From positions 348 through 64,347 of the forward strand of contig UCJH01000047.1 in the NCBI GenBank assembly GCA_900472785.1: a stretch of 64,000 bases of DNA, given 5' to 3'. The first letter of the stretch is position 1, and every line of letters begins with the position of its first letter. Source of the DNA: Hyphomicrobiales bacterium. GTDB lineage: Bacteria; Pseudomonadota; Alphaproteobacteria; Rhizobiales; Rhizobiaceae. The notes under the pieces are model-generated. The model ran no database searches and was not told where the DNA came from. It worked only from the letters and a program-made list of their open reading frames with translations. A program made the translations under genes and the position numbers. Positions 1 to 64,000 of this stretch are shown piece after piece.

Positions 1-2
1 GC

Positions 3-554
3 CCTCCCGGGGCCGGCAAGTCCACGCTTGCCGATGCCCTGCACGATGAGTTCGCGCGCCGTGGCGAGACCTCCGTGGTCCTGCCGATGGACGGGTTCCA
101 TATGGACAACGGCATCCTCGAAGAGCGTGGCCTCCTGCTGCGCAAAGGGGCGCCGGAAACCTTCGACGTCCGCGGCTTCCTCGATATCGTCACGGCCGTG
201 CGCCGCGGTGACGAGGAGGTCCTCGTTCCGGTCTTCGACCGTTCCCGCGAGATCGCCATCGCCTCGGCCCGCCCGATCGCGCCGGACACGCGGATCATCC
301 TGGCCGAGGGCAATTACCTGCTGCTCGACGAGGCGCCGTGGTCGCGGCTGAAGGACCTGTTCGACCTGACGATCTTCGTCGGCCCGTCCTATGCCGTTCT
401 CGAGGAGCGGTTGCGCCAGCGCTGGATCCACTATGGTCTCGATGCCGCCGGCATCGAATGGAAGCTCTATGGCAACGACCTGCCGAACGGAAAGCGGATC
501 ATCGACGGTTCGCGGGCCGCCGACATCGCCATCGAGGTTTTTGAAAGGGACTGA
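3..554 (+). CDS. frcK: P-loop sugar/nucleoside kinase, FrcK-like (5' truncated by window edge)
   Basis: The open frame runs in from the left edge, so the true start is missing. The first readable residues form a P-loop (PPGAGKST), followed about 25 residues on by MDGFHMDN and later by EGNYLLLD, a pattern typical of the uridine kinase/pantothenate kinase-like P-loop kinases. It probably transfers phosphate from ATP to a small sugar or nucleoside in the cytoplasm. The name FrcK rests on context: in Sinorhizobium the kinase closing the fructose ABC operon frcBCAK lies just upstream of pyrC, as here, and a fructokinase follows further on. The substrate is not shown by the sequence. 183 residues are visible, ending in TGA. 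Confidence 0.75.
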   Translation, partial: PPGAGKSTLADALHDEFARRGETSVVLPMDGFHMDNGILEERGLLLRKGAPETFDVRGFLDIVTAVRRGDEEVLVPVFDRSREIAIASARPIAPDTRIILAEGNYLLLDEAPWSRLKDLFDLTIFVGPSYAVLEERLRQRWIHYGLDAAGIEWKLYGNDLPNGKRIIDGSRAADIAIEVFERD

Positions 555-575
555 TCGTTTTAAGATGGGTACGCA

Positions 576-830
576 TTAATTTTTAGCTTGAAACGCTGCA
601 TCAAATGCCTTTTTAGCTTTGCTCGGCGAAGCACGGTACATTTTCAAAGCAAGATCTTTGAAGCTACTTGGATCGATTGTAACTCGCACACTTGTCCAAC
701 CGCCGCCCTTTGATGGAATGCTAAAGTTGATTGTCAACCCATCTTGGCCTGCATCGTCCAAGGCCGCTGTGTACTCGTCCCCGTACCAGTAGCGCGACAT
801 GACGCCACCTCTTCTTACTTTGATTGCCAT
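576..830 (-). CDS. Small conserved hypothetical protein, 84 aa
   Basis: A short cytoplasmic protein with no signal peptide or membrane segment. The ATG at 830 has a GAGGA-like ribosome site about ten bases upstream, and the frame ends at 576. The N-terminal half is aromatic and acidic (SRYWYGDEY), the middle is a short beta-rich stretch, and the C-terminal part is lysine- and alanine-rich and probably helical. It lies between the frcK-like kinase and pyrC on the opposite strand. I do not recognise the family. The frame stays open well upstream over pyrC, but that extension is only the antisense of pyrC. Confidence 0.5.
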   Translation of the reverse strand: MAIKVRRGGVMSRYWYGDEYTAALDDAGQDGLTINFSIPSKGGGWTSVRVTIDPSSFKDLALKMYRASPSKAKKAFDAAFQAKN

Positions 831-938
831 AGCTTCTGTTCCTCGCTTTTGTCGCTTCCAAATAATTGCCGTTGCAAAAATGGGAATGCAACGGCAAGGA
901 ACGTCTGACGAGCAATTGTTGCATAAGGTTGAGTTGAT

Positions 939-1985
939 ATGAGCAACGCTATCGAACTGACGATCCGCCGCCCCGACGACTGGCACCTTCACCTGCGCGA
1001 CGGCGAGATGCTGAAGGGCGTGATCGGCGACACCAGCCGCCATTTCGCCCGCGCCATCATCATGCCCAATCTTGTGCCGCCGGTCGTCACGACTGCCGAC
1101 GCGACCGCCTATCGCGAACGCATCCTGGCGGCCCTGCCGAAGGGCGACCGGTTCGAGCCGCTGATGACACTTTATCTCACCGAAGGCACCAATCCGGACG
1201 ATGTCGAGGCTGGACACAAGAGCGGCCTGATCAAGGCGGTGAAACTCTATCCGGCCGGCGCTACCACCAATTCCCATGGTGGCGTGCGCAATTTCGAAAA
1301 TGCCATGCCGGTGCTGGAGCGCATGGCGAAGATCGGCCTGCCGCTTTGCGTGCACGGCGAAGTCACCACGCCGGAGGTCGATATCTTCGACCGCGAGGCG
1401 GTGTTCATCGAGACGGTGCTCGATCCTTTGCGCACCCGCCTGCCGGAGCTGAAAGTGACGATGGAGCATGTGACCACAAAGGACGGCATCGACTATATCA
1501 AGGCGTCGAAGAGCCATCTCGCCGGCTCGATCACCACGCATCACCTGATCATCAACCGCAACGCCATTCTCGTCGGCGGCATCCGCCCGCATTATTATTG
1601 CCTGCCGGTCGCCAAGCGGGAACTGCACCGCCTGGCGCTGCGCGCCGCCGCTACCTCCGGCGATGCCCGCTTCTTCCTCGGCACGGACTCGGCGCCGCAT
1701 GTGGATCCGCTGAAGGAATGCGCCTGCGGCTGCGCCGGGATCTATACCTCGATCAACACGATGAGCTGCCTTGCCCATGTCTTCGAACAGGAGGATGCGC
1801 TCGACAGGCTTGAGGCCTTCGCCTCGCTCAACGGCCCCAATTGGTATGGCCTGCCGGTAAACGAGGAGACGATCACGCTGCGCAAGCAGGCCGAGCCTGT
1901 AAAATTCCCCGACAAGATCGAAACCGGGGCCGGTCCGGTCACGGTGTTCGATCCGATGTTTCCGCTGCATTGGAATGTCGTTTGA
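939..1985 (+). CDS. pyrC: Dihydroorotase (class II, PyrC)
   Basis: Catalyses the reversible cyclisation of N-carbamoyl-aspartate to dihydroorotate, the third step of de novo pyrimidine synthesis, as a zinc amidohydrolase in the cytosol. The 348-residue length matches the E. coli PyrC type. Metal ligands are readable: HLH at residues 16-18, the carboxylated lysine K102 in [11 protein letters not shown], and the catalytic aspartate D250 in GTDSAPH. pyrE follows about 1 kb downstream with a glyoxalase-like gene between them, so the two pyrimidine genes are near but not obviously in one operon. The ATG at 939 has only a weak ribosome site. Confidence 0.96.
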
Positions 1986-2033
1986 GCGCTTGCCCACCGC
2001 TTGATCGCCGTCGGATTTTCCCCTAATCGTGAA

Positions 2034-2053
2034 GCCGGCCGGATGCGGCCGGC
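2034..2053 (+). terminator. GC-rich hairpin after pyrC
   Basis: A perfect 7-bp stem (gccggcc and ggccggc) around a 6-base loop, 50 bases past the pyrC stop. There is no T-run on either side, so it may slow or stabilise transcript ends rather than act as a full intrinsic terminator. Confidence 0.3.
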
Positions 2054-2191
2054 CGTCCCGCAGCGCGAAAGCGCCCATGGTGAATGCATCCTCTGAAAAG
2101 CCAGTCTCATCCTTGCCTTTTGGCCTTGATGCGAACGGGTCAGCAAAGCGGGCACTGATCTTGCCGTTCGCCGCCCTATGGAGGATGACAC

Positions 2192-2758
2192 ATGCGCGAT
2201 TTTCGCGATGCCAAGCTCATGGCAAAGGTTCTGAAGCAGGCCTTTGCAGACCGCAACACCACACTTTCCCACAGCGAAGCGCTGGAGATCGTCGCCGATC
2301 AGTTCGGTTGCGAGCACTGGAACATCCTGTCGGCACGCATCGATGCCGCGCAGACGGCGCCTGGGAAGACCGACGCTGCCGTCGGCATCCTGTCGCCGAT
2401 CCCGATTTTTCGCATTTTCGATGTCGACAAGGCCATGGAATTCTATTGTGGTTTCCTCGGCTTTACGCTCGATTGGGAGCACCGCTTCGGCGATAACTTC
2501 CCGCTCTATTGCCAGGTCTCGCGCGAGGGCATGATCCTGCATCTGAGCGAGCATGCGGGCGACGCCAGCCCCGGCGCCCGGGCCTTCGTGCGCGTCGGCA
2601 ATGCGGTCGCGCTGCAGGCGGAGCTGGCGGGCAAGAACTACCGCTACATGAAACCCGGCGTGGAAAAAGCGCCCTGGGGGCTGGAGGTCGGGGTCATCGA
2701 TCCCTTCAACAACCGGATTACATTCTGCCAGCAGCAGGGCGAGAACCAGCAGGACTAA
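2192..2758 (+). CDS. Glyoxalase/VOC family protein with Glyoxalase_8-like N-terminal domain
   Basis: 188 residues in two parts. Residues 1 to about 55 (MRDFRDAKLMAKVLKQ, then HSEALEIVADQFGCEHWN) resemble the helical Glyoxalase-related domain that often precedes VOC domains. Residues about 65-180 form a single vicinal-oxygen-chelate module (PIFRIFDVDKAMEFYCGFLGF at its start, DPFNNRITFCQ at its end), as in bleomycin-resistance and glyoxalase I relatives. The ATG at 2192 has a good GGAGG ribosome site. The substrate cannot be told; such proteins are often annotated as bleomycin resistance without proof. It lies between pyrC and pyrE without obvious pathway logic. Confidence 0.8.
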   Translation: MRDFRDAKLMAKVLKQAFADRNTTLSHSEALEIVADQFGCEHWNILSARIDAAQTAPGKTDAAVGILSPIPIFRIFDVDKAMEFYCGFLGFTLDWEHRFGDNFPLYCQVSREGMILHLSEHAGDASPGARAFVRVGNAVALQAELAGKNYRYMKPGVEKAPWGLEVGVIDPFNNRITFCQQQGENQQD

Positions 2759-2796
2759 GAACCTTCATTGCATCGGGATCCGAAGTGGCGCGGGGG

Positions 2797-2965
2797 CCGC
2801 TTGCTCCCTCTTCTCCCCGTCGGGGAGAAGAGGCCCGCAGGACCGGATGAGGGGGCCGAAGGCAGACTTAGGCTATGCCGCGCGTGTCGGCCTTGCCCGT
2901 CCCCTCATCGCCTCACTGCGTTCGGCACTTCTCCCCGCTGGGAAGAAGAGGGAGATCGAGCCGCA
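2797..2965. repeat. RIME-like rhizobial palindromic repeat mosaic
   Basis: A 13-bp perfect inverted repeat (cctcttctccccg and cggggagaagagg at 2807-2833) is followed by ggatgaggggg and then, in opposite orientation, by cccctcatcgcc and a second, less perfect cttctccccgctgggaagaag palindrome. This arrangement is characteristic of the intergenic mosaic elements (RIME) of Rhizobium and relatives. It fills most of the gap between the glyoxalase-like gene and pyrE and may form a stable RNA hairpin. Confidence 0.7.
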
Positions 2966-3058
2966 ATCTCGATGCCTGGCATCTACCACCTCTGGCATTA
3001 CGCGGGTTGACCTGCTATGCGCGGAGGCACCAGAGACACGCGCCGAAGGAGCCCGCCG

Positions 3059-3757
3059 ATGATCCAGACATCCTTTCCCGACAAGGCCGTGATGGCCGAA
3101 CTGGTCGCCAGGATGCTCTGGGAAATCAAGGCGGTGCATTTCAGCGCAGACAAGCCCTACAAGCTGGCGTCCGGCATGGCGAGCCCGGTCTATATCGATT
3201 GCCGCAAGCTGATTTCCTACCCGCGTATCCGCTCGACGGTGATGGATTTCGCCGCTGCCACCGTGCTTAGGGAAGCCGGCTTCGAGCAGTTCGACGTGAT
3301 TGCCGGCGGCGAGACGGCGGGCATTCCCTTTGCGGCGATGCTGGCAGAGCGGCTGGCGCTGCCGATGATCTATGTTCGCAAGGCGCCGAAGGGCCATGGC
3401 CGCAATGCGCAGATCGAGGGCCATATGGCAGATGGCGCCCGCGTGCTCGTCATCGAGGACCTGACGACGGCCGGCGGCTCGATGTTCAAGTTCATCGATG
3501 CGATCCGCGCCGCCGGCGGCGTGGTCGATCATGGCATTGCGCTGTTCTACTACGACATCTTCCCGCAGGCGCGGGCCGAAATGAAGGACAAGGGCGTGAC
3601 GCTTCTGAACATCGCCACCTGGCGCGACGTGCTTGCCGTCGCCAAGGCGCAGAAACTCTTCGATGAAAAGACGTTGTTCGAGGTTGAAGCCTTCCTCAAT
3701 GCGCCGCTCGAATGGTCCGGCCGCAACGGCGGAGTCAGTGCTTTGGCAAGCGCCTGA
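3059..3757 (+). CDS. pyrE: Orotate phosphoribosyltransferase
   Basis: Joins orotate to PRPP to give orotidine 5'-phosphate, the fifth step of pyrimidine synthesis, in the cytosol. The 232-residue product carries the type I phosphoribosyltransferase PRPP loop [14 protein letters not shown] at about residues 129-142 and the upstream orotate-binding segment ([16 protein letters not shown]). I chose the ATG at 3059 because AAGGAG sits just upstream; an in-frame ATG at 3017 would add 14 unconserved-looking, arginine-rich residues. A RIME-like repeat precedes it and a fructokinase gene follows 73 bases later on the same strand. Confidence 0.95.
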
Positions 3758-3830
3758 AAACGGCGCTGGAAATTCCGCGCATATTGATTTAATCGATTGA
3801 AATGAAATCATGTGAAGGGAGAATGCCGTC

Positions 3831-4757
3831 GTGATCATCTGCTGTGGGGAAGCCCTGATCGACATGCTGCCGCGCCAGACAACGGCAGGCGAAACGGCTT
3901 TCGCGCCCTATTCGGGCGGCGCCATCTTCAACACAGCGATCGCACTCGGCCGGCTCGGCATACCCACCGGCTTCTTCACCGGCCTCTCCGATGACATGTT
4001 CGGAGACATGCTGCGCGAAACGCTGAAGTCCAGCAATGTCGATTTCGCGCCCTGCGCCACCCTGTCTCTTCACACCACAGTCGCCTTCGTCAAGCTGGTC
4101 AATGGCTCCGCGACCTACGCCTTCTTCGACGAGAACACCGCCGGCCGGATGATCACAAAGGACGACCTGCCGGCGCTGGGCGATTTCTGCGAAGCGCTGC
4201 ATTTCGGCGCGATCAGCCTGATCCCGGAACCGTGCGGCTCGACTTACGAAGCGCTGATGACCCGCGAACATGAAAAGCGTGTCATCTCCTTCGACCCGAA
4301 CATTCGCCCCGGCTTCATCAAGGATGCCGCCTCCCACAAGGCCCGCATGCTGCGCATGGCCGCCATGTCGGACATCGTCAAATTCTCCGACGAGGACCTC
4401 GACTGGTTCGGCGAAGAGGGCACCCACGACGAACTCGTCGCCAAGTGGCTGACCCGCGGCCCCAAGCTCGTCGTCATCACCAAGGGCGCGGATGGCGCCG
4501 ATGGCTACACCACCCGCGGCAAGGTCTCTGTCTCCGGTGAAAAAGTCACCGTCGTCGATACTGTCGGCGCCGGCGACACCTTCGACGCCGGCATCCTCGC
4601 CTCGCTGAAGATGAACAACCTGCTGACCAAGGCGCAGGTCGCGACGCTCAGCGAGGATGCGGTGCGCGATGCGCTGACGCTCGGCGCCAAGGCGGCCGCA
4701 GTGACGGTGTCGCGAGCAGGAGCCAACCCGCCCTGGAGCTACGAAATCGGTTTGTGA
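3831..4757 (+). CDS. frk: Fructokinase / PfkB-family carbohydrate kinase
   Basis: Phosphorylates a sugar, most likely fructose to fructose 6-phosphate, with ATP. The 308 residues show a PfkB/ribokinase fold: N-terminal CCGEALIDM and GGAIFNTAIALGRLG, and the C-terminal PfkB signature DTVGAGDTFDAG (residues 243-254) with GAGD supplying the anion hole and catalytic base D249. It starts at GTG 3831 with AAGGGAGA upstream; the nearby ATG at 3823 meets a stop at once. The gene order pyrE, frk and then pgi and fadD is the one I recall from Sinorhizobium, where this kinase is called Frk. The exact substrate is inferred. Confidence 0.88.
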   Translation: MIICCGEALIDMLPRQTTAGETAFAPYSGGAIFNTAIALGRLGIPTGFFTGLSDDMFGDMLRETLKSSNVDFAPCATLSLHTTVAFVKLVNGSATYAFFDENTAGRMITKDDLPALGDFCEALHFGAISLIPEPCGSTYEALMTREHEKRVISFDPNIRPGFIKDAASHKARMLRMAAMSDIVKFSDEDLDWFGEEGTHDELVAKWLTRGPKLVVITKGADGADGYTTRGKVSVSGEKVTVVDTVGAGDTFDAGILASLKMNNLLTKAQVATLSEDAVRDALTLGAKAAAVTVSRAGANPPWSYEIGL

Positions 4758-4796
4758 GGGGTCTTGTCGCGGCGCCAGCGCCAGGCGGGATATCGC

Positions 4797-5456
4797 TCAA
4801 CTCGTCAGGGACTTGGCATCCGCGGCTGCCCTGAGATAGGCTCTTGAAAGAAGGCAGGCTTCTTCGCAAAGCCTGCCCGCTACCTCCGGTCCCGGAACCA
4901 GTTTTCCGAAGCTGCCGCGCGAAACTCCAGCCAATGCGGAAAGCAGCGTGAATGCCGCCCTCTCCGGATCGTTGAAAACGGCATCCGACGCATTCGCCAG
5001 AACCCGAACCACGGCAGTCTGCAGTCTTTTATACACGTCGGTGGACAACCGGAACTGATCTATGGAGCCCGCGACCTGATACAGCGCCGTCGTCGCGTCG
5101 GGGCGGGCCATCTTTACCGAGACATAGGCTTCGGCAATGCTATCCGCCAGACTGGAAAGCAGCTTCTTGGGCTCGCCTGTGCACAGGCGCTCGACGGCTT
5201 GAGCCATTTCCTCGAAATGGCGCATCAGGATCGCATAGAGCAACGCCTCCTTGTTCGGAAAATACTGGTAGAGCGTGCCGACCGAGACCCCGGCGCGCTC
5301 GGCGACCCGGGTGGTGGTCAGTCGTGCCAGCCCATCTGCGAGCAAAACCTGAATTGCCGCTTCGTGGATAGCCGCAACCGTCGCTCCAGACCTCGCCTGA
5401 ATCGGCGTTTTCCTTGGCTTCAAGCGCTGCGGAACGATCGGAACGGCCTTTTCCAA
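4797..5456 (-). CDS. TetR/AcrR-family transcriptional regulator
   Basis: 219 residues. The N-terminal helix-turn-helix (about residues 22-70, with TTTRVAERAGVSVGTLYQYFPNKEALLYAI) is a textbook TetR DNA-binding domain; the rest is the helical ligand and dimerisation region. It probably represses its own gene and the divergent TRAP binding-protein gene, since the two are transcribed away from a shared 200-base region holding an imperfect inverted repeat. The frame opens at TTG 5456 without a clear ribosome site, so the start may be a few codons off. The ligand is unknown. Confidence 0.88.
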   Translation of the reverse strand: MEKAVPIVPQRLKPRKTPIQARSGATVAAIHEAAIQVLLADGLARLTTTRVAERAGVSVGTLYQYFPNKEALLYAILMRHFEEMAQAVERLCTGEPKKLLSSLADSIAEAYVSVKMARPDATTALYQVAGSIDQFRLSTDVYKRLQTAVVRVLANASDAVFNDPERAAFTLLSALAGVSRGSFGKLVPGPEVAGRLCEEACLLSRAYLRAAADAKSLTS

Positions 5457-5463
5457 GATGCGA

Positions 5464-5493
5464 ATACCTAACTGAAGGATTGTTCAGGTATAG
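5464..5493. promoter_or_regulatory. Candidate TetR operator
   Basis: Inverted repeat with core CTGAA-N6-TTCAG and outer ATACCT/AGGTAT arms with a two-base offset, immediately upstream of the TetR gene and facing the divergent TRAP gene. Position and symmetry fit an autoregulatory operator; no binding is shown. Confidence 0.4.
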
Positions 5494-5652
5494 TTGCCAA
5501 ACGATGATCTGGTCAAGCGAGCGTCCGCACGCGGGCATCGTCTGAAGCGGGAAGATCGAGCGGCAAATGGCAACGCATCAGCCGAAACGGCTGCGTGAGC
5601 AGCGGGGCTGCGGTCTTACGCTCGGCCATGATGAAAACGAAAGGACATCCGG

Positions 5653-6738
5653 ATGAAAGAAGACGGCAGGAAATCAGGTGGATACGGCATCAGCCGCAGG
5701 CAGCTTCTGGCCGGTGCGGCAGCTTCGGGCGCGTTGCTGTCGACTGCGGTTGCGCAAACGATGGCGGCATCGCCGCGCGTCTTGAAATTCAGCGATCATG
5801 AGCCGCTGGGCGGGATGCGGACCCGGTTCCTGAAAGACGTGGTCTTTCCGGCGATCGAGCGGGAATCGAACGGGCGTTTGAAAATCGAGGACCATTGGAA
5901 TGGCGAGCTCGCGGCCGCCTATGATGCCCTGGGCGCAGTGACCAAGGGCACCACGGACATGGGCACTGTCGTGCCGGAGTATACGGCGAAGGAACTGCCG
6001 CTGCACCAAGTCTTCAAGAGTTTTATCAAAGGCCCGGTCGGTGGCCAGCAGATTGACTTCTTCAACCGGGTTTATTCGGAGGTCCCCGCTTTTCCAGCGG
6101 AGCTGGATAAGAACAACATCGTTCAGCTCTATTTCGGCATCGGGTATCCGGTAGCGTTTTTCTGCAACGCGCCCATGACCAGCCTGGATGAGTTAAAGGG
6201 CGGCAGGTGGCGGTCCGCCAGTTTCTGGCACCTGGATTTTCTCAAGAATGCCGGAGCCACCCCGGTCACAATGCACTGGGGCCCGGAAATCCCTAAGGCA
6301 TTGAAGGCGAAGACGCTGGATGGCCTCATGGTGAACATCGACAGCGGCTATATGCTGAAAGTTCACGAGACCGCGCCGAATGTGCTGGTTTCGAAGGATT
6401 TGTGGCTGGGCCACGTTTATATTCTGGCGATGAACAAGGGCGTCTGGAACGGTCTTGCGCAAGAAGACAGGGACGCCATCGGCCGCGCCACCAAAAAATC
6501 CTACGAGACCCTGGGTGCGGTAATGGAAGAAAGCTTCGACAGGCAGTTGGAGGATCTGAAAAAAGCCGGCGCGACCGTGAGAGTCCTCAGCGCCGAAGAA
6601 GTGGTGCAATTCGAAGCCACCACCCGGTACGCGGACGTTCAGGCAGCCTGGGCGGAAGACCAGAGGGCCCAAGGTGTTGCGGATGCCGCCGACGCCATCC
6701 GCAAGGTCACGTCGATTATCAACGATATCATGAGGTGA
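5653..6738 (+). CDS. TRAP-type transporter solute-binding protein, DctP family, Tat-exported
   Basis: 361-residue periplasmic binding protein. The N-terminus has a twin-arginine signal (SRRQLLAG, RR at residues 15-16) followed by an alanine-rich hydrophobic stretch, so it is probably exported folded by Tat. The mature part has the DctP layout: LKFSDHEPLGG, KIEDHWNGEL, and the central region before GLMVNIDSGYML. DctP proteins deliver carboxylates or related solutes to a DctQ-DctM membrane pair, but no such genes lie nearby, so it is an orphan here. The ATG at 5653 has AAGGA upstream. The divergent TetR gene is the likely regulator. Confidence 0.85.
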   Translation: MKEDGRKSGGYGISRRQLLAGAAASGALLSTAVAQTMAASPRVLKFSDHEPLGGMRTRFLKDVVFPAIERESNGRLKIEDHWNGELAAAYDALGAVTKGTTDMGTVVPEYTAKELPLHQVFKSFIKGPVGGQQIDFFNRVYSEVPAFPAELDKNNIVQLYFGIGYPVAFFCNAPMTSLDELKGGRWRSASFWHLDFLKNAGATPVTMHWGPEIPKALKAKTLDGLMVNIDSGYMLKVHETAPNVLVSKDLWLGHVYILAMNKGVWNGLAQEDRDAIGRATKKSYETLGAVMEESFDRQLEDLKKAGATVRVLSAEEVVQFEATTRYADVQAAWAEDQRAQGVADAADAIRKVTSIINDIMR

Positions 6739-6791
6739 CGCCGCCGGCGGCGTTTTCAAGCCAGGCGCCTGGCTGAGGTCCCGGAGAAGCT

Positions 6792-7031
6792 CTACGAAGC
6801 CGAAAATTTTACCGTCACGCCACGTTGCCGGAAGTAGGCCTGCATGAGCTTCCGGCCGGATCGGTTGTTATGCGGGATCCGGGCCGGATCGACCAAGGCC
6901 TCTTTCAAACCCGCCCGCGTCAACGCAGCCTTGAGCGTTGCGATATGCACGTCGATGTCGGCATTGTCCGCCTGAAGCGATTCATAGATGCGGTTTGTTG
7001 CATCTGCCACGGTCGGTTCACTCACTGTCAT
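6792..7031 (-). CDS. Small conserved hypothetical protein, 79 aa
   Basis: Soluble, acidic at the N-terminus (VSEPTVADATNRIYESLQADNADIDVHIATLKAALTRAGL) and basic at the C-terminus (NNRSGRKLMQAYFRQRGVTVKFS). The ATG at 7031 has AGGAG just before it, rather close. The head is probably a helical hairpin. The family is not recognised. It converges on the TRAP gene and is divergent from the membrane protein that follows. Confidence 0.55.
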   Translation of the reverse strand: MTVSEPTVADATNRIYESLQADNADIDVHIATLKAALTRAGLKEALVDPARIPHNNRSGRKLMQAYFRQRGVTVKFSAS

Positions 7032-7175
7032 ACTCCTGCTATTGTTTGGCTGGCGCTACCCATGTTTCAGCTTGACCTTATTGTGGTGAAGAATGCCCGC
7101 GTCAATGGGGCATTCCGGATTGGCCGACCGCATCCGCTTTCGAAGATGCGGCGGCAGAAGCGGAGGATCGGAAAA

Positions 7176-7649
7176 ATGGCGCACGACGAAGAGCGCAACA
7201 GATCCTTGGCGGCAAGGGCGGCATGGCCTCTGCTTGTTCTCACGGCTGCGCTGCAGGCGATCACAGGCCTGTCGTCCGCGGCCTCCGGGCTTGGTGGATG
7301 GACCGCGGCCGCGACGGGTGGGCTCCAGGCTGTTGCCGCCGGCGTCGCTCTCGTGCCGGCCGTCCGGCGCGATCTTCGCGGCGCTATCCTTGCGGTTGCC
7401 GCAAGCGTGATGCTGGGCTGGCTTTCGATGCTGCCATCCGTCGTTGCGCAGGGACTCGATTTTCAGGGTGACGACAAAGTCACCCCGACCATATTCGTCG
7501 TATCGCCAATTATCGCCATCGTGGCGGCAACGCTTGCATGGCGCAATATCCATCCGATCGCGGCCGCCCTCATCGTGAGTGCGATGACCATTGGCAGTAT
7601 CCTGATCGTCGCCGTTTTCGGACTCCTCATCGCGCTGCACGGCTTCTAA
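7176..7649 (+). CDS. Small integral membrane protein of unknown function
   Basis: 157 residues with a short charged N-terminus (MAHDEERNRS) and about five hydrophobic segments, roughly residues 12-30, 38-58, 62-85, 104-123 and 128-155. The ATG at 7176 is supported by GGAGGATCGG upstream; the reading frame is open further 5' but that part looks non-coding. No catalytic motif is visible. It probably sits in the inner membrane. Confidence 0.6.
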   Translation: MAHDEERNRSLAARAAWPLLVLTAALQAITGLSSAASGLGGWTAAATGGLQAVAAGVALVPAVRRDLRGAILAVAASVMLGWLSMLPSVVAQGLDFQGDDKVTPTIFVVSPIIAIVAATLAWRNIHPIAAALIVSAMTIGSILIVAVFGLLIALHGF

Positions 7650-7733
7650 GCGGGTTCGATGGGGATCATTTGACGATCGAGATCTGACACTGCCGGACGG
7701 TTTCGCGGCAAAGATCGACGAGGCGCACTGTTT

Positions 7734-8441
7734 TCAGCTATGTCCAGCTTGAACCGCGTCGTCTGCGCCTGCCGGCGCGTCGCCGCCTTCGGATACGGCA
7801 GGCCATCGGCCGAGTGCTTCTGCGCCCGCGGCCGTCAAGCCGTAAAGGCCGCGATCGACGCGTTCGAACCAGCCATAGACATTGCCACGCAGGATATTTG
7901 CCGCCGTCGGTGCAATCGTTTTAAGGTCTCGCGGCCGTAAAGGGCCGGCCTGCAGCGCGACTGCGCAAGCCAGAGCCTGTTGGCGATAGGCTGTCATGAT
8001 CGGAGAACGTGTGCTTCCGCCCGCAGTTGGGTCGCCTTTGCGGCGTTTGTGCTCGGTGACAAGGCGCGAACGCTTGCGCGGGTTCTTGCGCGGCATGGCC
8101 GCGGTCGGACTGACAAGCACGTCGACGACGCCGTTGTCGGAAACGGACAGCATGCCGAAGCCAAGCCGCCGGCAAAGGTCGCGGTAGCGGCGATCGCTCT
8201 CGCGGCCCTTTCCTTTTGCCGAAACCCGGGCGGCGATCCAGACCTCGTCGCTCGCAGCCGCCCGATCGACAGCCTGAAGGATCAGTTCGAGGGTGAAGCT
8301 GAGCTTCAATTCGCAGATTACCACCACCGGCGGCTCTTCGGGGCTGAGACCCACAACGTCGCAACCGGCGATTTCTCCCTTGACCGTATAACCGGCAGCT
8401 TCGAGAAAGCTTTTTATCGGCAGATAGAGCGTGGTCTCCAA
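7734..8441 (-). CDS. DUF2161 family putative PD-(D/E)XK phosphodiesterase
   Basis: 235 residues. The N-terminal half shows a nuclease-like core: LPIKSFLEAAGYTVKGEIAGCDVVG followed by VVVICELKLSF, in which D28 and the ExK of CELKL match a PD-(D/E)XK active site. The C-terminal half is basic in its linker and ends in a winged-helix-like region (RDLKTIAPTAANILRGNVYGWFERVDRGLYGLT). The TTG start at 8441 has GAGGA seven bases upstream. This family is common in alphaproteobacteria without a known role; a function on nucleic acid is an inference from the fold. Confidence 0.75.
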   Translation of the reverse strand: METTLYLPIKSFLEAAGYTVKGEIAGCDVVGLSPEEPPVVVICELKLSFTLELILQAVDRAAASDEVWIAARVSAKGKGRESDRRYRDLCRRLGFGMLSVSDNGVVDVLVSPTAAMPRKNPRKRSRLVTEHKRRKGDPTAGGSTRSPIMTAYRQQALACAVALQAGPLRPRDLKTIAPTAANILRGNVYGWFERVDRGLYGLTAAGAEALGRWPAVSEGGDAPAGADDAVQAGHS

Positions 8442-8477
8442 ATCACATCCTCAACTCGTCGGCGGTCACGCGTGCGT

Positions 8478-8545
8478 GCGCGCCTCATCGCGCGCGCAAC
8501 GGCTTCCCGCATGCGGGGAGAAGGGCCATCGTTGCGGCAACGAGG
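8478..8545. repeat. Degenerate RIME-like palindrome
   Basis: Contains cttcccgcatgcggggagaagg beside cctcatcgcgcgcg, the same building blocks as the element before pyrE but shorter and mutated. It fills the gap between the DUF2161 gene start and the pgi stop. Confidence 0.5.
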
Positions 8546-8561
8546 ATGTCCAGGACGCAAT

Positions 8562-10190
8562 TTATCCCGCAGCCTTTGCCAGAAGCGCGGCAACCAGGCC
8601 TGCCGTGGAACTGTCATGTCCCTCCGCGCTCTGCTTGCCCTCGACAACCGGCAGCAGGCCGGTTGCCAGTTCCTTGCCGAGCTCAACGCCCCACTGGTCG
8701 AAGGAATTGATGTTGAACAGGGCGCCCTCGACGAAGACGCGGTGTTCGTAGAGCGCAATCAGGCGGCCGAAGGCATACGGGGTCATCTTGTCGTAGACGA
8801 TGGTCAGCGACGGGCGGTTGCCTTCGAAGACGCGGTGCGGCGCGATCTTCTCGATGAAGGCCGCGTCCTGTCCCTTGGCGGCCATCTGCGCCTTGGCTTC
8901 TTCCAGCGTGCGGCCCTTCATCAGCGCTTCCGACTGGGCAAGGCAGTTGGACATCAGGAGCTGGTGCAGCGGTCGCAGCTCCGGCTCGTGGCCATTTGCG
9001 GCGATCATGAATTCGGCCGGGATCACGCTCGTGCCCTGATGGATCAGCTGGTAGAAGGCATGCTGGCCATTGGTGCCGGGCTCGCCCCAGACGACCGGGC
9101 CGGACTGGCCCTCGACCGGGGTGCCGTCAAGCGTCACGCCCTTGCCGTTCGATTCCATGTCGAGCTGTTGCAGATAGGCCGGAAAGCGCGACAGGCGCTG
9201 GTCATAAGGCAGGATGGCGCGGGTGGCGTAACCGAGAACATTGCGATGATAGAAGCCGAGAAGGCCAAGCAGCATCGGGATGTTTTCGGTGAGCGGCGCC
9301 GTCTGGAAATGCCGGTCCATGGCATGGGCGCCGGCGAGGAACTGGCCGAAACTGTCCTTGCCGATGGCGATCATCAGCGGCAGGCCGATGGCCGACCAGA
9401 TCGAATAACGGCCACCGACCCAATCCCAGAAGCCGAAGATGCGATCCGAATCGATGCCGAAGGCGGCGACTTTATCGAGGGCTGTCGAGACCGCGCAGAA
9501 ATGATGCTTGACCGCATCCTCGCCGAGCTTGCCGGCGATGAAGGCGCGGGCCGTGGCGGCGTTGGTCATGGTTTCGATCGTCGTGAACGTCTTCGAGGCG
9601 ACGATGAACAGCGCCGTCTCGGCATCGATCAGCTTCAGCGTGTCGGCGATATGGGCGGCGTCGATATTGGAGACGAAATGCAGGCGCGGGCCGTCATGCT
9701 CCGGCGCCAGCGCTAGCGTCGCCATGACCGGGCCGAGGTCCGATCCGCCGATGCCGATATTGACGACGTCGGTGATCGCCTTGCCGGTCGCGCCCTTCAG
9801 CGCGCCCGAGCGGATGCCGTCGGAAAAGACGCCCATCGCATCGAGCACGGCGTTGACATCCGGCATGACGTCCTTGCCATCGACGATGACAGGCGTGTTG
9901 GAACGGTTGCGCAGCGCGGTGTGCAGCACGGCGCGATCTTCGGTGATGTTGATCGTCTCGCCCGCGAACATGGCGTCACGCTTTTCGGCGACCTTGCCGG
10001 CCTTGGCGATGGCTTCGAGCCCGGCCAGAACCTTGTCGTTGACCGCGCATTTCGAATAGTCGAACAGCATGTCTTCGAAGCTCGTACTGAAGCGTGAAAA
10101 GCGTTGCGGATCAGCGGCAAAAGCGGCCCGGATATCGGTGGCCTTGGTCTCGGCGACGGTGGATTTCAGCTGTTCGACAAGCGCTTTCAT
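8562..10190 (-). CDS. pgi: Glucose-6-phosphate isomerase
   Basis: Interconverts glucose 6-phosphate and fructose 6-phosphate in the cytosol. The 542-residue product has the usual PGI length and landmarks: [14 protein letters not shown] in the phosphate-binding region, [17 protein letters not shown], and the signature [20 protein letters not shown]. The C-terminal part holds [12 protein letters not shown] and [11 protein letters not shown] with the conserved active-site histidine and lysine. It starts at ATG 10190. A 447-base region with RNA-like structure separates it from fadD upstream on the same strand. In the island context it also provides fructose 6-phosphate, the entry sugar for amino-sugar synthesis. 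Confidence 0.97.
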
Positions 10191-10355
10191 CGTGGGGCTC
10201 CCGGCAATGCGTGATGGCTGCGATAGCTAGTCGGTTTGGGTGTCGCAAATCAAGAGCAACACGGCGTCCATGGAAAAAAACCGGACCGTTGGGCGCATCT
10301 CGGAAACGCGCTGCGGTTGCAAATTCCGATGTTTGCAATAGGCTGAGGTCATTCA

Positions 10356-10439
10356 GGGACGGAAGCAGCAGCGCCAAACTAGCTGGCGCATCCGGGCGGA
10401 TGGGCTTCCCGGACTGTGGCAGGACGACAGCCTCGTCCC
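10356..10439. other. Multibranched RNA-like structure between pgi and fadD (candidate sRNA or pgi leader)
   Basis: A closing stem (gggacg 10356-10361 with cgtccc 10434-10439) encloses three hairpins: gcgcca/tggcgc (10371-10389), tccggg/cccgga (10391-10413) and ctgt/acag (10414-10430). That nesting is more than expected of spacer DNA. Read on the minus strand it would lie 165-250 bases upstream of the pgi start; read on the plus strand it would be followed by the bidirectional hairpin at 10500-10531. I cannot assign it to a known RNA family. Confidence 0.3.
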
Positions 10440-10492
10440 CGAATGTGGAGGTGATCTATGTGGTTCCGACCATTTAGCGTCACGCTGACGTT

Positions 10493-10531
10493 AAGAAAAA
10501 CCCGCACAAGCTGGTCAATCGCCGTGCGGGT
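10493..10531 (-). terminator. Intrinsic terminator, second of a tandem pair after fadD
   Basis: 8-bp stem acccgcac/gtgcgggt followed on the minus strand by TTTTTCTT. The plus-strand side also has a weak T-rich tail, so it may work in both directions. Confidence 0.65.
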
Positions 10532-10550
10532 CAATTTCTTAGCCTAAGGC

Positions 10551-10583
10551 AAAAAGGTGGCTGGAGTTCGCGCTCCGGTCACC
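10551..10583 (-). terminator. Intrinsic terminator, first of the pair after fadD
   Basis: On the minus strand GGTG..GGAG/CTCC..CACC forms an interrupted stem followed by TTTTTG. A third hairpin (10598-10639, arms gaggttt/aaacctc and accgggt/acccgg) overlaps the fadD stop codon itself but has no T-run. Confidence 0.6.
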
Positions 10584-10637
10584 ACTCCGCCAGAATAGAG
10601 GTTTTACCGGGTTTTGACAAGCCGATACCCGGAAACC

Positions 10638-12341
10638 TCATTTATCGCGCAAATCCTTGCGCAGAATCTTGCCGACGTTGGATTTCGGCAGTTCGGTGCG
10701 GAATTCGACGAATTTCGGGCGTTTGTAGTTGGTAAGGTTGGCCGCGCAATGGGTCTTCACGTCGGCTTCCGTCAGCTTGTCGTCCTTCTTGACGACGAAG
10801 AGCTTGACGGCTTCGCCGGAATGCGGGTCGGCCACGCCGATGGCGGCGCATTCGAGGACGCCGGCCAGGGTCATCGCCACTTCCTCGATCTCGTTGGGGA
10901 AGACGTTGAAGCCGGAGACGAGGATCATGTCCTTCTTGCGATCGACGATCTTGGTATAGCCGTCGGCATTCATGAAGCCGATGTCGCCGGAGCGGAAAAA
11001 TCCGTCGTCGGAGATCGCCTTGGCGGTCTCGTCCGGACGTTGCCAGTAGCCGGCCATGACCTGGGGTCCACGAATGCAGATCTCGCCGATCTCGCCGACG
11101 GGAAGAGTGTTGCCTTCCTCGTCGCGGATCTCGATGTCGGTCGAGGGCAGGGGCATGCCGATCGTGCCGGAAAACTCCGACGTATCGAAGCGGTTGGCCG
11201 TGGCGACGGGCGAGGTTTCCGAAAGTCCGTAGCCTTCGGCGATCGGGCAGCCGGTCATCTGTTGCCAGCGTTCCGCCACCGGCCGCTGCACCGCCATGCC
11301 GCCGCCCAGCGTTAGAATCAGAGAGGAGAAATCGAGTTTCTGGAAATCGGGATTGTTCATCAGCGCGTTGAACAGCGTGTTAAGGCCGGGGAAGATGTTG
11401 AACTTGTACTTGCCGAGTTCCTTGACGAAGGCCGGAATGTCGCGCGGATTGGGGATCAGGATGTTCTGGCCGCCGGTGCTCAAACCCATCAGCGCGTTTA
11501 TCGTCAATGCAAAGATATGGTAGAGCGGCAGGGCGCAGATGAAGACCATGTCGTTTGGGCGCGGTCGCCGCACATAGGCGGTTTCCAGCCAGACCTCGAT
11601 CTGCGCCATGTTGGACAGAAGATTGGAGTGGGTGAGTGCCGCCCCTTTCGAAACGCCGGTGGTGCCGCCGGTATATTGCAGGAAAGCGATATCGGTCGGC
11701 GCGACATTGGTCTTCACCAGCGTCTTCCTGGTGCCTGCGGAGAGCACGGCCTTGAACGGAACATGGCCGGCAAGCGACCAGGCGGGTACGAGCTTCTTGA
11801 CGCGGCGGACAACGAGATTGACGATGACGCCCTTGAGGCCGAGCAGGTCACCCATGGTGGTGACGACGACATGCTTGACGTCGGTGCGGGTCACGACCTG
11901 TTCCACCGTATGGGCGAAGTTTTCGAGTACGAAGATCGCCTTGGCGCCGGCATCCTTCAACTGATGCTCGAGTTCGCGGGGCGTATAGAGCGGATTGACG
12001 TTCACGACTGTGAAGCCGGCACGCAGGATGCCGAAGATGATGACGGGGTTCTGCAGGATATTGGGCATCATCACCGCGACGCGGTCGCCCTTGATGAGGC
12101 CGATCGACTGGAGCCAGGCCCCGACACTGGCGGACAACCGGTCAAGATCGGCGAAGGTCAGCGATTTGCCCATGCAGGTAAAGGCCGGGCGCGCGGCATG
12201 TTTTCCGCAGGAAAGATCAAAGAGATCGCCGATCGAGCGATACGGCAGGGGGGCGATTTCGGCGGGTATGCCCGGCGGATAGGATTTCAGCCAGATCTTT
12301 TCCGCAGCTGAGCCATGTGCATTCATCACGGTATCCGGCAT
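10638..12341 (-). CDS. fadD: Long-chain fatty acid-CoA ligase
   Basis: Activates long-chain fatty acids to acyl-CoA with ATP, at the inner membrane face. The 567-residue product has the acyl-adenylate enzyme motifs: the P-loop-like FLQYTGGTTGVSKGA, EGYGLSETSP, and the hinge region with GFFRSGDIGFMNADGYTKIVDRKKDMILVSG, ending in PKSNVGKILRKDL with the catalytic lysine. It starts at ATG 12341. A half-palindrome shared with the nitronate monooxygenase promoter lies about 135 bases upstream. In Sinorhizobium fadD is known to affect swarming and long-chain fatty acid derivatives. Confidence 0.95.
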   Translation of the reverse strand: MPDTVMNAHGSAAEKIWLKSYPPGIPAEIAPLPYRSIGDLFDLSCGKHAARPAFTCMGKSLTFADLDRLSASVGAWLQSIGLIKGDRVAVMMPNILQNPVIIFGILRAGFTVVNVNPLYTPRELEHQLKDAGAKAIFVLENFAHTVEQVVTRTDVKHVVVTTMGDLLGLKGVIVNLVVRRVKKLVPAWSLAGHVPFKAVLSAGTRKTLVKTNVAPTDIAFLQYTGGTTGVSKGAALTHSNLLSNMAQIEVWLETAYVRRPRPNDMVFICALPLYHIFALTINALMGLSTGGQNILIPNPRDIPAFVKELGKYKFNIFPGLNTLFNALMNNPDFQKLDFSSLILTLGGGMAVQRPVAERWQQMTGCPIAEGYGLSETSPVATANRFDTSEFSGTIGMPLPSTDIEIRDEEGNTLPVGEIGEICIRGPQVMAGYWQRPDETAKAISDDGFFRSGDIGFMNADGYTKIVDRKKDMILVSGFNVFPNEIEEVAMTLAGVLECAAIGVADPHSGEAVKLFVVKKDDKLTEADVKTHCAANLTNYKRPKFVEFRTELPKSNVGKILRKDLRDK

Positions 12342-12468
12342 GATCTCTCTCCCTTATGCCTTCCGGTCTCTGCCCCGGCGTTTTTTGAGCCGAAAACCCC
12401 TCCAGGTTTTCTAGCCGCATCAAAGATGATGCTTTTACGCCACGCCTTCAAGCCAATTCCGGATTATA

Positions 12469-12490
12469 TAACCTTAACGTAAACGTCAAT
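12469..12490 (-). promoter_or_regulatory. Candidate operator of fadD (ACGTAAACGTCAA type)
   Basis: Seventeen of 22 positions match the perfect palindrome at 17592-17613; the shared core is cgtaaacgtcaa. It lies about 130-150 bases before the fadD start. ACGTAAACGT-type sites are known for MerR-family LiuR-like regulators of acyl-CoA breakdown; which protein binds here is not shown. Confidence 0.4.
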
Positions 12491-12592
12491 ATTGCAAATC
12501 TTTGCGGCGATGATCGCCGGGCCGGGGGGTCCCATAGCCAGATTTCGCCACACGCCATCCTGGCAAAGTCTTTGCCAGCCACGGAAAATCCA

Positions 12593-12611
12593 TATATTGC
12601 AGTGCAATATA
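12593..12611 (+). promoter_or_regulatory. Perfect 19-bp palindromic operator of the MFS gene
   Basis: Arms tatattgca and tgcaatata around a single central g, 109 bases upstream of the MFS start codon. The AT-rich perfect symmetry suggests a binding site for a dimeric repressor. No regulator gene lies beside it. Confidence 0.5.
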
Positions 12612-12719
12612 AACGGCCTCAGGTCCGCCCGGACGGTCGACCAATTCCCTCGAAGCGGCGCATGCGCCACCCCGCTATTGCAGGCATCCATTGGCCGCCA
12701 GGGCCAGACAGGTCTTTTC

Positions 12720-13934
12720 ATGTCCGACGACGTTCTTTCTCCCGGCCCGGTCGTTCGCCAAGGCAACGGCATGTCGCTTGCCGAACTGGCGCTGGCCGTC
12801 GGCGGTTTCGGTATTGGAACCGGCGAATTCGCCATCATGGGACTTTTGCCACAGGTCGCGGACGATTTCTCGGTTTCGGTCCCGAGCGCAGGCCATGTCA
12901 TCAGCGCCTATGCGATCGGCGTGGTCGTCGGGGCGCCGCTGATCGCCGTTCTTGCGGCACGGTTTTCCCGTCGCAATGTGCTTCTGGTCCTGATGGCGCT
13001 GTTCGCGCTGGGCAATCTGGCAAGTGCGGTTGCCGGCAGCTTCGGCTTTCTCATCCTGGCCCGCTTCCTTGCCGGCCTGCCGCATGGCGCCTATTTCGGT
13101 GTCGCGGCGCTGGTGGCGGCCGGCATGGCGGCGCCCAATCAGCGGGCGCGCGCCATCGGTCGGGTGATGATGGGCCTGACGATCGCCACGCTTCTGGGTA
13201 CGCCGCTTGCCGCCTGGTTCGGCCAGGCCCTCGGCTGGCGGGCCGCTTTCGGCATCGTCGGCGGCATCAGCCTTCTGACCGTTGCGCTGACCTGGGCCTA
13301 TGTCCCGCGCGACAAGCCCAATGCCGCCGCGACGCCCCTGAAGGAGCTCGGCGCGCTCGGCAAGACCCAGGTCTGGCTGACGCTCGGCATCTGCGCCGTC
13401 GGCTGCGGCGGCATGTTCACGGTCTTCACCTATATCACGCCGGCACTCACCGAGGTGGCAGGCGTCTCGCTCGCGGCCGTGCCGATCATGCTGTCGGTCT
13501 TCGGCGCGGGGATGATCCTCGGCAACATCGTCGGCTCCAGGCTCGCCGACTGGTCGCTCCTGCCGGCAATCGGGCTCGCGCTCGGCTTCAACCTGTTCGC
13601 CTATATCCTGTTCTATTTCACCATGGGCAACCCGGTGATGGCGGCCATCAATATATTCCTGATCGGTGGCGGTTTCGCGGTCGTTCCCGGCATCCAGACA
13701 CGGTTGATGGACGTCGCCGGCGATGCGCAGACGCTGGCCGCGGCACTCAGCCATTCGGCCTTCAACATCGCCAATGCCATCGGCGCCTGGCTTGGCGGGG
13801 TTGCAATTGCCGCGGGCTATGGCTGGACCTCGACCGGGCTCGTTGGTGCCATGCTCGCCGTTGCCGGCTTCGGCATCTTCTTCACCTCCGTCTTTCTGGA
13901 CGGCGCGCCCGCCCGTCGAGACAGCCGATCCTGA
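12720..13934 (+). CDS. MFS transporter, DHA1 (AraJ/NepI-like) family
   Basis: 404 residues with twelve hydrophobic segments. The N-terminal part has the DHA1 features GFGIGTGEFAIMGLLPQVADDF and, after helix 2, the loop AARFSRRNVLLVLMALFALGN (motif A-like). This branch exports sugars, nucleosides or drugs by proton antiport in the inner membrane. I placed the start at ATG 12720 (MSDDVLSPG) because the longer open frame from 12492 lacks MFS character and would cover the operator. Substrate unknown. Confidence 0.85.
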   Translation: MSDDVLSPGPVVRQGNGMSLAELALAVGGFGIGTGEFAIMGLLPQVADDFSVSVPSAGHVISAYAIGVVVGAPLIAVLAARFSRRNVLLVLMALFALGNLASAVAGSFGFLILARFLAGLPHGAYFGVAALVAAGMAAPNQRARAIGRVMMGLTIATLLGTPLAAWFGQALGWRAAFGIVGGISLLTVALTWAYVPRDKPNAAATPLKELGALGKTQVWLTLGICAVGCGGMFTVFTYITPALTEVAGVSLAAVPIMLSVFGAGMILGNIVGSRLADWSLLPAIGLALGFNLFAYILFYFTMGNPVMAAINIFLIGGGFAVVPGIQTRLMDVAGDAQTLAAALSHSAFNIANAIGAWLGGVAIAAGYGWTSTGLVGAMLAVAGFGIFFTSVFLDGAPARRDSRS

Positions 13935-14103
13935 TGCGAAAGCAAGATTTCCGGCATGTCGGAAATCTCCCTGTCATCTCCTTTGATTAGGCTTCCCCCG
14001 GACATACGTAGAGCGTAAAGCCAAGGCCTGCCGCACCGCGCATAGAAACGCGGTGGCAAGCAGGCCGGTTTGTTGTAATGTCGGGCCGCATGGAGGGGAG
14101 CTT

Positions 14104-15258
14104 TTGCAACTGAGCAATCGTGAGCGAGACAATCTGCCGATAGAACCGCGCCTGTTCGGGCAGCCGGCGCATGCGCGCTCGGCGCTGCTGGGGCCGATTT
14201 CGGCGGCGCGCTGGCTGCTGGTCTTCATTCTGCTTGCCGGCGTCTATTTCTTTCACGGCTTTCTTGTGCCGGTGCTGGCCGCGCTCGTCATCGGCTTCGC
14301 CAGCTGGCCCATCTACCGACGGCTGCTGCAGGCGACGGGCGGGCGGCGCACGCTGGCGGCCACCATTGCCATCATCTTCGTCGTGTCGTTCATCGTGGTG
14401 CCGATCTCGATCGCGGCCGCCTATGCGGTCGACGAGGTTCGCAGCTGGGTGGTCTGGGCGATCGAGGCGAATGTCAGCGGCGCACCGGTGCCGTTCTGGG
14501 TTCCCGGCATTCCCGGCATCGGCAAATGGCTCGGCGAGCAATGGTCGCACTACATCGGCCATCCCGGCGGGCTGGGCGAGATGGTTCAGCTGGTCAGCGG
14601 CTCCAACATCGGCAACATCTATCGCGGCGTGCTGGTCGTCGGCGCCTCGGCGTTCCAGTCTTTCCTGACGCTCTTGTTCATGCTGATCTCGCTGTTCTTC
14701 GTCTATCGCGACGGCGAGCGGTTCGTGGGGCAGATCGACAAGCTCGGAGAGCGCATTTTCCCGATGCGCTGGGAGCGTGTCTCGCGCATCGTGCCCCTGA
14801 CGATCAGCTCGACCGTGACCGGCATGGGCGTCATCGCCATCGGCGAAGGCATCGTGCTGGGCATCGCCTATTGGCTTGCCGGCGTGCCCTCTCCGGTGAC
14901 GCTCGGCATTCTCACAGGCATCATGGCGCTGATCCCCGGCGGTGCGCCGCTGTCGTTTACCATGGTCTCGCTCTATCTCGTTTTCAGCGGGTCCCCAATG
15001 GCCGGCATCCTGCTGTTCGCCTGGGGCACATCCGAGCTTTTCGTGGTCGACAAGACGCTTCGGCCCCGGCTTGTCGGCGGTCCGATTAAGCTGCCTTTCC
15101 TGCCGACGTTCTTCGGCCTGATCGGCGGCGTCAAGACCATGGGTTTCCTCGGCCTGTTCGTCGGGCCGGTCCTGATGGCGCTTCTGGTGGCGATCTGGCG
15201 GGAGTGGCTGCGCGAAGTGACGACGCCGCCGACACAGAGCGGGACAATCATCACATAA
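14104..15258 (+). CDS. AI-2E family transporter (PerM/YdiK-like permease)
   Basis: Inner-membrane protein of 384 residues with the family layout: two or three N-terminal helices (WLLVFILLAGVYFFHGFLVPVLAALVIGFASWPIYRRL), a large central soluble loop, and a C-terminal block ending in FGLIGGVKTMGFLGLFVGPVLMALL, the most conserved stretch of the family. Members export autoinducer-2 or act as Na+/H+ antiporters; others are uncharacterised. I chose TTG 14104 because GGAGGGGA lies just upstream; an upstream start at 14053 would place this ribosome site inside the coding sequence. Its end overlaps the converging MOSC gene by 8 bases. Confidence 0.85.
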   Translation: MQLSNRERDNLPIEPRLFGQPAHARSALLGPISAARWLLVFILLAGVYFFHGFLVPVLAALVIGFASWPIYRRLLQATGGRRTLAATIAIIFVVSFIVVPISIAAAYAVDEVRSWVVWAIEANVSGAPVPFWVPGIPGIGKWLGEQWSHYIGHPGGLGEMVQLVSGSNIGNIYRGVLVVGASAFQSFLTLLFMLISLFFVYRDGERFVGQIDKLGERIFPMRWERVSRIVPLTISSTVTGMGVIAIGEGIVLGIAYWLAGVPSPVTLGILTGIMALIPGGAPLSFTMVSLYLVFSGSPMAGILLFAWGTSELFVVDKTLRPRLVGGPIKLPFLPTFFGLIGGVKTMGFLGLFVGPVLMALLVAIWREWLREVTTPPTQSGTIIT

Positions 15259-15988
15259 GGCTGATCGTATCGCCGACCTGAATGGGTGCCGGCGCAACGA
15301 CGCGGCCCAGCACGCCGAAACCGCCGCCGCCATGACGGGCGATTGCGTGCAGAACCTCCTTGGCAAAGGGCAGATCGCCTTGCGCAAGCGCCGTGAAGCT
15401 GCAGCGTTCGCAGGGTTCGTTGATCTCGACGGTCGCGTCTCCGATCCTCACCGTCCTGCCGATCAGGCTGCGATCCGGAAAGCCGTCCTCGAGATCGGCT
15501 ATTTCGACGACGATATTGGGGCGGAACCGCCTGATGTCGACCCGGCTTTCCGGCGGCAGCAGGGCCGCGAGAGCCCGCAGCGAGGCCGTGGTCAGGATAT
15601 GCAGATGGCCGCGATCGTAACGCGGGGCGGCAATGGCGGCGCCAGCCTCTGCGATCGTTGGGGCAAGCGGCGCGAAGACGACGGGAAATCCGGCCTTTTC
15701 CGAGGCGGCAGCCTGTGCATCCGCAGTGGATACGCTGAGCCAGTCACTGCGCTCCGTGCGGATTTCCGGATCGGACGTGCCCATGCGCGCGAGGATGTCC
15801 GGCGTGAACCGCCAGCGTTTTTGCGATTCGGGCTCGGCGATAGCGCCGGTTTCCGCGTCGCGCAGACAGAAGACGCGGTCATGCCGAACGCCGTGCGCGT
15901 CCAGCTCCGTCCGGTCGATCCGCTCTCCGCCGAGCGAACTGACGGGATAACGCCAGAGCTCGACCACCTCACCCCATATGCCTGCCAT
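15251..15988 (-). CDS. MOSC domain protein (putative molybdenum cofactor-binding sulfur carrier/reductase)
   Basis: 245 residues: an N-terminal MOSC_N beta barrel (VVELWRYPVSSLGGERI to about residue 95) and a MOSC domain with RRFRPNIVVEI and the cysteine pair in NEPCERCSFTA. MOSC proteins bind the molybdenum cofactor or carry sulfur; relatives such as YcbX and mARC reduce N-hydroxylated compounds. The C-terminus RHGGGGFGVLGRVVAPAPIQVGD is typical of the domain. It converges with the AI-2E gene. Enzyme activity is not demonstrable from sequence. Confidence 0.85.
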   Translation of the reverse strand: MAGIWGEVVELWRYPVSSLGGERIDRTELDAHGVRHDRVFCLRDAETGAIAEPESQKRWRFTPDILARMGTSDPEIRTERSDWLSVSTADAQAAASEKAGFPVVFAPLAPTIAEAGAAIAAPRYDRGHLHILTTASLRALAALLPPESRVDIRRFRPNIVVEIADLEDGFPDRSLIGRTVRIGDATVEINEPCERCSFTALAQGDLPFAKEVLHAIARHGGGGFGVLGRVVAPAPIQVGDTISLM

Positions 15989-16069
15989 GCCGCATCCCGC
16001 ATTGTTCCCGTGGGTGCAACATAGGCAAGGGATGTGCTCCTGCCAATGCGGCAGGGCACATGCAAATCG

Positions 16070-16234
16070 TCAGTTCAGGGTTTCGGAGGCGATTTCGTCG
16101 CCGAGAATGCGGAACGCGTCTTCCAGAGCATCGACGAGGATGTCCGTCAGGTCGTCCATATTGTCGGGATTGAAGAGAAACGCAAAAGCAGCATCCTGTG
16201 AGGAGCGGGTGGCGTATTCGATCTCGTTCGACAT
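16070..16234 (-). CDS. Very small acidic hypothetical protein, 54 aa
   Basis: Starts MSNEIEYATRSS and ends ILGDEIASETLN. The ATG at 16234 has AAGGGA upstream at good spacing. It is rich in Asp and Glu with alternating hydrophobics (NMDDLTDILVDALEDAFRIL), suggesting one amphipathic helix. Codon use looks like its neighbours. It lies between the MOSC gene and tRNA-Thr. Function unknown; it could be a small regulator or binding partner. Confidence 0.5.
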   Translation of the reverse strand: MSNEIEYATRSSQDAAFAFLFNPDNMDDLTDILVDALEDAFRILGDEIASETLN

Positions 16235-16410
16235 GTCATTGTCCCTTCGCGCCAGGCATCATGCCGACGATTGCAGCGACGCTAGAGCGCGTTGCTTGCG
16301 CAGGGCTTGAAGCCGCGAGCGGGATTTGGATAGCACATCAAACCGGACGGCATTGAGTCCGGCCGGACGAATTCGCTCGGATGGCTTTTGACTGCAGAAA
16401 TTGAAAAGAC

Positions 16411-16486
16411 TGGTGCCGCTTGCAGGACTCGAACCTGCGACCCCATCATTACGAATGATGTGCTCTACCACCTGAGCTAAAGCGGC
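16411..16486 (-). tRNA. tRNA-Thr (anticodon CGT)
   Basis: On the minus strand a full cloverleaf is readable: acceptor GCCGCTT pairing with AAGCGGC, D-loop TAGCTCAGGTGGTAGAGCA, anticodon loop TTCGTAA on a CATCA/TGATG stem, T-arm GCAGGTTCGAGTCCTGC, and an encoded CCA end. It reads ACG threonine codons. Confidence 0.97.
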
Positions 16487-16609
16487 CAGCATCGTTTCGC
16501 AGGTGGCGAAGCGATGTGTGAGGCGCTGATACCTGCAAAGTGACGGGATTTCAAGCCGTCAGATTTGCGATTGGAAAAAAATCGGGGGATCGGCGCGGCT
16601 CGGTCTGGT

Positions 16610-17569
16610 TCAGAGGGAAAGTCTGTTGCGCGCAGCCTGGTATTCGCCGTCCAGCCGTCCGACGAGCGCTTCGACGGAGGTGATCTCGGTGACCGCGCCG
16701 ATTCCCTGGCCGCAGCCCCAGATGTCCTTCCAGGCCTTGGCGCCGGTGGTGGCTGTCTCGAAGTCCATTTTCGAGGGATCCGCCTCGGGCAGTTTGTCGG
16801 GATCCATGCCGGCGGCGGCGATGGAGGGTTTGAGGTAATTGCCGTGGATGCCGGTGAAATAGTTGGAATAGACGATGTCGGCGGCGGTGCTGTCGACGAT
16901 CGACTGCTTGTAGGCGTCGCTGGCGCGGGCTTCCTGCGTGGCGATGAAGGGCGAGCCGATATAGGCCATATCGGCGCCCATCGCCTGCGCGGCCAAAACG
17001 GCGCCGCCGGTGGCGATTGCGCCCGAAAGCAGGAGCGGCCCATCGAACCAGCTGCGGATTTCCTGGATCAGCGCGAAGGGCGACAAGGTTCCGGCATGGC
17101 CGCCGGCGCCGGTCGCAACCGCGATCAGGCCGTCGGCGCCCTTGCGGATCGCCGAATTGGCATGGCGATTGTTGATGACGTCGTGCAGCACGATACCGCC
17201 ATAGGAATGGATCGCCGCATTGACTTCGGGCACCGCCCCGAGCGAAGAAATGACGATCGGCACCTTGTATTTGACGCAGAGCATCAGGTCGTGCTCGAGC
17301 CGCTTGTTGGATTTGTGGACGATCTGGTTGACGGCGAAAGGCGCGGCGGGCCTGTCCGGATTCTGCCGGTCGTGGCTTGCGAGGTCCTCGGTGATCTGTG
17401 CCAGCCATTCGTCGAGCTGCGCCTCCGGCCGCGCGTTCAGCGCCGGAAACGAGCCGACGACGCCGGCCTTGCATTGCGCCAGCGTCAATGCCGGATGCGA
17501 GATGATGAAGAGCGGGGCGGCAACGACCGGCAGCCGCGTGGTTCCGGTCAAGATCGGCGGCAGCGCCAT
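16610..17569 (-). CDS. Nitronate monooxygenase / 2-nitropropane dioxygenase-like flavoprotein
   Basis: 319-residue TIM-barrel flavin enzyme. Landmarks are PVVAAPLFIISHPALTLAQCKAGVVGSFPALNAR, VATGAGGHAGT with the catalytic histidine, and LLLSGAIATGGAVLAAQAMGADMAYIGSPFIAT, the FMN phosphate-binding part of the family. Such enzymes oxidise alkyl nitronates such as propionate 3-nitronate; bacterial paralogues are often of unknown substrate. I chose ATG 17569 (MALPPILTG) with GGAG upstream over a longer frame. A perfect palindrome lies 23 bases upstream, so transcription is probably regulated together with fadD. Confidence 0.88.
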   Translation of the reverse strand: MALPPILTGTTRLPVVAAPLFIISHPALTLAQCKAGVVGSFPALNARPEAQLDEWLAQITEDLASHDRQNPDRPAAPFAVNQIVHKSNKRLEHDLMLCVKYKVPIVISSLGAVPEVNAAIHSYGGIVLHDVINNRHANSAIRKGADGLIAVATGAGGHAGTLSPFALIQEIRSWFDGPLLLSGAIATGGAVLAAQAMGADMAYIGSPFIATQEARASDAYKQSIVDSTAADIVYSNYFTGIHGNYLKPSIAAAGMDPDKLPEADPSKMDFETATTGAKAWKDIWGCGQGIGAVTEITSVEALVGRLDGEYQAARNRLSL

Positions 17570-17591
17570 GGTGTTTCTCCTCCACCTAGTA

Positions 17592-17613
17592 TTGACGTTT
17601 GCGTAAACGTCAA
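17592..17613 (-). promoter_or_regulatory. 22-bp palindromic operator upstream of nitronate monooxygenase
   Basis: Arms ttgacgttt and aaacgtcaa around gcgt form a perfect inverted repeat 23-44 bases before the start codon. It resembles the fadD-upstream site and known ACGTAAACGT motifs of MerR-type regulators of branched-chain amino acid and fatty acid degradation. The regulator itself is not in the window. Confidence 0.55.
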
Positions 17614-17879
17614 AATATCTAGCAGTGAAATGTGCTCTTGAAAAGATGGTCCTCTTGCAAGGCTGCATCGCCAGTGGCGAAAGGCGTGCGTTTTGCCGTG
17701 AGGACTGGGCTATGGTGACACATTACCCAATAGGGACTCCATTTGAACTGCAAATCAGGTTCAACGCTGACTTTGGCGATGAATGACGAAATCCGTCGAG
17801 ATGACCAGTGAAAGCGGCGGAAGCTGTTTGTGCTCGACGGTCGCAAGTGGCGACGGGGCCCGTTCTTCGATGCGGTTTT

Positions 17880-18205
17880 GTGGTAGCGCCGGCTTGCGAC
17901 GTCGTTCGGTTGCTGCCAGTCGAACAGGTGCTCGCCGACGGGGCCTGCGATGCCGACAGCCTGCGTGACATCATTCTCGATCGCGGCGGGATGCCAGGCT
18001 CACCGCCGCGACGCCATTGCAGGCATCAACATTCTTACAATCGCCTCGCGTACAGGCAACTACGGGGCAACGTGCTTCTTTGCCAAGCTTAGACAATAGC
18101 GGCGCATCGCAACACGCTACGACGCGCTTGCTGCCAACTTTCCTGATTTCATCACGCTCGCAGGCATCAGGCTGTGGACCAAATCGTTAATTTGCTGCCG
18201 CAGTT
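17880..18205 (+). pseudogene. IS5-family (IS427-type) transposase relic A
   Basis: Pieces of a DDE transposase C-terminus are readable across frames: VLADGACDADSLRDIILDRG (normally LADKGYDAD...), then YNRLAYRQ, then RRIATRYDALAANF, then AGIRLW. An internal TAG and frame shifts show it is dead. The last 200 bases are clearly homologous to 43715-43920. It marks the left border of the polysaccharide island. No intact terminal inverted repeats are visible. The remaining gap sequence, 17614-17879 and 18206-18616, holds no gene I can support. Confidence 0.7.
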
Positions 18206-18616
18206 TACCTTTTTCCTTCGGAACTGCCGGTTACAGGCTCGTCGGAACCCCAGCCAATAAACCACCCCGGCCCAGGGGCCGCGCCAGCGATAAGAAAGGT
18301 TTGGCGCACGTCACTGCCGCCGAGCCACAGAGAAAACGGTCTTTCCTCGGGGCATGGCTCCCCGACAATTTGCAGTTTGCGTTCCGTTGTCCAGCGTCGC
18401 CGGACATCCAGTGACTGTCAAATCAACCTGTCGGAACTCGTTAGATATAAGCCTGTGCTTAAGCCTTTCGCATGTGGCGCGGTTCGGTGGAAAATGGGGC
18501 AAGATGATATTTTGACTAAGGTTTTGCCCACTTGATTTTCGGGTCGCGAGGGTTAATTTGCAGAACTCTATATCAGCGCCGCGCTACGAGGAATTGCCGG
18601 CATCAGGGGACAAAAA

Positions 18617-19678
18617 TTGTCAGCAACGAAAAACACGCAGGACGCGAAAGTCGCGGCTTCGCCAATTGAGCCTTCAGCACGATTAGCGACAACAGAAGCC
18701 GAGCAAGTGGTGGAGGAACAGAAGTTCTATCCGTCGGACCGTTCCCAACCTGCGATCGGTATCGTCTCTGACGAACTGTCGCGCGGCATTAATCCATTCG
18801 GCCTTATCGAAAGCGCCGGCGTGGCCGATGTCACGGATTCCATCGAGTCCATTGCTGCAAAGTTCGACCGGTTCGGTCTCGTTAAGGTGCGTCGTGTCTA
18901 TTCCCCTGAAACCTCTCGGGAACTGACCGAGCACTGTATCAAATTTTCCGGCCTGCAGCCGATGGATTTCAACAAAGCCAAAACGAAAAAGGAAAAAGGA
19001 GGCCTTGGCGGCGCTCCGGTCTTCAACGATCCTGTCTTCTGGCCTTACGCGGCGAACAAGAAAATCAAAGAAATTGTCGTCGCTCTTCTTGGCCAAAACT
19101 GCTTCGAATTTCGTTCCTTCGTTGCCGCGCACTATTCAGCGCGCGGACTTCATCGCGAATTCAATAAGCTGGTGGAAGACGATTCATCGCCCTATTCCGT
19201 GAAGAAGCCGGAAAAGCGTATTGTTCGCGTACAGCATTACTGTGGCATTTCGGGAGGGGCGTTCGGCTACATTCCTTTCTCGCACGATGAGCGGCTGTTT
19301 GCAGTGCAGAGCAAGCGCGTCGGCTTCAAGCGTGAAACGGAATGGTTTGACCGCCACCGCGACATACTGACGAATGCGCGCACGGATAAGAACTTTGTGG
19401 ATGCCGATGAGATCGAACGTTACATTTGCTGGTCCCATGCAGATCCGGGCGATGTTATCATCTCAAACCCGGCTATTTTTCACTGCGACGAATATCTGAC
19501 CGGTCCTCGCTATTTCTTGGTTTCCACCTATGCGGCGAGCGACGAAACAAGTCTGAATCTTGCAAAGGGAAATGCGAAGCTGTTCCCGGATGTCGGCGTG
19601 AAGTACTACAAGTACATGTCCGAGCAGGGTTTCGAGGGAAGCGCCGACATTCTGAGGGCCAACGGCGACATCGGCTAA
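18617..19678 (+). CDS. Phytanoyl-CoA dioxygenase (PhyH)-like 2-oxoglutarate/Fe(II) oxygenase
   Basis: 353 residues. The first 60 or so are low-complexity and hydrophilic. The core looks like a PhyH double-stranded beta helix: AAHYSARGLHREFNK with an HxE metal pair (H179, E181), PGDVIISNPAIFHCDEYLTGPRYFLVSTYA with the distal metal histidine H289 and the 2-oxoglutarate-binding arginine R298. Such enzymes hydroxylate small molecules, lipids or sugars. It starts at TTG 18617 with AGGGGAC upstream and opens the island just inside the IS5 relic. HxE instead of HxD is slightly unusual. A role in modifying the nonulosonate or its lipid carrier is a guess. Confidence 0.6.
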   Translation: MSATKNTQDAKVAASPIEPSARLATTEAEQVVEEQKFYPSDRSQPAIGIVSDELSRGINPFGLIESAGVADVTDSIESIAAKFDRFGLVKVRRVYSPETSRELTEHCIKFSGLQPMDFNKAKTKKEKGGLGGAPVFNDPVFWPYAANKKIKEIVVALLGQNCFEFRSFVAAHYSARGLHREFNKLVEDDSSPYSVKKPEKRIVRVQHYCGISGGAFGYIPFSHDERLFAVQSKRVGFKRETEWFDRHRDILTNARTDKNFVDADEIERYICWSHADPGDVIISNPAIFHCDEYLTGPRYFLVSTYAASDETSLNLAKGNAKLFPDVGVKYYKYMSEQGFEGSADILRANGDIG

Positions 19679-19864
19679 CAGTGCCGCGGTTAGGTCGTCC
19701 GAACAGGATCGTTTTAACGCTGGAAGAGGCGGCGGCATCAAGATGTGTCGCTATCAACGTCAAGCGCGGATGACAAATTTAAGCGCTTGGCGCCTACCTG
19801 TTTTTCCACTTTTCATGCGGTTCCGGTCTGAACCTCCGAAGTATCGGCTGTTTTTTAGAGCGAC

Positions 19865-19888
19865 ATCACATGAGAAATTTGCTGTGAT
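19865..19888. promoter_or_regulatory. Inverted repeat ATCACA-N12-TGTGAT
   Basis: A 6-bp inverted repeat in the 400-base gap before the ptmF-like gene. It could be a regulator site or a small hairpin. The rest of this gap (19679-20079) holds no convincing gene; a 60-codon GTG frame at 19901 lacks coding character. Confidence 0.3.
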
Positions 19889-20079
19889 CTAAGCAAAACC
19901 GTGAGTGGGAAAACAGTCAAACGATACGGCTCTATTGAAGAGCGCAGGAGCGGTCTGGTTTGGAAGAAGGTGACAATGCGGAAAGTTCCGGTGGGCGGTA
20001 GGTATACAGTCTTGAGCAAGAGAGTTTGGTCTTTAAAACGTTTGAGGCTTCATGTTTTGATTTTTGTTGGGCCCCTTCC

Positions 20080-21093
20080 ATGAAGAATTCATATTATCTC
20101 GTCATCGGCAGCGGCAGCATCGCGCGACGCCACATCAAGAACCTTAAGACCATTTTTCCGAATGCAGAGGTGGCTTGCATATCTGCGAGCGGGCGGGCGC
20201 TTACGCCGCAGGAATGCGACGCAGATACGGTTTTTACGTCGCTGGCCGAGGCCTTGGCGCATTGCAAACCCGATTTCGCCATTGTCGCTTCGCCCTCTCC
20301 ATGGCACCTGGCGCAAGTGCGGCAACTGGCCGAGGCAGGGGTTCCAAGCCTCATAGAAAAGCCGTTGGCGGACGATTTCAGTTTGGCATCAGCAGAAATG
20401 GATGCACTTCGCCCTCATGCTGACCAGCTTGAAGTCGCTTATAATTTGCGCTACCTGCCCTCAGCTCGGGAGATGAAGCGCCTTCTTGACGCGGGCGTGC
20501 TTGGCCGAATTCACAGCGTCTTGATTGATGTCGGGCAGTATCTGCCGGATTGGAGGCCGCAAAGCGATTACCGGTTGAATGTTTCCGCTCGCCGGGATCT
20601 TGGCGGCGGCGTCCTGCTGGAGTTGAGCCATGAATTGGACTACCTGACATGGCTGTTTGGCCGCTTCGAGCACGTGTATTGCGTCACCGGACAAAGCGGA
20701 TGCCTCGAAATCGATGTAGAGGATCGTGTTGACGCGGTACTAAGTCGTGACGATGGTCTGGTGATCACGCTGCATATGGATTTCCTGCAGCGCGTGGTCA
20801 CGCGCACATGCAAAGTGGTTGGCGAAAACGGCACATTGATTTGGAATCTCGCAACAAACTCAGTATCTTTGCTGGCTCCCGAAAATCAGTCAAAAGTGCT
20901 GTTCTCGGATGAGGCATACGACCGAAACGCGATGTATCTTTCCGAGATCGAGCGTTTTTCCCTTGTCGCAAAAGGGGAACTCAAGCCTCTTGTCAGCTTG
21001 GAGGACGCTCTTTATGTCTTGAGGCTGGTCGCTGCGATGAAGGCATCGGCGCAGGAACGAAAATCTGTTTCAATCGAGACTCTTCAACCATGA
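20080..21093 (+). CDS. Gfo/Idh/MocA-family oxidoreductase, PtmF-like
   Basis: 337-residue NAD(P)-dependent sugar oxidoreductase. It begins with a Rossmann motif (YYLVIGSGSIARRHIKNL), carries the EKP motif in SLIEKPLADD, and a C-terminal dimer domain with GGGVLLELSHELDYLTWLFG. It is followed with a 4-base ATGA overlap by a CMP-sugar synthetase and then an SDR, the same order as ptmF-ptmB-ptmA in Campylobacter jejuni, where these genes serve the legionaminic acid pathway. I started at ATG 20080 because the preceding codons do not match the family. The precise substrate is an inference. Confidence 0.75.
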   Translation: MKNSYYLVIGSGSIARRHIKNLKTIFPNAEVACISASGRALTPQECDADTVFTSLAEALAHCKPDFAIVASPSPWHLAQVRQLAEAGVPSLIEKPLADDFSLASAEMDALRPHADQLEVAYNLRYLPSAREMKRLLDAGVLGRIHSVLIDVGQYLPDWRPQSDYRLNVSARRDLGGGVLLELSHELDYLTWLFGRFEHVYCVTGQSGCLEIDVEDRVDAVLSRDDGLVITLHMDFLQRVVTRTCKVVGENGTLIWNLATNSVSLLAPENQSKVLFSDEAYDRNAMYLSEIERFSLVAKGELKPLVSLEDALYVLRLVAAMKASAQERKSVSIETLQP

Positions 21094-21770
21094 AAACATT
21101 TGCATTTGTTTTTGCCAGGGGCGGCTCCAAGGGGCTGCCGGGCAAAAACATCCGACCACTCGGCGGTGTTCCGCTCTTGGCGCATTCAATTCGTGCAGGG
21201 TTTGAAGCCGGCGTCGAACAGGTGTTCGTTTCGACGGATGACGCGGATATTGCGAACGTTGCGCGAGCCTATAACGCCGAGGTCATTGACCGTCCGCCGG
21301 AATTGGCGACGGATACGGCATCGGAGTGGCTCGCCTGGCAGCATGCCGTCCAGCACCTGCGCGAGCAGGGCAGAGATTTTGATGTGTTTCTAAGCCTGCC
21401 CGCGACAGCTCCACTGCGCAGCGTTGACGATGTCCGGCAATGCCTGCAGGCGCTGGACGATAAAACCGACGTCGTCGTTACCGTTTCGCCGGCTGCGCGA
21501 AGCCCTTACTTCAACATGGTCATCCGCGAAGCGAACGGATCGAGCCGTGTGGTTCTCGGTGACGCAGGCTTCAAACGCCGCCAGGATGCTCCTGAGGTCT
21601 ATGACATGACGACAGTGGCTTATGTGACACGGCCTGATTTTGTGATGCAGACGACGGGACTTTTTCAAGGCCGCGTCCGTTCGATCGTGGTTCCCAAGGA
21701 GCGTGCCGTGGACATAGACGACGCTCTTGATTTTCTCGTTGCCGAGGCTTTGTACAACAAATGTCAGTAA
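21090..21770 (+). CDS. legF: CMP-nonulosonate (acylneuraminate) cytidylyltransferase, LegF/PtmB/NeuA-like
   Basis: 226 residues. Activates a nonulosonic acid with CTP to the CMP sugar used by sialyltransferases. The nucleotide-binding N-terminus FVFARGGSKGLPGKNIRPLGG is diagnostic; further family elements are VSTDDADIANVA, DRPPELATDTA, LPATAPLRSVDDV and DIDDALDF near the end. It overlaps the upstream gene by 4 bases and the downstream SDR gene by 10, so all three are co-translated. The name legF follows from the LegB/C/G/H/I genes nearby rather than from residues that separate legionaminic from sialic acid. Confidence 0.85.
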   Translation: MKTFAFVFARGGSKGLPGKNIRPLGGVPLLAHSIRAGFEAGVEQVFVSTDDADIANVARAYNAEVIDRPPELATDTASEWLAWQHAVQHLREQGRDFDVFLSLPATAPLRSVDDVRQCLQALDDKTDVVVTVSPAARSPYFNMVIREANGSSRVVLGDAGFKRRQDAPEVYDMTTVAYVTRPDFVMQTTGLFQGRVRSIVVPKERAVDIDDALDFLVAEALYNKCQ

Positions 21771-22537
21771 TTGACCTGAACGGTAAAACGATTTTCGTCG
21801 CCGGTGCCGCCGGTCAGTTGGGTAAGGTGCTGTCACGCACCCTGCTGGACGCTGACGCTAACGTCATCCTGAACGATGTTAGCGATGCTTCCCTGACTCT
21901 GCTGGCGGCGGAATTAGGCTCGCCGGACAAACTGCTGACCATGGCTGGAAGCATTACCGACGCAGATTTCGTACAACGTCTGCTGAAAACTGGAACCGAA
22001 CGTTTCGGCAAAGTTGATGGTGCCGTAAATTGTGCTTATCCCCGCAACGCACAGTACGGCCGGAAGTTCTTCGATGTCGCTTTCGACGATTTTACCGACA
22101 ATGTCGGCTCCCATTTGGGGGCGTATTTCGTCTGCATGCAGCAATGCGCAAAATATGCGGTCGAGCGTGGAGAACATTTCTCTCTTGTGAGCATGTCGTC
22201 CATTTATGGTGTCATGGCGCCGCGGTTCGAGGTCTATGATGGCACCGCGATGACCATGCCTGTGGAGTATGCGGCGATCAAATCTGCTTTGCAGCACCTC
22301 ACTTCCTACGTCACCAAGTACACCAGCGGATCCCTGTTTCGCGCCAACTGTGTTAGCCCGGGAGGGATTTTTGCTCACCAGGACGAACGGTTTGTCGAGC
22401 GTTACGGAAGCTTCAGCCGAAAGAAGGGAATGTTGGATTCCGAAGACGTAACGGGCGCTGTGCTGTTTCTGCTTTCGGACGCTGCGCAGTATATCTGCGG
22501 TCAAAACATTGTCGTCGATGACGGGTTTTCACGCTAG
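21761..22537 (+). CDS. SDR-family oxidoreductase, PtmA-like
   Basis: 258-residue short-chain dehydrogenase. Cofactor motif FVAGAAGQLGKVLSRTLL at the N-terminus, SSIYG with the catalytic serine, and YAAIKSALQHL carrying the YxxxK pair. The C-terminal CVSPGGIFAHQDERF...YICGQNIVVDDGF is typical of PtmA-type flagellin-modification oxidoreductases. In Campylobacter PtmA acts with PtmF and PtmE in the branch feeding GDP-amino sugar to legionaminic acid. It ends a three-gene plus-strand operon that converges on the legC operon. Confidence 0.8.
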   Translation: MSVIDLNGKTIFVAGAAGQLGKVLSRTLLDADANVILNDVSDASLTLLAAELGSPDKLLTMAGSITDADFVQRLLKTGTERFGKVDGAVNCAYPRNAQYGRKFFDVAFDDFTDNVGSHLGAYFVCMQQCAKYAVERGEHFSLVSMSSIYGVMAPRFEVYDGTAMTMPVEYAAIKSALQHLTSYVTKYTSGSLFRANCVSPGGIFAHQDERFVERYGSFSRKKGMLDSEDVTGAVLFLLSDAAQYICGQNIVVDDGFSR

Positions 22538-22847
22538 ATATCCGGCAGAAATGTCGCTTCTGCGTCTCCCGCCTTGGGGGTGGATACCGACGTTTCGTTG
22601 GCCCATTTGCATATGGTCGCTCGCCACACATTGAAGCTTTGCGAGGCAGGCGGTAATCCGTCAACGCTTATCCGCAGGCCGCGGGCGCATCCGCCGCGGT
22701 TGCCTCGTTCTTGCTCAATGGGAGCGCCGCCGCGGTCTCTTTCGCCACTCTTGCGATCGCAACGGCGAAAGCTAAGACTGCCCACTGCAGCCTTAGCCGT
22801 CCAGCAGATTCGTCGCTTTCATAACGACAGATCTCTCATATTCCGCA
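22538..22847. other. Gene-free spacer between converging operons
   Basis: No gene supported on either strand. A short GC-rich dyad (ccgcgg repeated around gcgcatcc near 22678-22700) is present but there is no clear intrinsic terminator for either operon. The minus-strand reading around 22550-22690 faintly resembles an IS66 small ORF, too weak to call. Confidence 0.35.
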
Positions 22848-24014
22848 TCAGTTCAGGGCGAGGACCGCGCTGCTTGGAATGCTGACCAGCCGCTGCTCGA
22901 TGTCCCGGGCCACCGGCAGGGGCATGGAGGGATTTCCTTCATACATCGGCAGGTCGCACATCAGCGTCCAGCAGGGACGCGTCATCAAGCCTGCGTCATT
23001 CGTTGCCGCGAGGAAATCGTCGCGAGCGCCCGCGTCGTCGAGGATGACAGAGTTGAGCCAGTAATTGCTCTGGCTACCCGCTGGTTCAACGAAGAAGCGA
23101 AGGCCTTCGACCTTCGCAAATGCATCCTGATAGCGTGTTGCGAGGCGGCGCTTGGCGGCGACGAAGACCGGCAACTGCTGCAGTTGAGCACAACCCAATG
23201 CAGCGTTGATGTTGGGCAGACGATAGTTGTACCCCAGTTCGTCATGCCAGAAAGCCCAGCGATGCGGCCGCTTGGCGGTCGTTGTCAGGTATTTGGCACG
23301 GTCGCCGAGGTGCTCATCGTTGGTCAGGATCGCACCGCCGCCACCTGTGGTGATGATCTTGTTGCCGTTGAAGCTGGTGATGCCGATCAGGCCTCTAGCG
23401 CCCAGCGGGCGTCCGTTGGAGAGACTGCCAAGCGACTCCGCAGCATCCTCAACGACGGGGATACCCCATTTTTCGCTGACTTCGACCAGCCGGTCGATCG
23501 CCATCGGATGTCCGAAAGTATGCATCGGCACAACCGCGGCCAGCCGGCGGCCGGTATTGCGGTTGCGCGGTCCGTCCTCGCCGGGTTCGGCGATCTCGGC
23601 AAGCCAGGTATCGAGCGCGTCGGGGTCGAGGCCAAGCGTCTCCATGTTGCTGTCGACGAAGTGCGGAATGGCGCCGCAATAGGCGACGGCGTTGGCGGTG
23701 GCCGCGAAGGTCAATGCAGGCACCAGGACTTCGTCGCCCTGCTTTACGCCGGCGAGCATCAAGGCGATGTGCAGGGCTGCCGTGCCGTTGACGGTTGCGA
23801 CTGCTCGACGAACACCGAAGGCTTCCGCCAGCTCCTTTTCGAAACGATCGACATAGGCGCCAACCGACGAAACCCAGCCGGTGTCGAGGCAATCCTTGAC
23901 ATACTCCCACTCCGCGCCCGCAAAGCGTGGTTCGTGCAGGATGATCGATTCGCCATTGGGCGCCGCAGCGGCGCGCAGGGTTTGCACAGCGTGTGCGATA
24001 TCCAGCTTTGCCAT
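22848..24014 (-). CDS. legC: LegC-type PLP aminotransferase (DegT/DnrJ/EryC1/StrS family)
   Basis: 388-residue sugar aminotransferase, expected to aminate the 4-keto sugar made by LegB using glutamate. Family landmarks: LDTGWVSSVGAYVDRFEKELAEAFG, VNGTAALHIALMLAGVKQGDEVLVPALTFAATANAV, VEDAAESLGS, and the PLP-binding lysine K219 in SFNGNKIITTGGGGAI. The ATG at 24014 comes one base after the legB stop, so the two are translationally coupled; a longer upstream frame is just legB in another frame. It is the last gene of a long minus-strand operon. Confidence 0.9.
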   Translation of the reverse strand: MAKLDIAHAVQTLRAAAAPNGESIILHEPRFAGAEWEYVKDCLDTGWVSSVGAYVDRFEKELAEAFGVRRAVATVNGTAALHIALMLAGVKQGDEVLVPALTFAATANAVAYCGAIPHFVDSNMETLGLDPDALDTWLAEIAEPGEDGPRNRNTGRRLAAVVPMHTFGHPMAIDRLVEVSEKWGIPVVEDAAESLGSLSNGRPLGARGLIGITSFNGNKIITTGGGGAILTNDEHLGDRAKYLTTTAKRPHRWAFWHDELGYNYRLPNINAALGCAQLQQLPVFVAAKRRLATRYQDAFAKVEGLRFFVEPAGSQSNYWLNSVILDDAGARDDFLAATNDAGLMTRPCWTLMCDLPMYEGNPSMPLPVARDIEQRLVSIPSSAVLALN

Positions 24015-24015
24015 C

Positions 24016-25029
24016 TCAGATACCGTAGGTTTCGGCCTTGTAAAGGGCCAGGTTGCTCGGATTGCTGAACCATTCGATCGTTTCGCGAATACCGCGGGCA
24101 AAACCTTCGTGACCCGAATAGGATGGCTTCCAGTCGGTGAGCCGCTTGGCCTTGTCGATGCCAGCCCAAAGGCGGTCGACTTCGCTCAACTCCGGGCGCT
24201 GCCGCTGCTCTTCAGAAACGATCTGGGCGTTTACGCCCATGATTTCAATGATCGTCTTGACGGCGTCCTCGATCGAGATTTCAAAGCCACTGCCAAAGTT
24301 GACGACTTCACCCAGAACCTCTGGGCTTTCGGCCATGGCTTGGAACGCCTTGACGGTGTCGGCAACGTACGTGAAATCGCGCGTCGGGCTGAGCTTGCCG
24401 AGGCGAACTTCCTGCTTGCCGGCCGCAAGCTGGGTGATGATTGTCGGCAGCACCGCGCGCGTTGACTGGCGTGGGCCAAAGGTATTGAACGGCCGGATCA
24501 CCGTCACCGGCGTGCCAAAGGACCGGTAGAACGAGAGCGCCAGCTGGTCCGCGCCGATCTTCGAGGCCGAATAGGGAGACTGGCCGACCAGCGGGTGTTC
24601 TTCGGTGATCGGAACGAACTGGGCGGTGCCATAGACCTCGCTGGTCGACGTGTGAACGACCCGTTCGGTTTCGAGCAGGCGCGCGGCCTGCAGAACATTG
24701 AGCGTGCCCTTGATGTTCGTGTCGATATAGGTATCGGGCGAATGATAGGAATAGGGGATCGCGATCAAGGCAGCGAGGTGCAGCACGACATCGCAGCCGC
24801 GCATGGCTGTCGCAACTCCGTTTGGATCGCGAATGTCGCCGCTGAAAACCTCGAACGAATCCTTGACGTCCGGCGACACGCGGTCAAGCCAGCCCCAGGT
24901 GCCAAAGCTGTTGTAGAGCGAAAAAGCCCGCACCTTGAGGCCTTGGCGCACGAGGTGCTCGACCAGATGGGAGCCAATGAACCCGTCGGCGCCAGTCACA
25001 AGAATGGTCTTTCCTGACAAATTGGTCAT
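24016..25029 (-). CDS. legB: LegB-type NAD-dependent sugar-nucleotide 4,6-dehydratase
   Basis: 337-residue extended SDR. It has GADGFIGSHL at residues 13-22 for NAD, TSTSEVYG with the catalytic Thr/Ser, and Y153-x3-K157 in SPYSASK. In the legionaminic pathway LegB converts GDP-GlcNAc (or the UDP form in other organisms) to the 4-keto-6-deoxy sugar. The FSLYNSFGTWGWLD insert after the Rossmann start is characteristic of LegB homologues. Its ATG overlaps the stop of the upstream Gfo/Idh gene by 4 bases. Confidence 0.88.
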   Translation of the reverse strand: MTNLSGKTILVTGADGFIGSHLVEHLVRQGLKVRAFSLYNSFGTWGWLDRVSPDVKDSFEVFSGDIRDPNGVATAMRGCDVVLHLAALIAIPYSYHSPDTYIDTNIKGTLNVLQAARLLETERVVHTSTSEVYGTAQFVPITEEHPLVGQSPYSASKIGADQLALSFYRSFGTPVTVIRPFNTFGPRQSTRAVLPTIITQLAAGKQEVRLGKLSPTRDFTYVADTVKAFQAMAESPEVLGEVVNFGSGFEISIEDAVKTIIEIMGVNAQIVSEEQRQRPELSEVDRLWAGIDKAKRLTDWKPSYSGHEGFARGIRETIEWFSNPSNLALYKAETYGI

Positions 25030-26015
25030 GACCGGTTTTCTCCTTCGAAGTTCGAGCGGTTGCCGTCTCTGATGACGGTATAGTTCTTGAAAGCCTCTGC
25101 CTGGGTCGAAAGGCTCATCAGGCGGAGATCGGTATTGCCGGATAGGAACGCTTCGGTTTGTCGGTAAAGACCGGGCTTGAATTCCTTGTCGAGGTTATCG
25201 TCTATGGCCACCGCTTCCACCGCAAAACTCTGCTGGTTCTGAAGGAACAACTGTTCCATCGGCTGCAGAATAAGGCGGCTCTTCGCCGTCATGACCTCGA
25301 CACCCCAGCGACCCGGGGCGAGCCAGTTGGAATGGTAGGAAAAATCAGCCCCGGTGTCGGTCGTGCCGCAACCGGTGAAGATGGCACCTGCAGGGTGCCA
25401 GCCCAGGCCGCAACGGCTTTGAGCGACGATCGTATTCGGATGGCCGCCGAGAAAGAATGCCAGATCGATCACGTGGGTCGAATTGCCGAACAGCCAGCCC
25501 TCAAGCTCGGCCGGATCCTTGTCGAGTGCCTCGATCCGGGTGCGTGCTTCGGTGAAGTCGAACTTGAACGACAGCACGCCGCCGTCGGCGTCGATGATCT
25601 TGCGGGCGGCCTCGACCGACGCATAGAAACGACGGTTATAGGCGACATAGACTTCAGCTCCAGCGTTTTTCGCCACGAGGTCCAGCGTTTCGGCATCGGC
25701 CTGGTTGAGAGCAACCGGTTTTTCCACCAGCAACCGACGCACACCAGCCTTAATCAACTGCTCGGCGGCTTCGGCAAGATTTGTCGCACTGACAGCGACG
25801 ATCGCGGTTTCGGGTACCGTATTGAACCGCGAAAGCTGCTCAGGCAACGGGCCGTGGCCTGTTTCGATGCCCCATTCTCGGGCGAAAGCCTCGGCTCGTT
25901 CCGTGCCGCGTCCAGCAGCCAGGAACGGCTGCCCAAGCGCTTTCAGCACTTTGGCGTAGGCAGCCGACATTGCGCCGGTGCCGACAAGGAGCAGGGGTGT
26001 CAGCTGATCGGGCAA
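25026..26015 (-). CDS. Gfo/Idh/MocA-family oxidoreductase (first of a pair)
   Basis: 329 residues. Rossmann start LLLVGTGAMSAAYAKVLKALG, EKP motif in LLVEKPVALNQAD, and AYNRRFYASVEAARK as in sugar dehydrogenases of surface polysaccharide clusters. The TTG start at 26015 is supported by GGAGGA about eight bases upstream and overlaps the preceding gene by 16 bases. Role unknown: it may oxidise, reduce or epimerise the nonulosonate or one of its precursors, together with the next gene. Confidence 0.75.
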   Translation of the reverse strand: MPDQLTPLLLVGTGAMSAAYAKVLKALGQPFLAAGRGTERAEAFAREWGIETGHGPLPEQLSRFNTVPETAIVAVSATNLAEAAEQLIKAGVRRLLVEKPVALNQADAETLDLVAKNAGAEVYVAYNRRFYASVEAARKIIDADGGVLSFKFDFTEARTRIEALDKDPAELEGWLFGNSTHVIDLAFFLGGHPNTIVAQSRCGLGWHPAGAIFTGCGTTDTGADFSYHSNWLAPGRWGVEVMTAKSRLILQPMEQLFLQNQQSFAVEAVAIDDNLDKEFKPGLYRQTEAFLSGNTDLRLMSLSTQAEAFKNYTVIRDGNRSNFEGENRS

Positions 26016-26953
26016 GGGACGTCCTCCGAGGTAGAAAGGTTCAGTCTTCGACGGAACGCATCGAGGAACAGAGCATGCTGTGCCGATGACTGCTCGTAGG
26101 AGGGCAGGCGGCTTCCCTTGCCATCGATGATTTCGGTATAGAGATAAGGCATGCCGCTGACGAACAGCGTTTCGAATGTCTGTAGGTTCTCTTCTCCAGC
26201 GGCATTGCGATGGACGAGCTTTTTGGCTCCCTCCTCGACGCGCCAGCTTTGTCCGTTACCGAAGAAGGTGATGGAAACCGGCTCGCCCGGCGCACGGTCC
26301 TGGGTGATCGCGAGGGTGCCGCCGCCTGCCAGATTGCCGCGCAACGTGCCAAACAGATCGACGCATCCCGGGATGCGGGCAGGCTGCGGAGTGGGGTTCA
26401 GGTCGGCTTCATCGAGGGCGATGACACGGTCGCCCAGCACGTGTTCGGCAAGGTCGAGGAAATGTATAGCATTGGAACCGAGGTTCCATCCGGCGCCCTT
26501 GACCTCCATCGACAGGCCGTTTTGCGTCGCCAGGAGGTCGCGCAGCCGGTCATAAGCGGGAAAACCTCGGCGACCGCAGTTGACATAAGCGGGGATGCCA
26601 CGGTCCGTCAGGACCTGACCGACAGCGTCGAGATCGGCGCGCGTGGTAAACAGGACTTTCTCGAAGATGACGGCTTTCGGCGTGCAGCGGGCAAGCAGGG
26701 TTTCGAAGGCCGCACGGCGATGTGCCGCCGAGGTGGCGATGATCACCAAATCGGCGGTGGCTGGTACCTGTTCCATATCGTCGAGCACTGTTGACCCGTT
26801 TGCAAAACCAGCAACCAGCGCCTCGGCCTGGGCACGCGCTTCTGCGCCGGGCTCAACGCCGATGACACGCATTGGAACTCCGGCAGCAGCGAGGGCCTCG
26901 ATGTGCCGACGGCCGATATTGCCGCAGCCAACGACCACAATTGTTGGAATCAT
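26000..26953 (-). CDS. Gfo/Idh/MocA-family oxidoreductase (second of the pair)
   Basis: 317 residues with VVGCGNIGRRHIEALAAAGV for NAD(P) and a diverged EKP position (VIFEKVLFTTRADLD), so the usual catalytic proline step reads EKV. NCGRRGFPAYDRLRDLL replaces the AYNRR region of its neighbour. It overlaps the downstream oxidoreductase by 16 bases and the upstream sialyltransferase-like gene by 4. The altered motif may mean a changed reaction or a non-catalytic partner. Substrate unknown. Confidence 0.7.
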   Translation of the reverse strand: MIPTIVVVGCGNIGRRHIEALAAAGVPMRVIGVEPGAEARAQAEALVAGFANGSTVLDDMEQVPATADLVIIATSAAHRRAAFETLLARCTPKAVIFEKVLFTTRADLDAVGQVLTDRGIPAYVNCGRRGFPAYDRLRDLLATQNGLSMEVKGAGWNLGSNAIHFLDLAEHVLGDRVIALDEADLNPTPQPARIPGCVDLFGTLRGNLAGGGTLAITQDRAPGEPVSITFFGNGQSWRVEEGAKKLVHRNAAGEENLQTFETLFVSGMPYLYTEIIDGKGSRLPSYEQSSAQHALFLDAFRRRLNLSTSEDVPCPIS

Positions 26954-28176
26954 GCGGATATGACCTCGCTAATCAATGAATGAAAGAAAGTTTGCTCAGC
27001 CTGCCAATTGTGGCGGCTGGGCCAGGATCCCGTATGGCGCTTACCATAATAGTGCGACACGGCGGAAGTGTTGTGGTCCAGCGAATAGCCGAAAACCTGT
27101 CCCGGTGACAACTTTTCACCGACCTCGCTCTGCGTCCAGGCAAGCCCGATCAGGCCGGCACTCGGGGAGGCGTCAAGCGCTGCGAACATCCGTCCATAAA
27201 GGGCCGTCGGCACCAGCTCTATAGCCACGTCTCGATGCAGGTACGGTTCGAGAAGCTGGAGACCATTTGAAAATCGGTTCCTGATGTTGCAACCGGTCAG
27301 CACGACGAGGATGCCAGGCTGCGTCTCCCGCATGGGGATGTGGGTGAAATCGGCTGGACGGAACCATATGTCTGTTCGTTGTCCCAAGTCAGCTGATTCC
27401 ACGGCTGCGGCATGATTGTTGAACCGGATCACCAACTGGTGCGAGTCGATCACACTGCCGAGACGCCGCGCCTCAAGTGAGGGGCCATTCGCAACAACCG
27501 CTAGGTTTCCGGCGGACTGCTGGATCAACTGCACGAAGCGGTCTTCGAAACGGGAGAGATGGGCGGCGACTGCGCGTGCGCGCTCGGCCTGCGGAAGAAC
27601 GATCTTCCCATTGTCCGCCGCGGCGGCCAGAATCAGGTCCAAGTAACCTGTTGAAGACAGCGCTGACGGTTTGCTTCGTCCGATCCGGGCAAGCAGGTCG
27701 AATGCTTCCCTGCGATAACCTGCATCGTTGGCCAGCGCGGCTGCCCGCAGCAAAACGCGTTCTGACGTCTCTCCCTCCCGGATGAGGCGAGGAAACCATT
27801 CCATTGCCTCGTTCGCACCTTTTCGTTCCCACAACAGGTTGACAAGAAAGTTAAGCGCCTTCTGCGCCAAAACTGGTGGCCCATGGGAAACGATCGTCTG
27901 CAGCAGGGGCAGAGCGTCCGCCAAGGGCAGGAGCCCAAAGCGCGAGAGGCTCGCCACCTGCATCATCAATTCGGGATCATTCGGAGTGGCCGTGAGTGCA
28001 TGCCGCAGCGCGAGAGCCGCCTCTTCGAACTCACCCTGCTCATAGAGCCGCAGATATTTCTTACGATCCCGCCGACCGGGCGCACCTTCCATCCACCAGC
28101 GGACGGTTTGGCCGATCTTATGCAATCCATCTTCCAGACCAAGTCGGCCGAGAATATGTGGGTAAGTAGAAAACAT
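26950..28176 (-). CDS. Sialyltransferase-like glycosyltransferase (GT29 motifs) with helical N-terminal region
   Basis: 408 residues. Residues 35-215 are helical and TPR-like. The C-terminal half carries all sialyltransferase landmarks: motif L at 226-254 (VVANGPSLEARRLG, then VIDSHQLVIRFNN), motif S at 337-363 (SPSAGLIGLAWT, later QVFGYS), motif III HYYG at 375-378, and motif VS H389-x4-E394, whose histidine is the catalytic base in animal sialyltransferases. No signal peptide or membrane anchor is seen, so it probably acts in the cytoplasm. It sits in the operon with the nonulosonate genes and is the natural candidate to use the CMP sugar made by LegF. Family assignment is from motifs only. 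Confidence 0.75.
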   Translation of the reverse strand: MFSTYPHILGRLGLEDGLHKIGQTVRWWMEGAPGRRDRKKYLRLYEQGEFEEAALALRHALTATPNDPELMMQVASLSRFGLLPLADALPLLQTIVSHGPPVLAQKALNFLVNLLWERKGANEAMEWFPRLIREGETSERVLLRAAALANDAGYRREAFDLLARIGRSKPSALSSTGYLDLILAAAADNGKIVLPQAERARAVAAHLSRFEDRFVQLIQQSAGNLAVVANGPSLEARRLGSVIDSHQLVIRFNNHAAAVESADLGQRTDIWFRPADFTHIPMRETQPGILVVLTGCNIRNRFSNGLQLLEPYLHRDVAIELVPTALYGRMFAALDASPSAGLIGLAWTQSEVGEKLSPGQVFGYSLDHNTSAVSHYYGKRHTGSWPSRHNWQAEQTFFHSLISEVISA

Positions 28177-28322
28177 CTGGTTAGGCTATCCTGTTGCCGT
28201 CGCCATCGCCGAAATATCAGTTCTTTTTGGCGCTGCGATATTGCACAGTGACTTAATGGATGCATGGGTGAGTAGCAAGACTGGGCGCTTGCTGAACGGA
28301 ATCCCCACTGGTTGTGGTTGCG

Positions 28323-29006
28323 TCAAAACCTTCCACGCAACAACATGAAACCTTCTGCGGCCCGCGTGCCTGACGCCGCGCCACGTGTCATGGCCAAGGC
28401 ACGAAGGGCTTCCAGGCTACGCGGAAACGGAAACTCACCGATTTCATCTCCAAACATTGCCGTGATCCTCAGCTTTTCCTCAAGCTGCTCACTGATATCA
28501 ATGAAGATATTGGGATTGAAGATGTCACTCACGAACAACCCTGCGTCCGTCTCGGAAAGCGTTTCATAGACCAAAGTCCACCGAACCGAGGGATAACGGA
28601 ACCATTTGGTACATGCGGTTGCGGCAGCATGCACGACGTGGTGATCAGAGTGGGCATCACCACGATGGGGGATAAGGATCATTTCCGGCTGGATCGCAGT
28701 CACGACCTTGCCTATGCCGCCAATAACGTCGCCAAGCGGAAGGGTTTCGAGTTGGGCCGAGGGTAGATTCAACCGATGAACCCCGGCGAAACGGTACGCT
28801 TTCGCGACCTCGTCGATTTCGGTTTCACGACGGGTCACCTTCTCGGAAGGCCAACCCTGCTCGGTCGTGATGCCGGTAACGATCAGCCAGTGGATCGGCC
28901 GCCCAGCCGCTTGAGCCCGCAACAACAGGCCGCCGGCGCCGAGTGTCTCGTCGTCAGGATGAGGGGCTATGACCAGAATTGGGCCTTTTCCACTTTCCAG
29001 CAGCAT
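28323..29006 (-). CDS. PIG-L family N-acetylglucosamine-type deacetylase
   Basis: 227 residues. The zinc-binding AHPDDE motif lies at residues 14-20 (APHPDDE) and the second metal motif is HSDHH (about residue 118). LmbE/PIG-L enzymes remove N-acetyl groups from amino sugars or sugar conjugates. Its ATG shares one base with the legG stop (TGATG), so it is co-translated with the epimerase. In this cluster it could free an amino group of the nonulosonate or its precursor for another acyl group. That role is inferred. Confidence 0.85.
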   Translation of the reverse strand: MLLESGKGPILVIAPHPDDETLGAGGLLLRAQAAGRPIHWLIVTGITTEQGWPSEKVTRRETEIDEVAKAYRFAGVHRLNLPSAQLETLPLGDVIGGIGKVVTAIQPEMILIPHRGDAHSDHHVVHAAATACTKWFRYPSVRWTLVYETLSETDAGLFVSDIFNPNIFIDISEQLEEKLRITAMFGDEIGEFPFPRSLEALRALAMTRGAASGTRAAEGFMLLRGRF

Positions 29007-30175
29007 TATCGTCCTCCCTCAACCCATTTTTTATCGAGCAGGTGTTTACCAAGTTCAACATTGCCCAAGACCTCAGCTATGCGTTTCCCCGCCTTGCCGT
29101 CGCCATAGGGTGTCCTTTTTTTTGCGACCAGCGCGCGAAAGTTCTCGTCGGTCGTCGCTTTGGCAATTGCCGCTGCAATTTCCTGCGGATCGTAATCCGT
29201 GAAAATCACATTATCCCCATGCTCCCGGCCTCTTTGGCGTATGCCGATATTGACCACCGGCAGGCCCATGGTGGGCGCTTCCAAGATTCCCGCAGAGGAA
29301 TTTCCGACCATCACACGCGCGTGGCGCAGCATGTTGATGAACGCTTTTCGCTCCAGAAAAGTGAAAGCTTTCGCTTTCGGACAGCGCGCGATCAGTTCGT
29401 CGATTTCCAGGCTGATCGCTTTGTTGCCGGGATCGGTATTGGGGGCCATCACGGCAATGTTCAGCCCGCTCGCCTCAAGCACGCGGGTGATCGACGCCAT
29501 ATGCGCTCTGGCTTCGGAAAAATCAGTGATCGTCGGGTGATAGAGCAGGACCGCATAGGGTTCGCTATTCCACTTAACGCCGAGTGCGGCCTCGACTTCA
29601 ATTCGCGTCATGTCCGGCGTTGCGTGAATCCGATCGAGACCCGATGCGCCGGTCACGTGAATGCGCCAGGGCTCCTCGCCGAGTTCGCGCAGGCGGCTGC
29701 CGCTAAGCTCGGTTGTCGCCATGTGGAGGTGGGACATTTTGGAGACAGCGTGCCTGACAAGATTGTCGACGTTGCCGTCGTCGGCATGATCGCCACCGCC
29801 GACATGCACGACCGGGATATGATGATAGATCGCTGCGAGCGCGCCGGTCATCACTTCTTCCCGATCACCCATCACGACGAGGAAATCAGGTGTTTCGCGG
29901 GCGAAAAGGTCGGTGAGGCCCGCAAGTTGCAGGCCCATTCCCTTGACGCGTCCCCCGAGGCCGTCTGACGCAAGAAGAGAGTCTATCCGAGCGACGATCC
30001 GATGACCGTCCGCTTCGATCTGACGAACAGAATGGCCATGCAGGCCGGTCAGATGCGCACCGGTGACGATCACACCTTCATTGAGGCCAGGGTGCGCGCG
30101 CACAGCTGCAATGATCGGTGCAAGGATATCGTATTCGGAGCGAATCCCGGTCAGGAAATGAACTGTTCTTGTCAT
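29006..30175 (-). CDS. legG: Hydrolysing UDP/GDP-sugar 2-epimerase, LegG/NeuC-like
   Basis: 389 residues with GT-B-like epimerase fold. GIRSEYDILAPII at the start and NSSAGILEAPTMGLPVVNIGIRQRGREHGDNVI near the end are typical of the NeuC/LegG branch. It epimerises C2 and hydrolyses the nucleotide from the diacetamido sugar, giving the free ManNAc-like six-carbon substrate of LegI. The presence of this NeuC-type enzyme rather than a PseG-type hydrolase is the main argument for a legionaminic-like instead of a pseudaminic-like product. ATG 30175. Confidence 0.9.
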   Translation of the reverse strand: MTRTVHFLTGIRSEYDILAPIIAAVRAHPGLNEGVIVTGAHLTGLHGHSVRQIEADGHRIVARIDSLLASDGLGGRVKGMGLQLAGLTDLFARETPDFLVVMGDREEVMTGALAAIYHHIPVVHVGGGDHADDGNVDNLVRHAVSKMSHLHMATTELSGSRLRELGEEPWRIHVTGASGLDRIHATPDMTRIEVEAALGVKWNSEPYAVLLYHPTITDFSEARAHMASITRVLEASGLNIAVMAPNTDPGNKAISLEIDELIARCPKAKAFTFLERKAFINMLRHARVMVGNSSAGILEAPTMGLPVVNIGIRQRGREHGDNVIFTDYDPQEIAAAIAKATTDENFRALVAKKRTPYGDGKAGKRIAEVLGNVELGKHLLDKKWVEGGR

Positions 30176-30360
30176 GTTGCTTTCGCTTAGTAGAGGTCGG
30201 AATGCAGTGTCAGAAGGCGTAACCGGTAAATATCCGTTAAATTGCCCGCCACGACGGGGGAGTTTTGACGCCGAGGCAACCGAGGGGCATGAGTGAACGC
30301 AATTCAGCCGCTTCGATAGCTTGGCGCTGCATCGTCAACGGGCAATATCGATCACCCATA

Positions 30361-31008
30361 TCACTCCATGACAGGAAATTGCGATGTTCGACGGGTTGCT
30401 TTGAGATAGGAGCTGTCTGGCAAGTGGGTGGCGACCACGGTTCCTGCCCCGACGAAGGCGCTACGCCCAACGCGGATATCCGGCACGATGACAGCGCCGG
30501 CGCCGATAAAGGCATGGTCTCCTACGTGAACATTGCCGCAGAGCACTGCCCCGGGCGCTATCATCGCTCCGGCGCCGATGCGGCAGTCATGATCCACCTG
30601 GGCTCCGGTATTGATGATGGCTGCGGAACCGATGACGCAATCCGCCTGTAAAATCGCGCCTGCCATGATGACGGCCCCGGCATCGATTTGGGCAGAAGGG
30701 GAAACGACCGCGGCAGGATGGATCAGCGATGGAACCCGAGCGCCGGCGGCTGCCAGTCTGATAAATTCACGCCAGCGGATATCGCCCTTGCCGATGGCGG
30801 GGAACAGGTCGTTCTGCTCGAGCCAGGAGGAATCTGCCAGCAGATCGACACCGTCGCCCAGTATGGGAGCACCGAGATTTTCTTCACCGCGTTCATCCGC
30901 AGGCGCCAGGAAGCCCGTAACATGCCAGCCAATCGCGCGCGCGAGTTCGGCAACGACCTTGGCATGACCGCCAGCTCCCAGGATTATCAATCGGCCCGGA
31001 TTTGTCAT
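30361..31008 (-). CDS. legH: NeuD/PglD-family sugar O- or N-acyltransferase, LegH-like
   Basis: 215 residues. An N-terminal Rossmann-like part (LIILGAGGHAKVVAELARAIGW) precedes a left-handed beta helix of hexapeptide repeats from about residue 90 (HPAAVVSPSAQIDAGAVIMAGAILQADCVIG and following), as in PglD, LegH and NeuD. It probably N-acetylates the 4-amino group made by LegC, using acetyl-CoA. It overlaps legI by 4 bases. A 185-base gap separates it from legG downstream; I see no gene there. A role as O-acetyltransferase of the final sugar cannot be excluded. Confidence 0.82.
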   Translation of the reverse strand: MTNPGRLIILGAGGHAKVVAELARAIGWHVTGFLAPADERGEENLGAPILGDGVDLLADSSWLEQNDLFPAIGKGDIRWREFIRLAAAGARVPSLIHPAAVVSPSAQIDAGAVIMAGAILQADCVIGSAAIINTGAQVDHDCRIGAGAMIAPGAVLCGNVHVGDHAFIGAGAVIVPDIRVGRSAFVGAGTVVATHLPDSSYLKATRRTSQFPVME

Positions 31009-32054
31009 GTCAGATCCTCAAGTGTGATGAGCGTGTTGGCGGCAACAGGTTGGCCTAAAGTCCGGCCGGCAAGCAAGCCCTCCATGCGGGGTGGCAAGCC
31101 CGTGCCCGGCCGCAGCAAAATGAGGTCATCGGCGATAAGCTTGTGTCCGGCCGGCAAGTTCCGGCGGACAGCAACGCTCCTCCGTCCGAGTTGCCGGGCG
31201 GAAGTTTCGCAGGGCTGGGGGGCTTTTACCGTGCCGCCCAGTGCTTTTTCGACGCCACGAATGCCGGCAACCATCGCCTCGAATTCATGGGGTTCAAGTG
31301 AAGCCTTGTGGTCGGGACCTGGCAGATTGCGGTCGAGCGTAAGATGTTTTTCAATAATACAGGCGCCGAGCGCAACAGCAGCGATCGAAACGGCGATACC
31401 GTCGGAATGATCGGAATAGCCGACAGGCAACCCCGTTATTTCAGAAAGCGTCGGAATAACACGAAGATGAAGCTCTTCAAATGGCGCTGGGTAGCTGCTT
31501 GTGCAGTGCAGAAGAGCGATATCCTCACTGCCGGCCTTGCGAAGCGTCTCCACGCCAAAGGCGACTTCTTCAACGTCGCACATGCCGGTTGACAGAATGA
31601 CAGGACGCCGCTTCGATCCCATATGCGAAAGATAGGACTGCGAAACGCAATCGGGGGACGGAACCTTGAAAGCTGGTACGCCAAGCCGGTCGAGCATGTC
31701 GATGCTTTCTAGGTCGAAAGGCGATGAAAGAAAAATGATACCCTCGGCACGGCACTGTTCCAGAATGCGAACATGCGCTGTTTCATCGAGTTCCAAGGCT
31801 TTCAACATGGCATGTTGATCGGTCTGGTTGGTATTCGCTTTCTGGTAGGCGGCCGTTGGCGTGGCGCGAACCACCAGCTGATCGGCCTGAAACGTCTGGA
31901 ATTTCACCGCATCAGCGCCGGCAGTCCGGGCGGCACTGACCATCTTCGCAGCCAACTCCGGATCACCATTATGATTGACGCCTATTTCCGCGATGATGAA
32001 ACACGGGTTTTTTCCACCGATAACTTTATCGGCGATTGAGAATATTTTGGTCAT
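31005..32054 (-). CDS. legI: Nonulosonic acid synthase, LegI/NeuB-like
   Basis: 349 residues. Condenses the hydrolysed six-carbon sugar with phosphoenolpyruvate to give the nine-carbon acid. TIM barrel with FIIAEIGVNHNGDPELA at the start, DAVKFQTFQ, SSPFDLESIDMLDRLGVPAFKVPS and SDHSDGIAVSIAAVALGA; the last 60 residues are an antifreeze-like SAF domain (RRSVAVRRNLPAGHKLIADDL) that closes the active site of the partner subunit. Its ATG overlaps the stop of the 877-residue gene by 4 bases. This is the pathway's defining enzyme. Confidence 0.92.
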   Translation of the reverse strand: MTKIFSIADKVIGGKNPCFIIAEIGVNHNGDPELAAKMVSAARTAGADAVKFQTFQADQLVVRATPTAAYQKANTNQTDQHAMLKALELDETAHVRILEQCRAEGIIFLSSPFDLESIDMLDRLGVPAFKVPSPDCVSQSYLSHMGSKRRPVILSTGMCDVEEVAFGVETLRKAGSEDIALLHCTSSYPAPFEELHLRVIPTLSEITGLPVGYSDHSDGIAVSIAAVALGACIIEKHLTLDRNLPGPDHKASLEPHEFEAMVAGIRGVEKALGGTVKAPQPCETSARQLGRRSVAVRRNLPAGHKLIADDLILLRPGTGLPPRMEGLLAGRTLGQPVAANTLITLEDLT

Positions 32055-34684
32055 GCTAGATACTCGCGGAATGGTGCCGTTACAAAAAGTGACGACGCAA
32101 GTTCATCACTCCGACGGATCGTTTCTGGGCCTTTGGCGATGACGTCATCAACGATGGCGGTCAGGCGGTCGAATGTGGAGTTGTCGATGAGCTCCGGATT
32201 GTTTCGTACGAACTCATCGACCCAGGTCGGGGATTCCGGGCCTGCCGTCAAGGCTTCCGAAACCACCTTTGTGATCTGGTCGCTGTTCGTGCAGAACGGA
32301 ACTCCCAGTATGTCGTGCCATGGCATTGGGTAATCGACGCCATCTGTACTGACAATGGCGACGTTTCGCTCCAATATCGCGGCTTCCAAGGCCGTCACGC
32401 TATAGCAATTCAAGACAACATCGCTTGCGATCAGCAGGTCTTTAATGTCGATGTCCGCCACGTAGCAAATGTGGCCGGCATTTTCCTCGGCGATGATCTG
32501 GCGGTAGCGATCAACGTGACCGGGACCCTCTTCAGGATGTGCTTTGAGAATGATACGCGCCGGCATATCTATCGCCTTGACGCCGCGAATAATCATTCTC
32601 CAGACGGGAAGGATGTGGTCGGCGGGCATCGGTTGAGTTGGGAAGGAAATAATCGGAGGGTCGCCTGCATGTAGCCCGATTCGCTTACGGGCCTCCTTGC
32701 GCGAATTAAGTGGGCTATACCCAACCGGCCGCATGATCCGCGGCGAGCCGAATGTGTAGCAGCGAGCGCGGGGAATACCGAAATAACGGTCATACTCTGT
32801 CGCAAAGTAATCGGAATAGACGGCTGCGTAATCAGTAGGCACCGTGCCGTAGCGGCAATAGGCGGCATTAATGCAGTGCGGTTCGATTGCAATGGATGGA
32901 ATACCGATGGCACGAGCGATCGTTGCAAATTGCGTCGTGCGAGGCGAGCGAATGGGGGAAACCACGATCGCAGAATAATCGTTCTCTTTCAGGTGCGCGG
33001 TAATGGTGCAAGCATTGCCGAGAACGTGCAGGACCGCCTCGGGAAGACCCTCGGTCAGCATGGAATCAAGGACTGACCTGAGGCATAGATCAGTCTTGTG
33101 CGTCTCCAACAATTTTCTAGCCGTATCGGCCACCGCCAATAGAAAGAAGTTGGAAAATTCTTTTGCGACTGCTTTTCCCGGTTCCTTTGCTGCCACGCTG
33201 AGCAAGATTGCGTTGCCGCCTTTTGACATGCCGTGCAGAGGGGCATCCTTCTGGACCTGTCTGACGGTCTTCTGCAGATTGGCCGGGTTGCCCTGAGGCG
33301 CCAGGATGTCAACATCGAATCGATCGCTTAAATGAGTCGCCATCTGCGCAGATGTTCCGATATATGCGCGCGATTCGTGTGCGACAAAGGCGATGCTTTT
33401 CCGATCAGTTGACCGGTCGACGGCTTTTCGTTTTTTGGGGACGGCGGAGGAGGTTAAATAGGCCTCGACCGCTTTCGTTGATGGACCCGCTCTCCCTGCA
33501 AACACCTCCTCCAACGCGGCAATTTTTCCGAGGATCGGATCCTGGCTTCCAACAATTGCACGGCGTTGCATATCGGCGATGCGAGAGGCGAATTTGGTCG
33601 CGGTCTTGACCGATTCCGTCCGGCAGCATCCCTTGATGCGCGGGTTTTGCCAGAGTTCCGGGCCGGAGAAAAAGAAACGGAACAGCTCGAAACTTTCGCC
33701 GAAAGACACGATGACGCTGTCGAAGGACGGATCAAGCACGGCCCGATGAATTGCTTCGATGCGCAGCGCCTTGAAGAACAGTTTGTCACTGACCTCGAGT
33801 ACCAGGTCTCTGTCCAGGTCGGATATGCCGGGAACGAATTTCTCGATCCATGGTGCGCCTTCGATGAAACTCTTCATCAAGGTCTCGGCAACCTTCAGGG
33901 TTTTCTGGTGAACATCGAAATACTGTTGCTGGAAGCGGTCGATTCTCGAGCGCCCGTGCTCGATCTCTATTTCCACGCCAGGCAGAACCGCCCGAATGGC
34001 CTCAAGATCGATCTTGCCGTAAAGATCCCCGTACTGGAGGAGCGTAACTTTTTCTGCGCCAAGCGTAAGGGTTCTGATCGCGGCTGGCGAAAGTTTCCCA
34101 TCCATCACGATCAGACGGCTCTTGCATGCTTGTGGTTTCATGTAATCCGCTGAGTGGGACTCCGCGTGCGAAGTCGTCTCATAAAGAGGTCTCGGGGTAA
34201 GCGACCGAATGATCGCAGTCCAGTCAACCAGAGATGCTGCCTCTTTATTCTCACCATACTCAGTTAGAACCTTAAGAGCCATCTCGATATCGCCCCGCTC
34301 AAGAAGAGCGGAAACCAGCGCAATGGACGTGTTTTTGTTTTTTTTTGCCCTGGCAGAGATCGCCGGCATCGACTTGGACAGCGTATCGATGTCGGGGCGG
34401 CGCACACCAGTGGCTATCAACGTTATACCATAGTCAAGAGCTCTCGGCTTGGCGGAGAGATAGTTGACTACGAAGCTATTTGCAGCCTCTTGGCCAAATC
34501 GAGATATAATCTGTTCATGCAGCCACAGGATACGCGCACGCGTATGTCTTACGAGAGGAGAATGGATAAAGTATTTCTGTGCAGCATTTGGTCCAAAAAA
34601 TCGCAACAATAGATAAAGTGTCAGGTGAGAAAAATTTCTCTCTATTTTCCCCATATAATTGATAAATTCTTTCAAAGAGCTCAT
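32051..34684 (-). CDS. Large putative glycosyltransferase, 877 aa
   Basis: The longest gene of the island. Residues 1-170 are helical, 175-400 form a separate alpha/beta part, and the C-terminal half (about 430-860) looks like a GT-B glycosyltransferase related to CDP-glycerol transferase and capsule synthesis folds: KSIAFVAHESRAYIGTSAQMATHLSDRF at its start, SFPTQPMPADHILPVWRMI, the phosphate-contact motif LKAHPEEG, and DIKDLLIASDVVLNCYSVTALEAAILERN near the end. No membrane helices. It overlaps legI and is thus part of the pathway operon. It may polymerise or transfer the nonulosonate. Family not recognised with certainty. Confidence 0.6.
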   Translation of the reverse strand: MSSLKEFINYMGKIERNFSHLTLYLLLRFFGPNAAQKYFIHSPLVRHTRARILWLHEQIISRFGQEAANSFVVNYLSAKPRALDYGITLIATGVRRPDIDTLSKSMPAISARAKKNKNTSIALVSALLERGDIEMALKVLTEYGENKEAASLVDWTAIIRSLTPRPLYETTSHAESHSADYMKPQACKSRLIVMDGKLSPAAIRTLTLGAEKVTLLQYGDLYGKIDLEAIRAVLPGVEIEIEHGRSRIDRFQQQYFDVHQKTLKVAETLMKSFIEGAPWIEKFVPGISDLDRDLVLEVSDKLFFKALRIEAIHRAVLDPSFDSVIVSFGESFELFRFFFSGPELWQNPRIKGCCRTESVKTATKFASRIADMQRRAIVGSQDPILGKIAALEEVFAGRAGPSTKAVEAYLTSSAVPKKRKAVDRSTDRKSIAFVAHESRAYIGTSAQMATHLSDRFDVDILAPQGNPANLQKTVRQVQKDAPLHGMSKGGNAILLSVAAKEPGKAVAKEFSNFFLLAVADTARKLLETHKTDLCLRSVLDSMLTEGLPEAVLHVLGNACTITAHLKENDYSAIVVSPIRSPRTTQFATIARAIGIPSIAIEPHCINAAYCRYGTVPTDYAAVYSDYFATEYDRYFGIPRARCYTFGSPRIMRPVGYSPLNSRKEARKRIGLHAGDPPIISFPTQPMPADHILPVWRMIIRGVKAIDMPARIILKAHPEEGPGHVDRYRQIIAEENAGHICYVADIDIKDLLIASDVVLNCYSVTALEAAILERNVAIVSTDGVDYPMPWHDILGVPFCTNSDQITKVVSEALTAGPESPTWVDEFVRNNPELIDNSTFDRLTAIVDDVIAKGPETIRRSDELASSLFVTAPFREYLA

Positions 34685-34797
34685 TCTTCTCTTGGTACCT
34701 TTTACTAGGTGGCGTTTGTAGAAGCCTGGTCAGTTTGCTGGAAAATCTAATCGCTCTGCGTCATGATAATGCAGCGCATTGAAATGTAGTTCTCTAA

Positions 34798-35889
34798 TCA
34801 ACCAATCGCTATCTGTGCTATTTCTCTGCGTGCACGTTCCAGGTCAGCAATTTGACCGATATCGCACCAATATTCCCGCAGCGGAAAAACGGCTGCTGCG
34901 CTTGGGTCTTTCTGCATCAAGTTATCGAAGAGGGACGGCATGTCGAAATAACCGCTTTCAGGCAACAAATTCAAAATCGACGTATCGAGTACATAAATAC
35001 CGCTGTTCACGTAGTGCCGATGCATCGGTTTTTCTTCCATGCCGATAAATCGTCCGTCTGACTGTGCGACAACACCATACGGAACCTGAACGGTATATTC
35101 CCGCAGGCACATGGTTGCCTCCGCACCGGTCTCAAGGTGATAGTCTGCTATTGCCGCGAAATTTGCTGCTGTCAGAAGATCGCCATTCATAACGATGAAG
35201 GGGCCTCGCATTTCCTTTGGGAGAAGGCGAAGGCTACCAGCTGTTCCCAGGCGTTCCGTTTCCTCGATATATGTGATTTGTGCGCCAAGCGCCTCGCCGT
35301 CGGCGAAATGGTCTTTGATGACGTGAGCCATATAGTTAACGGAGATATAAAACTTCTTGAATCCCTGGCTTATAAAACGCCGGATGATGTGCTCGAGAAT
35401 TGGTCGCCCACCAACGTCAATCATCGGTTTGGGGAGTGTGTCGGTAAAGGGACGCAAGCGCGTTCCCAGGCCACCCGCCATGAGCACGACGGGGATGCCG
35501 TGATGGAATGGATTGGCGACAAGATCTTCCGTGCGATATAGTCCGATGACGCATCCGTGGTCATCCACGACGGGCAGTCGGGTAATTCTGTCCTGGTTGA
35601 GCAGCGTTCTTGTTATTTCCTCAAAGGTCGCTGATGCTTTGCATACCTTCGGTTTCGGATTCAGGATTTGTGACGCGGGGCCTGTCAGGTCGACGCCCCG
35701 CATAATGGCGCGTCGAATGTCGCCATCGGTGATCACGCCGAGCAGTCTTCGCTTGTCATCGACGGCGATTGTGATTTGCTGCGCCCCAGCATCAATGATG
35801 CGGATCGCATCAATGATGCTTGCATTCTCCGTGACAAAGAGTGGTTCCACAGGATGCAGAACCGGCCTTAGAGAAGTGTCATCGCGCAT
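34798..35889 (-). CDS. ptmE: CBS-domain nucleotidyltransferase, PtmE-like (sugar-1-phosphate guanylyltransferase)
   Basis: 363 residues. Residues 5-122 form two CBS domains (IIDAIRIIDAGAQQITIAVDDKRRLLGVITDGDIRRAI and ITRLPVVDDHGCVIGLYRTEDL). Residues 132-360 are a sugar nucleotidyltransferase with GGLGTRLRPFTDTLPKPM at 139-156 and VMNGDLLT. In Campylobacter PtmE makes the GDP-amino sugar that starts the legionaminic pathway. The CBS pair suggests nucleotide feedback control. ATG 35889 has AGAGGA upstream; a longer frame to 36054 exists but lacks a ribosome site. The base added (G, U or dT) is inferred from homologues. Confidence 0.82.
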   Translation of the reverse strand: MRDDTSLRPVLHPVEPLFVTENASIIDAIRIIDAGAQQITIAVDDKRRLLGVITDGDIRRAIMRGVDLTGPASQILNPKPKVCKASATFEEITRTLLNQDRITRLPVVDDHGCVIGLYRTEDLVANPFHHGIPVVLMAGGLGTRLRPFTDTLPKPMIDVGGRPILEHIIRRFISQGFKKFYISVNYMAHVIKDHFADGEALGAQITYIEETERLGTAGSLRLLPKEMRGPFIVMNGDLLTAANFAAIADYHLETGAEATMCLREYTVQVPYGVVAQSDGRFIGMEEKPMHRHYVNSGIYVLDTSILNLLPESGYFDMPSLFDNLMQKDPSAAAVFPLREYWCDIGQIADLERARREIAQIAIG

Positions 35890-36212
35890 TAGGATCCTCT
35901 GGGAAATCACATGATTCGGCGCAAAAACAAAATTGCGTTTCTCAAACCGAATCTCCGGCCCAATGGGCTTGTTGGTTTCTAGCTGCGGTCTCCGCCACGG
36001 CTCCATCACTCGGCTTTTAGGGCGGCGGATGTTAGCTAGGTCTTCCGCAGGCAAGTCATATGATGTGATCTCTCAAGATGCAAGCCGAACAGGAAAAAGA
36101 AGCTCATGTTCACGGCCTGACAAGATAAGGTTCAGGGAAGGGAAAGCGGCAAGTTTCCCAGTTGATAGGACAACCGGTGGTGCTTCCTGTCGCTTATGCA
36201 GCGCGACCTCGT
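35890..36212. other. Gene-free spacer upstream of ptmE-like gene
   Basis: No protein-coding frame with a ribosome site. AT content is higher than in the backbone. It probably contains the promoter for the downstream minus-strand genes, but I cannot fix its boxes. Confidence 0.3.
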
Positions 36213-37271
36213 CTAAGAGATGTGGTCGCCCTTCAACCGCTTTGCCGGCGGGGGCTGTAGGGCAGCGGCTTCCCGAAGTTCTTGCAAACGCTGTATTATG
36301 GCCTCGAAGTTGGAGGGCGCTCCGGAAATAGGGTCAAAGTACCGAGGGTAAAGTAGGTAGCTGGCAGCAAAAATTTCGGGAACGCTCAACGTTCTCCTGC
36401 GTCTCTCGTTTTTCTGACGATCATCGGTCACGCCCCATCCGGCGTAGAAGGGCAAACCGCAACAGGTGACTTTGATGCCGCGCATCAACGCCTCAAATCC
36501 CATCAGCGAGGTGATGGTATAGACGTGATCGATCGTCTCAAATACATCGGCGGGAGAAATATCTTCCTTTAAGATGTCGCAGATGGCAGCCACATCCTGT
36601 GGATCTGACACGCCGGGCCGGGTGCCATACAAAACCTCCGGATGTGGTTTGTAGATGATTTGAGCATCCGGATTCTCATGCGCTGCCAGTCGGACGAGGT
36701 CGTTGTTTGTCATGGCGCGATCGCAGCCTAAAAGGATAGAGGCATCGGTTTCGACCTGTCCCACCACGAGAATACGCTTCTTGGACTTCATACCAAAGAG
36801 TGGAGTGTCGCGCCTCTTTCCAAGGTTGTATTTGCTGAGGCGGTTCGACAGGAAAAGCTGGATTCCCAGCTCTGCTCTCGTCATGAGCCCCTTGTCGCCA
36901 ACAAAATCGTAGGTACTTAGAAGCGTTTCGAGATCCGACGGTCGCGAGGCGTCGAAATACAAAGTCTGAGAGTCTATCGTCAGGGAGGCAGGCATGCTTC
37001 CGTGTGCACCAAGTGTGACGGAACGGACAAAGCCGTCTTCAACGTGACGGAACGGAATGCCAAAGGCCTTGCAGAAGATTTGCAGAAATTTGGGATATTT
37101 AAAACCCCAGACATAAACTTCCGACTTCCGCGCCGTCAGTATTCGCAACAGCCACCCTTCGCGGAGGATATCCTTCGTCTTTCTGCTGACTATCAAGCAA
37201 CGCCGATCTGGAAACCAGACTTGCAAATGGTCTTTCCAAGGGGCAAAGCCGAAGAAAAATGCGTTGATCAT
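36213..37271 (-). CDS. KpsC-like capsule polysaccharide Kdo transferase (single module)
   Basis: 352 residues with the Capsule_synth features of KpsC/LipA: RHVEDGFVRSVTLGAHG, IIYKPHPEVLYGTR, and ITSLMGFEALMRGIKVTCCGLPFYAGWGVTDD. KpsC normally has two such modules and builds the poly-Kdo linker on lyso-phosphatidylglycerol that carries group 2 capsules; a single module means either one linkage type or a different acceptor. No signal peptide; it would act at the cytoplasmic face of the inner membrane. ATG 37271. Its presence argues that the nonulosonate polymer is a lipid-linked capsule. Confidence 0.78.
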   Translation of the reverse strand: MINAFFFGFAPWKDHLQVWFPDRRCLIVSRKTKDILREGWLLRILTARKSEVYVWGFKYPKFLQIFCKAFGIPFRHVEDGFVRSVTLGAHGSMPASLTIDSQTLYFDASRPSDLETLLSTYDFVGDKGLMTRAELGIQLFLSNRLSKYNLGKRRDTPLFGMKSKKRILVVGQVETDASILLGCDRAMTNNDLVRLAAHENPDAQIIYKPHPEVLYGTRPGVSDPQDVAAICDILKEDISPADVFETIDHVYTITSLMGFEALMRGIKVTCCGLPFYAGWGVTDDRQKNERRRRTLSVPEIFAASYLLYPRYFDPISGAPSNFEAIIQRLQELREAAALQPPPAKRLKGDHIS

Positions 37272-37419
37272 GAGAAAAGCCTAAATCCGCCGAGAAATAG
37301 ATGTCAATCGGCCCGTATCGCGGATTGCAGTCGCTTCCATTTATCGCATCCTTGCCGGCGGCATAGTCCAGATCGTCGCCTTGGCATATCTCTGCCGAAA
37401 AAATTACCCGTTGCGCCGC

Positions 37420-38445
37420 TTAATTCTGCGAGGCAGGTGGGAAGCCGACCGCCTTCAGATATGTATCCGCCATGAGACGATGGCCTGCGGCCGAGAGATG
37501 CATGCCGTCCGTCGATAAATGCGCCGCAGTGCCGCGCTCCCAGCAGAGCAGGTGCATGTCTATCAGGTGACATCTCAGAGATTTCGCCACGTCGTAAATG
37601 GCCATATTGTAACGAGCGAAATTCCAAGCCATTTGCGTCGTCTTGGATGCGTATTTCAACGCTGGCTGGATAATGGTTGCCAGACCTACAGATCGTGCTC
37701 CTTTGGACCGGGCTAACGTAACTATTTCTTCCAGTCTCTCTTTGAACACAGGCAAGGGTGTAAACGTATGGTCGAAATCGCTTTCGATAAGCGCATTCCT
37801 GTGTACTTGCGAAAACCCGACGATCTTCTGCCGCAACTCCGGCGACAGAGTACCAAGCGCGATTCGCTGATTGTTCATGAACATCCGCACCACGCAGTCA
37901 TTCAGGCCGATATGGATTAGGACATCGGCGTTTTGACAATCAGCGCGCTCGCGAACGACATTAAGGACGAATTCGGTCGTCGCGAACCGTTGGCATAAAG
38001 CTTGTACCCGGGCAGGCCCCTTTTTCTGCAAGCCGGCTAACACGAGGCCGGAATGCGTAAGCTCGAAAGTCGTAGCATCATGAGTCGAATCTGCTGTCCC
38101 TCTGGGAAGACCGAGTGAATCGCTGATGATGACGGCCGTTCGGTTCGGACTTTCCGACGATAATTCGCGCGCGCGTTGTTCAAATGAAAGCGACTCTTTC
38201 CCATAGATCGAGTTTTCCCTGTCGATAGCAGCTTTGATCTTACTGGTATCGGACGCCAGCAGGAGGGATCGCGCCACTTTAAACTGTAGGATACCGGCTT
38301 CGATATCACCCCTCTTGGCAAGGTTGTGGGCTAGATCAATATGTGCCTCAATCTCCGCTATCCGCTCCTCGGAACCCTCGGGCTTCTTTACGATACTCAT
38401 ACCGCTACTCATCAGTTTTTTTATGATATTCATGCCGCCACTCAT
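37420..38445 (-). CDS. SGNH/GDSL-family hydrolase with helical N-terminus
   Basis: 341 residues. The first 95 are helical and TPR-like (HIDLAHNLAKRGDIEAGILQFKVARSL). The hydrolase part has block I VIISDSLGLPRG with candidate nucleophile S110, block III IHIGLNDC, and the C-terminal STDGMHLSAAGH supplying Asp and His. Such proteins remove or add O-acyl groups on sugars. The ATG at 38445 shares one base with the stop of the GNAT gene (TGATG). No signal peptide, so a cytoplasmic sugar esterase or transferase is likelier than a secreted one. Confidence 0.75.
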   Translation of the reverse strand: MSGGMNIIKKLMSSGMSIVKKPEGSEERIAEIEAHIDLAHNLAKRGDIEAGILQFKVARSLLLASDTSKIKAAIDRENSIYGKESLSFEQRARELSSESPNRTAVIISDSLGLPRGTADSTHDATTFELTHSGLVLAGLQKKGPARVQALCQRFATTEFVLNVVRERADCQNADVLIHIGLNDCVVRMFMNNQRIALGTLSPELRQKIVGFSQVHRNALIESDFDHTFTPLPVFKERLEEIVTLARSKGARSVGLATIIQPALKYASKTTQMAWNFARYNMAIYDVAKSLRCHLIDMHLLCWERGTAAHLSTDGMHLSAAGHRLMADTYLKAVGFPPASQN

Positions 38446-39527
38446 CAATAGAGGTCAGAGTCGGACATGCTGTAGTGCCACAGCCGTGGATCTGAAAAAT
38501 CGACGTCGATCGGAAGCAGGGCTCGGCCGCCAAAATGGGTGACCGGCGCTTTCGCCTGGAAGCCGGCGCGCGCTATGCTCTCCCGATGATCGGCACCAAT
38601 AGACGCCCAGATATTGACCTTCGAAAGGCTTATGTCACGTGCCACTTGAGCCGCCCAAGCGATAAGGGGCGGTAGCGCGTTCTTGTCATCTGCGACAATG
38701 TCCACGATGTCCAAATCGGACGAAAGATACTGTTTAACGATAATGTAACCCCTAATCTCGGAGTTATCCGTCGCCACCGCTATTCTGTATTTGTTGACGG
38801 GATTCTTCAGGAAGCGCCACGTCAACATTTCGCTGTCGCGCCAAGTCCAGATGGTCTTTGTACCTTTAACGCGATTCCATAGAGCATCGAAGCGAGCATC
38901 GAACTCCACCACTTCTTCGACGAACGATGGTGCCGTGACTGGCTTTCCTGAAGCCACGTCCAAGGTAAATGTAGGCGTGTCGCAAATGTCGTCCCACGCC
39001 AGCTTCTGAATAAATGGCCGATGGCTATTCACGTTCGGAAACCCGTAGACCAGCTTAAAGCCGGCGTCTGACAACCGAGAATAGATAGACTCCGCTGATT
39101 TCTCAAAAATACCTTGCCCGCGATAATTTGAGTGGACCATCGTCGTCATCGAGAGGCATGTCGGTACAGCTTCTCCATTAATGGACATCTTCGTCGCTGC
39201 CACCGCGTAATGACCAGCGAGACTCTCCCCGTCCCATACCGTTTCAGTCCATGGGCCGCCGGCGGGGTTGTCAAGCTGACGCCACCGCCAAAAGGGGAGC
39301 GGAAGATCGACGCCGAAAGTAGCTTTAAACAAATCTAATATTTTCCGCTCGTCGCCGTCTTTGTACGCCTTGTATTCCACCGCCACGCTCTCCTCCAACA
39401 TCTGCCGCGCTGCCCAGCGTTCAGACTTTTCCGTCGATTTCGCGATCAATTCGTCGTCACTGGCATCCGAAATTTCATATCCGTCGCCGCTTCTGGCTGA
39501 ATCTAGGAGCGAGGTTAACAAAGACAT
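38445..39527 (-). CDS. GNAT-family N-acyltransferase
   Basis: 360 residues. Residues 45-180 form a GNAT domain: VEYKAYKDGDERKILDLFKATFG at the start and the acyl-CoA site TTMVHSNYRGQGIFEKSAESIYSRLSDAG, with YRGQGIF as the Q/RxxGxG motif. The second half (WTWRDSEMLTWRFLKNP, GYIIVKQYL) looks like a second, degenerate GNAT-like module, as in enzymes acylating sugars of surface polysaccharides. It may place an acyl group on an amino position of the nonulosonate. It is co-translated with the SGNH gene downstream. Confidence 0.75.
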   Translation of the reverse strand: MSLLTSLLDSARSGDGYEISDASDDELIAKSTEKSERWAARQMLEESVAVEYKAYKDGDERKILDLFKATFGVDLPLPFWRWRQLDNPAGGPWTETVWDGESLAGHYAVAATKMSINGEAVPTCLSMTTMVHSNYRGQGIFEKSAESIYSRLSDAGFKLVYGFPNVNSHRPFIQKLAWDDICDTPTFTLDVASGKPVTAPSFVEEVVEFDARFDALWNRVKGTKTIWTWRDSEMLTWRFLKNPVNKYRIAVATDNSEIRGYIIVKQYLSSDLDIVDIVADDKNALPPLIAWAAQVARDISLSKVNIWASIGADHRESIARAGFQAKAPVTHFGGRALLPIDVDFSDPRLWHYSMSDSDLY

Positions 39528-39822
39528 TGGCCGAAAACAGGCTGGTCGACAACAGTCTAACAGTCATCCTCGTAGTCTCCTCGGAAAGCCTCTCCTACCG
39601 GACACAGTCGCGGACGACAAGTCATCCAAATTCACTTATTCTTCCGGGCCGTGACAAGGAAACCATTCAGGATATACGTAAGAGCGATTTTCGATACACA
39701 TTGACGGCTGCTGTACTGAACTGCCTCACATCGGCAGCGATATGCAGCTCCACGTATATTTTTGCCTTGCCAAATCATGGGGTCGCAACCGGGGGCTGTC
39801 AACAGCAGCATTCAAGGTAAGA

Positions 39823-40263
39823 TTAGATCGGCCGGGTTCGGGATTTCACCAGGAGTACCGCTTCTCCTGAAAGTACTATCGTGCCCTCGCAGCTGCACGT
39901 CGTCTCCAGGTAGACGCGGTTCCTCGTTGGATCCAGTCGAGTGATGCAAACACGTGAATTTACGACCATCCCTGGACGCACTGGAGCGTGGAATTCCAAG
40001 GTCTGCTTTACGTAGATTGTGCCCAGTCCGGGGAGGCGGGTTCCCAGTACCGACGATATAAGTCCGCCGGTCAGCATTCCATGGGCAATTCTTCCCTTGA
40101 AGCGTGTTTGCTGCGCCCACGCATCATCAACGTGTATCGGATTGAAATCGCCCACGGCCGAGGCAAATTGGTCTATGTCTTGGCTGGACACGGTCTTGGA
40201 AATTTCGGCGCTCATGCCTATCGAGAGATCTTCAAAAAAGTATCCTGCATGCGCGTCGTTCAT
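39823..40263 (-). CDS. MaoC-like (R)-specific enoyl-CoA hydratase
   Basis: 146 residues, single hot-dog fold. The hydratase active site is clear in DFNPIHVDDAWAQQTRFKGRIAHGML (catalytic Asp and His), followed by LPGLGTIYVKQTLEFHAPVRPG. PhaJ-type enzymes hydrate crotonyl-CoA to (R)-3-hydroxybutyryl-CoA. Inside a nonulosonate cluster it could supply a 3-hydroxybutyryl donor; rhizobial K-antigen nonulosonates with 3-hydroxybutyramido groups are known. I started at ATG 40263; an in-frame ATG 11 codons upstream is also possible. It lies 295 bases upstream of the GNAT gene on the same strand. Confidence 0.8.
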   Translation of the reverse strand: MNDAHAGYFFEDLSIGMSAEISKTVSSQDIDQFASAVGDFNPIHVDDAWAQQTRFKGRIAHGMLTGGLISSVLGTRLPGLGTIYVKQTLEFHAPVRPGMVVNSRVCITRLDPTRNRVYLETTCSCEGTIVLSGEAVLLVKSRTRPI

Positions 40264-40424
40264 CGGAGACTCTGTAAATTGGAATGTCGGTTGCATTCAG
40301 CAGTCGCAGCTTTTGCAATCCATGTGGCGCTACCAATATGCGTGCCAATTGTTTTTACAAGAGTATTTTGGGAAATCCTCAAAACGAGCACGCTAAAGCG
40401 AGCATCTCCCACCAAGGCGATCGT

Positions 40425-40700
40425 AAAGTGGATGGATCGGGACGGAGGATAGCGCGCAGTCATCGCGTCAATCACGAGCGTGTAGCGCGGGTGATGCAGG
40501 CCAAAGAATGGGAATCAAACCGCGCAAGGGCTACGTTCGCACAACGGACAGCAGCCACGATTCGCCCATCCAACCCGAACCTGTATCGCAACCTGATCCC
40601 GGATCGACCAAACATGGCCTGTGTGGCCGCATACATCCGCATTCCCGCTGGCTTCTGCTTCGGCCGTCATTCTCGATGACTGCTGCTGGAAAATCGTCGG
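40425..40700 (+). pseudogene. IS3-family OrfB transposase relic
   Basis: Fragments of an IS3 OrfB are readable across frames: GRRIARSHRVNHERVARVMQAK (normally YGSRRI...VNHKRVARLMR), then VRTTDSSHDSPI, then PNLYRNLIPDRPNMACVAAYIRIPAG (normally PNLL.RNF..D.PNQVW..DITYIPT). The key W and DDE aspartate are lost and frames are broken, so it is dead. It separates the MaoC gene from the plus-strand SGNH-like gene. 40700-40921 holds nothing else I can name. Confidence 0.65.
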
Positions 40701-40921
40701 GACAGGGGTGACTTCACGGGAACAACTGGCTTTGGTGGGAAGAACACCGTTTCCGCTCGCGCGGACGGCAATACCATCGAAGACCGGAAGAGTGCGGCGC
40801 TGATGTTCGCCCTCTATTTTTAGGAAAGGTGTTCTTAGTTTCGCGGAGCCGGTCGAATATTGCTTTCGCAAAGGGGTTCCCGTAACCATGCGAACGTCAA
40901 AGCGCAGGGAAAAGCGGAAAT

Positions 40922-42037
40922 ATGAGCGGCAAGAAACTAGCTATCATCGGTACGTCGAATTCGATCATGGAAGCCGGGTATCTACCTGTCCTCAAAAGCT
41001 TGATGCCGGACGTTGAGGTGCAGAATTTTTCCTTGGGCGGTGCATCCTCCATGTATGGATGCTATGTTCTGGAGACCGAAAGCATCGTAGACGACTTCGA
41101 TTATGCGATTATCGACTTCTGTATCCCGGATCAGCAGATGGAGCGGAATAAGTTTCTGACGCTGGAAACCATTGTGAGTGCATTCGGAGCAGTCCTGTCA
41201 AAATTCAAGCCGGGCGGCCGTTGTACCCCTCTCGTGATCCTCTACCCGATAAAACATGCATATGAGGATCCGCGTCTCGTGAAAGTACGGGACGAGTTAA
41301 AGCGGATTTGCCAGCAGTTCAAAATTGCCGTCGTCGATCCTCTTGATTTGGTGGCGGCAGCTAACCGGCAGTATGGGGTCGATCAGGCGTCATGGTTTGC
41401 CGATTGGTGCCATATGCATAAGAATCACTCTCAAGCATTTGCCAGGTTGCTCGCGGACACCCTCAGATCATTGCCAGCGATGACGTCCAGCAAGATTGCG
41501 GATCTCCTTCCGAAATACTCCGTGACATACCCTGATACGCTCCCCAAGACGGAGAAGGGGACGCGTTTGATGAAGGCCGACACCTTTACTCTCGCGACCG
41601 GAAGTGAACTCAATATCAAGCTCAATGGCTATCTCGTTGGGTTCCTGCAATGGTGTAACGAAGACACCGGCACACTTCTGATTGACGCCGCTGGTCAAAA
41701 ATATGCTCTGCCGTGCCGCAAGGAAAAGCGTACGTTGGATAATCGCTTCGCCTTTACCAACCCTCCCACCGCAATCAAATGCAGCGGGCCCGTGCGTGTC
41801 CGGATCGGCCTAGACCCTGCCTATAAATGGATGAGAACTTTCGGAAACCATGCGGATTATCCGAAAGATGGTACGGAAGTCGGCTTCGGAGGGCTCGTCT
41901 TAACCGACAGAGATCCCGAAGAAGCAGGGCGCAAGGTGATCAACTTCCTGAAGCGGCATGAGTTGCAAAGCTGGAAGCCTACCGAGCCGGAGCTTGCTTT
42001 CATTGAGAGCTTCGCCGGGCTGGCGGCCAACACCTGA
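40922..42037 (+). CDS. SGNH-hydrolase-like protein with C-terminal beta domain
   Basis: 371 residues. The N-terminal 180 residues resemble an SGNH fold: KLAIIGTSNSIMEAGYLPVLK in the block I position (GTSNS instead of GDS), LGGASSMYGCYV, FDYAIIDFCIPDQ, and FADWCHMHKNHSQAFARLLADTL at the catalytic Asp-His position. The remaining part is beta-rich and hydrophilic. The weak block I makes catalytic activity uncertain. It is the only plus-strand gene in this half of the island. A sugar esterase or acyltransferase role is plausible but unproven. Confidence 0.6.
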   Translation: MSGKKLAIIGTSNSIMEAGYLPVLKSLMPDVEVQNFSLGGASSMYGCYVLETESIVDDFDYAIIDFCIPDQQMERNKFLTLETIVSAFGAVLSKFKPGGRCTPLVILYPIKHAYEDPRLVKVRDELKRICQQFKIAVVDPLDLVAAANRQYGVDQASWFADWCHMHKNHSQAFARLLADTLRSLPAMTSSKIADLLPKYSVTYPDTLPKTEKGTRLMKADTFTLATGSELNIKLNGYLVGFLQWCNEDTGTLLIDAAGQKYALPCRKEKRTLDNRFAFTNPPTAIKCSGPVRVRIGLDPAYKWMRTFGNHADYPKDGTEVGFGGLVLTDRDPEEAGRKVINFLKRHELQSWKPTEPELAFIESFAGLAANT

Positions 42038-42112
42038 TTGGAATCGACGTCGCTTCGCAAGCTGAATGAGCGAGACCATCTCGCCTCAACAGCGCCGCCG
42101 CAAGGGATGATA

Positions 42113-42886
42113 TCAATTCCTGTCCTCGCGAAGCGTGCGAGAGGTCGTAAACAGAAAAAACCCTACCATCACAATGCCCGCGGCAGAAATGCCGACATAT
42201 GCCAAATCAAGCCCCCCCGCTCGGTATTCGGGATAAATGCCGGTTCGAAACCACATAATGACGTGGACAAGCGGGTTCCACATAAGGACCTGCTGAAAAG
42301 GGCGCGGCAGGGAGTCTGGAAGAAACAATACAGAGGAAATCAAAAACATCGGCCGGTTGATGAGGGTGAAAATCTGCTCATAAAGCGGGTAGTTGTTGAA
42401 CATCGGGATATTGATCAAGCCGACGCCCAGACCAAATAGGGTGGCCAGGACGAAGGACGCCACGAGAACGCCGGGGTTCATGGAATTCAGGTGCGATGCC
42501 TCTGGGGTGCAAATGGCAAAAATGATGATTGCCACCAGCACGGATGTCAGCAATTGCAGGATGTAGCGGGCGACAATCGCATCGACCGGTGCGACCACCG
42601 GATAGGAAAACAAGTTCTTGTTCGCCTTTACGGCGCCGGCCATATAGGTTGACATCCCCTGATAGGCGGCAAACGGCAGGTAGCCAGTTGCAAAGAACAG
42701 CGCGAAATCCGTCCCGAGGGCGGGCGCTCTGGCTATGGCCTGAAACAGAAACGTCATCATAGCAACGTGGGCCAGCGGATCGAGAAGCGCCCAGACATAG
42801 CCTCCCGGCTTACGCCCATACCGTGCGGATGTCTCTCGTATGATGAGCGCTGCACTAACTCGAATGTGCTGTTTCAGCCAATACAT
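42113..42886 (-). CDS. ABC-2 type polysaccharide export permease, KpsM-like
   Basis: 257 residues, about six hydrophobic segments. It has the ABC-2 export features RETSARYGRKPGGYVWALLDPLAHVAMMTFLF near the N-terminus and MWNPLVHVIMWFRTGIYPEYRAGGLD at the end. KpsM forms the inner-membrane channel for lipid-linked capsular polysaccharide and needs an ATPase (KpsT), which is not in the window. ATG 42886 has AGAAGGA upstream. Together with the KpsC-like gene it suggests a group 2 type capsule route. Confidence 0.85.
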   Translation of the reverse strand: MYWLKQHIRVSAALIIRETSARYGRKPGGYVWALLDPLAHVAMMTFLFQAIARAPALGTDFALFFATGYLPFAAYQGMSTYMAGAVKANKNLFSYPVVAPVDAIVARYILQLLTSVLVAIIIFAICTPEASHLNSMNPGVLVASFVLATLFGLGVGLINIPMFNNYPLYEQIFTLINRPMFLISSVLFLPDSLPRPFQQVLMWNPLVHVIMWFRTGIYPEYRAGGLDLAYVGISAAGIVMVGFFLFTTSRTLREDRN

Positions 42887-43157
42887 GGAAAATCCTTCTG
42901 GCGAGCCATCTACCAATTGAAGGGCTTCGCAGCAAGGCCACGTGTTAAATATTCAATAGCCCATATCAAGGCACGTCATCATCGTGAATTCGATCGCGCC
43001 TTGACGAAAGTGCTTGTGCATCAGGGCGATTGTCACGATTCGCGCTATGCGCAGGCGTTGTCCGTTTCGATCGCGGTAACGCGCGATTGTTATGGCATCT
43101 GAGCGTTTAGATGCAGCAAGGAACCCAGATGGCGGACGTCAGCGTCAAGGGGCTCAT

Positions 43158-43367
43158 TCAATCTGCCTTGCTTGCTTTAAGCTGCCTTGCGATCGATGCA
43201 AGCGACTCTTCCACGTACAGCAGTTTGGATGTGATCACGCCGTCTCGGCTGGGAAGGGTCGGGGAAAAGTGTATCTGGGTGCCGTTTTTGTGTTCGTTGA
43301 CATGCAGGACCTCTGCAAAATTGACGACAACTTTAGCTTTCCCGGTAGTGGTCAGTAGAATCCACAT
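43158..43367 (-). CDS. Small conserved hypothetical protein, 69 aa
   Basis: Begins MWILLTTTGKAKVVVNFAEVLHV and ends VEESLASIARQLKASKAD: a short beta-rich head and one amphipathic helix. The ATG at 43367 has a strong GAGGAG ribosome site eight bases upstream, which makes translation likely. Small proteins starting MWI.LT...G....VN are frequent in alphaproteobacteria without assigned function. It lies between the KpsM-like gene and the right IS relic. 42887-43157 contains no gene I can support. Confidence 0.5.
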   Translation of the reverse strand: MWILLTTTGKAKVVVNFAEVLHVNEHKNGTQIHFSPTLPSRDGVITSKLLYVEESLASIARQLKASKAD

Positions 43368-43714
43368 GCTGAAAGTCTCCTCGGTTATTTCCCGACTTTA
43401 GTACTTTCGGGTATCGCCGGATGCGACGGTGATAAATGCGTTTTGTTATCCGAATTCTAGTTTGGAATAGTTAATATTAACCCTGTAACTATACTGAGCA
43501 TCGCTGCTGCATATGCGCGGCTGCACTTTTGCGTGTTGAACCGCTAAACTCTTTCAAAGTTTTGATTTCCACTGAGAGCTGGCTCTGACTCATAATTGCT
43601 GCTGTTGTGGGCGAGATTTTGGCTGATTCATCGGGATCAGCAATTGCAGTATCGATTTCAGCGTGCGAACCTCGCCACTGAAGGCTTGATGACACCATTC
43701 AATCAATATTTTGT

Positions 43715-43920
43715 CTCGCTGCGACGTCATCGCAAGCATCAACAATCTTACAATCGTCTCGCGTACAGGCAACGATGCGGCAGCGTGCTTCTTTGCCAAG
43801 CTTAAACAATAGTGGCGCATCGCTAACGCGACGACAATCGCGCTGCCGACTTTCCTGGTTCATCAAGTTTGCAGGGATGGGCTATGGATCAAATCCGCAA
43901 TTTGTCACCACAGCCTAGCC
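43715..43920 (+). pseudogene. IS5-family (IS427-type) transposase relic B
   Basis: Homologous over about 200 bases to relic A at the left border, in the same orientation: YNRLAYRQ, then the region that normally reads RFFAKLKQWRRIATRYDK, then the rhythm of the C-terminus and the same downstream sequence (tggatcaaatccgcaatttg against tggaccaaatcgttaatttg). Stops and shifts make it non-functional. It marks the right border of the island; 43368-43714 holds no supported gene. Confidence 0.65.
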
Positions 43921-43994
43921 AGTTTTGGGCAGCAGGCTTGCGGATTGCGAAATCTGCCGTTACCCAATTATTAACAAATCCAACGGGGTGCCAC

Positions 43995-44034
43995 CCTCTT
44001 TTGCGAGAGGCGGAGCCTGGCTCCCGGTTTTTGG
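43995..44034 (+). terminator. Double hairpin with T-run at right island border
   Basis: Hairpin cctct/agagg (43995-44010) followed by ggagc/gctcc (44012-44024) and cggttttt. It has intrinsic-terminator form on the plus strand, although no intact plus-strand gene precedes it. Confidence 0.4.
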
Positions 44035-44084
44035 AGCGGAGATGACGGTGAAACATCGAAGCTCCGGATCGAGAAGGACATGAC

Positions 44085-45245
44085 GTGAGCGGACTGGAAA
44101 CGGCTATAAGACATGCGCTTGACCGCTCGGACAGGACGAGCGCGGAGACGCGTGCCCGGATCTACCAGTCGGCGCGCAATGCGCTGGAAGCCGGTCTGCG
44201 CAAGCAGGATGTGCACGACACCGACGTCATTGCCCAGCAGCGGCATCGCCTGGAATCCATCATTCATGCCATCGAGACGCAGGAGCGGGCTGCGCTGAAA
44301 GCCCAGGCCGCCGTTTCCGTGTCGCCGCCGGTGCTGCCGGACGATGCGGTGGCCGGCGATGATCGCCGCCACCCGACCCTGGACGCGGACGCGGCGGTGT
44401 CCGTCCATAGCGAGCCAGGCGAAGCGGTCCCGACATCGGGCGATCATAGCCTTGACGGGTTGCGGCCCGAGCGTTTCGACGATTCCACGCCTTCAGGTCC
44501 CGCGGTCGCGGTGCCGGTCGAAAAACTAGCCGGCAAGCGCGGCAAAGAGCGCCGCGTGGCGGTTTCCGTGCCGGGAAAGCCCAGGCGCCGGCGCGGCCGC
44601 TTCCTGTCTTTCGTCATGGTCGTCGTCACGCTGGGGGCCGCTTTCGGTGCCGCGCTCTGGTGGGCGGAGACGAGCGGGCTGTTGAAGTCGGCGGCCGAGC
44701 GTGACACCAGCGTCGCCAATCCGCCGGCGACCGTCCAGTCCGAGGATTTCGACGGTTCGCAAGGACTGACCACGCTCGGCTCTCAGTCCGGGTTCACCGG
44801 TGACTGGATCGAGGTTTTCAAACCGGCGGATACGGCCGGCATCACCCCGCGCGGCCAGGCCAAGGCCGAGCCCGTCAGCGACGAAGCCGGTCCGCGGGTC
44901 CGCATAACCTCCGCCACTGCCGATGCGGATGGCGATGTCTCGATCGCGGTTCCGGTGGCCGTGCTGGAGCAATTGTCGGGCAAGACCTCGACGGTCGCTA
45001 TTACCGTGCGCTCCGGCGCCGACAAGCCGACGCAGTTTTCCGTCGAATGCGAGTTCGCCTCGCTCGGAGACTGCGGCCGTCATCGCTTTACGGTCAATGA
45101 CGAAAAGGTCGACATGCTGTTCAAGGTAACGTTCGACCGGAGCCTCGCGCCGAGCGAGCCGGGTCGGATCCTGATCAACAGCGACGTTGCTGGAAGCGGC
45201 CAGAGCCTCAGCCTGTTCGGCATCCGCATTCTGCCCGGTCAATGA
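44085..45245 (+). CDS. Single-pass membrane protein of unknown function, 386 aa
   Basis: A conserved backbone protein by context. Residues 1-80 are helical (LETAIRHALDRSDRTSAETRARIYQSARNALEAGL), 85-165 a low-complexity linker ending in a strongly basic patch (KPRRRRGR), then one transmembrane helix at about 172-195. The outer part (about 200-386) is beta-rich, probably periplasmic, with LRITS-like and VECEFASLGDCGRHRF segments including a cysteine pair. GTG start 44085 with GAGAAGGA upstream. It precedes ppk2 and phoR; no function is evident. Confidence 0.65.
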   Translation: MSGLETAIRHALDRSDRTSAETRARIYQSARNALEAGLRKQDVHDTDVIAQQRHRLESIIHAIETQERAALKAQAAVSVSPPVLPDDAVAGDDRRHPTLDADAAVSVHSEPGEAVPTSGDHSLDGLRPERFDDSTPSGPAVAVPVEKLAGKRGKERRVAVSVPGKPRRRRGRFLSFVMVVVTLGAAFGAALWWAETSGLLKSAAERDTSVANPPATVQSEDFDGSQGLTTLGSQSGFTGDWIEVFKPADTAGITPRGQAKAEPVSDEAGPRVRITSATADADGDVSIAVPVAVLEQLSGKTSTVAITVRSGADKPTQFSVECEFASLGDCGRHRFTVNDEKVDMLFKVTFDRSLAPSEPGRILINSDVAGSGQSLSLFGIRILPGQ

Positions 45246-45272
45246 GACCGGCCGGCGGATACTGTTTGCCGG

Positions 45273-46154
45273 CTATTTGACGAAGCCGGGTCCGAACCCG
45301 AGGATCTTCGCGTCGATCTCGCCGATCGCCTCCTTATCCTTGTCGTCGTAATCGAGACTGAGGAGGATATGGCGGATGAGGTTGATCCGCAGGCGGCGCT
45401 TGTCGTTCGCCCGGATGACCGTCCAGGGCGCATGGGCCGAATGGGTCTCCTTGAGCATGCGGTCACGCTTTTCGGAGTAGTCGTCCCACTTCGTCAAGGC
45501 GGCGATATCCATCGGCGAGAGCTTCCACATTTTCAGCGGGTCGTGACGACGGTCATGAAACCGCTTGAGCTGCATCTCGCGACCGATGTTCAGCCAGAAC
45601 TTGAACAGATGGATACCGTCTTCGACGATCAGCTTCTCGAAGCGCGGCGTCTGCGTCAGGAAATGTTCGTACTGCGCCGGCTCGCAGAAGCCCATGACCG
45701 GCTCGACACCGGCGCGGTTGTACCAGGAACGGTCGAAGAGCACGAACTCGCCTGATGTCGGGAAGGTCGCCACGTAACGCTGGTAGTACCACTGGCCGCG
45801 TTCGGTTTCGGTCGGTTTCGTCAAGGCAACGATGCGCGCCGAGCGCGGGTTCATGTAGGCGGTGGTGTCATGGATCGCGCCGCCTTTTCCGGCAGCGTCC
45901 CGTCCCTCGAAAAGGGTGATCACCCGCTTGCCGGTCGCCTGCAGCCAGAACTGCACCTTTACCAGCTCGATCTGCAGTTTTTCCAGCGTGGCATCGTATT
46001 CGTCGCCGTTCAGCTTCTTTTCATAGGGATAATCGTCGGAAGCAAAGGCCTCGTCGTCGATCCATTTCGGCAGCTCCGGGTTGTCGATGTCGAATACCCG
46101 CTTCTTGCCGTCGATTTCCAACGTCACCGCGCGGCTGGCCGCCTTGTCCACCAT
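45273..46154 (-). CDS. ppk2: Polyphosphate kinase 2
   Basis: 293-residue PPK2 class I enzyme that reversibly transfers phosphate between polyphosphate and nucleoside diphosphates. Walker [10 protein letters not shown] and Walker B-like [16 protein letters not shown] are both present, as is the lid region EIQLKRF...RRHDPLK-like segment ([25 protein letters not shown]). It is divergent from phoR and next to the pst operon, which fits a role in phosphate storage during starvation. In Sinorhizobium a ppk2 gene occupies the same place. Confidence 0.93.
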
Positions 46155-46329
46155 GATGCTCTCCCTGACGCGGGCGACGTGTCGTCTGCCGCCTGCCGAT
46201 TTACCGGGAGCAGGCCATAATTACATTGCGAATTCAAGCACGCCGTGAAAATCATGTCATGAATGGCCTCTATCACTGGCGGATGCGGCAAGGCTGCGCT
46301 TGGTATCACCTGCAGGAAAAGGACCGGAC

Positions 46330-47577
46330 TTGAACGAGGAAAATGCATTCTGGCCGGTGCTGACGGCGCGGGTTTCGGCAGAGAAGTGGATCCTGATCCT
46401 GTCCGCCCTGATCGCCATCGTGCTGATCGCGTCCGGGATGCATCCTGGCATCGTCTTCCTGTTCTGGCTGGTTCTGGCTGCGGCGCTGCTCAGCCGGTCC
46501 GTGGCCGCGGCGCCGCCGAGCGTTCCCGTCATGCAGGCCAGCGCTGCCGGCGGCGATCAGCTGGATACGCTGGTGATCGTGCTGAATGCACTGGACATGC
46601 CCGTGCTTGTCGTCGCGGCCGATGAAACCGTGCTTCTGCAGAACCTTGCCGCGGAAAAAGCTTTCGGAACCATCCCGCAAAACACCTATCTGGCAGCGCG
46701 TGTCCGCTCGCCCGGCATTCTCGACATGGTGCGCGAAACCATTTCCACCGGAAAGATCAACCAGATCGAGCATTCCGAGCGGCTGCCGTCCGAGGCCGTC
46801 TATATCGTCCGTGTCGCGCCGGCCGAGATTTCCATCGATGGCGGCAGGCAACTTTATATCCTGTCCTATCGCGATATTTCGCAAGCCCGCCGCATCGACC
46901 GGATGCGCTCGGATTTCGTCGCCAATGCCAGCCACGAGCTGCGCACCCCGCTCGCTTCGTTGCGCGGCTTCATCGAGACATTGCAGGGACCGGCCCGCAA
47001 CGACGTCAAGGCGCATGAGAAGTTCTTAGGCATCATGCACGAACAGGCGACGCGCATGAGCCGTCTTGTCGACGATCTGCTGTCGCTGTCGCGGCTCGAG
47101 TTGAAGTCGCATATCGCGCCGGACGAAAAGGTCGATCTGGCACCGCTTCTGGGGCATGTCATCGATTCGCTTTCACCGCTGGCACAGGATGTCGATGTCA
47201 CGATCGCGCTTGATGTTCCTGATGCGCCCGTCTTCGTTCACGGCGACCGTGACGAACTGATCGAGGTGTTCGAGAACCTGATCGAGAATGCCTGCAAATA
47301 CGGCCAGGAAGGCAAGAAAGTGGAAGTGACCCTCTCCGGAGGAGACGAGGGCAGCCCGGTCGAGGTTGCCGTGCGCGATTTCGGTCCCGGCATCCCCACG
47401 GAACACGTGCCGCGCATCACCGAGCGTTTCTATCGGGTCAATGTCGAGGCCAGCCGGTCGAAAAAAGGCACCGGTCTGGGGCTTGCGATCGTCAAGCATA
47501 TCCTGACCCGGCACCGGGCCAGAATGATCGTTCAGTCGGAACTCGGCAAGGGTACGCTGTTTACGGTACGGTTCTGA
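46330..47577 (+). CDS. phoR: Phosphate regulon sensor histidine kinase
   Basis: 415 residues. Two N-terminal helices (WILILSALIAIVLIASGMHPGIVFLFWLVLAAALL) anchor it in the inner membrane; a PAS domain follows (VLNALDMPVLVVAADETVLLQNLAAEKAFG). The HisKA box FVANASHELRTPLASLRG has the phosphorylated H202, and the ATPase carries NLIENACKYG, DFGPGIP and GTGLGLAIVKHIL. It phosphorylates PhoB under phosphate limitation, with PstSCAB-PhoU as sensor. I chose TTG 46330; a TTG at 46300 gives ten more residues. Confidence 0.93.
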   Translation: MNEENAFWPVLTARVSAEKWILILSALIAIVLIASGMHPGIVFLFWLVLAAALLSRSVAAAPPSVPVMQASAAGGDQLDTLVIVLNALDMPVLVVAADETVLLQNLAAEKAFGTIPQNTYLAARVRSPGILDMVRETISTGKINQIEHSERLPSEAVYIVRVAPAEISIDGGRQLYILSYRDISQARRIDRMRSDFVANASHELRTPLASLRGFIETLQGPARNDVKAHEKFLGIMHEQATRMSRLVDDLLSLSRLELKSHIAPDEKVDLAPLLGHVIDSLSPLAQDVDVTIALDVPDAPVFVHGDRDELIEVFENLIENACKYGQEGKKVEVTLSGGDEGSPVEVAVRDFGPGIPTEHVPRITERFYRVNVEASRSKKGTGLGLAIVKHILTRHRARMIVQSELGKGTLFTVRF

Positions 47578-47637
47578 CACAAAAGTTGCGCAATTTTCGT
47601 CAGTTTTTTATATTGTCTTTTAAAATCAGATGCTTGG

Positions 47638-47670
47638 CTTGTCACAAATGTTTCGTGAAAGTGACATAAA
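47638..47670 (+). promoter_or_regulatory. Candidate Pho box upstream of pstS
   Basis: TTGTCAC-AAAT-GTTTCGT followed by GTGACATAAA, about 105-135 bases before the pstS start. The first half matches the PhoB-box unit (CTGTCAT type, with an AAAT spacer); the second half is degenerate, but GTCAC/GTGAC also form an inverted pair. Position fits PhoB control of pstS. Confidence 0.5.
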
Positions 47671-47772
47671 AGGTATGGGCATCGGGGGCTAGTTAGAGGC
47701 AGCCGATCAAGACGGCCAAAGCGAGCGCGATCAAAACGCGCACCCACACCAGCCCATTCCGGGAGAATTCTG

Positions 47773-48807
47773 ATGAAAGCTCTGAAACTCACTGTTGCAG
47801 CCTTGGTTGCCTCCGTCGCCTTCGCAGGCGCGGCTGCCGCTCGCGACCAGATCCAGGTCGCCGGCTCTTCGACCGTTCTGCCTTATGCCAAGATCGTTGC
47901 TGAAACCTTCGGCGAAACCTTCCCCGACTTCAAGACCCCGGTCGTTGAATCCGGCGGCACCGGTGCCGGCCTGAAGGAATTCTGCAAGGGCGTTGGCCCG
48001 GACACGATCGACATCGCGAACGCATCGCGCAAGATCAAGGACAGCGAGCTGGAAACCTGCAAGGCAGCCGGCGTCACCGAAGTCCAGGAAGTCAAGATCG
48101 GCTACGACGGCATCGTCTTCGCAACCGACGCAGGCAATGCTGACCTGAAGCTCGTTCCGAAGGATCTGTACCTCGCGCTCGCCGCTGAAGTCGTCGTCGA
48201 CGGCAAGCTCGTCGCCAACCCCTACAAGAAGTGGTCGGAAGTCAACAAGGACCTTCCGGACGTCGAAATCGCCGCCTACATCCCGGGCGAAAAGCACGGC
48301 ACCCGCGAAGTCTTCGACGAGAAGATGCTTTCCCACGGCTGCAAGGATGCCGGCGCTGCAGAAGCCATCAAGGCTCTGATCACCGACGAGAAGGAAGCTG
48401 CCAAGAAGTGCATCGCAGTCCGCAAGGACGGCCTGGCCATCGACATCGACGGTGACTACACGGAAACGCTTGCCCGCATCGCTTCCAACAAGAACGGCAT
48501 CGGCGTCTTCGGCCTGTCCTTCTTTGAAAACAATGCCGACAAGCTGAAGGTCGCCACCGTCAACGGCGTCGTACCGTCGACCGAAACGATCGCTTCCGGC
48601 GAATATCCGGTTTCCCGCCCGCTGTTCTTCTACGTCAAGAAGGCACATCTCGGCGTTATCCCGGGCCTCAAGGAATATGTCGAATTCTTCCTCGACGACC
48701 AGATGGTCGGCCCCGACAGCCCGCTGGCTGCCTATGGTCTGGTTCCGGCTCCGGATGCTGAGCGCGAAGCCGACCGCAAGGCCTTCACCGACGGCAACAT
48801 GCTCTAA
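47773..48807 (+). CDS. pstS: Phosphate ABC transporter substrate-binding protein
   Basis: 344 residues with a Sec signal peptide (MKALKLTVAALVASVAFAGAAAA, cleavage near residue 23). The mature start DQIQVAGSSTVLPYAKIVAETFGE, ESGGTGAGLKEFCKGVG, and EKHGTREVFDEKML carry the phosphate-binding Ser, Gly and Arg/Asp contacts of PstS. It binds inorganic phosphate in the periplasm for PstCAB. ATG 47773 has GGGAG upstream. Codon use is strongly biased, as expected of a highly expressed gene. Confidence 0.96.
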   Translation: MKALKLTVAALVASVAFAGAAAARDQIQVAGSSTVLPYAKIVAETFGETFPDFKTPVVESGGTGAGLKEFCKGVGPDTIDIANASRKIKDSELETCKAAGVTEVQEVKIGYDGIVFATDAGNADLKLVPKDLYLALAAEVVVDGKLVANPYKKWSEVNKDLPDVEIAAYIPGEKHGTREVFDEKMLSHGCKDAGAAEAIKALITDEKEAAKKCIAVRKDGLAIDIDGDYTETLARIASNKNGIGVFGLSFFENNADKLKVATVNGVVPSTETIASGEYPVSRPLFFYVKKAHLGVIPGLKEYVEFFLDDQMVGPDSPLAAYGLVPAPDAEREADRKAFTDGNML

Positions 48808-48822
48808 TCGAAGAGCGGAAAA

Positions 48823-48847
48823 CGGCACGGCAGCTTCTGCCGTGCCG
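48823..48847 (+). terminator. 11-bp perfect hairpin between pstS and pstC
   Basis: cggcacggcag and ctgccgtgccg around a 3-base loop, 16 bases after the pstS stop, with no T-run. It probably stabilises the pstS transcript or partly stops transcription, so that pstS is made in excess over pstCAB. Confidence 0.6.
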
Positions 48848-48934
48848 AACCTCCCGTGTACGGATTTGCCGGCTTTCAATGGCGGCTTTCAATGAATGAC
48901 AAGGCCAGTCATTGAGAGGCTGGGGGACATATCG

Positions 48935-50419
48935 ATGAGCACCTCAATTATTCTTTTGATCATTTTGATCGTCGGACTGGCGGCTTATTTCAGCGGGCGC
49001 GCCCGCGCGATGGCAAGCTCGAACGGCAAGCTTTCCGCCTTGCATTCCCTTCCCGGATATCACGGCGTCTACGTCGCCATATGGTCGGTTCTGCCGGCCG
49101 CGGTCGTCCTCGCCGTCTGGCTGATCGCCAGTCCCTTTTTTGTCGAAAGCGCTCTCCGCGCCTCCTTGCCGCAGGAAGTGACCAGCCAGGGTGCCGCCAC
49201 GACCGAGCTGACGCTCGGCCAGGTGATGTCGGTTGCCAACGGTTTGAAGCTCCTGAACACGGACGAACTGGCGGCAGTCACGAATGGTTCCGTCAATCTG
49301 CGTGATGCGCTGGGCGCCAAGGGCGTGCCGCTTGCCGGCGACGGCGAACTGTACATGGTCAAGGCCGCGCAGGACTACAACACCATGAAGGAAAACAGCC
49401 GCTGGGCCATGAGCGCAGTGGTGCTGGTCATCGCGATCGCCGGTGCGGTCTTTGCGCTTCGCGGCATCTCGGCTCCCTTCCGGGCCAGAAATCGCGTCGA
49501 ACGGGTCATGCTCGGCGCGCTGCTGGTGGCTTCCTCCATCGCCATCCTGACGACCGTCGGCATCATCGGCTCGATGCTGTCGGAGGCGCTGCGCTTCTTC
49601 AACTCGGTTTCGCCGAGCACCTTCTTCTTCGGCACCGTCTGGGATCCGCGCTTCTCCGCGGCCGGCAGCGGCGGCACGGAAGGTCAGTTCGGCCTGCTGC
49701 CGCTTCTGGCTGGCACGCTCTACATCGCCTTCGTCGCCATGCTCTTTGCGGTGCCCGTCGGTCTTTTCGCGGCGATCTACATGTCGGAATATGCAAAGCC
49801 GGTGGTTCGCGGCATTGCCAAGCCGCTGCTTGAAATTCTCGCCGGCATCCCGACCATCGTCTACGGCTTCTTCGCGCTGATCACGGTCGGACCGTTCCTG
49901 CGCGACATCTCTGCGCAGCTGAACGGCCTGGTGACGGGAAATTACGTCAACTTCATCCAGGCGCAGAGCGTTCTGACCGCAGGCATCGTTATGGGCATCA
50001 TGCTGATCCCGTTCGTGTCCTCGCTGTCCGACGATATCATCACCCAGGTGCCCCGATCGCTGCGCGACGGTTCGCTCGGGCTTGGCGCCACGCGATCGGA
50101 AACGATCAAGAAGGTCGTGCTTCCCGCCGCTCTTCCCGGCATCGTCGGCGCGCTTCTGCTCACGGCCTCGCGTGCCGTCGGCGAAACCATGATCGTCGTG
50201 CTGGCAGCCGGTGTTGCGGCCCGCATGCAGCTCAATCCCTTCGAGGCGATGACGACCGTGACGGTCAAGATCGTCAACCAGCTGACAGGCGACCTTGAGT
50301 TCAATTCGCCTCAGACGCTGGTCGCCTTCGCGCTTGGCATCACCCTGTTTGCCATCACGCTCTGCCTCAACATCTATGCGCTCTACATCGTGCGCAAATA
50401 TCGGGAACAGTACGAATGA
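48935..50419 (+). CDS. pstC: Phosphate ABC transporter permease PstC
   Basis: 494 residues, longer than E. coli PstC because of an N-terminal extension with two extra helices and a periplasmic loop (about residues 1-190), as usual in rhizobia. The permease core has EGQFGLLPLLAGTLYIAFVAMLFAVPVGLFAAIYMSEYA and the EAA-type loop SLRDGSLGLGATRSETIKKVVLPAALPGIVGA. It forms the inner-membrane channel with PstA. ATG 48935 has GGGGGA at good spacing; the longer frame from 48896 lacks one. It overlaps pstA by 4 bases. Confidence 0.94.
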   Translation: MSTSIILLIILIVGLAAYFSGRARAMASSNGKLSALHSLPGYHGVYVAIWSVLPAAVVLAVWLIASPFFVESALRASLPQEVTSQGAATTELTLGQVMSVANGLKLLNTDELAAVTNGSVNLRDALGAKGVPLAGDGELYMVKAAQDYNTMKENSRWAMSAVVLVIAIAGAVFALRGISAPFRARNRVERVMLGALLVASSIAILTTVGIIGSMLSEALRFFNSVSPSTFFFGTVWDPRFSAAGSGGTEGQFGLLPLLAGTLYIAFVAMLFAVPVGLFAAIYMSEYAKPVVRGIAKPLLEILAGIPTIVYGFFALITVGPFLRDISAQLNGLVTGNYVNFIQAQSVLTAGIVMGIMLIPFVSSLSDDIITQVPRSLRDGSLGLGATRSETIKKVVLPAALPGIVGALLLTASRAVGETMIVVLAAGVAARMQLNPFEAMTTVTVKIVNQLTGDLEFNSPQTLVAFALGITLFAITLCLNIYALYIVRKYREQYE

Positions 50420-51738
50420 CCGACATGACCTCTTCCGTACAGTCCGCCTATGTGCGCCCGGCCCAGGCAAGACGCGATATCGGCATCAAGCGCCGCTACG
50501 CTGCGGAGCGCCGCTTCAGGGCCTATGGCGTCGCCGCCATCCTGACGGGTCTCTTCTTCCTGTTCCTTCTGCTGTGGACCGTGGTTTCGAACGGATACAC
50601 CGCCTTCCAGCAGACCGCGATCACGCTGCCGATCGAATTTTCGGAAAAGATCATTGATCCGAAAAACGAACGTGCGGACAATCCGGCCAAGCTGATGACG
50701 GCCAACTATCCGCTTCTCGTGCGGGATGCGCTTGTCAAGGCGCTGGCCATCGACCCGTCGAACCGCGCCTTGGTCAAGCAGGCGACCGACATGGTTTCGG
50801 CGAGCGCACGCACCCAGCTTCGCGATATCGTCATTGCCAATCCGGCGGTCATCGGCACCACCGTGGACGTCGCATTGCTTGCCGAAGGCAATATCGACAG
50901 CGCCAACAAGGGTCAGATCGACCTCAAGGTCGCCGAGGCCAACCGCAAGGTGAAGGACCAGCAGCTTGCCTGGATGAAGACGCTGACGGAAACCGGCGCC
51001 ATGGCCAAGCAGTTCAACACCGGCCTGTTCACCTACGGTGCCTCGAGCCGTCCGGAAGCGGCCGGTATCGGCGTCGCCGCGCTCGGCTCGCTCTATATGA
51101 TGCTGATCGTTCTGGCGCTTGCTTTGCCGATCGGTGTCTGCGCATCGATCTATCTGGAAGAGTTCGCGCCGAAGAACCGGCTGACCGATCTGATCGAGGT
51201 CAACATCAACAACCTCGCCGCGGTTCCGTCCATCGTCTACGGTCTGCTCGGTCTGTCGGTGTTCATCAACTTTGCCGGCATGCCCCGCTCGGCGGCGCTG
51301 GTCGGCGGCCTCGTACTGACCCTGATGACGCTTCCGACGATCATCATCGCCACCCGTGCGGCGCTGAAGGCCGTGCCGCCGTCGATCCGCTCGGCCGCCC
51401 TTGGCCTTGGCGCATCGAAGATGCAGACGATCTTCCACCATGTCCTGCCGCTGGCCATGCCGGGCGTCCTGACGGGTACGATCATCGGCCTTGCGCATGC
51501 GCTCGGCGAAACGGCACCTCTGCTGCTCATCGGCATGGTCGCCTTCGTCGTCGACTTCCCCGGTTCCCCCATGGAACCGTCCACGGCGCTGCCGGTCCAG
51601 ATCTACATGTGGGCCAACGAAGCCGAACGTGCATTTGTCGAACGGACCTCGGGTGCGATCATGGTTCTCCTGATCTTCCTCGTCGTCATGAACCTTGGCG
51701 CAATCCTGTTGCGGCGTCGCTTTGAGCGTCGCTGGTAG
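50416..51738 (+). CDS. pstA: Phosphate ABC transporter permease PstA
   Basis: 440 residues. After a cytoplasmic N-terminus and a first helix (AAILTGLFFLFLLLWTVVSNGY) comes a long periplasmic insertion, then the permease core with GIGVAALGSLYMMLIVLALALPIGVCASIYLEEFAP and the EAA loop SIRSAALGLGASKMQTIFHHVLPLAMPGVLTGT. It pairs with PstC in the inner membrane. ATG overlaps the pstC stop (ATGA), so both are translated together; pstB follows after 12 bases. Confidence 0.95.
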   Translation: MTDMTSSVQSAYVRPAQARRDIGIKRRYAAERRFRAYGVAAILTGLFFLFLLLWTVVSNGYTAFQQTAITLPIEFSEKIIDPKNERADNPAKLMTANYPLLVRDALVKALAIDPSNRALVKQATDMVSASARTQLRDIVIANPAVIGTTVDVALLAEGNIDSANKGQIDLKVAEANRKVKDQQLAWMKTLTETGAMAKQFNTGLFTYGASSRPEAAGIGVAALGSLYMMLIVLALALPIGVCASIYLEEFAPKNRLTDLIEVNINNLAAVPSIVYGLLGLSVFINFAGMPRSAALVGGLVLTLMTLPTIIIATRAALKAVPPSIRSAALGLGASKMQTIFHHVLPLAMPGVLTGTIIGLAHALGETAPLLLIGMVAFVVDFPGSPMEPSTALPVQIYMWANEAERAFVERTSGAIMVLLIFLVVMNLGAILLRRRFERRW

Positions 51739-51750
51739 TGAGGTAAGAAC

Positions 51751-52566
51751 ATGAACATGATGTCAGAAGCAGCAGTCGAAAAGGCGCTCGATCAGAAGAT
51801 GAATACCGCTCCCTACAAGATGACTGGTAAGGATGTTTCGGTCTATTACGGCGAAAAGCGCGCGCTTTTCGATGTGAACCTGAATGTCCGCGAGAATACG
51901 GTCACGGCACTCATCGGCCCGTCGGGCTGCGGCAAGTCGACCTTCCTGCGTTGCCTCAACCGCATGAACGACACGATCGACAGCTGCCGGGTCACCGGCA
52001 AGATCGTGCTCGATGAAGGCGATATCTACGATCCGTCGATCGACGTGGTCGAACTGCGCGCCCGGGTGGGCATGGTCTTCCAGAAGCCGAACCCCTTCCC
52101 GAAGTCGATCTATGAAAACGTCACCTACGGCCCGAAGATCCACGGTCTGGCGCGCACCAAGGCCGAGTTCGACCAGATCGTCGAACACAGCCTGCAGAAG
52201 GCCGGCCTCTGGAACGAGGTCAAGGACCGCCTGCACGAATCCGGCACCGGCCTGTCCGGCGGCCAGCAGCAGCGCCTGTGCATCGCCCGTGCGGTTGCCG
52301 TCAGCCCGGAAGTCATCCTGATGGACGAGCCGTGCTCGGCGCTGGACCCGATCGCGACCGCCAAGGTCGAGGAACTGATCCACGAACTGCGCGCCAACTA
52401 TACGATCGTTATCGTCACGCACTCGATGCAGCAGGCGGCCCGCGTCTCGCAGCGCACCGCCATGTTCCACCTCGGCAATCTCGTCGAGGAAAACGATACC
52501 GACAAGATGTTCACCAACCCGGACGACCAGCGCACGCAGGATTACATCATGGGCCGCTTCGGTTGA
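51751..52566 (+). CDS. pstB: Phosphate ABC transporter ATP-binding protein
   Basis: 271-residue ABC ATPase. Walker [10 protein letters not shown] (residues 56-64), Q-loop [18 protein letters not shown], signature [14 protein letters not shown], Walker [14 protein letters not shown] and the switch histidine in VTHSMQQA. It powers PstCA and takes part in phosphate signalling with PhoU and PhoR. The [10 protein letters not shown] sequence is specific for PstB. Confidence 0.97.
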
Positions 52567-52623
52567 TCCGGCCCCTGAACTTTCGAAAGTGTTGATCCGG
52601 TTGCGGACGTAAGGAAAACAGAC

Positions 52624-53337
52624 ATGTCCTCCACGCACATCTATTCCGTCTATGACGAAGAGCTGAAATATCTGACGCGCCGCATCTCCGAGATGGGCGG
52701 CATTGCCGAGCAGATGGTTGCGGATTCCGTCCGCGCGCTCGTCAATGCGGATCTCGCCCTGGCGCAGAAGGTCATCTCCGAGGATGCGATCCTCGACGAT
52801 GCCGAACGCCAGATTAACGAGAAGGCCATCGTCACCATCGCCAAGCGTCAGCCGATGGCTGCCGACCTGCGCGAAATCATGGGCTCGATCCGCATCGCCG
52901 CCGATCTCGAGCGTGTCGGCGATCTCGGCAAGAACAATGCCAAGCGCGTCATTGCGATTTCCGGTTCCGGTATCCCGCGGCAACTCGCCCGCGGCCTGGA
53001 GCATCTGGCCGAACTGGCTCTGATGCAGCTAAAGGACGTTCTTGACGTCTATGCATCCCGGTCGCCGGAAAAGGCCAATACCATTCGCGAGCGCGACGGC
53101 GAGATCGATGCGATCTACACCTCGTTGTTCCGCGAACTCCTGACCTACATGATGGAAGATCCGCGCAACATCACCCCGTGCACGCATCTTCTGTTCTGCG
53201 CCAAGAACATCGAGCGCATCGGCGATCACGCGACCAACATCGCCGAGACGATCTACTACATGGCGACCGGCGCACAGATCCTGGGCGAGCGCCCGAAGGA
53301 AGACAACACCGCCAGCCTCGGGGCTGCAAGCGAGTAA
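52624..53337 (+). CDS. phoU: Phosphate transport/signalling regulator PhoU
   Basis: 237 residues, all-helical, two PhoU repeats. Both have the metal-binding E/DxxxD pattern: DAERQINEKAIVTIAKRQPMAADLREIMGSIRIAADLERVGDLGKN and DPRNITPCTHLLFCAKNIERIGDHATNIAETIYYMATG. PhoU damps PhoR signalling and Pst transport when phosphate is plentiful. It follows pstB after 57 bases in the same operon. Confidence 0.97.
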   Translation: MSSTHIYSVYDEELKYLTRRISEMGGIAEQMVADSVRALVNADLALAQKVISEDAILDDAERQINEKAIVTIAKRQPMAADLREIMGSIRIAADLERVGDLGKNNAKRVIAISGSGIPRQLARGLEHLAELALMQLKDVLDVYASRSPEKANTIRERDGEIDAIYTSLFRELLTYMMEDPRNITPCTHLLFCAKNIERIGDHATNIAETIYYMATGAQILGERPKEDNTASLGAASE

Positions 53338-53418
53338 TGTCGCAATATCGGAGCGCGCGGCAGGTGTCGCGTGCTTCCGGACGGGCACGGAACATGTGCG
53401 CTTCCGACAAGAAATTAT

Positions 53419-53434
53419 GTAAGTAAGTTCTTAC
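53419..53434. promoter_or_regulatory. Inverted repeat gtaag-N6-cttac upstream of phoB
   Basis: A short dyad in the 174-base gap between phoU and phoB. It could be part of a separate phoB promoter; no clear -35/-10 pair is visible beside it. Confidence 0.25.
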
Positions 53435-53511
53435 GTTTGAGTTGCGCGAACCACGGTGCAGGCTCCCCGGAGTCTGCTGCCTCGTGCAATGCGTGAAGGA
53501 GTTTCTGACGC

Positions 53512-54195
53512 ATGTTACCGAGAATAGCAGTCGTTGAAGACGAAGAGGCGCTGAGCGTTCTGTTGAGGTACAATCTCGAGGCAGAAGGTTTCGAGGTCGA
53601 TACGATCAACCGCGGCGACGAGGCCGAGATGCGCCTGCAGGAGCGCCTGCCGGATCTTTTGATCCTGGACTGGATGCTGCCCGGCGTTTCCGGCATCGAG
53701 CTTTGCCGCCGGTTGCGGCAGCGGTCCGAGACCGAGCGTCTGCCGATCATCATGCTGACGGCGCGAGGCGAGGAAAGCGAACGCGTCCGTGGTCTCGCAA
53801 CCGGCGCCGACGATTATGTCGTCAAGCCGTTCTCGACGCCGGAGCTGATGGCCCGCGTCAAGGCGATGCTGCGCCGCGCCAAGCCGGAGGTCCTGTCGAC
53901 CCTGTTGAAATGCGGCGATATCGAGCTCGACCGCGAGACGCACCGCGTCCACCGCAAAACGCGGGAGGTTCGCCTTGGACCGACAGAGTTTCGCCTGCTC
54001 GAATTCTTCATGGCATCGCCGGGCCGCGTCTTCTCGCGCTCGCAGCTGCTCGACGGGGTCTGGGGGCATGATATCTATGTCGACGAGCGTACCGTCGACG
54101 TGCATGTCGGCCGGCTTCGCAAGGCGCTCAATTTTTCCAACATGCAGGATGTGATCCGCACCGTGCGTGGCGCCGGCTATTCGCTGGAAAGCTGA
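53512..54195 (+). CDS. phoB: Phosphate regulon response regulator
   Basis: 227-residue OmpR-type regulator. The receiver domain has VVEDEEA for metal, the phospho-acceptor D53 in LILDWMLPG, and K in DDYVVKPFS. The C-terminal winged helix includes LGPTEFRLLEFFMASPGRVFSRSQLLDGVWG and DERTVDVHVGRLRKAL. Phosphorylated by PhoR it activates pst and other starvation genes by binding Pho boxes. It ends the phosphate operon and is followed by a strong terminator. Confidence 0.97.
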   Translation: MLPRIAVVEDEEALSVLLRYNLEAEGFEVDTINRGDEAEMRLQERLPDLLILDWMLPGVSGIELCRRLRQRSETERLPIIMLTARGEESERVRGLATGADDYVVKPFSTPELMARVKAMLRRAKPEVLSTLLKCGDIELDRETHRVHRKTREVRLGPTEFRLLEFFMASPGRVFSRSQLLDGVWGHDIYVDERTVDVHVGRLRKALNFSNMQDVIRTVRGAGYSLES

Positions 54196-54219
54196 TGGCG
54201 ATCCTCAGGCCTCAATCAT

Positions 54220-54248
54220 AAAAAAGGGGCGATTTCCGCCCCTTTTTC
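54220..54248. terminator. Bidirectional intrinsic terminator between phoB and gcrA
   Basis: aaaaaggggcg and cgccccttttt give a 6-bp GC stem with A/T tracts on both sides, serving converging phoB and gcrA. Confidence 0.85.
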
Positions 54249-54251
54249 CAT

Positions 54252-54776
54252 TCAGCGTGCCCGACGGCGTTCGCCGGAAGGCTGGTAGGCGAGCTTCGCA
54301 TGGAAGCTGCAGTAGGGGGCGGCTTCCGGGCTGTCGTTGCCGCAGAAATGAAACTCTTCCTTCATCGGGTCGCCGATCGGCCATTTGCAGGTGCGATCCG
54401 TCAGCTGGGTAAGGACGAGGCGCCGCGACATCGGTACGACGACATTGTTGCTCACGGGCTCCAGCTCCTGGCTGGGCACGTATTCCATCTCGACTTCTTC
54501 CTTCGTCACGGTGGCGCCGGCTGGACGTGTCACGGTGCGGGTCGTCACGCGGGAAGCGTAGTTTGGTGCGCGGGGCGCTGACGTGGTGCGCTTGGTCCGC
54601 GCGGCTGCGGTCGTGCTGCCGCCAGCCTTGGCGCGGCCGGGCAGGCTCAGCCGATGGACCTTGCCGATGACGGCATTGCGGCTGACGCCGCCGAGCTGTG
54701 CGGCGATCTGGCTCGCGCTCAGCCCCTCGGACCACAACTTCTTGAGTTTCTCGACCCGTTCGTCAGTCCAGTTCAT
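54252..54776 (-). CDS. gcrA: Cell-cycle transcriptional regulator GcrA
   Basis: 174 residues. The N-terminus MNWTDERVEKLKKLWSEGLSASQIAAQLG and GVSRNAVIGKVHRLSLPGR is the conserved GcrA DNA-binding domain; the C-terminus DRTCKWPIGDPMKEEFHFCGNDSPEAAPYCSFHAKLAYQP contains the sigma70-interacting, cysteine-rich part. In Caulobacter GcrA works with sigma70 at promoters carrying CcrM-methylated GANTC sites and drives S-phase genes. A cluster of such sites lies 145 bases upstream here. ATG 54776 fits the family N-terminus. Confidence 0.95.
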   Translation of the reverse strand: MNWTDERVEKLKKLWSEGLSASQIAAQLGGVSRNAVIGKVHRLSLPGRAKAGGSTTAAARTKRTTSAPRAPNYASRVTTRTVTRPAGATVTKEEVEMEYVPSQELEPVSNNVVVPMSRRLVLTQLTDRTCKWPIGDPMKEEFHFCGNDSPEAAPYCSFHAKLAYQPSGERRRAR

Positions 54777-54891
54777 GATATTGTCTCCGTTTCCGGCGTT
54801 GATGATGACGGAATCCCTCACCGTGCTCCGGAGCAAACCGGAACTGCAACGCGATAACACTTTTGGTGACTAGGTCCGCCGCATGCGTCTA

Positions 54892-54906
54892 GTAATTGAA
54901 TATTAA
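54892..54906 (-). promoter_or_regulatory. Candidate CtrA box upstream of gcrA
   Basis: Minus-strand TTAA-N7-TTAC, one mismatch from the CtrA consensus TTAA-N7-TTAA, about 120 bases before the gcrA start. CtrA represses gcrA in Caulobacter, so the position is meaningful, but the site is unproven. Confidence 0.4.
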
Positions 54907-54920
54907 CCTAGAGAAGGGGT

Positions 54921-54957
54921 GACTCCGTGACAAGAGTCCCTCGAATCGAGCCGAATC
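54921..54957. promoter_or_regulatory. Cluster of four GANTC (CcrM) sites
   Basis: GACTC at 54921, GAGTC at 54934, GAATC at 54943 and GAATC at 54953, all within 37 bases between gcrA and argD. Adenine methylation here by CcrM would tie transcription of gcrA (or argD) to replication. Confidence 0.7.
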
Positions 54958-55027
54958 GATTTCTGGGTTTTCCCCAACTTGCTTCAATGGCGTGGTATTT
55001 TTGCAAGCCCGGCCGGCGAAAAAATGC

Positions 55028-55071
55028 AAAGCCCCGTCTGTCGTGCCAATTGCCGCAAATGCGGGGCTTTT
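55028..55071 (+). terminator. Hairpin upstream of argD promoter
   Basis: 9-bp arms aaagccccg and cggggcttt with a 25-base loop and TTTTG following. It may end an unannotated plus-strand transcript or insulate argD. Confidence 0.4.
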
Positions 55072-55072
55072 G

Positions 55073-55101
55073 TTGACATTGCAGTGCGAAATGAAGATAG
55101 T
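55073..55101 (+). promoter_or_regulatory. Predicted sigma70 promoter of argD
   Basis: TTGACA, 17-base spacer, GATAGT. Transcription would start near 55108, about 100 bases before the argD ATG. Confidence 0.5.
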
Positions 55102-55107
55102 GCCTTC

Positions 55108-55179
55108 GCCGCCGCAAGGCGGCATTTTTGATTTTCAGGGCCGGGCACCGGTCGAAAAAAATGCTGTCATGCGGTGCCC
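55108..55179 (+). promoter_or_regulatory. argD leader with two stacked hairpins
   Basis: gccgcc-gcaa-ggcggc followed by ATTTTTG at 55108-55129 has intrinsic-terminator form, and gggcaccg/cggtgccc at 55143-55179 forms a second stem just before the ribosome site GAGGAG. The terminator at the very start of the leader is unexpected and suggests attenuation or a short RNA. Confidence 0.45.
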
Positions 55180-55209
55180 CTACCGCCTTGATCCGAGGAG
55201 ACTTTCGCC

Positions 55210-56409
55210 ATGGCCGAAGCCACGCCGCTTTACGATACCTATGCGCGCGCGCCGCTTCGCTTCGAGCGTGGCGAAGGCGTCTGGCTGATTGCCGAAGACG
55301 GCACCCGTTATCTCGATTTTGCCGCCGGCGTCGCGGTCAATTCTCTGGGGCACGCCCATCCGCATCTCGTCTCGGCGTTGAAGAACCAGGCCGACAAGGT
55401 CTGGCACCTGTCCAATCTCTACGAGGTTCCCGGGCAGGAAACGCTCGGCGCCCGCATGACCGAGGCGACCTTCGCCGACAAGGTGTTTTTCACGAATTCC
55501 GGCGCCGAAGCGCTGGAATGCGCGATCAAGACGGCGCGGCGTTATCATTTCGCCAAGGGCCACCCGGAAAAGTTTCACATCATCACCTTCGAAGGCGCCT
55601 TCCACGGTCGCACGCTGGCAACCATCGCAGCCGGCGGCCAGGCGAAATATCTTGAAGGCTTCGGCCCCAAGGCGCCGGGCTTCTATCAGGTGCCGTTCGC
55701 CGATATCGCCGCGCTGAAGGAAGCTATCACCGAGGAAACGGCCGCCATCCTGATCGAGCCGATCCAGGGCGAGGGCGGCATCCGCGTTGCTTCGAAGGAG
55801 TTCCTGCAGGAACTGCGTGCGCTGTGCGACGAATACGGCCTGCTTCTGATTTTCGACGAGGTTCAGTGCGGCATCGGCCGGACGGGCAAACTCTTCGCCT
55901 ACGAGGCAACAGGCATCGCACCGGATATCATGGCTGTCGCCAAAGGCATCGGCGGCGGCTTTCCGCTCGGCGCGTGCCTTGCGACGCAGGAAGCCGCGGC
56001 CGGCATGGTCGCCGGCACGCACGGCTCGACCTATGGCGGCAATCCGCTCGCCATGGCGGTCGGCAATGCGGTGCTCGACGTGGTTCTGGAGGAAGGCTTC
56101 CTCGAACATGTGCGTGACATCGCACTGGTCTTCCGGCAGGGGCTTGCTTCGCTGAAGGATCGGTTCCCGGATGTCATCGAGGAGGTGCGTGGCGAGGGCC
56201 TTATGCTCGGTATCAAGGCAAAGGTGCCGTCCGCCGACCTGCTGAAAGCGATCCGCGCGGAAAGACTGCTGGCCGTTCCCGCCGGCGAAAACGTCATACG
56301 CCTTCTGCCGCCGCTGATCACCAGCGCCGCGGAAGCCCGCGAAGGGCTTGCCCGCATCGAGCGCGCTGCCGAACAGCTGACGTCGGTAAAACAGAAGGCG
56401 TCGGCCTGA
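55210..56409 (+). CDS. argD: Acetylornithine aminotransferase
   Basis: 399-residue class III PLP aminotransferase of arginine synthesis, converting N-acetylglutamate 5-semialdehyde to N-acetylornithine. [39 protein letters not shown] and the PLP lysine K245 in [16 protein letters not shown] are all present. It probably also serves lysine synthesis (DapC). GAGGAG precedes the ATG. argF follows after 36 bases in the same direction. Confidence 0.95.
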
Positions 56410-56445
56410 GCGTAGAGCGTCAAGCAGGCATAACAGGATTAGGAC

Positions 56446-57363
56446 ATGGCCGGTACAAGACATTTTCTCGATCTCTCCGCGATGACTGCGGGCGATCTGC
56501 GCGTCATCATCGACGACGCCAAGACGCGCAAGACAGCGACCAAGGCCGGCACGGCGGAAAAGCCGCTGGCCGGCAAAATGCTCGCCATGATCTTCGAAAA
56601 GCCGTCGACCCGCACGCGCGTGTCCTTCGATGTCGGCATGCGCCAGCTCGGCGGAGAGACGCTGTTCCTGTCCGGAACCGAAATGCAGCTCGGGCGCGCC
56701 GAAACGATCGGCGATACCGCCAAGGTCCTGTCGCGTTACGTCGATGCCATCATGATCCGCACGACGGACCACTCGCGCCTGCTTGAACTGGCCGAGCATG
56801 CGACGGTGCCGGTGATCAACGGCCTGACCGACACCACGCATCCCTGCCAGATCATGGCCGACATCATGACCTTCGAGGAGCATAGCGGCCCGGTGAAGGA
56901 CAAGACGATCGCCTGGACCGGCGACGGAAACAATGTGCTGCACTCCTTCATCGAAGGTTCCGCGCGCTTTGGCTACCGGATGAACATGGCTGTTCCGCTC
57001 GGCTCCGAGCCGGACGACAAGATTCTCAACTGGGCGCGCAACAACGGCGGCGAGATCAAGCTCTATCATGACGCCGACCAGGCGGTCGCCGGCGCCCATT
57101 GCGTCGTCACCGATACCTGGGTGTCCATGAACCAGGAGCATCGGGCACGCGGCCACAATGTCTTCCAGCCCTATCAGGTCAATGCGGCGCTGATGGAGAA
57201 GGCGGCGAAGGACGCGCTGTTCATGCACTGCCTGCCGGCCCATCGCGGCGAGGAAGTCACCGACGAGGTGATCGACGGCACCCAGTCCGTCGTCTTCGAC
57301 GAGGCCGAAAACCGTCTTCACGCGCAGAAATCGGTTCTTGCCTGGTGCCTTGGCGCGCTTTGA
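56446..57363 (+). CDS. argF: Ornithine carbamoyltransferase
   Basis: 305 residues. Forms citrulline from ornithine and carbamoyl phosphate. The carbamoyl-phosphate motif STRTRVSF is at residues 54-61, [11 protein letters not shown] and [15 protein letters not shown] follow, and the ornithine-binding [13 protein letters not shown] lies near the end. Same operon as argD. Confidence 0.97.
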
Positions 57364-57379
57364 GCGATTTTCGCGCGCC

Positions 57380-57408
57380 TTGACCGAACGTAGTTTTTAA
57401 ACTACGTA
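57380..57408 (+). promoter_or_regulatory. Promoter and operator of the toxin-antitoxin pair
   Basis: A perfect 20-bp palindrome (acgtagttt-tt-aaactacgt, 57388-57407) sits inside a TTGACC-N17-TACGTA promoter, 55 bases before the toxin start. This is the expected place for autorepression by the antitoxin or the complex. Confidence 0.6.
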
Positions 57409-57462
57409 TCCTCATGTTGAATTGGGATGGTTTCCTGGATTTGACGCGAGGTCTTAAATCGC

Positions 57463-57760
57463 ATGATCGAGTTGAAACAGACCGAGACCTTTCTTAAATG
57501 GTGGCGGCGTCTCCGGGATGAGCGTGTGCGCGGTTTGATTGTTGCTCGGTTGGATCGTTTGGCTCACGGACACACCGGCGACATCGAGCCGGTTGGCGAC
57601 GGTGTAAGCGAGCTGCGTGTTCACTATGGCCCCGGCTATCGCATCTACATCCGAAAGCACGGTCATCATTCTACTTTGTGGTGGCAGTAAAAGCACGCAG
57701 GCCAAGGACATCAAAGCTGCAAAGCTACTCTCTGAACAATGGAGCGACGGGTATGGCTGA
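57463..57760 (+). pseudogene. RelE/HigB-type toxin gene, frameshifted (COG3657-like)
   Basis: The frame from ATG 57463 gives MIELKQTETFLKWWRRLRDERV and ELRVHYGPGYRIYIRK, the conserved core of Gp49-like addiction toxins, but then stops early at 57690 (75 residues). In the next frame the expected C-terminus continues: VIILLCGGSKSTQAKDIKAAKLLSEQWSDGYG, ending at 57760 and overlapping the antitoxin start. One extra base near 57655-57661 explains this. The toxin is thus probably inactive, unless the shift is a sequencing error or is bypassed by ribosomal slippage. Confidence 0.75.
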
Positions 57761-58040
57761 AAAATTGACCAGTTTTGATCCGGCTGAAGGTTTGAAGTCG
57801 GATGCTGCGATTGCAGTCTTTATGGAAGAAGCATTCAAGACCGAGGATGCCGGCTATATTGCTCACGCACTTGGCGTCGTCGCACGTGCGAAGGGGATGA
57901 CGCAAATCGCTACTCAAACCGGTCTTTCGCGCGAGCAGCTCTACAGATCTTTCAGCGAGAACGGCAACCCGACGCTGAAAACAACGATTGCGGTTATGAA
58001 GGCGCTGGGTGTCGAACTAACCGCAAAAACGCATGCTTAA
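57753..58040 (+). CDS. HTH-type antitoxin of the COG3636 family
   Basis: 95 residues. An N-terminal toxin-binding stretch is followed by a Xre-like helix-turn-helix (GVVARAKGMTQIATQTGLSREQLYRSFSENGNPTLKTTIAVMKALGVEL). Its ATG lies inside the original toxin 3' end, the usual coupled order toxin then antitoxin. It should bind the palindrome upstream of the pair. The gene is intact although its toxin is not. The pair is inserted between argF and hslO, which I recall as adjacent in other rhizobia. Confidence 0.85.
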   Translation: MAEKLTSFDPAEGLKSDAAIAVFMEEAFKTEDAGYIAHALGVVARAKGMTQIATQTGLSREQLYRSFSENGNPTLKTTIAVMKALGVELTAKTHA

Positions 58041-58122
58041 GAACACAATCCAGCAATCGCAATTGCGTCCATGACGGTTGCCTTCGTTGACGACCGGTAA
58101 TGCGGTGCGTAGGGAAAATATG

Positions 58123-59112
58123 ATGACGGATACCATGCAGGGCCTTGGCCAGTTTGATTTTGCCGGCGACGATCACGTCGTGCCGTTCCAGGTGGAGGGG
58201 CTCGATGTGCGCGGCCGCGCGGTGCAGCTCGGCCCGATGCTGGACGCCATTCTCGAGCGTCACAACTATCCGCTGCCGGTTGCTCGCCTCGTTGCCGAGA
58301 CGGTGGTGCTGACGGTGCTTCTCGGAACTTCGCTGAAGTTCGAAGGCAAGCTGATCGTCCAGACGCAGGGCAATGGACCGGTCGACCTCGTGGTTGCCGA
58401 TTTCTCGACGCCGGACAAGGTTCGCGCCTATGCGCGCTACAACAGCGAAGCGCTTGAGATCGCCGTGAACAACGGCCTGACCGAACCGCACCAGCTGCTC
58501 GGCGAGGGCATCCTTGCCTTCACGATCGATCAGGGCGCCGACATGCAGCGCTACCAGGGAATCGTGCCGCTCGATGGTGCGACGCTGGAAGAAATCGCCG
58601 GTGTCTACTTCCGCCAGTCGGAGCAGATTCCGACCAAGGTGCGGCTGAGCGTTGCCGAACTGCTGGACCGGGACGAGGCCGGCAAGCCGCGTCATCGCTG
58701 GCGGGCAGGCGGCGTCGTCGCGCAGTTTCTCCCCGAGACGCTGGAGCGCATGCGCCAGCCCGATCTCCATGGCGGCGACGGCGACGACCGGGACGAGGTC
58801 GTCGAAATCGACGATCTCTGGGGCGAGGCCAAGGTCATGGTCGAGACGATCGCGGCCGACGAACTCACCGACCCGATGGTCGGGCCGGAACGGCTGCTGT
58901 ATCGGCTTTTCCACGAACGCGGCGTGCGGGTCTATCCGCCGCAGGCGGTCTATGATCGTTGCACCTGTTCGCGCGAGAAGATCAGGGATGTTCTGGCCAG
59001 CCTCAGCCAGGACGATATCGATCACACGGTCGTTGACGGTGTGGTCACGGTCAATTGCGAGTTCTGCTCGACGAGCTACACGTTCGAAGCGACGGAAGTG
59101 CGCCCGCAGTAA
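58123..59112 (+). CDS. hslO: Hsp33 redox-regulated chaperone
   Basis: 329 residues. Holdase switched on by oxidation. The C-terminal zinc site is complete: CTC in YDRCTCSREKI and CEFC in VNCEFCSTSY. The N-terminal folding domain has FDFAGDDHVVPFQVEGLDVRGRAVQLGPMLDAIL, typical of rhizobial Hsp33. Two ATGs (58120, 58123) stand behind AGGGA; the second has the better spacing. It acts in the cytoplasm under oxidative and heat stress. Confidence 0.93.
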   Translation: MTDTMQGLGQFDFAGDDHVVPFQVEGLDVRGRAVQLGPMLDAILERHNYPLPVARLVAETVVLTVLLGTSLKFEGKLIVQTQGNGPVDLVVADFSTPDKVRAYARYNSEALEIAVNNGLTEPHQLLGEGILAFTIDQGADMQRYQGIVPLDGATLEEIAGVYFRQSEQIPTKVRLSVAELLDRDEAGKPRHRWRAGGVVAQFLPETLERMRQPDLHGGDGDDRDEVVEIDDLWGEAKVMVETIAADELTDPMVGPERLLYRLFHERGVRVYPPQAVYDRCTCSREKIRDVLASLSQDDIDHTVVDGVVTVNCEFCSTSYTFEATEVRPQ

Positions 59113-59127
59113 AGCGGGATTGCCGTC

Positions 59128-59520
59128 CTAGTTCAGAACGCGGCTTTGCCCAGGGGCATCGAGCGAGAAGGCGGGGATACTGACCTCGAAGGTTTCCCCG
59201 CTTTCGGACTCCATGCCGTAATGGCCGAACATCACGCCGGAGGGCGTGTCGAGCGGGCAGCCGGAGGAATATTCGTAGGTATCTCCGGGATTGAGCACGG
59301 GTTGTTCGCCGATGACGCCGGGGCCGTTCACCTCGTCGACCTGTCCGGATTCATCGGTGATGTGCCAGTAGCGCGTCATCAGCCGGACGGAAATGTCGGA
59401 ATGGTTGGAAATGACGATCCGGTAACCCCACACATAACGGCTGTCATCCGGATCGGATTGCTCCTCCAGATAATAGGGTTCGACAGTCACCTCGATGTCG
59501 CGGGTCAACGCGCGATACAT
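59128..59520 (-). CDS. apaG: ApaG (CorD) protein
   Basis: 130 residues, single fibronectin-like beta domain. [75 protein letters not shown] is a nearly complete ApaG signature. The protein is linked to Co2+/Mg2+ efflux and Ap4A metabolism in enterobacteria; its biochemical role is unclear. ATG 59520 chosen because the extra six upstream residues are not conserved. 59521-59750 contains no gene I can support. Confidence 0.93.
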
Positions 59521-59751
59521 ATGCAATACCTTGTTCAATTCGCAAAACGTATTCTACAGGAATATGGTTTCGTCAAGAATAACAGGCGGAGACGAAGACG
59601 CCGTTTCGCGTCAATTTGCAACAGGGCAGCGCTGTTCTTCCCGAAAGATCAGGCAGACATCGATCATCCTAAAATGCCGGCTCTATCCGTAACGCCGGAT
59701 GGGACGATGGGTTCCCGTGGCAAGGGCTCATGATATCCATGGCCATCTGAT

Positions 59752-59784
59752 GAAAAAGCCGCCTGAAAGCGTATTTCAGGCGGC
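59752..59784 (-). terminator. Intrinsic terminator of metZ
   Basis: gccgcctgaaa and tttcaggcggc form an 11-bp stem followed on the minus strand by TTTTTC, 27 bases past the metZ stop. Confidence 0.9.
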
Positions 59785-59810
59785 TCAAATGCGTACATTT
59801 TCCAGAGGGG

Positions 59811-60995
59811 TCAGGCCGAGACCGCTTTCAGGGCGCGGGCGAAATCGTCGACCAGATCCTGGCTGTCCTCGATCCCGGCGGAGAAGCGGACGGTGCCCGG
59901 CGAAATGCCGAGCTCGGCGCGCGCATCGTCCGACAGGTTCTTGTGGGTCGTGGTGGCCGGATGGGTGATCAGGCTCTTTGAGTCGCCGAGATTGTTGGAG
60001 ATCTTGACGATCTCCAGTGCGTTCTGCAGCGCAAAGGCCGCTTCCTTGCCGCCCTTCAGTTCGAAGCAGACCAGCGTCGATCCGCCCTTCATCTGCCGCT
60101 CGATGATATCGGCCTGCGGGTGGTCCTTGCGGCCGGGATAGATGACCTTGGCGACCTTGCCCTGTTCCGCGAGGAAATCGGCGATTTTCGAGGCGTTTTC
60201 GGTTTGCTGGCGCACGCGCAAGGGCAGCGTCTCGATGCCCTTCAGCAAGGTCCAGGCGTTGAACGGCGACAGTGCCGGGCCGGTGTGGCGGAAATAGTCG
60301 TGCAGGTGTTCGTCGATCCAGGCCTTGTCGGAGAGGATCACCCCGCCGAGGCAACGGCCCTGGCCGTCGATGTGCTTGGTCGCCGAATAGACGACGATGT
60401 GTGCTCCGAGTTCCAGCGGCTTCTGCAGCAGCGGGGTCGCAAAGACATTGTCGACGATCACCTTGGCGCCGACGGCATTGGCGATTTTGGCCACGCCGGC
60501 GATGTCGATGACCTCGAGCGTCGGATTGGTCGGGCTTTCAAGGAAGAAAACCTTGGTGTTCGGCTTCACGGCCTTTTCCCAGTTCTCCAGGAAGCGGCCG
60601 TCAATCAGCGTGAAGTCGATGCCATATTTGGGCGCAAGTGTCTCGACGACCCAGCGGCAGGAGCCGAACAGGGCGCGGGCGGCAACGATGTGGTCTCCGG
60701 CCCGCAGCTGGCACAGGATCGCGGCGGCGACGGCTGCCATGCCGGATGCGGTGGCGCGCGCATCCTCGGCGCCTTCCAGCATGCACATGCGCTTTTCGAA
60801 CATGTCGTTGGTCGGGCTGCCGTAGCGGGCATAGATGAAACCGTCCGTTTCGCCCTTGAAGCGGGCTTCCGCCGCTTCCGAGCTTTCATAGACGAAACCT
60901 TGGGTCAGAAAGATTGCTTCGGAGGTTTCGCCATGGGCAGACCGTGTCGTGCCACCATGAACGAGCTGGGTTGCCGGGCGCCAATTCTTGCTCAT
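59811..60995 (-). CDS. metZ: O-succinylhomoserine sulfhydrylase
   Basis: 394-residue PLP enzyme of the Cys/Met metabolism family that makes homocysteine directly from O-succinylhomoserine and sulfide. RYGSPTNDMFEKRMCMLEGAEDARATASGMAAV holds PLP-phosphate contacts, DNVFATPLLQKPLELGAHIVVYSATKHIDGQGR holds the PLP lysine. The start was placed at ATG 60995 (MSKNWRPATQLVHGG); upstream codons fall in the leader. A SAM-II riboswitch controls it. Confidence 0.95.
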   Translation of the reverse strand: MSKNWRPATQLVHGGTTRSAHGETSEAIFLTQGFVYESSEAAEARFKGETDGFIYARYGSPTNDMFEKRMCMLEGAEDARATASGMAAVAAAILCQLRAGDHIVAARALFGSCRWVVETLAPKYGIDFTLIDGRFLENWEKAVKPNTKVFFLESPTNPTLEVIDIAGVAKIANAVGAKVIVDNVFATPLLQKPLELGAHIVVYSATKHIDGQGRCLGGVILSDKAWIDEHLHDYFRHTGPALSPFNAWTLLKGIETLPLRVRQQTENASKIADFLAEQGKVAKVIYPGRKDHPQADIIERQMKGGSTLVCFELKGGKEAAFALQNALEIVKISNNLGDSKSLITHPATTTHKNLSDDARAELGISPGTVRFSAGIEDSQDLVDDFARALKAVSA

Positions 60996-61012
60996 CATCG
61001 TCACTTTCAAAA

Positions 61013-61044
61013 CAAAAAAACCGGCCGCGAAAAGCAAGCCGGTT
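61013..61044 (-). terminator. Terminator downstream of the SAM-II aptamer
   Basis: accggc/gccggt stem with an 11-12 base loop followed by seven T on the minus strand, between aptamer and metZ ribosome site. It is the likely off-state expression platform. Confidence 0.75.
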
Positions 61045-61054
61045 CTGAGACCCG

Positions 61055-61109
61055 GCCTTTTTAGCTATTTGTTTAACGTGGCTGCAAGCCGACCGGCCAA
61101 ATCACCACG
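61055..61109 (-). promoter_or_regulatory. SAM-II riboswitch aptamer of metZ
   Basis: Minus-strand CGTGGTGATTTGGCCG, GCTTGCAGCCACGTTAAACA and AGCTAAAAAGG match the SAM-II (metA/metZ) consensus including the pseudoknot strands. It should bind S-adenosylmethionine and reduce metZ expression when SAM is abundant. Confidence 0.92.
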
Positions 61110-61120
61110 GGATAATTCTC

Positions 61121-61149
61121 CAAATACTGCGCAAGCGTGCTTGCGTCAA
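61121..61149 (-). promoter_or_regulatory. Sigma70 promoter of metZ
   Basis: TTGACG, 17-base spacer, TATTTG on the minus strand; start of transcription about seven bases on, just before the aptamer. Confidence 0.75.
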
Positions 61150-61226
61150 TTCCCCCGAGCGAGAAGATATGTCATGGGGACAATTCGGGTTATCACGGGC
61201 CGTTCGCGACCGGAGGAAAGACACAT

Positions 61227-62324
61227 ATGACGAGGGCAACGGGCATACTGGCCGATCGCGCGATCGCAGCGCTGTTTGAAACCGGCCGCCTGATCAGCGA
61301 AGCGCCGCTCGACGGCGACCAGATCCAGCCGGCGAGCCTCGATCTGCGGCTGGGCTCGCGCGCCTTTCGCGTCAGGGCAAGCTTTATGCCCGGCCCCAAT
61401 CATCGTGTCGCCGACAAGCTGGACCGGCTGAAGCTGCACGTCATCGATCTCAGCGAAGGCGCCGTGCTGGAAACCGGATGCGTCTATATCGTGCCGCTGA
61501 TGGAAAGCCTCGATCTCCTGAACGACATGTCGGCCTCCGCCAATCCGAAAAGCTCGACCGGACGCCTCGACATCTTCACCCGCGTCATCACCGATTATGC
61601 GCAGGAGTTCGACAAGATTCCGGTCGGCTATTCCGGCCCGCTCTATCTGGAAATCAGCCCGCGCACCTTCCCGATCATCGTGCGGCGCGGCTCGCGCCTG
61701 TCGCAGATCCGTTTCCGCATCGGCCAGGCGGTCCTGAGCGAGGCGGAAGTGCTGGCGCTGCACGAGAGCGACGTGCTGGTGGCGAGCGACCGGCCGAATG
61801 TATCGGGCGGCGGCATTGCGCTGTCCATCGATCTCAAGGGCACCGGCGCCGACGGCCTGATCGGCTATCGGGGCAAGCATCACACCGCCGTCGTCGATGT
61901 CGACAAGAAGGCCGAACACGGCATTTTCGATTTCTGGGAGCCGCTCTACAGCCGCGGCCATGACGATCTGATCCTCGATCCCGACGAATTCTATATTCTC
62001 GTGTCGCGCGAGGCCGTGCATGTGCCGCCGCTCTATGCCGCCGAGATGACACCGTTCGATCCGCTGGTCGGGGAATTTCGCGTGCATTACGCTGGCTTCT
62101 TCGATCCGGGTTTCGGCCACGCCTCTTCGGGCGGCACCGGCAGCCGCGCGGTGCTGGAGGTGCGCAGCCACGAGGTGCCGTTCATCCTTGAACACGGCCA
62201 GATCGTCGGCCGCCTGATCTACGAGCACATGATGGAGCATCCGCAGGGGCTTTATGGCTCCGGTCTCGGCTCCAACTATCAGGCGCAGGGCCTGAAGCTT
62301 TCGAAACATTTTCGCGCGGAATGA
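61227..62324 (+). CDS. dcd: 2'-deoxycytidine 5'-triphosphate deaminase, double-length Dcd
   Basis: 365 residues, about twice the E. coli Dcd; the alphaproteobacterial form has two dUTPase-like halves. DGDQIQPASLDLRLGSRAFRVRASF near residue 30 is the first half's substrate region, SAS/NPKSSTGRLDIFTRVI carries the conserved SSxGR, and a second half with FYILVSREAVHVPPLYAAEMTPFDPLVGEFRVHYAGFFDPGFG follows. Converts dCTP to dUTP for thymidylate supply. ATG 61227 has GGAGGA upstream. It is divergent from metZ. Confidence 0.9.
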   Translation: MTRATGILADRAIAALFETGRLISEAPLDGDQIQPASLDLRLGSRAFRVRASFMPGPNHRVADKLDRLKLHVIDLSEGAVLETGCVYIVPLMESLDLLNDMSASANPKSSTGRLDIFTRVITDYAQEFDKIPVGYSGPLYLEISPRTFPIIVRRGSRLSQIRFRIGQAVLSEAEVLALHESDVLVASDRPNVSGGGIALSIDLKGTGADGLIGYRGKHHTAVVDVDKKAEHGIFDFWEPLYSRGHDDLILDPDEFYILVSREAVHVPPLYAAEMTPFDPLVGEFRVHYAGFFDPGFGHASSGGTGSRAVLEVRSHEVPFILEHGQIVGRLIYEHMMEHPQGLYGSGLGSNYQAQGLKLSKHFRAE

Positions 62325-62408
62325 CGCCGGCCTGCGCCCGCCGCCGGACACTTGCCGGGACGCGAGCCTTGACAGCGCCTGCCGCATAATGGAAATGTCC
62401 GCTCAGCC

Positions 62409-62482
62409 GCGGGTGTAGCTCAATGGTAGAGCAGCAGCTTCCCAAGCTGAATACGAGGGTTCGATTCCCTTCACCCGCTCCA
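62409..62482 (+). tRNA. tRNA-Gly (anticodon CCC)
   Basis: Acceptor GCGGGTG/CACCCGC, D-arm TAGCTCAATGGTAGAGCA, anticodon loop TTCCCAA, T-arm GAGGGTTCGATTCCCTT, encoded CCA. Reads GGG. Confidence 0.96.
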
Positions 62483-62493
62483 TTTTCTTCTGC

Positions 62494-64000
62494 TCATGGA
62501 TCCATTCTCACGACAGGGGCGTGCGGCGTCTTGTTCCAGACGAAGGGTTTGTTGCGCAGTTCGAACACGGCCTTCCAGGCGGCGGCGGACACGACGAGCC
62601 AGTAGGCCGGCACGAAAATCCACCGCCAGCCGACGGCGCGGCGTTCGGCGTTGTTCATGCGATTGCGCCCGAGCGCGATGAAAACGGCATAGCTTCCGAA
62701 GATGTTGGTGATGTCGGTGATGAACAGCCAGAAGGCGAGGGTGTCCTCGACATGGGCGTTCTCCTGCAGCATCATCCAGGTCAGATAGCCGAGAAAGGCG
62801 ACGATGATCGGATGACCAAGCGAGGATAGAAGCAGGCCGGCAATCAGGATCTGGAAGACCGTAAACCCGGCCCAGCCCATTTCTCGGGCCAGTTTCCCAG
62901 GCTCGCGCATGAGCACCAGCCAGGTCTGCAGCCAGCCCTTGAACCAGCGGGTGCGCTGGCCGAGCCAGACGCCAAGCGTCACCGGCGCGTCTTCGAAGGT
63001 CGGCTTTGAAATGACGCGGGCGCGATAGCCAAGGCGATGCAGGCGCATGCCGAGGTCTGCATCCTCGGTCATGTTGTACGGATCCCAGCCCCCGATCGCC
63101 TTCAGCGGCGCCGTCTTGAAATGGTTGGAGGTCCCACCGAGCGGCAATGGCAGATCCGAAACCGAAAGCATCGGCAGGAGGCCGCGAAACAGACCGGCAT
63201 ATTCGAGGGCGAACAGCGCGCTCAGCCAGGATTGCCGCGCATTGGTGACGATCAGCGGCGCCTGCAGGCAGATGACATGGGGCGGAGCTTTCGCGAAGGC
63301 GGCATGGGCCTCGCGCAATTGCCCCGGATCGGGCCGGTCCTCGGCATCATAGACCGTGACCAGCGCGCCGCGACAGCCCGGCAGTGCATAGGCCAGCGCC
63401 TTTGGCTTGGTGCGGGGAAGACGCACGGGTACGCGGACTATTTCATATTCCGGAGCGAGCCGCATCGCTTCCAGTGCTGTGATTGTTTCTGCGTCGTCCT
63501 CTTCGCAGACAAGCTTGATGTCGAGGCGCGACCGTGGCCAGTCGAGCCTGTCGAGGGCCTGGACCAGTTGCGCGGCAACGCCTTTTTCCTTGTAGAGCGC
63601 CACCAACACCGAATAGACGGGTAGGGGCTCGTCAGCGGTTTCGTCGGGTGCAGCCGCCGGATCGTCTGCGTCGTCTTGCCTTTGGCGGAAGGCGTAAAAC
63701 AGCGCATAGAAGCGGATAAGAAGATTGGCGAGATAAAACAGCGTCAGCACGATATGGACGAGAAGCATGCTGATCAACGGCAAGGTGACGGCCGAGACGA
63801 TCAGCCCGCAGAAGAGGACGCCGGTGTAGAAACCCTGCCGGCCCCAGAAGGTGATGCGTGCGCTGTGCAACGGCGTCGTTTCGAACAGCGCGCTGGCGGT
63901 CTCCGATACCCGGCGCAATTGCCCCGCCTGCCAGGCCGCACGGCGGACTTCGGAGGCGGTGGCTACCGCAAGGCAGGCTCTCAAGGCGGGAAGACGCTGC
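62494..64000 (-). CDS. Membrane GT2 glycosyltransferase (5' end beyond window)
   Basis: About 500 residues visible; the frame is open to the right edge, so the N-terminus is missing. Two helices (about residues 55-95) precede a GT-A domain with PVYSVLVALYKEKGVAAQLVQAL, VYDAEDRPDPGQL (DxD-like metal site), GGTSNHFKTAPLKAIGGWDPYNMTEDADLGMRLHRLGY with the TED catalytic base, and QRTRWFKGWLQTW (QxxRW). C-terminal helices follow. This is the processive cellulose-synthase-like layout; rhizobial homologues often carry an extra N-terminal domain. The product is unknown. Confidence 0.85.
   Translation of the reverse strand, partial: QRLPALRACLAVATASEVRRAAWQAGQLRRVSETASALFETTPLHSARITFWGRQGFYTGVLFCGLIVSAVTLPLISMLLVHIVLTLFYLANLLIRFYALFYAFRQRQDDADDPAAAPDETADEPLPVYSVLVALYKEKGVAAQLVQALDRLDWPRSRLDIKLVCEEDDAETITALEAMRLAPEYEIVRVPVRLPRTKPKALAYALPGCRGALVTVYDAEDRPDPGQLREAHAAFAKAPPHVICLQAPLIVTNARQSWLSALFALEYAGLFRGLLPMLSVSDLPLPLGGTSNHFKTAPLKAIGGWDPYNMTEDADLGMRLHRLGYRARVISKPTFEDAPVTLGVWLGQRTRWFKGWLQTWLVLMREPGKLAREMGWAGFTVFQILIAGLLLSSLGHPIIVAFLGYLTWMMLQENAHVEDTLAFWLFITDITNIFGSYAVFIALGRNRMNNAERRAVGWRWIFVPAYWLVVSAAAWKAVFELRNKPFVWNKTPHAPVVRMDP

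Follow-up and report, generated by a model that had tools for sequence, protein, structure and literature searches.

The known sialyltransferases of animals belong to GT29, and the vertebrate ones carry a disulfide between sialylmotifs L and S and a type II membrane anchor in the Golgi. The plant member GALT29A, which acts as a galactosyltransferase, is among those that have a donor other than sialic acid. The Campylobacter Ptm/Leg pathway comprises LegB, LegC, LegG/NeuC, LegI/NeuB, a CMP synthetase and the CBS nucleotidyltransferase PtmE. Bacterial GT29 is already annotated in public NCBI records, and a 2018 paper by Petit et al. (PMC5811610) described it, so the novelty in bacteria implied by the first-pass annotation does not hold. 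In the available part of that paper, which gives sequences together with a phylogeny, 19 of 23 bacterial GT29 sequences are alphaproteobacterial; these proteobacterial proteins share the sialylmotifs, and no legionaminate operon is described there. The subject was also taken up in a 2023 review (available in part). The accessible text of PMC9587256 places GT29 with the sialyltransferase families that invert. A literature search lacking most subscription journals turned up no paper describing a GT29 within a legionaminate locus, and among open-licence papers none with biochemical work on a GT29 from bacteria was found.

Three described systems are close to the one analysed here, each taken from the portion of the source at hand. 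RCKT1/MGP2 is a plant GT29 proposed to be a Kdo transferase; it is alike in having as proposed donor a CMP-ulosonic acid that is not sialic acid, and it differs as a Golgi enzyme with pectin as acceptor and Kdo as donor (PMC11288761, which also names GALT29A, a plant GT29 that is a galactosyltransferase by name). In E. coli, a GT29-GT107 protein (K6) was tied in 2026 to a probable poly-Kdo capsule (PMC13171606). K6 and the GT29s of two E. coli kps loci (L012 and L056) are alike in lying in an ABC-exported KpsC/S-type capsule locus; they differ in that Kdo is the probable donor and that the features shown for L012 and L056 include no Leg genes. Caulobacter FlmG, also from an alphaproteobacterium, joins a TPR N-terminus and a nonulosonate transferase in one protein; it differs in its GT-B fold, its donor pseudaminic acid and its flagellin acceptor (PMC7591256). 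The L012 protein shares 23.8% identity with the GT29 described below. The E. coli kps locus, with an acyltransferase, GT29 and GT2, was observed in 7 of 5426 genomes, carried by six chromosomes and one plasmid with an IncFIA replicon.

The window, that is, the whole 64,000-nucleotide stretch of DNA that was analysed, comes from a soil bacterium of the Rhizobiaceae. Its GT29 gene is a minus-strand ORF encoding 408 aa, and the plus strand contains stops in the same frame. Residues ~6-220 are helical and TPR-like, and residues ~221-405 form the GT29 domain. PF00777 matched in two stretches with 43.3 bits (gathering score 23; E 3.8e-11), far above chance, which bears out the family assignment of the first-pass annotation. 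The four sialylmotifs that it had listed were found in order: L at ~223-272, S as ASPSAG (336-341) plus FGYS (362-365), III as HYYG (375-378, H375-Y-Y-G), the most variable of them among bacterial GT29s, and VS as H389/E394 (H-x4-E). Among 40 aligned bacterial GT29 domains, His occupies the H389 column in 39, the remaining one having a gap there, and the E394 column holds Glu in 38, Gln in one and a gap in one; the GT29-like protein of L031 scored too low to enter this alignment. NCBIfam gave no match for the protein. Membership in GT42 or Maf was rejected, as Pfam up to E 1 gave only GT29 and TPR families. By its sequence, the protein is a clear but divergent GT29 member.

The GT29 fold, on whose presence the first-pass annotation had staked its proposal, was recovered in the structural search with the model, where the best 14 of 50 matches listed were all GT29 sialyltransferases; the match ranges, as far as their ends show, are consistent with the VS pairing of H389/E394. 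Model confidence was middling (pLDDT 69.6; below 50 for residues 368-387 including motif III). O-GlcNAc transferase was the top row of one Foldseek search (E 1.9e-4), and SPINDLY was among the matches in both structural searches; these are read as reflecting the TPR part of the model only. GT42 and other bacterial sialyltransferases were absent among the 50 structural matches listed, which excludes nothing. When the PDB was searched with the sequence alone, the nearest match was human ST6Gal1, through motif L only (E 0.0066). A profile of 15 bacterial GT29 sequences matched ST3Gal1 (E 4.9e-20), ST6Gal1 (3.4e-14), ST6GalNAc2 (1.3e-13) and ST8Sia3 (~1e-11), and the best 8 of 14 distinct sequences listed were all GT29. 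In the ST3Gal1 alignment, H-N-W-x-x-E of the profile pairs with H-D-G-D-F-E of the chain.

The protein is thus like the four vertebrate enzymes in fold match, motif order and the VS H-x4-E. In contrast to these Golgi type II proteins, it has no suggested membrane helix (top 19-residue Kyte-Doolittle mean 1.36), a TPR-like N-terminus that is helical by structure prediction (TPR_19 E 1.6e-4, under the Pfam cut-off) and one cysteine in 408 residues; therefore, no motif L-S disulfide is possible. The soluble-looking character and the TPR-like helical N-terminus noted at first pass were both supported. Neither the disulfide nor the type II anchor, both absent here, was treated as defining the family. 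Values of dN/dS of 0.13 (against L032) and 0.17 (against L034) indicate that the gene is constrained.

The first-pass annotation had placed the gene among nonulosonate genes, and the setting was found to be a legionaminic-acid cluster in which LegB, LegC, the 2-epimerase, the acetyltransferase, the synthase and the CMP synthetase are all present, LegB and LegC above their NCBIfam cut-offs (Table 1). The NeuB/LegI synthase scored 397.7 bits with TIGR03569, about 2 under the cut-off of 399.65, and 284.6 with PseI, under 340.25; the CMP synthetase was assigned by Pfam only, its nearest NCBIfam model being PseF (124.9, under the cut-off of 205.7). We take the CBS-domain nucleotidyltransferase to be PtmE-like, the third oxidoreductase to be PtmF-like and the short-chain dehydrogenase to be PtmA-like. 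The GT29 stop overlaps the Gfo1 start by 4 bp (26950-26953), whereas the gap upstream to the PIG-L gene is 146 bp; co-transcription of GT29 with the nonulosonate genes is plausible. The gene content, with PIG-L and two Gfo/Idh/MocA genes, suggests a modified sugar. A comparison of these two oxidoreductases with EpaA/EpaB as a redox-epimerase pair was uninformative, the domain families being different (PMC12053666, available in part). The cluster holds the same LegB, LegC, LegG/NeuC, LegI/NeuB, CMP synthetase and PtmE-like set as the Campylobacter pathway (cited in the accessible part of PMC7591256); unlike that pathway, it adds a PIG-L deacetylase, two linked Gfo/Idh/MocA genes and capsule genes.

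Table 1. Features of the window related to the GT29 cluster (positions in the window).
Feature	Position	Strand	Evidence or remark
26.2-kb island	17699..43915	.	Extra DNA relative to genome G001; not present between the two flanking genes in the 25 other members of the genus
Direct repeat, left copy, 107 bp	18004..18110	+	Inside IS5-family-like stretch
Gfo/Idh/MocA oxidoreductase (third in island)	20026..21093	+	
CMP-nonulosonate synthetase	21090..21770	+	PF02348 E 1.2e-19
Short-chain dehydrogenase	21761..22537	+	PF13561
LegC aminotransferase	22848..24101	-	TIGR04181 523.6 bits, cut-off 420 (scored on 22848-24068)
LegB, NAD-dependent 4,6-dehydratase	24016..25029	-	TIGR04180 512.6 bits, cut-off 475
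Gfo2, Gfo/Idh/MocA oxidoreductase	25026..26015	-	PF01408; in related loci too
Gfo1, Gfo/Idh/MocA oxidoreductase	26000..26953	-	PF01408; GT29 neighbour in related loci
GT29 glycosyltransferase, 408 aa	26950..28176	-	PF00777, motifs, profile alignment, fold match
PIG-L family deacetylase	28323..29006	-	PF02585
NeuC/LegG-type 2-epimerase/hydrolase	29006..30175	-	TIGR03568 363.2 bits, cut-off 235.9
NeuD/PglD-type sugar acetyltransferase	30361..31008	-	TIGR03570 198 bits, cut-off 160.8
Nonulosonate synthase NeuB/LegI	31005..32054	-	PF03102 E 4e-93
877-aa protein, GT-B-like C-terminus, second candidate glycosyltransferase	32051..34684	-	PF04464 weak
CBS-domain sugar-1-phosphate nucleotidyltransferase	34798..36054	-	PF00483 + PF00571
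KpsC/KpsS-type capsule protein	36213..37271	-	PF05159 E 1e-35
GDSL/SGNH hydrolase	37420..38448	-	PF13472
GNAT acetyltransferase	38445..39527	-	PF13527
ABC-2 type export permease	42113..42916	-	PF01061 47.3 bits, cut-off 26.9
Direct repeat, right copy	43717..43823	+	89% identical to left copy

The two features of a capsule locus that are present are the KpsC/S-type transferase and the ABC-2 permease; no ABC ATPase, KpsE, KpsD or outer-membrane exporter was identified among the island ORFs listed. Pfam was run on 21 island ORFs, two of which had no match, and the only other candidate transferases among them were the KpsC/S-type protein and an 877-aa protein. The latter matched PF04464 with 18.7 bits (cut-off 22.1), its orthologue in S. 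mexicanum with 31.9, and the NCBIfam model BFO_1060, a name for which the literature search found no paper, with E 4.9e-11, under that model's cut-off. A MaoC-type dehydratase gene (39823-40296 of the window) was observed near the GNAT gene, with no match in L032-L034; its product might feed a 3-hydroxyacyl group for N-acylation of the nonulosonate.

The genes lie on an island. Its flanking genes are 28,631 bp apart here versus 2,410-2,894 bp in the other 25 genus members (in G017 and G018, one flanking match was split and the distance was taken from one piece). The stretch around the left repeat copy resembles IS5-family (ISRel11-like) elements of rhizobial plasmids. Two other genus members carry the cluster elsewhere, with the flanking genes ~2.5 kb apart; in G015, these genes are ~45 kb from GT29. 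Movement of the cluster is therefore probable, and capsule genes of such a type would then be ones that move between rhizobial replicons.

The unit GT29-Gfo1-Gfo2-LegB-LegC recurs in five other loci, in two of which the GT29 frame is broken; the lowest GT29 identity among intact copies is ~40%. GT29 identity is 86% in L032, 86% in L033, where it ends early and many frames of the cluster are broken, GT29 among them, 68% in L034 (a contig binned as Arenimonas, the binning being unchecked) and 40-41% in the S. mexicanum plasmid (L009/L048); L032, L034 and L048 have open GT29 orthologues. The 877-aa protein accompanies GT29 in L032, L033, L034 and L048. In L034 and L048, these two were the least conserved of ten proteins compared (GT29 68/41%, 877-aa 56/40%, LegB 95/81%). 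The values in L032 were 86%, 71% and 98%, with NeuB (85%) and NeuD (86%) as divergent as GT29. In L049, from a related member of the order, the unit is kept with GT29 only as a remnant: a C-terminal frame at 16571-16945 was found by profile, the 877-aa gene is reduced to a 58-residue match at ~10220-10393, and the sugar genes match over near-full length. This loss of both transferases fits their acting together, as a single case.

A close GT29 copy was found in 3 of 26 genomes of the genus, the source genome included, with a distant match in a fourth. In wider samples, PF00777 matched in 2 of 289 genomes of the class, the GT29 protein query in 9 of 397 of the order and the bacterial GT29 profile in 18 of 398 of the phylum, some of these weak. 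A single scan of GTDB contigs yielded 16 loci, which belong to Proteobacteria, Actinomycetota, cyanobacteria and Gastranaerophilales. The closest bacterial relatives share 40-86% identity with the protein. GT29 had no match in 50,697 phage records or in PHROG at E 0.01, and five pattern matches in viral contigs yielded none that was confirmed.

In a tree of 37 bacterial GT29 domains from several phyla, the clade of the window had support of 99/99, and NeuB-linked GT29s fell on three branches. L049, one L007 fragment and one L047 fragment were dropped from this tree, and L033, L039 and L050 were not entered. As it holds bacterial sequences only and no eukaryotic one, its root is unsettled, and its deeper forks are unsure because of long branches. 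A transfer from eukaryotes, raised at first pass, found no support, at least as a recent event: the bacterial clade stands at 99/99 in this bacteria-only tree and the best PDB match has E 0.0066.

Across 36 GT29 loci, NeuB lay within the flanks in 8 and a CMP-sugar synthetase-like gene in 15, including those 8, by an iterated profile that may have drifted in L039, L044 and L047. Neither gene was present in 21, and a universal link between bacterial GT29 and nonulosonate was rejected; a KpsC/S-like gene was present in 10. These figures are raw counts, and several of the loci nearly duplicate one another or come with little flanking sequence. The survey excluded L050 (the same place as L045), L007, L008, L031 and G1038, and 11 of the 18 genomes of the phylum sample, with weaker matches (G308, G331, G354, G407, G446, G476, G486, G501, G596, G602 and G674). 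NeuB was absent from 11 of 28 GT29-bearing genomes or records, three of the 11 being plasmid records only, and from 5 of 7 further GT29-bearing genomes.

Other forms were observed. Contig C116 of the source genome encodes a 211-aa GT29-like protein (L031, 1021-1656), which scores 19.8 bits with PF00777 (cut-off 23). It has a stretch like motif L and, near its end, an H-x4-E; a urease gamma subunit gene lies nearby. Motif L is also weakly matched in G596 and G674, two further genomes of the family. Fusions of GT29 with a polysaccharide pyruvyl transferase domain, both above the Pfam cut-off, were seen in L041 (9311-11470) and L075 (8452-11838), and a single chain of DUF4422, GT8 and GT29 in Gastranaerophilales (L038, 148-2877). 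L074 and L075, from one genus of the order, have two adjacent GT29 genes each.

The reading favoured from these data, with a probability of roughly 0.6, is that the protein is a soluble-looking, inverting CMP-legionaminate GT29 with a TPR-like N-terminus that would take part in building an ABC-exported polymer. It would be cytoplasmic and, by analogy with solved GT29s, bind a CMP-activated ulosonic acid in the cleft of motifs L and S and transfer the sugar with inversion, H389 serving as the general base. The donor would most likely be a CMP-legionaminic-acid-type sugar supplied by LegB, LegC, NeuC, NeuD, NeuB and the CMP synthetase, and the acceptor most likely an elongating polysaccharide on a lipid anchor, for export by the KpsC/S-type ABC route. 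The role of the helical N-terminus is probably to dock the protein to a partner. Legionaminate transfer is the likeliest activity because no CMP-ulosonate route other than the Leg type was recognised in the island and because NeuB-linked GT29s occur on three branches of the tree. The donor is a prediction from gene context, against which the E. coli capsule GT29s and the NeuB-less loci count.

K6 and the E. coli kps loci, the latter with kdsB but, in the features shown, without nonulosonate genes, would suit an enzyme that transfers Kdo or another ulosonic acid into the polymer and leaves legionaminic acid to another enzyme, as would the need for the plant GT29 RCKT1 for Kdo in RG-II (in the available part of PMC11288761). 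We consider this rather unlikely, since the Leg-type pathway adjoins GT29 in all five clade members compared (window, L032, L033, L034 and L048) and the linkage with NeuB recurs on further branches. It is about as unlikely that the 877-aa protein is the legionaminate transferase or polymerase, with GT29 making another linkage or starting the chain. The PF04464 score of the S. mexicanum orthologue, the weak BFO_1060 match, the joint occurrence with GT29 in four loci and the joint reduction to remnants in L049 are in line with such a role; however, GT-B homology tells nothing about the donor, the model of this protein, built from three sequences, has a pLDDT of 41.0, and both proteins may use the same donor, in which case the favoured CMP-legionaminate reading for GT29 need not be excluded.

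Attachment of legionaminic acid to a protein such as flagellin, which the TPR-like part would bind, is less probable again. FlmG offers the precedent, with a flagellin-binding TPR N-terminus joined to a domain that transfers pseudaminate (in the accessible text of PMC7591256), yet that domain is GT-B and not GT29, and the island holds capsule-type genes (PF05159 and the ABC-2 permease) and no flagellar Pfam match in 21 scanned ORFs. That the gene is decayed or non-catalytic, as the copies broken in L049 and ending early in L033 might suggest, is very improbable given an intact ORF, retained motif residues, low dN/dS and open orthologues. A wider form of the CMP-legionaminate reading is tentative and falls short of being probable: the clade would comprise the first GT29 legionaminyltransferases, TPR-anchored and acting with the 877-aa GT-B-like partner as a polymerase of two enzymes that makes a rhizobial capsule based on legionaminate, encoded on an IS-flanked island.

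What is particular here is the context, a GT29 in a legionaminic-acid cluster with export genes on an island, and the donor may be new for the family. The bacterial branch of GT29 is poorly understood, and an intact, soluble-looking protein whose gene adjoins a complete CMP-nonulosonate pathway would lend itself in practice to testing which donors the family accepts and where it came from. Should the protein prove active, it would also offer a possible tool for the attachment of legionaminic acid. The wider reading, if true, would fit an origin of GT29 as a general bacterial family of CMP-ulosonate transferases that preceded the animal use of sialic acid.
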